From Acidobacteriota bacterium (GTDB lineage Bacteria; Acidobacteriota; Terriglobia; Acidiferrales; UBA7541), in assembly GCA_021812285.1 (NCBI GenBank), contig JAKAOH010000017.1, forward strand, positions 1 to 33,174: a stretch of DNA of 33,174 bases, in the 5' to 3' direction. Positions 1 to 33,174 of the stretch are shown one piece after another (the stretch's first letter is position 1; each line of letters begins with the position of its first letter). The notes under the pieces were generated by a model. That model saw nothing but the letters and a program-made list of their open reading frames with translations, was not told the DNA's origin and searched no databases. The position numbers were made by a program, and so were the translations under genes.

Positions 1-191
1 AGGGTCTTCTTCGGTTCCTCGAACCAATCGAGCAGTTTCGCTTGCTCGCCCCAGAATCCTTCCGGATCCTCCATCGCCTTCCGGTATAGACGCTCGTACT
101 CCGCCAGGGATCCCACACGCGCCTGTTTGCTGAACCCTTCCGGCGGCGCGATGGCCTTTTCTTCGAGTATCTTGCGATTGAAGTCGGACAT
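1..191 (-). CDS. acs: acetyl-CoA synthetase (acetate--CoA ligase), N-terminal fragment
   Basis: Only the first 63 codons lie in the window; the rest runs off the left edge. The ATG at 191-189 follows a GGGGGAG ribosome-binding site by three bases. The reading frame matches the N-terminal Acs domain: a PP-x-x-F-S-K-Q-A segment, a SLAEYERLY segment, then DPEGFWGEQAKLLDWF, which is very typical of AMP-forming acetyl-CoA synthetases (known family, about 650 residues). The enzyme makes acetyl-CoA from acetate, ATP and CoA in the cytoplasm. The catalytic domain is not visible, so another acyl-CoA synthetase of the same family cannot be fully excluded. It is divergent from the sigma factor gene. Confidence 0.85.
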   Translation of the reverse strand, partial: MSDFNRKILEEKAIAPPEGFSKQARVGSLAEYERLYRKAMEDPEGFWGEQAKLLDWFEEPKKT

Positions 192-236
192 TGGCTCCCC
201 CGGCGGACGCCTGAAAGTTTGCTTCAAGCCGTTATT

Positions 237-266
237 ACCCTAGGTCACCCCTTCCAGTGCGGTCAA
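237..266 (-). promoter_or_regulatory. candidate promoter of acs
   Basis: On the minus strand TTGACC (266-261) is followed after 18 bases by TAGGGT (242-237), giving a predicted start near 230 and a leader of about 40 bases before acs. The -35 is good and the -10 is weak. The 208-bp gap between acs and the sigma factor gene (192-399) must also hold the sigma gene promoter, for which I see no convincing boxes. Confidence 0.35.
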
Positions 267-399
267 GCCATTGCCGCAGTCGCCCGGCCCCAACTGACCG
301 GACACCTACCCAAGGGACCTTGGTAAAGAAACTGGAACTCCTTGCTGGCCTGCAGTGAACTGTTACTGGAGGCCAGTGGAGAGCGTCCAAGTAATGTAG

Positions 400-1050
400 A
401 TGAGCGAATCGGAGGAGCTTCGGGACGATGTCTTGCTCGAACGGCTCGCGGTGGGCGACGAAGAGGCTTTCCGCACTCTTTATCGGCACCACCAGCAGCC
501 ACTCTACCGTTTCGCCCTCCACATGACGGGTCGCGCCGAATCGGCCGAGGAAGTCGTCCAGGAAACGTTCATGTTCCTGATTCGCGAACACGCCAAATTC
601 GATCCTCAGCGTGGGGAACTCGCCGCCTTCCTCTTTGGCGTTGCTCGCAATCACGTTCGCCGTCTCGCCGAATCCGACGGTCGCTATCGGGACCTGCCGC
701 CGGGTGATTTTGAAATCCTCGAAACCCAATCCCTCGGCTCCGGCGCCACGGATATTCCCGGTCCCGCCGACTCCCTCTTGCAAGCTGAACTCACCGCCCA
801 TGTCCGTCGGGCCGTTCTCAGCCTTCCTCACCGTTACCGGGAAGTCGTCACCTTGTGCGATCTCGAGGAACTCGAATATGAACGTGCTGCTGCCATCCTC
901 GGCTGCCCGGTAGGAACGGTGCGCTCCCGGCTGAATCGGGCTAGGGACATGCTGGCGGAAAAACTTCGCGCAGCGTTCGCGCCGAAACCCGCGGCCAGGT
1001 TCTCCGCCGCGCGCGTCTTGGATACGAGGGGATGCGATGAAGTGCGCTGA
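400..1050 (+). CDS. ECF-type RNA polymerase sigma factor
   Basis: A 216-residue sigma-70 family protein of extracytoplasmic-function type. Region 2 spans about residues 15-80 (FRTLYRHHQQPLYRFA, then the EEVVQETF segment and the FLFGVARNHVRR segment). Region 4 spans about 128-190, with LPHRYREVVTLCDLEE, then an AAAILGCP helix-turn-helix and VGTVRSRLNRAR as the -35 recognition helix. There is no region 1.1 or 3, as expected for the class. It would redirect RNA polymerase to a small regulon. The downstream gene overlaps it by 14 bases and encodes a zinc-type membrane anti-sigma factor, so activity is probably controlled by that partner. No strong ribosome-binding site precedes the ATG at 400. 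The inducing signal cannot be read from the sequence. Confidence 0.9.
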   Translation: MSESEELRDDVLLERLAVGDEEAFRTLYRHHQQPLYRFALHMTGRAESAEEVVQETFMFLIREHAKFDPQRGELAAFLFGVARNHVRRLAESDGRYRDLPPGDFEILETQSLGSGATDIPGPADSLLQAELTAHVRRAVLSLPHRYREVVTLCDLEELEYERAAAILGCPVGTVRSRLNRARDMLAEKLRAAFAPKPAARFSAARVLDTRGCDEVR

Positions 1051-1738
1051 ATTTGCGGCAATCGTTCACGATCTGGTGCGGCCCGGCCAGGCCGATCACG
1101 CCCTGGCCACAATCGCCCGTGCCCATGCTGAGGTCTGTCCCGCTTGCTCTTCTCGTTTCGCTCAAGCGCAAAGCTTGGCCATGCTTCTCCGCGAAGTCTC
1201 CACTGAGAGCCGTTCTTTGTCTGCTCCGGATCCTCTCGAGTACCGCCTTCTCGATGCTTTCCAGGCGCAAACTCCCGTGTCCGTCCCTCCCTCCGCACGC
1301 ACTCGGCGCGCATTTCTCTGGCCCGTCGTGTTGGCATGGGCCGGATCCGCTGCTGCCGTTTGTGCTGTGGCTTTTGTGCTGCTGAATCGTGCTCCGGGCC
1401 ACCGTCCCTCCCCGGTGGCCCGGCCGGTTTCGGTCGCGGTGGCAACATCGGTAAATCCGCCGATCCCCGTCAGACGGCCCGCCGTCCCGCTTCCCAAGTC
1501 GCCGTCTGTTTCGGACAAAAGTTCCGGCCAGCGTCTCGCGTCCAATTTCGTGCCTGTTCCGTTTTCAGGCGGTCTGGCCCGCGGCGATTCGGCGCTGATC
1601 ATCCGAGTTCAAGTTCCACGCTCAGCTTTGGCCGAATTGGGTTATCCCGTGGATGAAAGCCAGGGCAGCGGACTCGTGCAAGCCGATCTCGTCGTGGGAG
1701 AGGACGGTTGGCCGCGCGCTGTCCGCATCGTGCGGTAA
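1037..1738 (+). CDS. membrane anti-sigma factor with zinc-finger-like N-terminus
   Basis: A 233-residue protein whose ATG overlaps the end of the sigma gene; a GAGGGG site lies five bases upstream, so the two are translationally coupled. Residues 30-37 carry the H-x3-C-x2-C motif (H30, C34, C37) of zinc-binding anti-sigma domains. A single membrane helix spans about 93-115, followed by a Pro/Val-rich periplasmic linker. The last 40 residues (VQADLVVGEDGWPRAVRIV region) resemble the end of TonB-type C-terminal domains, which is unusual for an anti-sigma factor. The likely role is to hold the ECF sigma factor at the inner membrane until an envelope signal arrives. The pairing is inferred from overlap and motif. 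Confidence 0.75.
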   Translation: MKCAEFAAIVHDLVRPGQADHALATIARAHAEVCPACSSRFAQAQSLAMLLREVSTESRSLSAPDPLEYRLLDAFQAQTPVSVPPSARTRRAFLWPVVLAWAGSAAAVCAVAFVLLNRAPGHRPSPVARPVSVAVATSVNPPIPVRRPAVPLPKSPSVSDKSSGQRLASNFVPVPFSGGLARGDSALIIRVQVPRSALAELGYPVDESQGSGLVQADLVVGEDGWPRAVRIVR

Positions 1739-1816
1739 CGGATTGCCCTTGGCGCGCCCGCTGCATCTTTTCACGGTCCGCGCCGCGGAGAATGTTTTGG
1801 GGAAGGAGTGGTTCTG

Positions 1817-2728
1817 ATGTTCCGGCAACGATCGTCGCAGAAGCTCTCGGTGGTATTCAGCGGAAATTGGGCGCGCCGCTTTGTTCGCGCTCTCGTCGTC
1901 GGCGGGCTCTTTCTTGTGGCTGCCGCGCCTTCCCATGCGCAATTCCCTCCGCCGGTAAAGTCCCTGCCCGCTCCCGGCCAATTCAGCCGCCGCTCCATGC
2001 TCCCGCAACCAGGCCCCATGTCCGGCGTCTTTTCCTTTGTCGAGCCGCTTTCCGACGTCAACAGCAAGGTCGTCAAAGGAGTGCCTTTCTCCGCCACCGT
2101 CATTCGGGAAACCGTTCAGCGCCTCGCCGATGGCAACGTCATCAACCACAAATCCGTCGGCACATTCGCGCGCGACGGCGAAGGCCGCACCAGCCGCGAA
2201 ATCACTCTCGATAACATCGGCCCCTGGGCTTCCGCCGGTAAACCGCCCGTACTCGTCTTCATCAACGACCCGGTCGCGCGGAAAATTTACGTTCTCGACG
2301 AAAATCGAAAAACCGTCTCCGAAATTACTGCTTCGAAAAATGCGAACTTGCGGCGTTCAATGCGCTTGCGGCGCTGGCGGGAATTCCAGAGCGACGTTCA
2401 AACCCAATCCCTCGGCGATAAGACCATGGACGGCCTGCAGGTGCAGGGTACGCGCATCGTCCGCACCATTCCCGCCGGCCAGATCGGTAACGAAAAGCCG
2501 ATCGTCATCACCACTGTCCGTTGGTATTCTCCTGAATTGCAAACCACCATCCTGCTCAAGCGCACCGACCCGCGCTTCGGCACCAACACCTTTGAATTGA
2601 AGAACATCAATCTCTCCCAGCCCCCCGGTTCTCTCTTCACCGTTCCGCCCGGTTACACGGTGCGGCGCGAAAAAGGTTTTCGCGGAATGGCCGGGCCCCG
2701 TCCAGGGCAAGGCCCCGACTTTCCGTAA
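1817..2728 (+). CDS. secreted protein of unknown function downstream of the sigma/anti-sigma pair
   Basis: A 303-residue protein. The ATG at 1817 is preferred over a GTG nine bases earlier because GGAAGGAG lies at the right distance from it. Residues 1-41 form a long signal peptide with a basic N-region, a hydrophobic core and an SHA|Q cleavage site. The mature part is mostly beta-prone, with a conserved-looking GTFARDGEGRTSREI segment, and ends in a Gly/Pro/Arg-rich tail. I do not recognise a catalytic motif. It may belong to the secreted proteins often found with acidobacterial ECF systems, or to a RseB/LolA-like lipid-binding fold; both are guesses. It starts 78 bases after the anti-sigma gene on the same strand, so it is probably in the same operon or a regulon target. 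Confidence 0.75.
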   Translation: MFRQRSSQKLSVVFSGNWARRFVRALVVGGLFLVAAAPSHAQFPPPVKSLPAPGQFSRRSMLPQPGPMSGVFSFVEPLSDVNSKVVKGVPFSATVIRETVQRLADGNVINHKSVGTFARDGEGRTSREITLDNIGPWASAGKPPVLVFINDPVARKIYVLDENRKTVSEITASKNANLRRSMRLRRWREFQSDVQTQSLGDKTMDGLQVQGTRIVRTIPAGQIGNEKPIVITTVRWYSPELQTTILLKRTDPRFGTNTFELKNINLSQPPGSLFTVPPGYTVRREKGFRGMAGPRPGQGPDFP

Positions 2729-2770
2729 AAGTTCCTCGCGGCGACTACCCCTCCCACGGGGAAACACAAG

Positions 2771-2811
2771 CTTGGGGGCGCCAAATCTCCCCGCCCAACG
2801 GCGCCCCCAAG
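2771..2811. terminator. strong GC-rich hairpin, probable terminator of the sigma operon
   Basis: A perfect 12-bp inverted repeat (CTTGGGGGCGCC at 2771-2782, GGCGCCCCCAAG at 2800-2811) separated by 17 bases. It lies 42 bases after the stop of the secreted protein and 106 bases before the cupin gene. It has no T tract, so it is not a textbook intrinsic terminator, but its position between two transcription units fits a terminator or RNA-stabilising stem. Confidence 0.5.
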
Positions 2812-2917
2812 TGAGGTCCCAATCCCAGTCACCGGCCCGCTTTGCATCGCGTCCCACTACTCCATCGGTCTTTCTCCGTTTCCGCCGCTCTCTGTATACT
2901 TCCCGGAGGAGCCCAAC

Positions 2918-3187
2918 ATGACGGACGTCAAAGCTCTCGAAGCGCAACTCCACGCCGAAGGCTTTCTTCAAACCTATGTCTGGCAGGACGCTCCTCGCGC
3001 TTTCTATGCCGATCACGTCCATCCCGGTGAAACCGCCCACATCATCCTCGCGGGCGAAATGACCCTCACCATGGCCGGCCAGACCGTCACTTGCCGTCCC
3101 GGTGATCGCCTTGATGTTCCCGCCGGAGCCGTCCATTCCGCACGGATGGGCCCCGAGGGCTGCCGCTACTTGATCGGCGAACGCTAG
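2918..3187 (+). CDS. small single-domain cupin protein
   Basis: An 89-residue protein that is one cupin barrel. Motif 1 is seen at residues 33-48 (H33, H35, E38, then the AGEM strand) and motif 2 at 61-73 (PGD, P68, H73), giving a plausible His/His/Glu/His metal site. Cupins of this size bind small molecules or metals, or act as isomerases or dioxygenases; the sequence does not say which. GGAGGAG lies seven bases before the ATG, and TATACT at 2895-2900 is a plausible -10 giving a very short leader. It stands alone between the sigma operon and a membrane protein. Confidence 0.85.
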   Translation: MTDVKALEAQLHAEGFLQTYVWQDAPRAFYADHVHPGETAHIILAGEMTLTMAGQTVTCRPGDRLDVPAGAVHSARMGPEGCRYLIGER

Positions 3188-3316
3188 CCACAGAGCGGCG
3201 ATCCGGCTCCATCCAATTGGCGATGACCGATTAGGCACAACTGTTTACTTCGAATGTACTGAACGTTTCCCCCTACCTACACTGTTCTTAACGGCGCGGA
3301 TTCGGGAGGCGCTGGC

Positions 3317-3823
3317 ATGGATTCGTTTTTGATGATTGTCGGTTTCACGCTTCTATCGCTTTTGCTTGTCTTTACAGGCGGTTACATGCTTGCCAGCCCG
3401 CGAAGGTTCGCTGCTGCCTGCGAAGTGTTTGCCGCTGTCGGAAATCTTCCCAGTCTTCTGCCTCGTTCCGTCAAGAGCGCCCTGTTCCAGGTTCGCGCGA
3501 TCGGTCTTTTGGGCTTGGCCACCGGACTGATTCTTGCCGCCGGCACCGTCCGCTGGATGCCGTTCATTGCCCAAACCGGTTCCGGCCAAATGGAGCTGGA
3601 CTGGTTGATCGTTCCCGCGATGTTGGGACTTTCCGCCGGATACGTAATCCTTCTCTACGGCACGGATTGGGTCGCGCGAAAATTCAGCAAGGTGGCGGAC
3701 CATCCTCTCATCCCGCAGGACCTGATTATCGCTCTGACTTGGGAACTGAGAATTGCGGGTGTCGCGTTCACCCTGTTTGGCTTGGGCGCCGCGTCCGTTT
3801 GGTTCAGGACCTTGATCCGCTGA
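3317..3823 (+). CDS. small integral membrane protein, four predicted helices
   Basis: A 168-residue hydrophobic protein with predicted membrane helices at about 5-27, 58-78, 94-115 and 138-162. A basic loop (residues 28-55) follows helix 1 and a conserved-looking YGTDWVARKF loop precedes helix 4. A GGGAGG site lies seven bases before the ATG. I do not recognise a family or a catalytic motif. It converges with glcF, with 53 bases between the two stops. The 129-base gap upstream (3188-3316) is AT-richer and presumably holds its promoter, but I cannot assign clear boxes. Confidence 0.7.
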   Translation: MDSFLMIVGFTLLSLLLVFTGGYMLASPRRFAAACEVFAAVGNLPSLLPRSVKSALFQVRAIGLLGLATGLILAAGTVRWMPFIAQTGSGQMELDWLIVPAMLGLSAGYVILLYGTDWVARKFSKVADHPLIPQDLIIALTWELRIAGVAFTLFGLGAASVWFRTLIR

Positions 3824-3876
3824 TTGATTTCGTCTGGGGAGTTGTTTCGCTCTTCAAAATGACATCCATCCTGCCG

Positions 3877-5178
3877 TCACGGCCGCTCCGGCCCGATGGC
3901 CCTGTCCAGTAGTTCCACCACGTGCAAAACCTCCTGCCCCTTCCCGGCGAGTTCTGCTCCCGCGCGTAGCTGCAGCAGGCAGCCGGGGTTGGCCGTCAAA
4001 ATGGTCTGCGCCGCGGTCGCGTTCACGCATTCCATCTTTCTCTTCAGTAGCGCCATCGCCGTTTCCGTCTGCGTCACGTTATAAACGCCTGCCGAGCCGC
4101 AGCATTGATCGGAGAGCTCCATTTCCACCAGTTCCACGCCTTCTACCGCCCGAATCAGCCGTCTGGGCGCCTCGCGCACTTTCTGCCCGTGGAGCAGGTG
4201 GCAGGAATCCTGATAGGTCGCTCGCATCTGCACGTGCCGCATCGGCGCTGTCAGTCCCAGTTCGTCCAGAAATTCCGTCACATCCTTCAGCATGCCCTCG
4301 AATCTCTTCGCTCGCTTGTGCTCCTCGGGATCGGTGGCGAACAGCAGCCCGTACTCTTTCATCGTCGACCCGCATCCCGCTGCGTTCGTCACGATTGCGT
4401 CGAATCCCGCTTCGTCGGCAAGAAACACATCAAAATTCCGCCGCGCCATCTCCCGCGCCACGTCTCGATATCCTGCGTGCACCTCGAGCGCTCCGCAGCA
4501 CCACTGCCCCTCCGGTACAACCACTTCGCACCCGTTCGCTCGCAAAACGCGAATCGTCGCTTCGCTCAGCGCCGAAAACGTCATTCTCGCGACGCATCCC
4601 GCGAAAAACGCCACTCTCGCCCGCCGAGCGCTGCGCGCGGGAAATGTTCGCGTCGTCTCGGTCGAAAAGAATTTCCGGTCAATTTCCGGTAGCAAGTCCG
4701 CCCGCTTGTCGACTCTCATCAGCTTCAGCAAGCCCGCGCTTCGCGCCATCTTCTGCAGCCCCGATTGTTGCACCAGCCGCATCAACCCCCCGAGCGCCGC
4801 CATCCGCTTGGGGTAGGGAAGCAATCGCCGGTAAAAAAGATCCCGGCCCAGCCGCGCCATGCCCTTGCGCCGATATTCCTTTTCGATTCGTCCCCGCGCC
4901 AGTTCCACCAGTTTCCCGTATTCCACGCCCGACGGGCATGCCGTTTCGCACGCGCGGCAATCCAGGCATCGATCGATGTGCGTAACGAACGTCGAGTCCA
5001 TCGCCATTTCGCCCGAATCCACCAGGAACATCTGCCGGATTCGTCCTCTCGGCGAATCCGCTTCCCGGCCCCACAAGCGGTACGTCGGGCAATGGTTCAG
5101 GCACAATCCGCAATGCACGCAGCGCGCAAAGTCGCCGTATTCGGCTCGCTCCGCCTCGCCCGCCATCGCCCTCATCAT
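3877..5178 (-). CDS. glcF: glycolate oxidase iron-sulfur subunit GlcF
   Basis: A 433-residue protein. Two ferredoxin-type 4Fe-4S motifs are visible: C20-x2-C23-x2-C26-x3-C30-P and C71-x2-C74-x2-C77-x3-C81-P. They are followed by two CCG-type domains (FFAGCVARM, WCCGALEVHAG, DSCHLLHG, QCCGSAGVYN) that bind further Fe-S clusters in this family. GlcF passes electrons from the GlcD/GlcE flavin to the quinone pool at the inner membrane. The start is uncertain: ATG 5178 follows AAAGGA directly, while GTG 5199 has GGAGGG ten bases upstream and would overlap nothing. I chose the ATG because the conserved region begins just after it. It is the last gene of the glycolate operon. Confidence 0.9.
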   Translation of the reverse strand: MMRAMAGEAERAEYGDFARCVHCGLCLNHCPTYRLWGREADSPRGRIRQMFLVDSGEMAMDSTFVTHIDRCLDCRACETACPSGVEYGKLVELARGRIEKEYRRKGMARLGRDLFYRRLLPYPKRMAALGGLMRLVQQSGLQKMARSAGLLKLMRVDKRADLLPEIDRKFFSTETTRTFPARSARRARVAFFAGCVARMTFSALSEATIRVLRANGCEVVVPEGQWCCGALEVHAGYRDVAREMARRNFDVFLADEAGFDAIVTNAAGCGSTMKEYGLLFATDPEEHKRAKRFEGMLKDVTEFLDELGLTAPMRHVQMRATYQDSCHLLHGQKVREAPRRLIRAVEGVELVEMELSDQCCGSAGVYNVTQTETAMALLKRKMECVNATAAQTILTANPGCLLQLRAGAELAGKGQEVLHVVELLDRAIGPERP

Positions 5179-5204
5179 TCCTTTAGCTTCCACTGCCACG
5201 CCGT

Positions 5205-6602
5205 TCAAATCCCTCCGAAAAATCTTCCTGGACTCAAAATCGCCTGCGGATCGAACACCAGCTTTAACTTTCGCATCAGCGCCGCATCCGGTCTTCCGCT
5301 GCCCCAGATCAACGCCCGTCTTTTCAGTCCATCCGGGCACCACGGAATCCAGCCAAACCCCTGCGCCGCTTCGGCCGCTGTTACCACCTCGCTCGCCGCC
5401 GCGGCCAGCCTCTCGAAAATCTTCTCTTCGCTCGTTTCCGGCAGAAACGCCGTGTAGACTATCCCGACTCCTCGCGCCACTATCGCCACGCGTATTCCAT
5501 GCTTTTCGCCGCTTCTGCGGGAGGCCGCAAAGATTTCCCCCATTCGGCTCGGCAAAACACTCGCGCGAACGACCGTTGTCGCCGGAGATGCATCAAGCAG
5601 CAAAGGAATCGCCTCTCGCAGCCGCTCCGCTACCGATCGATTCGTCCCGCCGTCGAGGGAAATCGCTTGGGCCGCGCCGCTCTCACTCGCCATGCCGCCC
5701 AGGTCGGTCTCGAATCGTCGAAGCACTTTCTTGCTCCCGCCGAATCCCGCAATCACCGCCCATCCCGCCGAAGCAGCCCGCCAACCCTCCGAATCCATTC
5801 CCATTCCACCCAAATCTGTCTGTCCACCGAGCAGCGCTGCCATCGCCGGACTTAAAATTTCCAGCGTCGCCGGTGCTACCGCCGATTGCGCGATGCGTCG
5901 CACGAAGTCGATTGCTCCCGTTTCCTCTCTGAATGACGCTAGGAATCCGCCGTCCGCCTCGGCCACGGGAAACGTTTTGAAATTTATTTTCGTCAGAACT
6001 CCAAGCGTGCCCAGCGACCCGATGAATAGTTTGTGCAGGTCGTATCCCGCCACGTTCTTCACCACGCGCCCGCCGCTCTTGGCTCGCGTCCCATCGCCGG
6101 TCACGAATTCCGCTCCCAGCAGAAAATCCCGCGCGCTCCCGTACCCTTGCCGCAATGGCGAATCCACTCCGCTCGCCACCGTTCCTCCGATCGTCGCCCG
6201 TTTCTGGTAGGGCACCGAAAGCGGCAGAAACTGACCATGCTCGCCGAGCAGCTTGCTCACGTCCGCCATGTGTGCGCCCGCCTCCACGCTCAGCGTCAAA
6301 TCGCCCGGATCGTATCCATGCACCTGTTCGAGTCTCGTCGTCACCAGCGCCACGTCGTACCGCTCCGGCGATCCGCCCATGCCGATTTTCGTTCCCGCTC
6401 CCCGGGTAACCACTCCCAGCTTCTCGGCCGCGCACATCCGCAGGATTTCCGCGATCTCCTCCGCGTTCGCCGGTCGCACCAAGGCCTTCGGCGTCACGCC
6501 GTGAATGGCGTATTTTCCGATCTCGTGAGGATCGCCGCTTGTATTTGCCTCGCCCGCAATGGCCGCGAGTGCCTGCGCCAGTTTCTCTGCGCTTCCGTTC
6601 AT
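5205..6602 (-). CDS. glcE: glycolate oxidase FAD-binding subunit GlcE
   Basis: A 465-residue FAD-linked oxidase subunit. The FAD_binding_4 (PCMH/VAO-type) fold shows the TRGAGTKIGMGG pyrophosphate loop at residues 66-77, the ATIGGTVASG segment near 135-145 and the GGRVVKNVAGYDLHKLFIGSLGT stretch near 180-205. Length and motifs match GlcE, which with GlcD and GlcF forms the membrane-associated glycolate dehydrogenase. Its ATG overlaps the stop of glcD in an ATGA (6602-6599), so translation is coupled and subunit stoichiometry is probably balanced. It ends 27 bases before the chosen glcF start. Confidence 0.92.
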   Translation of the reverse strand: MNGSAEKLAQALAAIAGEANTSGDPHEIGKYAIHGVTPKALVRPANAEEIAEILRMCAAEKLGVVTRGAGTKIGMGGSPERYDVALVTTRLEQVHGYDPGDLTLSVEAGAHMADVSKLLGEHGQFLPLSVPYQKRATIGGTVASGVDSPLRQGYGSARDFLLGAEFVTGDGTRAKSGGRVVKNVAGYDLHKLFIGSLGTLGVLTKINFKTFPVAEADGGFLASFREETGAIDFVRRIAQSAVAPATLEILSPAMAALLGGQTDLGGMGMDSEGWRAASAGWAVIAGFGGSKKVLRRFETDLGGMASESGAAQAISLDGGTNRSVAERLREAIPLLLDASPATTVVRASVLPSRMGEIFAASRRSGEKHGIRVAIVARGVGIVYTAFLPETSEEKIFERLAAAASEVVTAAEAAQGFGWIPWCPDGLKRRALIWGSGRPDAALMRKLKLVFDPQAILSPGRFFGGI

Positions 6603-8074
6603 CGCTGCGTCACGCCCCGCACGCCCTCACCCAATTCGTTCGGCCCTCGCCCCATCGCCGGAGCCCGTATTTCGCCGCAGCTCTTGCTGGCAGGGAACAG
6701 CTTTCCCGGATTGAGCAGCCCGGCGGGATTGAGCGCTCCCCGCACTCGCTTCATCAGTTCCAAATCCGCCTCGCTGAAGAGCAGCGGCATCAGCCGGTCC
6801 TTTTCCATCCCGACGCCATGCTCGCCGGTGATGGATCCACCCATCTCCACGCACAGCGCGATGATCTCGCTCGCCGCCGCCATCGCCCGTTCGAAAGTTC
6901 CCGGCTCTCTGTGGTCGAAACACAGCATCGGATGCAGATTGCCGTCGCCCGCGTGAAAAATATTCCCCACTTCGAACCCGTGCCGTTTGCCGATCTCCGC
7001 GATCCGCCGCAGCGTTTCCGGCAGGCGCGTCCGCGGAATCACCCCGTCCTGCACGTAGCAATCGGGCGCCACTCGTCCCACTGCGCCAAACGCGTTCTTC
7101 CGCGCTTTCCAGAGCGCTTCCCGTTCCCGTTCGTCCTTCGCGGTTCTCACTTCGCGCGCCTTGTGCGCGCGGCACGTTTCCACCACCGCCTCGGCCTGTT
7201 CTTCCGCCGCCTCTTTCGGCCCATCCACTTCGATCAGGAGTATCGCTCCCGCATCGGTCGGCAATCCTGCGTGAATCCACGATTCCACCACGCGGATCGT
7301 CCAGCCATCCATCATTTCGCACGCCGCCGGCGTGATTCCTCGCGCCGTCAGCGCCGCCACCGTCTCGGTAGCGTCATCGGTGGTTTCGAAGACCGCCAGC
7401 AGCGTTTTCACCGATTCCGGCAGCCGCGTCAATTTTGCCGTGATTTCCACCACCAGTCCCAGCGTGCCTTCCGATCCGACGAAAAGCCCCACTAGGTCGT
7501 ATCCGGGCGCGTCGACCGCTGCCCCTCCGATGCGATAGGTCTCGCCGTCGGGCATCACCACTTCGAGTCCCAAAATGTGGTTCGTAGTCACCCCGTATCG
7601 CAGCGTGTGCGGCCCTCCGGCGTTTTCCGAAACGTTTCCGCCGATCGTGCACGACTTCTGGCTGGAAGGATCGGGAGCGTATTGCAGGCCCGCTCTTGCT
7701 ACGGCTCGCGAAAGCTCCAGGTTCACTACTCCCGGTTCGACCACCGCCCGCTGGTTTTCGTAATCCACCGCCAGAATCCGATTCATCCGGGAAAACACTA
7801 CCTGCACGCCGCCTTCCCGCGCTAGTGCCCCTCCCGAAAGCCCCGTTCCCGCGCCGCGCCCGACCATCGGCACGGCGTACCGGTTCACTAATCGGGCGAT
7901 TTCCGCCACCTCGCTCTTGTTCCCAGGAAACACCACGCAATCCGGCCGCCCGGTTTCCACCGAACCGTCGTACTCGTACAGGCGCAGCTCTTCTTCTTTC
8001 GTGAGCACCTGTTCCCGCCCAACGATTCGCTCGAGCTCCGCAACAATCCGTGAATCAATGTGTCGGCCAGGCAT
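6599..8074 (-). CDS. glcD: glycolate oxidase catalytic subunit GlcD
   Basis: A 491-residue FAD-dependent oxidase of the GlcD / D-lactate dehydrogenase family. The FAD loop GRGAGTGLSGGAL is at residues 72-84. Further on are the SCTIGGNVSENAGGPH and GSEGTLGLV segments, and in the C-terminal domain GNIFHAGDGNLHP and TGEHGVGMEKD. It oxidises glycolate to glyoxylate. ATG 8074 is chosen over the upstream TTG at 8095 because that TTG lies inside a strong promoter. With the promoter at 8084-8112 the transcript would start about three bases before the ATG, so the mRNA is nearly leaderless; no Shine-Dalgarno site is present. glcE and glcF next to it make the glycolate assignment firmer than D-lactate. 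Confidence 0.92.
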   Translation of the reverse strand: MPGRHIDSRIVAELERIVGREQVLTKEEELRLYEYDGSVETGRPDCVVFPGNKSEVAEIARLVNRYAVPMVGRGAGTGLSGGALAREGGVQVVFSRMNRILAVDYENQRAVVEPGVVNLELSRAVARAGLQYAPDPSSQKSCTIGGNVSENAGGPHTLRYGVTTNHILGLEVVMPDGETYRIGGAAVDAPGYDLVGLFVGSEGTLGLVVEITAKLTRLPESVKTLLAVFETTDDATETVAALTARGITPAACEMMDGWTIRVVESWIHAGLPTDAGAILLIEVDGPKEAAEEQAEAVVETCRAHKAREVRTAKDEREREALWKARKNAFGAVGRVAPDCYVQDGVIPRTRLPETLRRIAEIGKRHGFEVGNIFHAGDGNLHPMLCFDHREPGTFERAMAAASEIIALCVEMGGSITGEHGVGMEKDRLMPLLFSEADLELMKRVRGALNPAGLLNPGKLFPASKSCGEIRAPAMGRGPNELGEGVRGVTQR

Positions 8075-8083
8075 TCTGTGGCG

Positions 8084-8112
8084 ACTATAGTGCAACGCCA
8101 GGAAGCGGACAA
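8084..8112 (-). promoter_or_regulatory. internal promoter for glcDEF, predicted nearly leaderless
   Basis: Minus strand: TTGTCC (8112-8107), 17-base spacer, TATAGT (8089-8084). A start seven bases after the -10 would be the A at 8077, only three bases before the glcD ATG. It lies in the 90-base gap between the glycerate kinase stop and glcD, so glcDEF can probably be transcribed separately from the upstream half of the operon. Confidence 0.6.
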
Positions 8113-8164
8113 CTCGCTTGATGTCCCTCGCGCGGTCCTCGATCCCTGCGTCTCGATGTCCGGA

Positions 8165-9475
8165 TTATTCCTGAATCAGGATGCGCAGGTCGCGCAGATT
8201 GTTGCCCGTCGGCCCCGTCAGAATTGCGTCGCCCAGTCGCGCGAAGAAGCTGTAGGAATCGCTTCGCCGGAAAAAATCCGCGGCATCGAATCCCGCCACC
8301 CGCTCACGGCCGATTGTCGTTCCATCGGCAATCGCTCCGGCCGCCGGGCTCGAACCGTCGATTCCGTCGGTTGCCGCGCTCAGCATGGCCACCGGCCGCC
8401 CCTCGATTTTCTGCGCCATGTAAAGCGCAAACGCCGAATTTCGCCCGCCCAGGCCGTTTCCGTTCATGCGGCACAGCACTTCGCCGTCGGCAATCACTGC
8501 CACCGGAAGCCCGGGATTGGCCTGCTTGTGCTGATCGAGCAGCCCTAGCAAAAAATCCGAGGCCCGTTCGAGCGGCCAGTTGTCGGTCGAATTGTCGCAA
8601 ATCGTCTCGAGACCGTGCGATTCGGCGGCGCGATGCGCTTGGTGAAACAGTTTGTGCTGATCGAGCAGCAGGAAAAATTGCGATCGCTCGAACGCCGGAT
8701 CACCCTCCTTCGGCGTCTCCCGCAGCGTCCTTCGCTCGAAACAGTTTCGCAGCGCCCCGCTCAGTTGCTCCGTCACTCCATACCGCTCCGCTACCTGGTA
8801 CGCGTCTTCCACTCTCGAGGAATCGGGTAGCGTTGGTCCCGAGGCCAGCGCAAATTCGCGCCCGGGTGGAACGTCGCTGATGGCGAGCGTGAATTTCACT
8901 GCCGCTGGCGCCGCGGCCGCCATCCGTCCGCCCTTCACCGCCGAAATGTGTTTCCTCACCACGTTGATTTCGTCAACCGAGCCGCCGCAGTTCACCAGCG
9001 TCCGCTGCAGTTCGCGCATCTCTTCGAGAGAAACTCCCGAATCCAGGGGCAATTCCACCAGCGACGACCCTCCGCCCGAAAGCAGGAAAAATACGGTGGT
9101 TCGCTCGTCCGTTTTCACTAAAAGGTCTAGAATCGCCCGCGCCGCGGCAAAGCTTCCTTCGTTCGGTGCTGGATGGCCCGCCAGGAAAAATTGCAGCCCG
9201 CGAATCCTCCGCGGCGGCGGCGATGGTGCGGCCAGAATTCCCTCCATTGGGAAGTCCGGCTCCAGCACTTCCGCCAATCCTTCCGCCATTGCGCATGCGG
9301 CCCTGCCAAAGGCCACTACGCGCAATTCTGCGGCTTGCCCGATCTCAATTTCCGTGTCACCAATCAGTAGCCGCTTGCCCTCGCGCGCGATTGTCGCCCG
9401 CACCGCACGTCGCGCATCCACTGCGTCCAGCGTCTGTTCGAAAATCGTTCGGGCGAGTGGTTTCAAATCGCTCAT
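8165..9475 (-). CDS. glycerate 2-kinase (MOFRL/DUF4147 family)
   Basis: A 436-residue protein with the full two-domain architecture of the type II glycerate kinase family (GckA/TtuD type). The N-terminal DUF4147 domain carries LLSGGGSSL at about residues 131-139 and an NVVRKHISAVKGGR segment at 171-184; the C-terminal MOFRL domain carries NSAFAL and ATDGIDGSSPAAGAIAD near residue 370. It phosphorylates D-glycerate to 2-phosphoglycerate in the cytoplasm. It begins 22 bases after the GlcG-like gene and precedes glcD, consistent with channelling glycolate carbon through glyoxylate and glycerate into glycolysis. Substrate is inferred from family and context. Only a weak ribosome-binding site is visible. 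Confidence 0.9.
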   Translation of the reverse strand: MSDLKPLARTIFEQTLDAVDARRAVRATIAREGKRLLIGDTEIEIGQAAELRVVAFGRAACAMAEGLAEVLEPDFPMEGILAAPSPPPRRIRGLQFFLAGHPAPNEGSFAAARAILDLLVKTDERTTVFFLLSGGGSSLVELPLDSGVSLEEMRELQRTLVNCGGSVDEINVVRKHISAVKGGRMAAAAPAAVKFTLAISDVPPGREFALASGPTLPDSSRVEDAYQVAERYGVTEQLSGALRNCFERRTLRETPKEGDPAFERSQFFLLLDQHKLFHQAHRAAESHGLETICDNSTDNWPLERASDFLLGLLDQHKQANPGLPVAVIADGEVLCRMNGNGLGGRNSAFALYMAQKIEGRPVAMLSAATDGIDGSSPAAGAIADGTTIGRERVAGFDAADFFRRSDSYSFFARLGDAILTGPTGNNLRDLRILIQE

Positions 9476-9497
9476 GGCACGCCCGCTGCCGGTTTCC

Positions 9498-9935
9498 TCA
9501 TGCCTCGCTCAGCGCTGCCGCTCCGGCGCGTGCCACGTCGCTGTCCTCATCTTCCGTTCCTGCGCTCACCCCGATCGCACCGGTCACCTGCCCATCCACG
9601 ATCAGCGGAATCCCGCCCCGAACTGAAGTTTGCTGGTCCGGCCGCGCGACCGCCAGTCCCAGCGCCACCATCAGATTCGGCTCTCCGTCGCGCATCGGCG
9701 CCCCTGTTGCTGCACGGCGCAGCGCCGCCGCGCGTGCCTTCGTGATCGCAATTTCCACCGACGCCGGTTTGGCTCCGTCCATCCGCGCGAACGCCAGCAA
9801 ATGCCCGCCGTCATCCACCACGGCGATGTTCATCGGATGTTGGATTTCGACGGCGCGTCGCTCGGCCGCGGCCAGCACGGCGCGAGCCCCTTCAAGAGTC
9901 AAGCGGGGAATATTGCGGTTCACCAGCGTCATCAT
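9498..9935 (-). CDS. glcG: GlcG/HbpS family protein (DUF336)
   Basis: A 145-residue protein typical of the GlcG/HbpS family: a central PMNIAVVDDGGHLLAFARMDG strand-loop, then an ITKARAAALRR helix and a GGIPLIVDGQVTGAIGVSAG segment. In Escherichia coli glcG lies in the glc operon and its function is poorly defined; HbpS relatives bind haem or cobalamin-type compounds. Location directly upstream of glycerate kinase and glcDEF supports the glcG-like call. Two ATGs in tandem (9935 and 9932) follow GAGGA; the second has the better spacing. It starts 47 bases after the transketolase-like gene stop. Confidence 0.85.
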   Translation of the reverse strand: MMTLVNRNIPRLTLEGARAVLAAAERRAVEIQHPMNIAVVDDGGHLLAFARMDGAKPASVEIAITKARAAALRRAATGAPMRDGEPNLMVALGLAVARPDQQTSVRGGIPLIVDGQVTGAIGVSAGTEDEDSDVARAGAAALSEA

Positions 9936-9982
9936 TCCTCGGTTCCGTCACGCGCCTCTACGGAGGGTCCGATGAAGGCTCT

Positions 9983-12499
9983 TCACGCCAACAGGTCGCG
10001 CTGGCCCGACATTCGGGCATCGCGGTCATGGGCGAAACGCTGGATGGCCGCAAAGATCGACTCGGTGTCAAGGTGAGCCTCGGCAATGACGTCCGGTTCC
10101 AGGCCCCCAGTCAGCCATTGATTGTCCCAATCCGCGGTCAGCGAATAGGCGTCCGTCAGCGGGCCCAGGTTCCGAATGGGCCACACGCGCCGCGTCCCGG
10201 TGCTCACAACCATGAGGTCGTAATACGCTTCGGGAGGAAGCACTGAACGGCGATACTCTTCCGGTTGCCGATCGAAGAGTTCCTCGCTCACGGCCGCGAT
10301 GATTTTGACGTTCAATCCCGTTCGATCCAGGCGCGGCAACAGGCTGACGAGATTGACGGTGGAACTCGAGCCCTGCACCAGCACGTAGCCGGCTCGTTGT
10401 TGGCCAGGCGCGAAATCGCGAATGACGTAGAGCCCTTTGGCCGCGGCTTGGAGCGAGGGATCGGCGAATGTGCTGCGGTCGGCCACGGGGAAATCGGGCC
10501 GGGCGACCTCGATGGAAATGATGCCCACTTTCGGCTCCCGGGCGGCAATCTCGGCGGCGGCGAAATAGCCCGGCGCCACATCGTTGAAGTCCCAGAAATT
10601 CAGGTGGATGGTTTGACCGCGCGGAAAGAGCTTCCATACTTGGGTCGCAAAGATTCCAAAGTGGGTGCGGGCATCAGCAGCCGTCTCTGGCCCCGAATGA
10701 GCGGCGAGAATGTGTAGAACCCCCATGCGGAAGCGGCTGTCCTGGTTCTGTTGGCTCCAAACGCGAGCTGGGGTATACATGAGCGGCGTAAACGCGCCGT
10801 AGGTCCCGCTCATGGCCCATACCCCGGCGAACGCGTCGGGATCAACGCTGGCGCTCTGGCTCACCAGTCCGATGGCTGTCGACACGTTGCCCGCTTCCTG
10901 GATTGCGGCTTTCAGCCGTGTTCCCAGCGGATTGGTTTCTGGATTGTAGTGGCCCCACAAGCTGCCGTGTTCCATGTTGATGGACTCGGAAAGGTCGGCG
11001 GCAATCGTGAAGAAACGGTTCCCGGTGACGTAGTTCATCCACTTGATCACTTCGGAGATCGCCCGCCGCGTTCCGGCCAACTCGCCAGGCTTGTGGAAAA
11101 GGGTGATCGCCACTTGCTTTTCCGCCCCGGAGACTGGATTCGTCACAGCGACCTTTTGCGGCTGCGTGGGAAGATTGGCCACGCGCAGGCGCTCGTCCAG
11201 GAAGGGGTCGCGATGAACGTCGAGACGCAGAGGGAAATCGTTCTTGACGCTGTCGCCGATCGCGACCAGCCGGTCAGCGAGCCAGTCGCCCAGACCGTCG
11301 CGGTCGAGCAGCGACATCACGACATCAATGTTGGTTTTGAACTGAATCAGCCTCTGGCGGGGATCGGTGACCGGACCCTGATGAATGCCCTCAAAGGTGA
11401 CGCCATAATGCTTCTCGAAGGTGCTTGCCAGGGCCACGAAATAATCGGAGTTCATCTTCAACGAGTACGGGTGGCTCGGATAGCTGACGAGCTGATCCAT
11501 TCCAGCAACCTTGCCTTCGGCCGCGCCCGGCCAATACCCTTTGGTGGTGTTGCCAATGACGATGAACGGGCGGCGATCGCGTTCATCCCAATCTTCCATG
11601 GTCTTGAGGACGGAGATAATCTGGCTGTAATCATTGCCGTTCGGCAGCGTCAAGACGTTCCAACCGTAGGAAGTCCACTGGTCCACGAGCCGGTAGCTAT
11701 CGAATTTGCTGTCAACCACGCCCCCGACCAGCATGTCGTCAATACCCGCGTTGTTGTAAGACAACAGAATGCGAAGGCGCTTGCCCACCTGCAACGCTAG
11801 AGCCTGCGTTTTGAGTTCCTGCGCGTGCCCTTCCGTCAATGCAAATTCGCCCTCCAGCGCTATCACTTTCAAAGAGCTCGGAGCGCCCGCTATGTCCCAG
11901 AATGCGGCCTTGCCAGCGGAGGCGGCGATGCCAACTCCCGACGGGCCGCCGTTCACGTCGTTCGTCGCGTCTGTGCTTTCCGCATGGCCGGCGAGCGCTT
12001 TGATGCCGCGCTCCTTGGCCTGGGCGAACAAGGGATGATCAACCAAACCGTAATCCTGAAGGAGGTGCTTCAAAACGGCGGCGCCGCGGCGGAATCCGAG
12101 GGCGTCAACCGGTAAGATGGCCACATTCGGATCGACGTAGTAGCGGCGATCGCCGGTAGCTTTGAATTTCCGTTCGAGCGCTTGCCCCAGAATCATCCAC
12201 AGGGCATAGCCGGTCGGGATATTGTGCCCGCCGGCCAACAGGAACTTGTCGCAAAAGGGGTGCTTCGGGCGCCGGTAATCGTAGCGCAATCCTCCCAGTT
12301 CCGGCCCTGCCATGTGTGCCGCGACGTTGTAGGGCGTGTAGGCCAGTGGTCCGCCAAAGTGGCCCGTCTGCGCGTAGTTCCCGAGCAGCACGAGTGTCAT
12401 ACACGTCATGTAACCAATGTCTTCCAAAGCCCCGGGTCGGCCGATGTGCGCCTCCAACCGCTCAACCGGCGACGGCGCCGAATACGCGTGCGATACCAA
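9983..12499 (-). CDS. divergent transketolase-superfamily thiamine-diphosphate enzyme
   Basis: An 838-residue protein with all three transketolase-type domains: a cofactor (PP) domain, a Pyr domain and a C-terminal domain. Numbered from TTG 12499: GHFGGPLAYTP at 46-56 aligns with the GHPG loop, DKFLLAGGH at 84-92 with the DRFVLSAGH stretch, and YNNAGID at 248-254 with the end of the cofactor motif. The canonical GDG is replaced by GEF (217-219, within LEGEFALTEG), so the Mg-binding Asp is Glu. The catalytic Glu of the Pyr domain is kept (E535 in IQEAGN). The true substrate is unknown; AceE-type pyruvate dehydrogenase and phosphoketolase seem poorer fits. TTG 12499 is preferred because GGAGGAGGG lies nine bases upstream and a good promoter lies inside the longer ATG 12592 version. 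It heads the glycolate operon. Confidence 0.8.
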   Translation of the reverse strand: MVSHAYSAPSPVERLEAHIGRPGALEDIGYMTCMTLVLLGNYAQTGHFGGPLAYTPYNVAAHMAGPELGGLRYDYRRPKHPFCDKFLLAGGHNIPTGYALWMILGQALERKFKATGDRRYYVDPNVAILPVDALGFRRGAAVLKHLLQDYGLVDHPLFAQAKERGIKALAGHAESTDATNDVNGGPSGVGIAASAGKAAFWDIAGAPSSLKVIALEGEFALTEGHAQELKTQALALQVGKRLRILLSYNNAGIDDMLVGGVVDSKFDSYRLVDQWTSYGWNVLTLPNGNDYSQIISVLKTMEDWDERDRRPFIVIGNTTKGYWPGAAEGKVAGMDQLVSYPSHPYSLKMNSDYFVALASTFEKHYGVTFEGIHQGPVTDPRQRLIQFKTNIDVVMSLLDRDGLGDWLADRLVAIGDSVKNDFPLRLDVHRDPFLDERLRVANLPTQPQKVAVTNPVSGAEKQVAITLFHKPGELAGTRRAISEVIKWMNYVTGNRFFTIAADLSESINMEHGSLWGHYNPETNPLGTRLKAAIQEAGNVSTAIGLVSQSASVDPDAFAGVWAMSGTYGAFTPLMYTPARVWSQQNQDSRFRMGVLHILAAHSGPETAADARTHFGIFATQVWKLFPRGQTIHLNFWDFNDVAPGYFAAAEIAAREPKVGIISIEVARPDFPVADRSTFADPSLQAAAKGLYVIRDFAPGQQRAGYVLVQGSSSTVNLVSLLPRLDRTGLNVKIIAAVSEELFDRQPEEYRRSVLPPEAYYDLMVVSTGTRRVWPIRNLGPLTDAYSLTADWDNQWLTGGLEPDVIAEAHLDTESIFAAIQRFAHDRDARMSGQRDLLA

Positions 12500-12546
12500 G
12501 TTTTCCGGCCCTCCTCCAGAGTAGGGTTCCAAACCCAACGGAACGC

Positions 12547-12575
12547 ATGATAGACGAATTGCCCCTGTCGGTAAA
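12547..12575 (-). promoter_or_regulatory. promoter of the transketolase-like / glycolate operon
   Basis: Minus strand: TTTACC (12575-12570), 17-base spacer, TATCAT (12552-12547). The predicted start near 12540 gives a leader of about 41 bases that contains GGAGGAGGG (12517-12509) nine bases before TTG 12499. It is arranged back to back with the proS promoter. Confidence 0.5.
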
Positions 12576-12608
12576 CTCCGCGCGAGAAGCATGTCAGCCG
12601 CCCTCGCG

Positions 12609-12637
12609 TTGACAACCCTCCGCCCCTTGGCTACCCT
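12609..12637 (+). promoter_or_regulatory. promoter of proS
   Basis: TTGACA (12609-12614), 17-base spacer, TACCCT (12632-12637). The -35 is a perfect consensus. The predicted start near 12644 leaves a 27-base leader before the proS ATG. Its -35 lies only 33 bases from the -35 of the divergent glycolate-operon promoter, so one regulator bound between them could affect both. Confidence 0.55.
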
Positions 12638-12670
12638 CAATTTTTTCCATATCGAGGACTTCCACGGCTT

Positions 12671-14122
12671 ATGGCGGAGAAACCCATCGAACGCAAGCTG
12701 CCCTCCCGGCAGGAGGATTTCGCCGAGTGGTACAACCAGCTCGTCCTTCGCGCCGAACTCGCCGATTACGCGCCAGTTCGCGGCTGCATGATCGTGCGCC
12801 CTTATGGCTGGACGCTCTGGGAGAATATTCAGCAGGCGCTCGATCGCCGCTTCAAAGCCACCGGCCACGTCAACGCCGCCTTCCCGATGCTCATCCCTCG
12901 CAGCTTCATCGAAAAGGAAAGCAAGCACGTCGCCGGCTTCGCTCCCGAACTGGCCGTCGTCACCGTCGGCGGCGGCGAGGAACTCGAGGAACCTCTCGTT
13001 CTTCGCCCCACGTCGGAAACGATCATCGGCCACGCCTACGCCCGCTGGGTCCAGTCCTATCGCGATCTGCCCATTCTGATTAATTTGTGGAACAACGTCG
13101 TTCGCTGGGAACTTCGCACCAAGCTCTTTCTCCGTACCTTGGAGTTCTATTGGCAGGAAGGCCACACCGCTCACGCCACGGCTCAGGAAGCGGCCGAGGA
13201 AACTCGCCGCATGCTCGACGTTTACACCGATTTCGCCGTAAACGAAGCTGCGATTCCAGTCATTCCCGGTCGCAAATCCGATTCAGAGCGTTTTGCCGGC
13301 GCTGACCAGACGTTCTCCATCGAAGCGATGATGGGCGATGGCAAAGCCCTCCAGTCCGCCACCAGCCACAATCTCGGCCAGAATTTCGCTCGCGCCTTCG
13401 AAATTCGCTATCTCGATCGTCAAGGCCAGCTCCAATATTGCTGGACCACGTCTTGGGGCCTTTCCACGCGCTTCATCGGCGCTATCATCATGGTTCACGG
13501 TGATGATCAGGGCCTCGTTCTCCCTCCCCGTCTGGCCCCGCTCCAGACCGTCATCGTTCCCATTTTCAAAACCGAAGCGGAAAGGGAACTGACCATTGAA
13601 GCCGCCGCCAAGGTCCGCGACGCCCTCGCCGCCGCCGGCATTCGGGTTCGCCTCGACGATCGCGACGGCGTCAGTCCTGGCTTCAAATTCAACGATTGGG
13701 AGATGCGCGGCGTCCCGCTCCGCGTCGAAATCGGTCCTCGCGATGTCGCCGCTCGTTCGGTCGTGCTCGCGCGCCGCGATCGGCCAGGCAGGGAAGGCAA
13801 GAGCCCTGCAAGCATGGACGCCATCGTCGAATCCGTCTCCCAAACGCTGGCGACTATCCAGCAATCTCTCTATGATCGAGCGCTCGCGTTCCGTCGGCAG
13901 AACACGCGCGAGGTCGGCTCCTACGACGAGCTCAAGTCAGCCGTCGAAACCGGTTTTGCTCTCGCCTGGTGGTGCGGCGACGCGGAATGTGAAGCTCGCA
14001 TCAAGGAGGAGACACGCGCCACCACGCGATGCATCCCGCTCGATCAGCCCGGTGGCTCCGGTTCCTGCGTCGTGTGCGGACGCCCCGCGAAAGAACAGGC
14101 GGTTATCGCCCGCGCCTACTGA
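12671..14122 (+). CDS. proS: prolyl-tRNA synthetase, archaeal/eukaryotic-type (short form)
   Basis: A 483-residue class II aminoacyl-tRNA synthetase. Its length and order fit the short ProRS type without the bacterial editing insertion: a motif 1 region VRGCMIVRPYGW near residue 40, the LVLRPTSETIIG proline/ATP loop near 115, motif 2 as VVRWELRTKLFLRTLEF near 140-157, a TSWGLSTRFIGAIIMVHGDD motif 3 region near 260, an anticodon-binding domain (about 290-400), and a C-terminal zinc domain with C435, C440, C466 and C469. It charges tRNA-Pro in the cytoplasm. The start ATG has only a weak, distant GAGGA site. It is essential in most bacteria unless a second ProRS exists elsewhere. Confidence 0.95.
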   Translation: MAEKPIERKLPSRQEDFAEWYNQLVLRAELADYAPVRGCMIVRPYGWTLWENIQQALDRRFKATGHVNAAFPMLIPRSFIEKESKHVAGFAPELAVVTVGGGEELEEPLVLRPTSETIIGHAYARWVQSYRDLPILINLWNNVVRWELRTKLFLRTLEFYWQEGHTAHATAQEAAEETRRMLDVYTDFAVNEAAIPVIPGRKSDSERFAGADQTFSIEAMMGDGKALQSATSHNLGQNFARAFEIRYLDRQGQLQYCWTTSWGLSTRFIGAIIMVHGDDQGLVLPPRLAPLQTVIVPIFKTEAERELTIEAAAKVRDALAAAGIRVRLDDRDGVSPGFKFNDWEMRGVPLRVEIGPRDVAARSVVLARRDRPGREGKSPASMDAIVESVSQTLATIQQSLYDRALAFRRQNTREVGSYDELKSAVETGFALAWWCGDAECEARIKEETRATTRCIPLDQPGGSGSCVVCGRPAKEQAVIARAY

Positions 14123-14171
14123 TGGAGTGAGCCCCGCGGTAATTTTCCGTTCCCCGATCATCTTTTCTGGT

Positions 14172-14200
14172 TTGTTCCGCGTAAGGTATTTCCGTAGACT
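14172..14200 (+). promoter_or_regulatory. candidate promoter of the OmpA-like lipoprotein gene
   Basis: TTGTTC (14172-14177), 17-base spacer, TAGACT (14195-14200), in the 179-base gap after proS. The predicted leader is about 95 bases and ends with AAAGGAGGGG just before the ATG. No clear proS terminator is seen in this gap. Confidence 0.4.
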
Positions 14201-14301
14201 TTCGTCGGTCACGCTTTTTCCCTGATTTCTCACCTGATGGAAAGGCAACCTCCAGCCCAGTACGCTCTTCAAATTTAAGGATATTAAAAGGAGGGGCGTA
14301 A

Positions 14302-15033
14302 ATGGCTACGAAACCCTATTTCCTGTCCGCTTTGTTGATTCTCGGCTCCGTGTTCTCCGTGGGTTGTCTCGCGACGAGAGGTTATGTCCGCTCCAGCGTG
14401 CAACCCGTCAGTTCCAAGCTCGATCAGGTTTCCACCCAGACCAATCAGCAGGGCGCCCAGCTCAAGCAGACCTCGGATAAGCTCGACCAGACCTCCCAGC
14501 AGGTTCAGCACGACGAAACGGTCCTTTCGGCTACTAAGGAAACTGCCGATGCTGCCGACAGTCGCTCCACCGAAGCGCTGAACGGCACGCGGCAAAATGC
14601 TCAACAGCTCTCCGACCTCAACAACACAGTTGCCAATCTCGACGCATACAAGGTTTCTGACCAGGCCGTCGTTCTGTTCGGCTTTAATCGGTCGAATCTC
14701 ACCTCCGACGCCAAGGCCAAGCTCGATACACTCGCCAGTGACATTCAGAGCCAGTCGCGCTTTTTCATCACCGTCGAGGGTTACACCGATCAGACCGGTC
14801 CGGCGAGCTACAACGATATTCTCAGCCGCAAGCGCGCCGATAGCGTCATTCGCTATCTCGTGGCTGAACACAATATCCCCATCTATCGCATCCACACGAT
14901 CGGTCTTGGCGAAGAGAATCTTGTCAATGGCGGCCGCACCCTCCAGGATCGCAAGGAGAGCCGCCGGGTTCACGTGAGCGTCTACGTCGCTCCCCCGCTC
15001 CCCACGCCGAAGTCGTCGTCCGCCACGCAGTGA
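14302..15033 (+). CDS. OmpA-family peptidoglycan-binding lipoprotein
   Basis: A 243-residue protein. The signal peptide ends in a lipobox-like SVGC (Cys at residue 22), so it is probably a lipoprotein of the outer membrane. Residues 35-110 are a Gln/Ser/Asp-rich coiled coil with repeated LDQ(T/V)S units. Residues 115-235 are an OmpA C-terminal domain: LFGFNRSNLTSDAKAKLDTLA, then VEGYTDQTGPASYNDILSRKRADSV and the final RRVHV, containing the Asp and Arg that hold diaminopimelate in this family. It would tether the outer membrane to peptidoglycan, like Pal. No tol genes are adjacent, so it may be a Pal-like paralogue. A strong AAAGGAGG site precedes the ATG. Confidence 0.88.
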   Translation: MATKPYFLSALLILGSVFSVGCLATRGYVRSSVQPVSSKLDQVSTQTNQQGAQLKQTSDKLDQTSQQVQHDETVLSATKETADAADSRSTEALNGTRQNAQQLSDLNNTVANLDAYKVSDQAVVLFGFNRSNLTSDAKAKLDTLASDIQSQSRFFITVEGYTDQTGPASYNDILSRKRADSVIRYLVAEHNIPIYRIHTIGLGEENLVNGGRTLQDRKESRRVHVSVYVAPPLPTPKSSSATQ

Positions 15034-15079
15034 CCGGTACGCCGTTTCTGCGGCGGCAGTTCGTGTGGGAGGGGAAAAG

Positions 15080-15126
15080 TCGCGCGCGAAGCGGGCGCCT
15101 GTGAATTTCGCCCGCTTCGCGCGCGA
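15080..15126. terminator. perfect 18-bp GC-rich inverted repeat after the OmpA-like gene
   Basis: TCGCGCGCGAAGCGGGCG (15080-15097) and its exact reverse complement (15109-15126) flank an 11-base loop. It starts 47 bases after the OmpA-like stop. There is no T tract. It may act as a factor-assisted or bidirectional terminator, or be a copy of an extragenic palindromic repeat. The remaining 155 bases up to the PBP promoter hold nothing I recognise. Confidence 0.6.
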
Positions 15127-15281
15127 TCCGGTTGTCCCCGGCATTCGTTGCTTGCTGGCGCGAACCGGGATTGTGAGTCTCGAAAGCGAGGAAACGCGCT
15201 TGCGCCTCGCGGTTCCAACGCTTCTGGTTTGCCCCTTGGATCCGCATTCTGTCTTTCCGGCGTAATTTCCGGTGACTCAAT

Positions 15282-15311
15282 CTGACGGATTGGCCTTCGG
15301 GGAAGTACAAT
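15282..15311 (+). promoter_or_regulatory. promoter of the class A PBP gene
   Basis: CTGACG (15282-15287), 18-base spacer, TACAAT (15306-15311). The predicted start near 15319 leaves only about eight bases before the ATG at 15327, with no Shine-Dalgarno site, so the mRNA would be nearly leaderless. Confidence 0.45.
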
Positions 15312-15326
15312 GGCGTTTGCCTAGCT

Positions 15327-17948
15327 ATGCGCCGACCCGGAAAATCGCTTCCCAAAAAGTCGAGTGACCAGAAACGGAAAGGCCGTCTGCGCCTTCGCAT
15401 CCGCTTCGATCGCGGCTTCTGGTTTTCTCGCGTCGGGCTCTCTATTATCGGCGCCGTTCTTGTGCTCTTTCTCGCTGGCGCCGGCGTCTTCCTCTCGTAT
15501 TGGTTCCGTTTCGAACATCTGATGGATCTCCGCCTCAGCGGCCAGATTTTTGGCCGTGCAGCCGAGGTTCTCAGCGCGCCCGGGCGCATCGAAGTCGGCC
15601 AGCCGCTCTCCGAGCAGCAGCTCGTCGCCTACCTCCAGCGCGCCGGCTACACCGAGCAGCCCGACGATTATTCCCCCGGCTGGTATCAAGCTTCCGGTAC
15701 GTCCGTCGAAATTCATCCGTCGAAGACTTCGTATTTTCAAGGCACCAATGCCCTCCGGGTCGATTTCGCCGGCGGAAAAATCGCCGCGATGCGCCTGCTC
15801 GATAGCGGCCAGATGACTTCGGGCGCCGAAATCGAACCGGTCGTCGTCACCACCCTCTTCGGCAGTTCCCGAGTGAAGCGTCGCGTTCTCCAGTACGACG
15901 AACTTCCGCCCACGCTCATCCACGCCGTCCTCGCCGCCGAAGACAAGGATTTCTTCACCGAATCTGCGGTCGATCCCAAGCGCATCCTCGCCGCCGCCTG
16001 GACCGATCTCCGCCTGGGCCGCAAGGCGCAAGGGGCCAGCACGATCACCATGCAGGTAGCCCGCACGTTCTTCTTCAGCCGTGCCCGCACGTTCCGCCGG
16101 AAATTCGAGGAAACGCTGATGGCGTTTGAGCTCGAACACCATTTCACCAAAGAGCAGATTTTCGATCTTTACGCCAATCAGGTCTATCTCGGCAATCGCG
16201 GCAGCTTTTCCATTCACGGTTTCGGCGAAGCTGCCCAGGCCTATTTCGGCAAGGATATTCGCGACCTCAGCCTCGCCCAGGACGCCTTTCTCGCCGGTAT
16301 CATCCGCGCTCCAAACTACTACGCCTCCAGCGACGCCCACCCCCAGCGCGCCTACGACGCCCGCAATCGCGTCCTGAACGGGATGGTTAACGACGGTTTC
16401 ATCTCCCGCGCCCAGGAACAGGCGGCTTTTGAGGATCCTCTTGTCGTTCGTCCCGCCGCCGTTTCCACCAGCGACGCCCCCTATTTCGTCGATCTGGTTC
16501 GCCAGCAACTGCTCGATCATTTCACCGAGCGCCAGCTCACCAGCGACGGCTATCGCGTCTACACCACGCTCGATCCCGAGCTTCAGCATGCCGCCGTCCA
16601 AGCCGTTGCCGATGGTATGAAGCTCGTTGATCAGCGCCTCGCCTGGCGTTACGCCCGCCGCCAGAAGGAAGGCAAGCCTGTTTCTCGGCCCCAGGTCGCT
16701 CTCGTGGCTCTCGATCCGCAAACAGGCCACGTGCTTGCTCTCGTCGGCGGCCGCGACTACGCCAAAAGCCAGCTTGATCACGCGCTCGCGCGCCGCCAGC
16801 CCGGCTCCTCCTTCAAGCCGTTCGTTTATGCCGCGGCTCTTCTCAATGCCGTCGACGGCCGCCAGCCCGTCGTCACGCCCATCACCACTGTTATCGACGA
16901 GCCCACCACGTTTGAATTCGACGGCCGGCAGTACACGCCCGATAACTACGAACACGAATTCTTCGGAACCGTCACCGCAAAAGAAGCGATCACCCACTCG
17001 CTCAATGTCGCCACCGTCAAGATCGCTCGCATGGTCGGCTACGATTGGGTACTCCAGGTCGCTCGCCAGATGAAGCTCGACGACCAGATCCAGGCCACTC
17101 CGGCCATGGCTCTCGGCGCTTACGATATGACTCCGCTCGAAGTCGCCGCCGGTTACACCGCTCTCGAAGACGGGGGCGTTCGCGCCGAACCCATGTTGAT
17201 CCGCAGCGTTGTTCAGCCGGACGGCTCTGTCGCTCTGGAAAATCGCCCGCAAACCTCGCCCGTGCTCGATCCCCGCGTCTCCTTTGTCGTTACGACGCTC
17301 ATGGAAAACGTTCTCGACCACGGCACCGGCGTCGTCGCCCGCATGATGGGCTTCGACGCTCCCGCTGCCGCGAAAACGGGCACTTCTCACGACGGCTGGT
17401 TCGCCGGCTACACCGCGAAACTCATCTGCGTCGTTTGGGTCGGCTACGACGATAGCCGCAATCTTCATCTCGCCGGCGCCGATTCCGCCGGACCCATCTG
17501 GGCTGAGTTCATGAAAAGCGCGCTCCAGATTCCCGGCTACGACAATCCGCAACCCTTCGACCCTCCCTCGGGTGTCGTCGCGGAGCAGATCGATCCCAGC
17601 ACGCTCGAACTTGCCACGCCGCAGTGTCCCGATCCGCAAACCGACTATTTCATCACCGGCACTCAGCCCACGGATTATTCCGGCGGCATCATGGCCAATG
17701 CTCCTCCGCCGGTTTCCGGGATGGGGTACATGCTCGGTGGCAGTCAGAATCCGGCGCCTCCACGCTCCCAGCCGGGTCGCGTTGCGTCCCCGGCGCTTCC
17801 CGCGCGCCTCATGCCGGCTCCAAGCCCCGCTCAGGCGCACCCCAGCGCGCCGCCTGAGCCGCAGAAGAAAAAGACGTTTTTCCAGCGCCTTTTTGGTATC
17901 TTTGGAGCCAAGAAAAAGCCGTCAGGTCATTCGCCGGGCGGCCCATAG
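15327..17948 (+). CDS. class A penicillin-binding protein (bifunctional transglycosylase/transpeptidase)
   Basis: An 873-residue peptidoglycan synthase. A basic cytoplasmic N-terminus is followed by one membrane helix (about 39-62) and a small domain (about 75-160) resembling the UB2H region of PBP1b. The GT51 glycosyltransferase follows, with catalytic E205 in the AAEDKDFF motif and QGASTITMQVAR. The transpeptidase has SxxK at S494/K497 (PGSSFKPF), SLN at 558-560 and KTG at 683-685. A Pro/Ala-rich tail ends in a basic patch. It polymerises and cross-links glycan strands in the periplasm. The family resembles mrcB (PBP1b), but I leave the symbol blank because the outer-membrane activator is not identifiable. 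The TPR gene starts 12 bases after its stop. Confidence 0.93.
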   Translation: MRRPGKSLPKKSSDQKRKGRLRLRIRFDRGFWFSRVGLSIIGAVLVLFLAGAGVFLSYWFRFEHLMDLRLSGQIFGRAAEVLSAPGRIEVGQPLSEQQLVAYLQRAGYTEQPDDYSPGWYQASGTSVEIHPSKTSYFQGTNALRVDFAGGKIAAMRLLDSGQMTSGAEIEPVVVTTLFGSSRVKRRVLQYDELPPTLIHAVLAAEDKDFFTESAVDPKRILAAAWTDLRLGRKAQGASTITMQVARTFFFSRARTFRRKFEETLMAFELEHHFTKEQIFDLYANQVYLGNRGSFSIHGFGEAAQAYFGKDIRDLSLAQDAFLAGIIRAPNYYASSDAHPQRAYDARNRVLNGMVNDGFISRAQEQAAFEDPLVVRPAAVSTSDAPYFVDLVRQQLLDHFTERQLTSDGYRVYTTLDPELQHAAVQAVADGMKLVDQRLAWRYARRQKEGKPVSRPQVALVALDPQTGHVLALVGGRDYAKSQLDHALARRQPGSSFKPFVYAAALLNAVDGRQPVVTPITTVIDEPTTFEFDGRQYTPDNYEHEFFGTVTAKEAITHSLNVATVKIARMVGYDWVLQVARQMKLDDQIQATPAMALGAYDMTPLEVAAGYTALEDGGVRAEPMLIRSVVQPDGSVALENRPQTSPVLDPRVSFVVTTLMENVLDHGTGVVARMMGFDAPAAAKTGTSHDGWFAGYTAKLICVVWVGYDDSRNLHLAGADSAGPIWAEFMKSALQIPGYDNPQPFDPPSGVVAEQIDPSTLELATPQCPDPQTDYFITGTQPTDYSGGIMANAPPPVSGMGYMLGGSQNPAPPRSQPGRVASPALPARLMPAPSPAQAHPSAPPEPQKKKTFFQRLFGIFGAKKKPSGHSPGGP

Positions 17949-17960
17949 GGGGAGCGTCGC

Positions 17961-18839
17961 ATGAAGGCGGGCGCTTGGGCCGGGTTGGCTTTCTCGTTCT
18001 TGGCCTGCGGAGCGTGTGCGCCGCCTTGTCTTGCGGCCTCCCGGTCGCCGCAGCAGCGCTCGCAAGCCTCTCGCGCCGTCCAGTCCAAGCCCGTTTCTCT
18101 CAGCGCCCGTTCCGTTTCCTCGTCCGTTCTTCCTTCGCGCCCCATGACACCGTTCCAACACGAGGAAATGCTCGGCGACACCTACATGGTTCGCAAGCTG
18201 TTCCGTCACGCCATCGCCATCTATTCGGATCTGTTGCGGCAAGAACCTCGAAATGCGGAACTGCTTAACAAAATCGGTATTGCCTACCAGCAGCTCGAAC
18301 TTCCTGAACTCGCCGAGCGTTATTATAAAAAGGCGGCGAAAGTGGACAAACGCTCCGCCATTCCCATCAACAATTGGGGCACCGTCGAATTCGGCTTCCA
18401 TCATTACGGCTCCGCCATCAAACGCTATAAGCGTGCGATCCGGCTCGACCCGTCCATGGCCTCGGCGTACAGCAATCTCGGCTACGCAGACCTCGCCCGC
18501 AGAAAATATGAGGATGCGGTTCTGGCTTTCCGCCGCACCATCCTGCTCGATCCCTCCTTCTTCGAGGATCGCGGCGTCAATGGCCAGGTGATCGAATCGC
18601 GCGGAAACCAGCCGCCCGGTCTCTTTTATTACCTTCTCGCCAAATCGTTCGCCATGCTCGACGATGTGGCGAGCTGCGCTCACTATTTGAAAATGTCCCG
18701 CGACGAGGGCTACAAGAAGTTCACCGACGCACGGAAAGATCCCGCATTCAAGAAGGTTCTGCGCAATCCCCGCATTCGCGCGATCTTGCTTCCTCCTCCG
18801 CCGGCCGCTTCTCGCGCTGCGACCTTCCCCAGCCGTTAA
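17961..18839 (+). CDS. exported tetratricopeptide-repeat protein
   Basis: A 292-residue protein. Residues 1-26 look like a signal peptide (Cys-rich, ending CLAAS). After a Ser/Arg-rich linker there are about four TPR units over residues 65-200 (KLFRHAIAIYSDLLRQEPRN, then ELAERYYKKAAKVD, SAIKRYKRAIRLDPS and DAVLAFRRTILLDPS). The C-terminus ends in a Pro-rich tail. TPRs mediate protein-protein contacts. It sits 12 bases after the PBP gene with a GGGGGAG site, so the two are almost certainly co-transcribed, and it may be a partner or regulator of that PBP; that role is an inference. Between its stop and the first tadE-like gene is a 300-base non-coding gap. Confidence 0.8.
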   Translation: MKAGAWAGLAFSFLACGACAPPCLAASRSPQQRSQASRAVQSKPVSLSARSVSSSVLPSRPMTPFQHEEMLGDTYMVRKLFRHAIAIYSDLLRQEPRNAELLNKIGIAYQQLELPELAERYYKKAAKVDKRSAIPINNWGTVEFGFHHYGSAIKRYKRAIRLDPSMASAYSNLGYADLARRKYEDAVLAFRRTILLDPSFFEDRGVNGQVIESRGNQPPGLFYYLLAKSFAMLDDVASCAHYLKMSRDEGYKKFTDARKDPAFKKVLRNPRIRAILLPPPPAASRAATFPSR

Positions 18840-18940
18840 TCGCGGTTCCTTCGTTCCTCCCTGCCTCCATCCTTGGGTTTCGTCCGTGGTTTAGGGTCTT
18901 CGCACGCGGTTGCCTTTTTTCTCGTAGTACTTTCGTTGGA

Positions 18941-18969
18941 TTGACCGTCTTCCAACGTTCCCGTAAACG
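18941..18969 (+). promoter_or_regulatory. candidate promoter of the first tadE/tadG-like cassette
   Basis: TTGACC (18941-18946), 17-base spacer, TAAACG (18964-18969), inside the 300-base gap 18840-19139. The -10 is weak and the implied leader is about 165 bases. I see nothing else I can name in this gap. Confidence 0.3.
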
Positions 18970-19139
18970 TGGAATGTTCTTCGTGAGAGCGGCCTGAAAT
19001 CCGGGGAAGCGTGCGTCGAGCCTGCGGAAAACGATCTCGCCGCGGAAATGCCTGAGTGTTCCGAAGTGAATCAGGGAACGGTCGTGCGTTTGCTCAGCCT
19101 GTGCACGATTGCGAATTCGCGAAGAACAGCACAAACGTG

Positions 19140-19655
19140 ATGCCAAATTCCCAGCGTTCGAAATCCATCCTGTCCTGCCGTTCATCGGAACGGGGAAGTG
19201 AAATGCTGGAATTCGCATTCGTCATCACGTTTCTGATGACGCTACTTCTGGCCATCATCAGCTTTTCCCGCGCGTACAACGTCTATCAAACAATCACCCG
19301 CGCCGCGCGCGAAGGGGCGCGCATGGCCGTTCTGCCCACGTGCGCCACGTGTGGCAATAGCTACATGGATCCTTCGAGCGGCGTCACGCAACAGAACAGC
19401 GAAATTTTCAGCGGCTATATCGCGCCTGCTCTGCGCGCCGCCAATCTCAATCCTGATTCCGTGTTCAATTACTCGGAAACGGTCGGCTGGCTCGATTCCG
19501 GCGACGCGGACGAGCAGTGTGGCGTAACGATCCGATTCGAGTATCCCTACGATTTGCGCTTGCCTTTTGCTGGCTGGCAGTTCGCCACGCTCAATCTCTC
19601 CACCAACGTCCAAATGCGCCGCGAAAATCAGCCCACGGGAACCACATGCCCATGA
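19140..19655 (+). CDS. TadE-like pseudopilin, cassette 1 first gene
   Basis: A 171-residue protein. A short basic N-terminus is followed by RG|SEMLEF, which fits the class III prepilin-peptidase site (G, then Glu at +5 and Phe at +6), and a hydrophobic helix at about 27-47. The SRAYNVYQTITRAAREGARMAV stretch is the TadE-like signature. The rest is a small exported domain with four Cys and no known catalytic residues. TadE-type pseudopilins are minor components of Flp/Tad pilus systems (known family). ATG 19140 is chosen because the upstream GTG at 19056 adds a segment without family character. No good ribosome-binding site is visible. It overlaps the next gene by four bases (ATGA). Confidence 0.82.
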   Translation: MPNSQRSKSILSCRSSERGSEMLEFAFVITFLMTLLLAIISFSRAYNVYQTITRAAREGARMAVLPTCATCGNSYMDPSSGVTQQNSEIFSGYIAPALRAANLNPDSVFNYSETVGWLDSGDADEQCGVTIRFEYPYDLRLPFAGWQFATLNLSTNVQMRRENQPTGTTCP

Positions 19656-20188
19656 TCCGTTCTCGCCTTCGTCCGCCCGGCGTCTCGTCCTCCTCGCGCG
19701 GAGCGGAACTGCTGGAATTCGCTCTCGTCCTCCCGTTTCTGCTTGTCCTGCTCGTTGGAATCTGGGATTTCGGCGCGGCGTTCGCCTTGAAGCAGAAGAC
19801 GACCAATGCTGCCCGTGAGGCCGCGCGCATCGTCGTTTCCACGTCGTTGACCGATGCGAGTTGCACCAGCATCACGCCCTGTTCGATCGTTGCCGCCGCC
19901 AACGCCGTCATTCAATATCTGAATAACGCCGGCCTCAACGCTTCCTGCATCTCGCCCGGTTCGCCCACGTCATCATCGGAACTCACCTGGACCTATTCCT
20001 GCTCGAACGGCGCTTCACTCGTCATTAACCGAGGCTATGCCGTCGCTGGCGCTGGCGGTTCCCTGGTTCCCAGCACCCAGGTGGTTCTCAGCTATCCCTA
20101 CCAGTGGTGGCTCGCGCGGTTTTTGCCGGGATACCGAACGCCCGCCTTGGTCAAAACGCAGGTGATCATGGCCAATCTGGTCTATTGA
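19652..20188 (+). CDS. TadE-like pseudopilin, cassette 1 second gene
   Basis: A 178-residue protein whose ATG at 19652 forms an ATGA overlap with the previous stop; an in-frame ATG at 19646 is an alternative. The N-terminus carries RG|AELLEF, a good class III prepilin cleavage site, then a hydrophobic helix (about 21-42) and the IWDFGAAFALKQKTTNAAREAARIVVST signature region typical of TadE-like proteins. Its closest relative in the window is the second gene of cassette 2, with which it shares GIWDFG, FALKQ, TNAAR, CSIVAAA and the closing MAN segment. It probably sits in the inner membrane and becomes part of a Tad-type fibre or its assembly machine. Confidence 0.82.
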   Translation: MIRSRLRPPGVSSSSRGAELLEFALVLPFLLVLLVGIWDFGAAFALKQKTTNAAREAARIVVSTSLTDASCTSITPCSIVAAANAVIQYLNNAGLNASCISPGSPTSSSELTWTYSCSNGASLVINRGYAVAGAGGSLVPSTQVVLSYPYQWWLARFLPGYRTPALVKTQVIMANLVY

Positions 20189-20197
20189 GGAGGAGCC

Positions 20198-21487
20198 GTG
20201 GCCGAAGTCTCACAGCGCGCATCTCGGTGCGCCGAGCGAGGAGTTTCCCTTATCCTGGTTGCATTCTCGCTCGTCGCGATTCTTGGCGCGGCCTCGCTGG
20301 CCATCGATCTCGGCATTCTCTATGTGGCGCGCAGCCAGGCCCAGCGCGCCTCCGATGCCGCCGCTCTCGCCGGCGCGGCGGCATTCATCAATTCCGGCTG
20401 CACCACCGCCGTTGGCGGTTGCCTCGCCGGTGGCACGCAAGAATCGCTTGCCCGTCAGCAGGCGGAAAACGTCGGCGGGGAAAACAATGTGGCGGGCGAG
20501 GCGGCCAGCATTCAGGACAGCGACGTCTCCTTTTCCTACCCCAATCCCATGGAGCCGCAGATCACCGTCACCGTTCAGCGCACGGTCGCTCGAGGTAACG
20601 CCATTCCGCTTCTTTTCGCCAAACTTTTCGGAGACACGCTTGGCAGCGTTTCCGCCACGGCTACTGCCGAAGCCTTCAACCCCTCCGGCGCTTCCGTTCC
20701 CGTCACCTATGGTTGCGTCGCACCGTTTCTTGTGCCCAATTGCGATCCCGTCCACACCAGCCCTTCCAGTCCCACTTGTGCCGCCGGCACGGCCGGCTAT
20801 TTCATCGATCCCACCACCGGAGCGGTCGCTCATCCCGGCGTCTATTCAACCGGTGTGATTGGCGAACCGTGGCAGCTTCATAGCAACGCAGGCCCCAGCC
20901 AGTGGTATCTCGTCGCTTACAACACGAACTTGGCCACGCAAATCTCTTCGGGAAATGGGAACGGTAACGGACAAAGCTCGTCACTTCTCCGCCAATATAT
21001 TTCGGAATGTGCGCCGGCCGAGGTTTCCTGCGGTCAGGCTGTCAGCACGTTCAACGGCACAAGCGCCGGCCCCACCGATCAAGGTATCGACGCACGGATC
21101 AACGCCAGCGCCGACGGTCTTGGCCAGGGGCAGGATACGATCGACACGTCGGTCGGCCCTCCGTTTCCCATCACAGGAGGCTCAAACAATCCCGATCCCT
21201 CCCTCGTTGGCCAAACCTACTACGGCCCCAGCCCCTCGGAGGTTCTCGTTCCCGTATACGATGGCCACACCTTGAACCCAGGTGGCGATACGGTTTCCGT
21301 TGTCGGTTTCATGCAGATCTTCATTCAAGACGTTGTTCACAAGGGCAAAAGTGACCTGATCGACGCGATCGTGCTCAACGTCATGGGCTGCTCAAGCGGT
21401 AGCGACGCACCAGGCAATGGCGGAACGCCTCCCGTCGCCGCAGCCGGCGGTTTGCCCATCCCGATTCGCCTCATCCGCACCAATTAG
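20198..21487 (+). CDS. TadG-like pilus-associated protein, cassette 1 third gene
   Basis: A 429-residue protein starting with GTG at 20198 behind GGAGGAG. The N-terminal TadG-type region (about 14-60) shows ERGVSLILVAFSLVAILGA, AIDLGILYVARSQAQRASDAAALAGAAAF, a clear signature of putative Flp-assembly TadG proteins. It lacks the Glu at +5, so prepilin cleavage is unlikely. The long exported part has a CVAPFLVPNCDP motif, a Cys-containing SECAPAEVSCG segment followed by a GPTDQGIDARI segment, a VPVYDGH / VVGFMQIFI region and a closing PIPIRLI. Those last features recur in the other two copies. The role is probably as a minor fibre component or adhesin anchored in the inner membrane. Confidence 0.8.
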   Translation: MAEVSQRASRCAERGVSLILVAFSLVAILGAASLAIDLGILYVARSQAQRASDAAALAGAAAFINSGCTTAVGGCLAGGTQESLARQQAENVGGENNVAGEAASIQDSDVSFSYPNPMEPQITVTVQRTVARGNAIPLLFAKLFGDTLGSVSATATAEAFNPSGASVPVTYGCVAPFLVPNCDPVHTSPSSPTCAAGTAGYFIDPTTGAVAHPGVYSTGVIGEPWQLHSNAGPSQWYLVAYNTNLATQISSGNGNGNGQSSSLLRQYISECAPAEVSCGQAVSTFNGTSAGPTDQGIDARINASADGLGQGQDTIDTSVGPPFPITGGSNNPDPSLVGQTYYGPSPSEVLVPVYDGHTLNPGGDTVSVVGFMQIFIQDVVHKGKSDLIDAIVLNVMGCSSGSDAPGNGGTPPVAAAGGLPIPIRLIRTN

Positions 21488-21848
21488 CTGAATGTTTTGG
21501 TCGAATGGCTCCGGGTTGCGGATCGTTCCGCGCCCGCTCGTTCGCACCGTTGCTTGCCGACCGCTGCTCGTCACACGTCGCTCACTGTCGATTTTTGCAC
21601 AGATCCGGCTGCGTGATTTGTTTTCCGATCACTATTAGCAATGGTCTCAATAACGGGATCGTCTAGTTCCATTACGAATCAACATTCCTGACGCGAAAAT
21701 AGTAAAATCCTCTCCATAACCTCTTGCAAATCAGTCGAGATTTCCTGGTGCCGCAGTCATGGAATTTCCCTCCCAATTGGCAACTTCGTCATTGCTTCGC
21801 GAATTACAGAAGACGGTCGGAAGTTTTTCTCCCGCAATCACTTATCTC
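21488..21848. other. AT-richer intergenic spacer between the two tad-like cassettes
   Basis: A gap of about 360 bases with no credible coding frame. The part after about 21600 is clearly AT-richer than the surrounding genes. It contains no copy of cassette DNA that I can recognise. It leads into the promoter of cassette 2. Confidence 0.5.
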
Positions 21849-21876
21849 TGGACTTTCAGTGCAATCGGTCTACAAT
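21849..21876 (+). promoter_or_regulatory. promoter of tad-like cassette 2
   Basis: TGGACT (21849-21854), 16-base spacer, TACAAT (21871-21876). The predicted start near 21883 is about four bases before ATG 21888, suggesting a nearly leaderless message for the first gene of the cassette. Confidence 0.4.
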
Positions 21877-21887
21877 GCTGCCAATAG

Positions 21888-22598
21888 ATGTGGGGATTGA
21901 TTCGTAGCGGGGAGAAGGAGAAATTGGCCCTCATTCGTTATCTAAATTGGTATCGCCTGCATGTTTCGAATAGGCACATGACGTCGGTAAACGATGTGCA
22001 CAGCCGAGTTTCCGTGTCATCCGCATTGCACAACCGAAAACGGACTAGCCATCTCGAACGGGGCGCCGAGCTTGTTGAGTTCGGTTTCATTCTGCTCGGG
22101 CTGATGATGCTTCTGCTGGGGATTTTCGAATTCGCTCGCGCTTACAATATCTATCAGACGATCACGCGCGCCGCGCGGGAGGGCGCGCACGCTGCAGTGA
22201 TGCCCACTTCCAGCGCCGACGGCAACACCTATACCCTGCTAGACACGAGCAGCTACTCAGTTGGCACCTGCCAGGTCCCGGCATCCACCACAAGCTCTCC
22301 AAGCACGCCCACATTCGACGGCCCGATATCGCAGGCCCTCACCGCTTCGAGCCTCAACCCGGCAGAGGTGCAACAGTATGAGGAGTGCGTCGGCTGGATC
22401 AATCCGACAACCACCTCGGATAACCAATGTGGCCTGACGATCGCCTTTCAATATCCGGTGCAGCTCAACATACCGATTCCGTTTGCCAACAAACCTTGGG
22501 TCACCTCATTCAATGTCCAAACCAGCGTCACGATGAGGTTGGAGGACGTCACTTATAAGCCAAACGGGGACGGCACATATTCGGAGTCATGTCCTTGA
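21888..22598 (+). CDS. TadE-like pseudopilin, cassette 2 first gene
   Basis: A 236-residue protein if started at ATG 21888, as the promoter position suggests. Alternatives are TTG 21924, behind GGGGAGAAGGAG, and ATG 21978. About 60 residues precede RG|AELVEF, the class III prepilin site; that is long for a prepilin leader, so a later start is quite possible. A hydrophobic helix follows, then the FARAYNIYQTITRAAREGAHAAV signature shared almost exactly with the first gene of cassette 1 (YQTITRAAREGA identical). The exported domain has three Cys and an NQCGLTIAFQYPVQL segment that matches the QCGVTIRFEYPYDL segment of cassette 1. Orthologous role is inferred. Confidence 0.8.
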   Translation: MWGLIRSGEKEKLALIRYLNWYRLHVSNRHMTSVNDVHSRVSVSSALHNRKRTSHLERGAELVEFGFILLGLMMLLLGIFEFARAYNIYQTITRAAREGAHAAVMPTSSADGNTYTLLDTSSYSVGTCQVPASTTSSPSTPTFDGPISQALTASSLNPAEVQQYEECVGWINPTTTSDNQCGLTIAFQYPVQLNIPIPFANKPWVTSFNVQTSVTMRLEDVTYKPNGDGTYSESCP

Positions 22599-22615
22599 CC
22601 CCGCCGAGGAGCGAC

Positions 22616-23257
22616 ATGCGATCAATATCCATGCCCCGCGGGCAGCGGAAGGGCCGCGCGCGGGAAGGCAGACGGAACAGGGGCGCGGAACTCGTGGAGT
22701 TTGCGTTCGCAGTGCCCGTGCTCTTACTCATTGTCGTCGGCATTTGGGATTTTGGTTCGGCTTTCGCGCTAAAGCAGAGGCTGACGAACGCGGCCCGTGC
22801 GACAGCCAGAATTGTTATTTCTACTCCGAGTAAGGATCCCACTAATCCTGCAAACTGCGGTGTGTCAACTGTCCCGTGCTCGATCGTGGCGGCGGCGACC
22901 GCCGCGCAGCAATACCTGAAGAATGCTGGGCTGCAATATTCATGGATCAACCCCACGTCGCCGAGTTACGTCTCCGGTGCGGATCAGTGGACCTACTTCT
23001 CCGGCTCCGGCTTTACCAGCTCGACCGCTGCTCCGAGCAACGGTCCCGAGCTCATCATCAACGACTGTGCGGGCATTGAGGCCAACGGCAACGTCGTGAC
23101 CCCTCCTACGGACGGATCAATCCAGGCAACGCAAGTGACTATACTTTGGCCGTTGCAGTGGTTCGCACAGGGTTTTCTTCCCCCATCCGCGCTCCCAAAA
23201 AGTTTGACGGTCAACACCACCATGGCGAATATCGGCGGAGGCTGCGCTGACCTATGA
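22616..23257 (+). CDS. TadE-like pseudopilin, cassette 2 second gene
   Basis: A 213-residue protein. ATG 22616 follows GAGGAG at a short but usable distance; the next in-frame ATG (22631) is possible. A strongly basic N-terminus (many Arg/Lys) leads to RG|AELVEF and a hydrophobic helix, then GIWDFGSAFALKQRLTNAAR. It matches the second gene of cassette 1 over its whole length (CSIVAAA, QYLKNAGL, final TMANI), but is longer by an insertion around residues 100-150. It ends in an ATGA overlap with the TadG-like gene. Confidence 0.82.
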   Translation: MRSISMPRGQRKGRAREGRRNRGAELVEFAFAVPVLLLIVVGIWDFGSAFALKQRLTNAARATARIVISTPSKDPTNPANCGVSTVPCSIVAAATAAQQYLKNAGLQYSWINPTSPSYVSGADQWTYFSGSGFTSSTAAPSNGPELIINDCAGIEANGNVVTPPTDGSIQATQVTILWPLQWFAQGFLPPSALPKSLTVNTTMANIGGGCADL

Positions 23258-24696
23258 AACCTTGCACGATTGATGCAAACCGCACTGGCGAGTGTGGCGC
23301 AACTTTTGTCCTGGTCGCGTTCTTCCTCCTTTTCTTGCTGGGAGCGGCGGCCTTGGCTATCGACCTCGGGATGCTGTACGTCACCCGCAGCGAGGCGCAA
23401 CGTACAGCGGACGCCGCTGCGCTGGCGGCGGCAAACACGTTTTCCTCTTGCGCTCCAAGTGCAACCTGCGAGAGCGCGGGTGCTGAAGCCATCGCCACCA
23501 CGGCCGCGCTTCAGTCCGCGCAGGCAAATCCCGTCCTCGGTCTTTCCCCCACCGGGACCTGCACCAGCGCAGGAAGTGGCAACTCGCAGACCCAACAGGC
23601 CTGCATGGCGGTCGCTTTCAGCGACCCCACGCTAGCTTCCTCTAACCCCGGCACTGAGCCCCAAGCCACGGTTACGATCCAGCGCACCGGCATCCAGCTG
23701 ATTTTCGCAAGAATGTTCAATCAGCGTATTGGACAAGTCTCGGCAGTAGCAACAGCTGAGTATTACCAGGGAAACGGTGTCGCTGCTTGTGTCACGCCGT
23801 TTTTGGTGCCGAACTGCGATCCCAATCCGAACAACGCCGAAACGCCAAACAGCAACTGCGCGGGAGGCACCTACGGGGGCTTTGTCAACGCTACAATCAC
23901 CGGGACTGCGCCATACTACACAGTCACCTCAACGATCGCAAACCCCGAGATCTACGACCCAACCACGCCCGGCACGGCCGGCGTGCTTGGCGAGCCTTGG
24001 ACACTCCACTACGCCTATCCGAACTCAAACGGGACAATCGGCCAAAGCGGCAGCGTAACTCCTAGCCAATGGAGCGTAGCAGCCTTCACCAGCAATAGCG
24101 CTGAGGCGGTGGCGCAGGAGATCGCGCAGTGTCCGCCAGTCAACATCGCCTGCGGGAGCTTGGTGAATACAAAGCAGGGGGACACTCCCGAGAAAATCGA
24201 TGAAGCGGTCAACAGCCTGATCCACCACAACCCCTGCACTGGGAATAGCTCTGGGTCGACCGGTTGCGGAAGCCAGGACGGCCCCGGCACAGGCCAGGAT
24301 TATCTTTCCCCGGCAGGGGGAACTTCGACCCAACCCTACCCGACCAGCTTTAACACAACTTGCCCGATGCCCAATATCTTTTCATTCGACGTCGGCTCCT
24401 GGAACACGCATGCGCAGGGGAACAACGAGTGCGCGAACTTGGGGGCAAGCGCATCGATCATCCAAGCCCCCATCTACCAAGGAAATAATCTTACCGCCGG
24501 AATGAACGCGGTGATCGTAGTTGGATACGCCGAACTCTTCATCGATTATTCCCAGTTCGTTTCTGTGCCTGGGGTGGGAGCTGAGGAAACCGTGCAGGCA
24601 AACGTGATCAACATCCAAAATTGCGGCAGCGGAGGCCCCGGCTCTACGGTTGCCGCCTCGCCCATTCCGATCCGACTGATCCAAGGCCCGAACTAG
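23254..24696 (+). CDS. TadG-like pilus-associated protein, cassette 2 third gene
   Basis: A 480-residue protein starting in an ATGA overlap with the preceding stop. The N-terminal TadG-type region (TFVLVAFFLLFLLGAAALAIDLGMLYVTRSEAQRTADAAALAAA) is clear. The exported portion repeats the landmarks of the cassette 1 protein: CVTPFLVPNCDP, GEPWTLHY, PSQWSVAAF, a QCPPVNIACG segment, an APIYQG / VVGYAELFI region and the closing SPIPIRLI. It carries many Cys, Asn and Ser and a roughly 50-residue insertion near 310-390. Overall divergence from cassette 1 is large, so the duplication is old. The role is presumably as for the cassette 1 protein. Confidence 0.8.
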   Translation: MKPCTIDANRTGECGATFVLVAFFLLFLLGAAALAIDLGMLYVTRSEAQRTADAAALAAANTFSSCAPSATCESAGAEAIATTAALQSAQANPVLGLSPTGTCTSAGSGNSQTQQACMAVAFSDPTLASSNPGTEPQATVTIQRTGIQLIFARMFNQRIGQVSAVATAEYYQGNGVAACVTPFLVPNCDPNPNNAETPNSNCAGGTYGGFVNATITGTAPYYTVTSTIANPEIYDPTTPGTAGVLGEPWTLHYAYPNSNGTIGQSGSVTPSQWSVAAFTSNSAEAVAQEIAQCPPVNIACGSLVNTKQGDTPEKIDEAVNSLIHHNPCTGNSSGSTGCGSQDGPGTGQDYLSPAGGTSTQPYPTSFNTTCPMPNIFSFDVGSWNTHAQGNNECANLGASASIIQAPIYQGNNLTAGMNAVIVVGYAELFIDYSQFVSVPGVGAEETVQANVINIQNCGSGGPGSTVAASPIPIRLIQGPN

Positions 24697-24757
24697 ACCT
24701 GCGCTCGCAGACGCGACAAACCTTCCAAGCCTTAAACCTCCGCCACTTCGCGTCTGA

Positions 24758-25378
24758 CCGAGCGGCAATCCCAGCGGCCAGCAAGCGCAGGACGCAATTC
24801 AGGAATGCATTCCGGTCACTTGCGGCGAATCCTTGCCGGCAAAAAAGGTGGGTAAGGCGGATACTGGCGTGGAGGACAGAATCGACGCGAGCAGCCTTTC
24901 GACCGGTTGCCCAAGTAACCGCAATTTCAACCAGGGCCAGGACACAATTACCGCCGAATCCGGCCAGACTCCCGGCTACCAGATCTACGCCGGCTCGAAT
25001 AACCCGCTCGTTACGGAGGGCGACCTCACTGCCGGAACGGCGATCACCATCCAGCAGAGTCCTCCCGTTGTCACGGTCGCTATGTACGACGGAGTGGTCT
25101 GTGGAACGACGGAACCGGATGGAACGGTGGAAACGACGTCGAATTCCGATTGCATCGGCCCAAGCGGAGGGACGGTCACCGTGGTGGGCTGGATGTCGCT
25201 CTTTCTAGAAGGTTACTACCACGGAGCTGCGTACGACGGCGTGCAATCCATGACCCTGAGCATCACGCCCTGTGGCAGCGGCACGCTCACCGGTGTGTCG
25301 GGCGGTACGTTGGCCGGCGATATCGCCGCTCCGGGCGCGACCCCGATTGCAATCCGTCTGATCCAACACGCGGACTGA
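24758..25378 (+). pseudogene. truncated third TadG-like gene (C-terminal half only)
   Basis: An open frame of 206 codons after an in-frame TGA at 24755-24757, with no ATG start and no ribosome-binding site; TTG 24833 is the only near-usable start. It covers only the C-terminal half of the TadG-like proteins: QECIPVTCG aligns with SECAPAEVSCG of cassette 1, GVEDRI with GIDARI, GQDTI with GQDTI, GSNNP with GSNNP, VAMYDG with VPVYDG, GTVTVVGWMSLFLEG with DTVSVVGFMQIFIQD, and TPIAIRLI with LPIPIRLI. The N-terminal membrane region and any accompanying tadE genes are missing. It looks like the remains of a third cassette lost by deletion. It could still be translated by read-through or from a rare start, which I think unlikely. 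Confidence 0.7.
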
Positions 25379-25450
25379 AACGCCAGGCACGCTGATCAAA
25401 GCGCCGGGCCGGGTAAGCCGCGCTTAACTTCCGCCGCAGCCTGCCAACGC

Positions 25451-25459
25451 TGGTATAAT
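25451..25459 (+). promoter_or_regulatory. extended -10 promoter of the nfeD operon
   Basis: TGG-TATAAT at 25451-25459 is a perfect -10 with the extended TGn motif and no good -35. A start near 25467 leaves about three bases before the nfeD ATG at 25470, with no Shine-Dalgarno site: another nearly leaderless message. Confidence 0.6.
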
Positions 25460-25469
25460 CCGCGTTGAG

Positions 25470-26831
25470 ATGAAGCGGGCAGTTTTTGTGCTGCTGGCGC
25501 TGGGCGCTCTCTCGCTCTTCCTGCCTCGAGCGAGCGCGCAGACGCGTTCTACGGAAACGGTCATTCGCCTCAGCATCGACGGCGAAATCGAACCGATACT
25601 CTCCGAATATATCCAGAGCGGGCTCATTCGCGCGGCCAGGGAACACGCCTCGCTGGTGCTGATCCGGATGGATACGCCTGGCGGACTTGGCGAATCCATG
25701 CGGCACATCATCCAGGCAATTTTGCGCTCGCCGGTTCCCGTTTGCGTCTACGTGGAGCCGGACGGTGCACGGGCGGCTTCCGCAGGATTCTTCATTCTGG
25801 AATCTGCCGATATCGCTGCAATGTCGCCGGGAACGGAGATGGGCGCGGCTTCGCCATTGCTCGAAGTGGGCGGCTATCCGGTACAGGTCGACCCGACTCT
25901 GCGGAAAAAAATCGTCCAGGACACGCTGGCGTTTCTGCGCAGCTACGTGAGCCAGCGCGGCCGGAACGTGACGCTGGCGGAAACGGCGGTCACGCAAGCC
26001 AAGGCGTTCAGCGCCAAGGAGGCGCTCGACGACAAGCTCATCGACTTGGTCGCCAATTCCGAACCCGATCTGCTCACCCAGCTCAATGGGAAAACGATCG
26101 CGCGGTTCGACGGCTCGCAGGTGACGCTGCATCTGGGGCATCCGGTCGTCGTGAACGTCGGCATGTCGGCCCGGGAACGCTTTCTCGCGCGGATCGTGCA
26201 GCCCGACGCGTTTTTCATTCTTCTGATCGTCGGTGTGCTGGGTCTTTACATCGAATTCACGCATCCCGGCCTGGTGGCCCCGGGCGTGATTGGCGGCATC
26301 TGCATCCTGCTCGCCCTTTTCGCGATGCACATGCTGCCTGTGAACATGGCTGGGCTGCTTCTGATCTTGTTGGCAATCGCTCTATTCGTCCTGGAAGTGA
26401 ACTATTCCGGTCACGGAATATTGGGTGTGGGAGGGGTAATCGCGCTGATTCTGGGCGCGGTGATGCTCGTACGCTCGCCCCTGACGACGGGCGGCGTCGG
26501 GCTGGGCGTGGCGTTCGGCGTGGCGATTCCGTTCGCCGTGTTTTTCATTCTGGTTGGGAGATTGCTGCTGCGGTCGTTCCGGTGGAAACCGGCCACGGGA
26601 CGCGAAGGGCTTGTTGGCGCCGTCGGCCAGGTGACCGAGCCGGTGGGTCGGGAGAAAGGCAGCGGGATGATTTTCGTCCATGGGGAATTGTGGCGCGCGG
26701 TGAGCTCGGCGCGTGAGGGCCCCGAAGCGCTGATCCCCAAGGGCGCATGGGTTCGCGTAGTGAAAGTGGATGGATTAACTCTTCATGTGGAACCGGCCGA
26801 AGCGCCCGCCGCGCGGCCGGACGCGGGCTGA
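25470..26831 (+). CDS. nfeD: NfeD-family membrane-bound serine protease (long form)
   Basis: A 453-residue protein. A signal peptide (cleavage after A23 in ASA|Q) is followed by a ClpP-class protease domain: MDTPGGL at 67-73 and the nucleophile S104 in ARAASAGFF, with a Lys partner probably at 146 or 147 (RKKIVQD). Four or five membrane helices span about 245-370, and a C-terminal OB-fold NfeD domain covers about 375-445 (GLVGAVGQV, then WRAVS and WVRVVKVDGL). Long NfeD proteins cleave stomatin-type partners in the membrane (established for the archaeal homologue), and a slipin gene follows after 17 bases. The pair is a classic NfeD/SPFH operon controlling membrane microdomains or stress response. 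Confidence 0.92.
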   Translation: MKRAVFVLLALGALSLFLPRASAQTRSTETVIRLSIDGEIEPILSEYIQSGLIRAAREHASLVLIRMDTPGGLGESMRHIIQAILRSPVPVCVYVEPDGARAASAGFFILESADIAAMSPGTEMGAASPLLEVGGYPVQVDPTLRKKIVQDTLAFLRSYVSQRGRNVTLAETAVTQAKAFSAKEALDDKLIDLVANSEPDLLTQLNGKTIARFDGSQVTLHLGHPVVVNVGMSARERFLARIVQPDAFFILLIVGVLGLYIEFTHPGLVAPGVIGGICILLALFAMHMLPVNMAGLLLILLAIALFVLEVNYSGHGILGVGGVIALILGAVMLVRSPLTTGGVGLGVAFGVAIPFAVFFILVGRLLLRSFRWKPATGREGLVGAVGQVTEPVGREKGSGMIFVHGELWRAVSSAREGPEALIPKGAWVRVVKVDGLTLHVEPAEAPAARPDAG

Positions 26832-26848
26832 TCCGCAAAGGAGGTGGA

Positions 26849-27685
26849 ATGGGCTTCGGCGAAACTCTGTTTGCGATTGCGGTGATACTCTTCCTGATCT
26901 GGCTATTCAACTCCGTTTACGTCGTCAAGGAGTGGGAGCGCGGCGTGATCCTGCGCATGGGCCGCATGGCGCCGGACGTCAAAGGCGCCGGCCTGCGGAT
27001 CGTCGTCTGGCCCATCGACAAGTTCTATCGCATCTCCCTCCGCATCGACACTATCGAAATTCCCCCGCAGGACATCATCACGCGGGACAACGTTTCAGTG
27101 AAAATCAACGCCGTCTGCTATTTCCGCGTGATGGACCCGAAACTCGCGCTTTCCACCGTCCAGAACTACCTCTACGCCACCACCCAGTTCGCCCAGACCA
27201 CCCTGCGTAGCGTCGTCGGCCAGTTCGAGCTCGACGAGATCCTCTCCGAGCGCGAAAAAGTAAACGAGCAGGTGCAACGAATCCTTGACCAGGACACCGA
27301 GCCTTGGGGTATCAAGGTAACGAAGGTGGAAGTGAAGCAGGTGGACATTCCCGCCGACATGCAACGCGCCATCGCCCGCCAGGCCGAAGCAGAGCGCGAA
27401 CGCCGCGCCAAGGTGATCGCCGCCGACGGCGAATTCCAGGCTTCCGCCAAACTGAATGATGCCGCCGAAGTGCTTTCGCGCAATCCGGTTTCCGTGCAGC
27501 TGCGTTATTTGCAGACGCTGATCGATATCGGAATCGACAAGAACACCACCATCGTCTTCCCGCTGCCGCTCGATATGATTTCGTTCCTGCGCGGCATGGG
27601 TTCGCCCACTGCGGTGGCGCCGGCTCCGCTTGGTCCCGCGTCCCCGGCGCAACCTCCGGCAACCGCGCCGGAGAAGGGTAAATAG
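26849..27685 (+). CDS. slipin / SPFH (band 7) membrane scaffold protein
   Basis: A 278-residue stomatin-like protein. ATG 26849 follows AAAGGAGGTGG at ideal distance; the in-frame upstream region overlaps nfeD and is not used. One membrane helix (about 6-25) is followed by the SPFH domain: VVKEWERGVILRMGR, the IPPQDIITRDNVSVKINAV stretch, TLRSVVGQFELDEILSERE, then IPADMQRAIARQAEAERERRAKVIAADGE, the usual coiled-coil entry. A short Ala/Pro tail ends the protein. It would oligomerise under the inner membrane and is the likely substrate or partner of the NfeD protease. The SPOR gene begins 15 bases downstream. Confidence 0.93.
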   Translation: MGFGETLFAIAVILFLIWLFNSVYVVKEWERGVILRMGRMAPDVKGAGLRIVVWPIDKFYRISLRIDTIEIPPQDIITRDNVSVKINAVCYFRVMDPKLALSTVQNYLYATTQFAQTTLRSVVGQFELDEILSEREKVNEQVQRILDQDTEPWGIKVTKVEVKQVDIPADMQRAIARQAEAERERRAKVIAADGEFQASAKLNDAAEVLSRNPVSVQLRYLQTLIDIGIDKNTTIVFPLPLDMISFLRGMGSPTAVAPAPLGPASPAQPPATAPEKGK

Positions 27686-27700
27686 GAAGGAAAGGAGCCA

Positions 27701-28327
27701 ATGGCTGGCGGCCGCGGCAGAGGACAAAGCGAAGTCACCCTGGGTGCCGGCCATGTGATCGGCATTTTCTTGGGCGCGGTGGTGCTGTGCGGAGCGTGTT
27801 TCGCGCTCGGGTATTTTATGGGCCGCGGGCACGGCGCGCCCCGCGGCACGGGCTCGGCGGCGATTGCGCCGGATGCGAACGCAGATGGCGACCTGACGGC
27901 GAAAAAGAGCGCGCCGACCACGCCTTCTTGGGATTTTTTCCCCAATAAGTCCGGCAAGACTTCCTCCGCCACGCCTGGCCTCACGCCAGAAAAAGCGCCG
28001 GAGGTCCGTTCTCCCGCGCCCGTGCCGCCCTCCGGTCCGATCTCCATGCCGGCGAAACCCCCGCACGTGAGGATCGATCGCAAGCCGCCCGTGCTGGCGA
28101 GCGGTCGGCCGGGTCTTTCGCTGCAAGTGGCCGCTCTGCGCGATCGCGCCGATGCCATCTCCCTCGCTGGGTTCCTGAAACAGAAGGGATATCCCGCGTA
28201 TGCCTGGGGCCCCGGTCCCGATCGTCTCTTCCGCGTGCAGGTCGGACCCTACGCCACTACACGAAAGGCGCAAGCGGCGCAGCAGAAGCTGGAAGGCGAA
28301 GGCTTCAAAAGCATCCTGCGCAAATAG
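27701..28327 (+). CDS. SPOR-domain membrane protein
   Basis: A 208-residue protein behind AAAGGAG. A short cytoplasmic tail, one membrane helix (about 17-39) and a long Pro/Lys/Ser-rich linker lead to a C-terminal SPOR domain (about 133-206: LSLQVAALRDRADAISLAGF, then YAWGPGPDRLFRVQVGPYATTRKAQAAQ). SPOR domains bind glycan strands lacking stem peptides at division sites (known). Its place in the nfeD-slipin operon, with 15-base spacing, hints that this membrane-scaffold system is linked to cell-wall growth or division. No enzyme domain is present, so it is structural or regulatory, comparable to FtsN or DedD in layout. Confidence 0.85.
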   Translation: MAGGRGRGQSEVTLGAGHVIGIFLGAVVLCGACFALGYFMGRGHGAPRGTGSAAIAPDANADGDLTAKKSAPTTPSWDFFPNKSGKTSSATPGLTPEKAPEVRSPAPVPPSGPISMPAKPPHVRIDRKPPVLASGRPGLSLQVAALRDRADAISLAGFLKQKGYPAYAWGPGPDRLFRVQVGPYATTRKAQAAQQKLEGEGFKSILRK

Positions 28328-28408
28328 GCCCGGCCTTTTGCGTTGATCCGGCGGAAGCGGGCAGGTGTGCAGGGCGGTGCTTTGGTGGCGTCCCACGCTT
28401 CCTTCAAG

Positions 28409-28438
28409 TGGACACCGCGGCATGCATTCGCCTATACA
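28409..28438 (+). promoter_or_regulatory. promoter upstream of lnt
   Basis: TGGACA (28409-28414), 18-base spacer, TATACA (28433-28438). The predicted start near 28445 is two bases before ATG 28447, which opens a 32-codon frame ending at 28545 just after the lnt ATG; lnt itself lies about 94 bases downstream of this start. Confidence 0.45.
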
Positions 28439-28538
28439 GTAGGCGTATGCTCTGCTCGCTCCGACGCCAATGCAATACCGCTCGATTGCGGCGGCTGCCG
28501 TGTCCCATCCATCCTCGAAACATGAACCCTCCCAAACC

Positions 28539-30068
28539 ATGCTGAGGCGGCTATCTCTGACGGTTCTTTCCGGCGTCTTGCTGGCCCTGTCGTTCCCCGA
28601 GCCGCATTGGGGATGGCTGGCTTGGGTGGCGCTGGTGCCGCTGCTCGTCGTGGCGTTGGACGCGGGGCCGGCCGCGGCCTTTGGCTGGGGTTTTCTGCAA
28701 GGCGTCGTCTTTTATTCCTTCACGCTCGAATGGCTCTACGGATTTTTCCGTTCGTACGGGCGGATGCTCGTCTGGCAGGCCGCGGGCGTGCTGGGGTTGA
28801 TGGTCGTGATTCTCTCGCTGTTCACTGGCGGCTACGCGCTGGGCACGCGGTTGCTGAAACGCTCGGGCGTGGGATGGGCGCTTGCGATTTCGCCATTTTT
28901 TTGGACGGCGTTCGAGCTGGGCCGCACCCTCATGCCGGTGATCGGATTCCCATGGAACCTGCTGGGATATTCGATGTCGAGCAATCTGGGTCTGGTCCAG
29001 GTGGTGACGTTCGGCGGCATCTACGCACTCTCGTTCATCGTCGCTGGCTACAACGCTCTGTTGGTCTGGGCGTGGCAGGCGGGGCGGCAACGCCGAAAGC
29101 AACCAGTTGTGGTTTGGGCCGCCGTGAGCGCAGCGATCCTTTTGGTGGCAGCGATCGGCCCCCACGTGGTGCCCAAACCCGCGGGACGCTACACGGCGCA
29201 TTTGATTCAGCTGGATATTCAGCCGCGGGTGAGTTTTCCCGCCGATTGGGAGCAGCGCAACGCTGCTATGCTGCACGCGGTGACGTCGCTCAGCGTGAAT
29301 GCCGGGAAATCGGCGCCGGGCCTCGTCATCTGGCCGGAAGCGCCGGCGCCATTCTCGCTGCAGGACCCGAATTTCGCTGCGCGCGCGCGGCGCATCGCCC
29401 GGGAAGGCGACAGCGATTTTCTGGTGGGCGTGGATCGCTGGCGATTTCCGCCGGGGCGTGCGGCGGAAGCCTCGAACAGCGCGGAGATCGTGGATCCCGC
29501 GGGGCAAACCGTCTTCCGCTACGACAAAATGCACCTCGTTCCGTTTGGCGAGTACGTCCCCTGGCGGAAGTACTTGCATTTCGCTCACGATCTGATCGGC
29601 GGAATCGGCGATTTCACTCCTGGCAAGGTTCGAGCCGTGGGCCGCTTGCCCGGCGGGAGATTTTCCGTCTTCATATGCTACGAGGCGATTTTCCCCGATG
29701 AAGTCAGACAGTTCGCCGATCGCGGAGCCCAGCTGCTGATCAATATTTCGGACGACGGATGGTACGGTCATACCGAGGCGCTTGAGCAGCATTTGAATAT
29801 GGCTCGCGTACGGGCGGTGGAAAACCGCCGCTGGCTGCTCCGCGACACGAATACCGGAATCACTGCCGAGATTGATCCCTACGGCCGGATTCGCGCCCGG
29901 CTGCCGGCGGAAACGCGGGCCGCGCTTACGGTGCGTTATGATTTTCGTTCCGATCGAACCCTCTATACGCGATGGGGCGATTGGTGGCCGGAACTGGCTG
30001 TGGTGGTTTCCTGTCTGGCGCTCGCGTGGAATTTCGCTAGGCGCAAATCGCCGGTTCCGGTAGGGTAA
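28539..30068 (+). CDS. lnt: apolipoprotein N-acyltransferase
   Basis: A 509-residue inner-membrane enzyme that adds the third acyl chain to lipoproteins. About six hydrophobic helices cover residues 1-205, followed by a periplasmic nitrilase-type domain with the expected Glu-Lys-Cys triad: E267 in VIWPEAP, K330 in RYDKMHLVPFGEYVP and C380 in ICYEAIFPDEVR. A last helix lies near 485-502. Start choice: ATG 28539 (MLRRLSL) matches the family, whereas ATG 28470 adds 23 hydrophilic residues; neither has a Shine-Dalgarno site. Presence of lnt agrees with a diderm cell that exports lipoproteins such as the OmpA-like one in this window. prfB follows after 38 bases. Confidence 0.94.
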   Translation: MLRRLSLTVLSGVLLALSFPEPHWGWLAWVALVPLLVVALDAGPAAAFGWGFLQGVVFYSFTLEWLYGFFRSYGRMLVWQAAGVLGLMVVILSLFTGGYALGTRLLKRSGVGWALAISPFFWTAFELGRTLMPVIGFPWNLLGYSMSSNLGLVQVVTFGGIYALSFIVAGYNALLVWAWQAGRQRRKQPVVVWAAVSAAILLVAAIGPHVVPKPAGRYTAHLIQLDIQPRVSFPADWEQRNAAMLHAVTSLSVNAGKSAPGLVIWPEAPAPFSLQDPNFAARARRIAREGDSDFLVGVDRWRFPPGRAAEASNSAEIVDPAGQTVFRYDKMHLVPFGEYVPWRKYLHFAHDLIGGIGDFTPGKVRAVGRLPGGRFSVFICYEAIFPDEVRQFADRGAQLLINISDDGWYGHTEALEQHLNMARVRAVENRRWLLRDTNTGITAEIDPYGRIRARLPAETRAALTVRYDFRSDRTLYTRWGDWWPELAVVVSCLALAWNFARRKSPVPVG

Positions 30069-30106
30069 AAAAAGGGCGCAAGGCCCTCCAGGATGGGACA
30101 CACACT

Positions 30107-31277
30107 ATGACGATGATGCTCGAAGATTTGCAGCAACGCTACGACCAGTTGCTCGATCGCGCTAGCCTGGTGCGGAGCTATCTTTGACGTCGCCGAAAAT
30201 CGCCAGCGCCTGACCGCCCTCGAAAAAAAACTCGCCGAACCCGGTTTCTGGGACAAGCCCGAAGAAGCCCAACGCATCCTGCAGCAAAGGAAACAGGCGG
30301 AAGACCGCGTGGAGGCCGATAAGCGCTTGGAACGCTGGATGGGCGACCTCGAAGCGTACCTCCACCTGGCGGCCGAGGAAGGCGACGCGGCGCAGAAACA
30401 GGAACTCCTGGCCGAACTCGCGCGCGAACTCGACAGCGCCGACCGGTTCGTCACCGAACTCGAAACGCGGACGCTCCTGGCTGGCGAAAGCGACCGGCTG
30501 AACGCGATCGTCGCGATCAAGCCGGGCGCCGGCGGCACGGAATCGCAGGACTGGGCGGAAATGCTCCTGCGGCTCTACCTGAAATGGGCGGAGCATCACG
30601 GATTCCGCTCGACGATTCTCGAAATTACCTCCGGCGAGGAAGCGGGAATCAAATCCGTGACGTTTCGCGTGGAAGGCGAAAACGCCTACGGGCTGCTCTC
30701 GGGCGAAAGCGGTGTCCACCGGCTGGTGCGGATTTCGCCTTTCGATCAAGCCGCGCGACGTCACACGTCCTTCGCCTCGTTGTTCGTCATTCCTGAAGTG
30801 GACGACCGCATCGAGGTGGTCATCAAGCCGGAAGAGTTGCGCATCGATACCTTCCGCGCTGGCGGCCACGGTGGGCAGCACGTGAATATGACCGATTCCG
30901 CGGTGCGCATCACGCATCTGCCCACGGGCATCGTTGCGCAGTGCCAGAACGAGCGCAGCCAGCACAAGAACCGCGAAATGGCGATGAAAGTTCTGCGTTC
31001 GCGGATTTACGAATTCGAGCTGGAAAAGCGGCGCGAAGAGGCGCGCAAACTCGAGGACGCGAAGCCGGAAATCAGTTTCGGCAGCCAGATTCGCTCTTAC
31101 GTTCTGCAACCGTATCAATTGGTGAAGGATCACCGGACGAAGCTTGAAATTGGCGACGTGCAGTCGGTGCTCGACGGGGAAATCGATCCCTTCATTCATG
31201 CCTGGCTGGTTGCGCGGCGCTCGCCGGCATCAGGTGATGCGGCGGGGCCCGACGCGGAGGGGGAGCCGGAGGGTTAG
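30107..31277 (+). CDS. prfB: peptide chain release factor 2, with programmed +1 frameshift
   Basis: The reading frame starts at ATG 30107 and meets an in-frame TGA at 30185-30187 after 26 codons. The context CGGAGC-TAT-CTT-TGA-C is the classic RF2 autoregulatory site: a Shine-Dalgarno-like GGAG upstream, the slippery CTT and a TGAC stop context. After a +1 shift (30107-30184 joined to 30186-31277) the product is 389 residues, a little longer than usual because of an acidic Gly/Pro C-terminal tail. The RF2 motifs are SPF at 210-212 (stop-codon recognition) and GGQ at 255-257 (peptidyl-tRNA hydrolysis). RF2 ends translation at UGA and UAA, and low RF2 favours the shift. Confidence 0.95.
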
Positions 31278-31711
31278 GCTTTGGCGTCGTCGACGATGGC
31301 GATGACGATGCGTTGCACTTGAGCCGAGAGCGCCTCGACTCCTGCTTCCGGGTAAAAACTGGCGATGACCTCCGGCAGCAGCGTGCTCATGTACGTCCGG
31401 CCGCGATCCACGTAGACGGTGATGGGGCAGGGCAGCATGAGGGATGTCTTGATCTCTTTTTGCAGGACCTCGCTGGCGAAGCGCGCGTTACAGATTTCGA
31501 TGATTTTCATGGGGTCGCGCGGATAGCCTTTTTCGGCCAGCGTCGCGGCTACGTCGTGAACGTGGAGAACGCGAAAGCCGTGCGCCGTGGCTGCCAGCTC
31601 GACCGCCTTGACTGCTGCGTCGAACGGTTTGGTGGTCTCCACCGTATACTCGATCGGTTTGTTCGTGCTACTGGTCCCCTTTTGTGGCACAAAAATCCCC
31701 CGTGCTTTCAT
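31274..31711 (-). CDS. DUF302 domain protein
   Basis: A 145-residue protein, almost all one DUF302 domain: YTVETTKPFDAAVKAVELAA, then HGFRVLHVHDVAATLAEKG, KIIEICNARFASEVLQ and LMLPCPITVYVDRGRTYMSTLLP. The Cys in EICN and in LPCP are the usual conserved positions. The biochemical function of the family is not established; members occur alone or next to stress and redox genes. It converges on prfB, and the two stop codons overlap by four bases, so there is no terminator between them. The ATG at 31711 has only a weak upstream GAAAG. Confidence 0.85.
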   Translation of the reverse strand: MKARGIFVPQKGTSSTNKPIEYTVETTKPFDAAVKAVELAATAHGFRVLHVHDVAATLAEKGYPRDPMKIIEICNARFASEVLQKEIKTSLMLPCPITVYVDRGRTYMSTLLPEVIASFYPEAGVEALSAQVQRIVIAIVDDAKA

Positions 31712-32027
31712 GGACTTTCAAGCAAGAAGGCTGCCAATTCGAAAACCTCTCGTTTGCGGCAAATGATGGCGTGAAAATGATGCTTACGGGCGGGAGGGAT
31801 TCCGCGAAGACGCGGACGAGTGAGTGAGGAAGCGCGATTTGCCGCCGCGCGCGGGGGAAATGACGCACGACCGGAATGGGTGCTGGGCCGGGAAGAGAAG
31901 TGCTCTTTCGAGAAAATGGCGACGCCTTCTTCCTTGGCGGAATCACCGCGGGGGCGTTTTGAAGCTCGCCTTTCGGCCCGTGTTTTTCGCCATTCGCGCT
32001 GCTTCCAAGCCCTTTTGCCGCAACGCG
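31712..32027. other. intergenic region with no recognised gene
   Basis: About 316 bases between the divergent DUF302 gene and the metK promoter. Short open frames exist on both strands, but they lack ribosome-binding sites and family resemblance. I see no RNA gene, repeat or clear promoter for the DUF302 gene. Confidence 0.5.
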
Positions 32028-32057
32028 TTGACACTCCCGGAACCCGTGTGCTAGTTT
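32028..32057 (+). promoter_or_regulatory. promoter of metK
   Basis: TTGACA (32028-32033) is a perfect -35, followed by an 18-base spacer and TAGTTT (32052-32057). The predicted start near 32064 gives a leader of about 72 bases. Confidence 0.5.
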
Positions 32058-32073
32058 GAGTTTTCTTGATTTG

Positions 32074-32130
32074 CGCTTCCGCACAAAGCGGGTGTGGCCC
32101 GGACCAAAGTCCGTAGCAAACCCAAGGAGG
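32074..32130 (+). promoter_or_regulatory. possibly structured metK leader
   Basis: Within the leader, CGCTT/AAGCG (32074-32078 with 32086-32090) and CGGAC/GTCCG (32100-32104 with 32109-32113) can form two small stems, and GGGT (32090-32093) can pair with ACCC (32120-32123), directly next to the AAGGAGG site at 32124-32130. The arrangement could let ligand or protein binding control ribosome access. I cannot match it to any SAM riboswitch class that I know. Confidence 0.3.
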
Positions 32131-32136
32131 ATCAGC

Positions 32137-33174
32137 TTGGCTTCCAGCCCCAAGAACTATCTTTTTACGTCGGAATCGGTGACGGAAGGCCACCCCGATA
32201 AAATTGCCGACCAGATTTCCGACGGCGTACTCGACGCCGTGATGCAGGACGATCCTGCGGGCCGCGTGGCCTGCGAAACGCTCGTGACCACAGGCTTGGT
32301 CGTGGTCGCTGGCGAAATCACCACCTGCTGCCATCTGGATTACTCCGACATCGCCCGCAACGTGATTCGCGACGTCGGCTATACGCGCGCGAAATTTGGT
32401 TTCGACGCCGATACCTGCGCGGTGGTCTCGGCGGTGAAGCGCCAATCTCCTGATATCGCCATGGGCGTGGATACCGGCGGCGCGGGAGACCAGGGTTTGA
32501 TGTTCGGCTACGCCTGCGACGAAACCGAAGAGCTCATGCCCATGCCGATCATGTTGGCCCACCGGCTCACGCGGCGGCTTTCCGAGGTTCGCCGCAGCGG
32601 CGTGGTCGGTTTCCTTCGCCCTGACGGCAAATCCCAAGTGACGGTTCAATACGTGGATGGGCGCCCGGCCCGCGTGGATACCGTGGTCGTTTCCTCGCAG
32701 CATTCCGATAGCGTTTCGAATCGCGACCTTCACGACGCCATCCTCTACGAAGTGATTCGCCCGATGATTCCCGAAAGCATGATGGACGATCGGACGAAAG
32801 TCCTGATCAATCCCACCGGGCGTTTCGTCATCGGCGGGCCGATGGGCGACGCCGGCGTTACGGGACGCAAAATCATCGTGGATACCTACGGCGGCTACGC
32901 GCGGCACGGCGGCGGCGCTCTTTCGGGCAAGGATCCGACCAAGGTGGACCGTTCCGCCTGCTACATGGCACGGTACGTGGCGAAGAACCTGGTGGCAGCG
33001 GGCGTGGCTAGGCGAGCGGAAGTCCAGTTGGCCTACGCGATCGGCGTCGCCGAGCCCGTTTCCGTCATGGTGGACACTTTCGAGACCGGAGTCGTTCCCG
33101 ACGAGCAGCTCACCGACATCGTGCGTTCCGTTTTCTCTCTGACTCCCCGCAGCATCATCGAATCGCTCGATTTG
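32137..33174 (+). CDS. metK: S-adenosylmethionine synthetase, C-terminus cut by the window edge
   Basis: 346 codons are present of a family usually 380-400 residues long. The start is TTG at 32137, six bases after a perfect AAGGAGG; no ATG fits. The N-terminus carries the [20 protein letters not shown] segment with the ATP/methionine-binding residues. GAGDQG is at 115-120 and [17 protein letters not shown] at 258-274, both MetK signatures. The enzyme makes S-adenosylmethionine from methionine and ATP in the cytoplasm. A TTG start for an essential gene suggests deliberately tuned translation, which fits the structured leader. No neighbour to the right is visible. Confidence 0.96.

Follow-up and report, generated by a model that had tools for sequence, protein, structure and literature searches.

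What would tandem sets of TadE- and TadG-type genes serve on a stretch of chromosome that carries no Tad machine? A preliminary description of the window (the whole stretch of DNA analysed here, 33,174 nucleotides) had reported two TadE-TadE-TadG cassettes and a third partial copy, had read them as accessory sets for a machine encoded elsewhere, and had proposed them as an undescribed system. The window is the entire contig C30 of a 3.73-Mb acidobacterial draft genome (282 contigs, 91% complete, 0.03% contamination). We asked whether these cassettes are genuine, which machine they might belong to, and how they fare in related genomes.

Two tandem trios and a TadG remnant on contig C30

The results showed that a slot bounded by PBP1A-like and TPR genes on the left and nfeD-like and slipin genes on the right contains two complete TadE-TadE-TadG trios, cassette a (19140-21487) and cassette b (about 22014-24696), followed by a TadG remnant (Table 1). 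No Tad core gene was found anywhere on the 33-kb contig, as had been claimed for the surroundings of the cassettes. The tandem cassettes are real, as judged by Pfam matches and by position-by-position homology. The four TadE proteins scored 41-51 bits against a curated Pfam cut-off of 22.9 and the two TadG proteins scored 33 and 46 bits against one of 22.3, and an NCBIfam search gave matches below threshold only. E1a and E1b are 45% identical over 180 aa (E 3e-36), E2a and E2b 46% identical over 186 aa (E 4e-44), and Ga and Gb 34% identical over 513 columns (E 5e-49); by these alignments, the trio is duplicated far beyond chance. The paired proteins had been described as diverged outside their membrane-proximal signatures, and the TadG N-terminal helix is indeed 63% identical between Ga and Gb as against 37-38% for the remainder, but the alignments run full length and the cysteines are invariant throughout. 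Likewise, the tight gene overlaps said to be the same in the two cassettes are shared at the E1/E2 junction only; E2 and G overlap by ATGA in cassette b, whereas in cassette a they are separated by a 9-bp gap with a GAGGAG site. A search for long repeats between the cassettes, direct or inverted, found none, and no recombinase appeared among the slot's ORFs; a mobile-element or integron cassette array was rejected on these grounds.

Table 1. Features of the slot and its boundaries in the window
Feature	Position	Strand	Evidence or remark
PBP1A-like gene and TPR gene (TPR domains found)	15327..18839	+	Left slot boundary; synteny with G001, G002, G003, G004
E1a, TadE-type minor pilin, cassette a position 1	19140..19655	+	PF07811, E 1.2e-12
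E2a, TadE/TadF-type minor pilin, cassette a position 2	19646..20188	+	PF07811, E 1.4e-13; overlaps E1a
Ga, TadG-type large minor pilin, cassette a position 3	20198..21487	+	PF13400 (Tad/TadG N-term), E 7e-8; without Glu5
Leader/promoter region of cassette b, conserved, probably untranslated	21808..22013	+	DNA identity to G002
E1b, TadE-type minor pilin, cassette b position 1	22014..22598	+	PF07811, E 1.6e-10; ORF open from 21888
E2b, TadE/TadF-type minor pilin, cassette b position 2	22589..23257	+	PF07811, E 2.2e-13
Gb, TadG-type large minor pilin, cassette b position 3	23254..24696	+	PF13400, E 7.5e-12
3' remnant of third TadG (cassette c)	24758..25378	+	Frame intact; match to third TadG of G002
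nfeD-like and slipin (SPFH) genes	25470..27685	+	Right slot boundary; synteny with G002, G003, G004

The second cassette had been taken to start at 21888, from where the E1b reading frame is open, but in the sister genome G002 the ATG at this position reads ACG, accompanied by a 1-nt indel. Since neither start codon nor frame is conserved there, it is unlikely that E1b starts at ATG 21888, and the GTG at 22014 fits better and is probably the one used. The DNA from 21821 to 21940 is 92-95% identical to G002, compared with 57-78% in the surrounding DNA, and includes a sigma-70-like promoter candidate (TGGACT-16-TACAAT at 21849-21876) that by itself does not rise above shuffled expectation. A shared promoter was dropped as an explanation for this reason, although the leader around the site is conserved, and an Rfam search of the window returned no match and hence no RNA element. 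Cassette b has no close relative among 299 genomes of the class, the best identity being about 40-44%; for Gb, no long match in these genomes exceeds about 44% identity.

One Tad machine and several trios in the same genome

A complete tad locus, which had been named as something to look for elsewhere in this genome, was found on contig C156. It comprises a sigma-54 activator, a DUF362 gene, its own tadE-tadE-tadG, a gene for a 529-aa membrane protein, flp, an A24 prepilin peptidase gene, rcpC, rcpA, tadZ, tadA, tadB and tadC, and it is the only complete locus of the kind in the genome, which has a single RcpC gene. The window trios are full-length homologues of the C156 trio, position by position: E1a is 41% and E2a 35% identical to its counterpart, and Ga is 34% identical to the C156 TadG over about 500 columns (full length, E 4e-57). 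In addition, contig C19 carries a diverged trio in the order TadG-TadE-TadE, which we call type B (GEE), as distinct from the TadE-TadE-TadG order of type A (EEG). In total, the single rcpC is accompanied in this genome by one type-B trio and three complete ones of type A, of which two lie in the window and one in the tad locus; orphan Flp proteins are encoded on contigs C160 and C45. A draft MAG in this many contigs might lead one to suppose that the window trios are ordinary tad-locus minor-pilin genes parted from their core by assembly breaks. Synteny leads us to reject this reading, which is hardly credible given that the C156 locus already has its own trio and that four other genomes have conserved non-Tad genes flanking the slot, in G004 on an 82.8-kb contig.

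The distribution of the families points in the same direction. Among 89 family genomes, 17 had both TadE and RcpC, 3 and 3 had one without the other, and 66 had neither (Fisher p = 1.5e-12, which overstates independence, the genomes being related). The co-occurrence with the Tad core that had been predicted is thereby seen in 17 of 20 genomes with TadE, and the three without a detected RcpC (G001, G050 and G073) are all draft assemblies. Type-A trios are built into the tad loci of this genus and of many other Acidobacteriota, and type-B trios lie directly upstream of flp in the tad loci of G007 and G096. Because both types are elsewhere built into tad loci, their joint presence in the slot is the strongest genomic indication that this address works for the Tad pilus. 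It could be argued that the window trios instead feed another type IV filament, T4aP- or T2SS-like and unrelated to the Tad pilus, since the genome encodes further T2SSE ATPases (on C170, C191, C181 and C39) and prepilin peptidases have been described as promiscuous (PMC12075869). We consider this unlikely, as the distribution of TadE follows RcpC and not the widespread T2SSE family, both trio types are found within tad loci, and each of the three positions of the window trios is homologous to its tad-locus counterpart. The earlier suggestion of accessory sets for a machine encoded elsewhere is largely supported, and neither of the two findings that had been named as speaking against it turned up.

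The two kinds of subunit differ in a residue that bears on their place in a filament. Glu5 was present in 15 of 15 E1 and 15 of 15 E2 proteins of the genus/order set, and also in further ones from other genera; E1a and E2a both have it within their prepilin sites (ERG/SEMLE and SRG/AELLE, respectively, with the slash at the cleavage point). It was absent in every intact TadG inspected. Where other type IV filaments have a large minor pilin that lacks Glu5 and is encoded at the 3' end of its cluster, it is taken to be the first and tip-most subunit (PMC5207764). The placement of TadG as the tip-most minor pilin is therefore suggested by the Glu5 pattern, homology and precedent, and not by structure. 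In the AlphaFold model of Ga, a single long N-terminal helix leads into beta strands, a pilin-like arrangement, at a low mean pLDDT of 63; a fold search with this low-confidence model gave 0 matches at E <= 0.001, no credible relative of solved structure was found by sequence, and the distal domain has no vWA match in Pfam. In the genus/order set, TadG has six invariant cysteines, and its distal half has many loops of variable length.

The invariant cysteines and the large extracytoplasmic domain, together with the conserved PBP1A/TPR neighbours, could also be expected of membrane-anchored surface or periplasmic proteins, such as adhesins or cell-wall or envelope factors, that form no filament and to which the PBP1A neighbour is relevant. 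This reading is improbable in our judgement: all TadE proteins keep a prepilin cleavage site and Glu5, which are expected only for filament assembly, and the neighbours are constant while the trios vary, so that the neighbours would mark an address and not partners.

Cassette turnover at a fixed chromosomal address

The slot was compared in four genomes of the same genus (G001-G004), annotated with profiles built in this analysis; all genomes compared are draft assemblies, in which contig ends interrupt several islands. The own genome has type-A cassettes a and b and the type-A remnant, and G002 has three EEG trios, a, b' and c. In G001, cassette a is followed by a type-B trio and then by the contig end; in G004, cassette a is followed by type B, another type A, about 12 kb of other sequence and a further type B; and G003 has type B only, split over two contig halves. 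The slot is thus a fixed chromosomal address with cassette turnover in the genus, and its content varies between congeneric genomes. Its flanks are conserved non-Tad genes (NfeD domains were present in the G003 orthologue of the right-boundary gene), the cassettes are conserved in relatives, with Ga 89% identical to its orthologue in G002, and the cassette order recurs across Acidobacteriota genomes. By contrast, wherever the tad locus was found, in four genus members and one order member examined, its trio is single and keeps its place. Some genomes from other families of the class (G146, G136, G128) likewise carry several trios or tandem arrays, and the up to 13 TadE matches in this genus are the highest number among 151 genomes sampled.

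DNA colinearity between the window and G002 ends at 22231, just past the membrane segment of E1b, and restarts at 24755, within the third TadG of G002. Residues 301-509 of that third TadG ORF and the remnant share 82% amino acid identity. From the colinearity gap and this match it follows that the own cassette b sits where G002 has b' and most of c, a difference for which gain in one genome and loss in the other are both possible. The third partial copy of the preliminary description is thus present, but as a TadG 3' piece only, with neither signal/TM segment nor TadE genes, while the third cassette is intact in G002; not every copy is a working trio. In the one comparison made, with its intact G002 relative, the remnant has a dN/dS of 0.10 and no stop, which would fit either a recent truncation or a piece that continues to be translated.

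In a joint tree, E1 and E2 formed two separate clades (100/100), which bears out the position-specific clades that had been foreseen. In the E2 and G trees, the a-trios of four species form a group, as do the tad-locus trios of the genus; the E1 tree resolves both less well, and none of the trees resolves the deeper branching order. Since the a-group and the tad-group recur at all three positions, the trios travel as units. Comparison of the own cassette a with that of G002 gave dN/dS values of 0.145 (E1), 0.177 (E2) and 0.085 (G), and cassette a is under purifying selection between these genomes. With the tad-locus trio at about 0.15, rcpA at 0.07, tadZ at 0.04 and the slot-flanking genes at 0.07, this constraint is similar to that on the tad-locus trio and somewhat weaker than that on the other genes.

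Tandem copies, an in-frame 5'-truncated TadG with a low dN/dS, and a sister genome that holds different cassettes between the same flanks are also features of a silent reservoir, in which extra trios and the TadG fragment would donate to gene conversion of an expressed tip (antigenic variation). We hold this to be very unlikely, as protein identities of only 34-46% and the lack of long DNA repeats make the copies too diverged for ordinary homologous conversion, and cassette b has its own conserved leader. A different reading of the turnover, which we put forward tentatively and with somewhat more doubt than belief, is that the address is a genus-wide tip slot where complete trios of two types are collected, swapped and discarded, one machine being thereby retargeted. 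If true, the retargeting of a pilus in modules, by exchange of cassettes at a locus dedicated to this, would be a novelty; in the Kil pilus of Myxococcus xanthus the tips are interchangeable, but no locus of turnover is seen.

A proposed multi-tip Tad pilus and its precedents

Taken with the single Tad core, these data lead us to favor, as the likely explanation, a multi-tip Tad pilus in which each trio would give a heterotrimeric tip to the one Tad (type IVc) pilus of the cell. All three subunits, two TadE-type pilins and a large TadG, would insert into the inner membrane and would be matured by the A24 peptidase of the tad locus or by another prepilin peptidase; the trio would then jointly prime a pilus of the C156 Flp, built by the C156 machine. 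TadG, without Glu5, could only come first, which would place it at the distal end with its large cysteine-rich domain exposed. Because there are three type-A trios and one type-B trio for one Tad machine, the pilus might be built with alternative tips, and the slot would be where the genus gains, loses, truncates and replaces its tip trios. Of this scheme, the trimer, the tip position, the differing binding targets and, from gene content, the use of the C156 machine are inferred. That the copies are specialised for different surfaces, as had been proposed, we treat as a hypothesis.

Tad pili are widespread and the binding targets of their tips mostly unknown, and one machine with exchanged tip trios at one address would be a natural experiment; related species with other trios at the same address may swap what the pilus touches. 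Short, self-contained and divergent as they are, the trios lend themselves to tests one by one. The multi-tip idea would be extended from predatory Myxococcota to uncultivated Acidobacteriota, so that counting Tad core loci alone would underestimate the capacity of an organism's pili. A literature search on TadE in Acidobacteriota found no relevant title among the papers it listed.

The canonical tadE-tadF-tadG genes of Aggregatibacter and the cpaJ-K-L genes of Caulobacter belong to the same families, and the type-A order is the same. Canonical tad loci also share the presence of Glu5 in TadE-type proteins and its absence in TadG; unlike them, the window trios are free-standing and multi-copy. 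A tip model has been presented for CpaJ/K/L of Caulobacter, with CpaL modelled likewise; CpaL has a vWA domain (PMC12607857), which the distal domain of the window TadG does not match. GspI-GspJ-GspK, the tip of the T2SS pseudopilus, similarly combines minor pilins that have Glu5 with a large one that lacks it and is encoded last (PMC5207764), but the protein families and the machine differ and the likeness is one of analogy only.

The closest precedent is the Kil system of Myxococcus xanthus, a single Tad-like pilus that any one of four paralogous KilL/KilM/KilN trios can prime (Herrou et al., 2025; PMC12075869). Removal of all four trios abolishes the pilus, the trios differ in prey range, and the same role was proposed for TadEFG elsewhere, with tip1-4 themselves reported as restricted to Myxococcota (PMC12075869), for which reason we do not count the acidobacterial trios as part of the Kil predation system proper. 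Alternative minor-pilin sets located off the core and serving one Tad pilus have thus been genetically tested there, and the cassettes cannot be called an undescribed system. In both cases one Tad machine is accompanied by several paralogous trios (KilL/M/N being TadE/F/G-type), most of them away from the core; the large subunit of Kil, with its variable distal domain and disulphides, resembles the window TadG; and orphan Flp proteins are present, as the adapters KilK/KilO in Kil and as the C160 and C45 Flp here. Tip function has been shown for Kil and is inferred here, and Kil is linked to predation and a needleless T3SS, whereas no predatory link is known for the acidobacterial trios. The four clusters that encode the Kil tips are dispersed, and they are conserved throughout Myxococcales. 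What the acidobacterial slot adds to this precedent is a tandem array at one address that mixes two trio types and differs between congeneric species.

Conserved stretches ahead of cassettes a and b

The core of the leader preceding cassette b is 92-95% identical to that of the same-genus sister genome, as against 57-78% on either side of it, and the leader is probably untranslated. Cassette b of another genome of the genus, G004, is preceded by a weaker form of this leader. Ahead of cassette a, a conserved stretch is kept in four genomes and may be an operator or a promoter.

Coordinates of the features described in this part (L-numbers denote regions of named genome contigs; G000 is the genome of the window)
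Feature	Region	Position	Strand	Length or equivalents
Leader upstream of cassette b	Window	21808-21975		~150 bp
Conserved stretch TAGTACTTT(C/G)GT(T/C)(G/C)GATTGAC, upstream of cassette a	Window	about 18920-18970		Equivalents in L058, L059, L066
TadG 3' piece, then intact tad-type E1 and E2 (TadE positions 1 and 2)	L069 (G004 C31)	6091-8220	minus	
Type-B trio, TadG-TadE-TadE	L026 (G000 C19)	15565-18405	minus	
TadG/TadE gene trios, three in tandem	L110 (G146 C339)	3741-11930		
Multi-membrane protein between tadG and flp	L009 (G000 C156)	12388-13977		529 aa
Orphan Flp-like pilin, outside tad locus	L025 (G000 C160)	9625-9846	minus	
Orphan Flp-like pilin, outside tad locus	L024 (G000 C45)	about 2580-2810	plus	

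Trios outside the window

The TadG of the type-B trio has a distal half unlike that of type A (TadE-TadE-TadG); PGxY and GVTFYF-like strands recur in it and, by eye, look beta-helical. The tandem trio array of G146 belongs to a different family within the class. The G004 region L069 is a further case of a truncated trio, in a genome other than that of the window.

The tad locus and orphan pilins

Within the tad locus on C156, the multi-membrane protein had no Pfam match. The C160 pilin is very near the C156 Flp in sequence, with Ala replacing Gly before the cleavage site. Both orphan pilins are candidate tip adapters resembling KilK and KilO, the Flp-type adapters of the Myxococcus xanthus Kil pilus, in which KilLMN trios form the tips.
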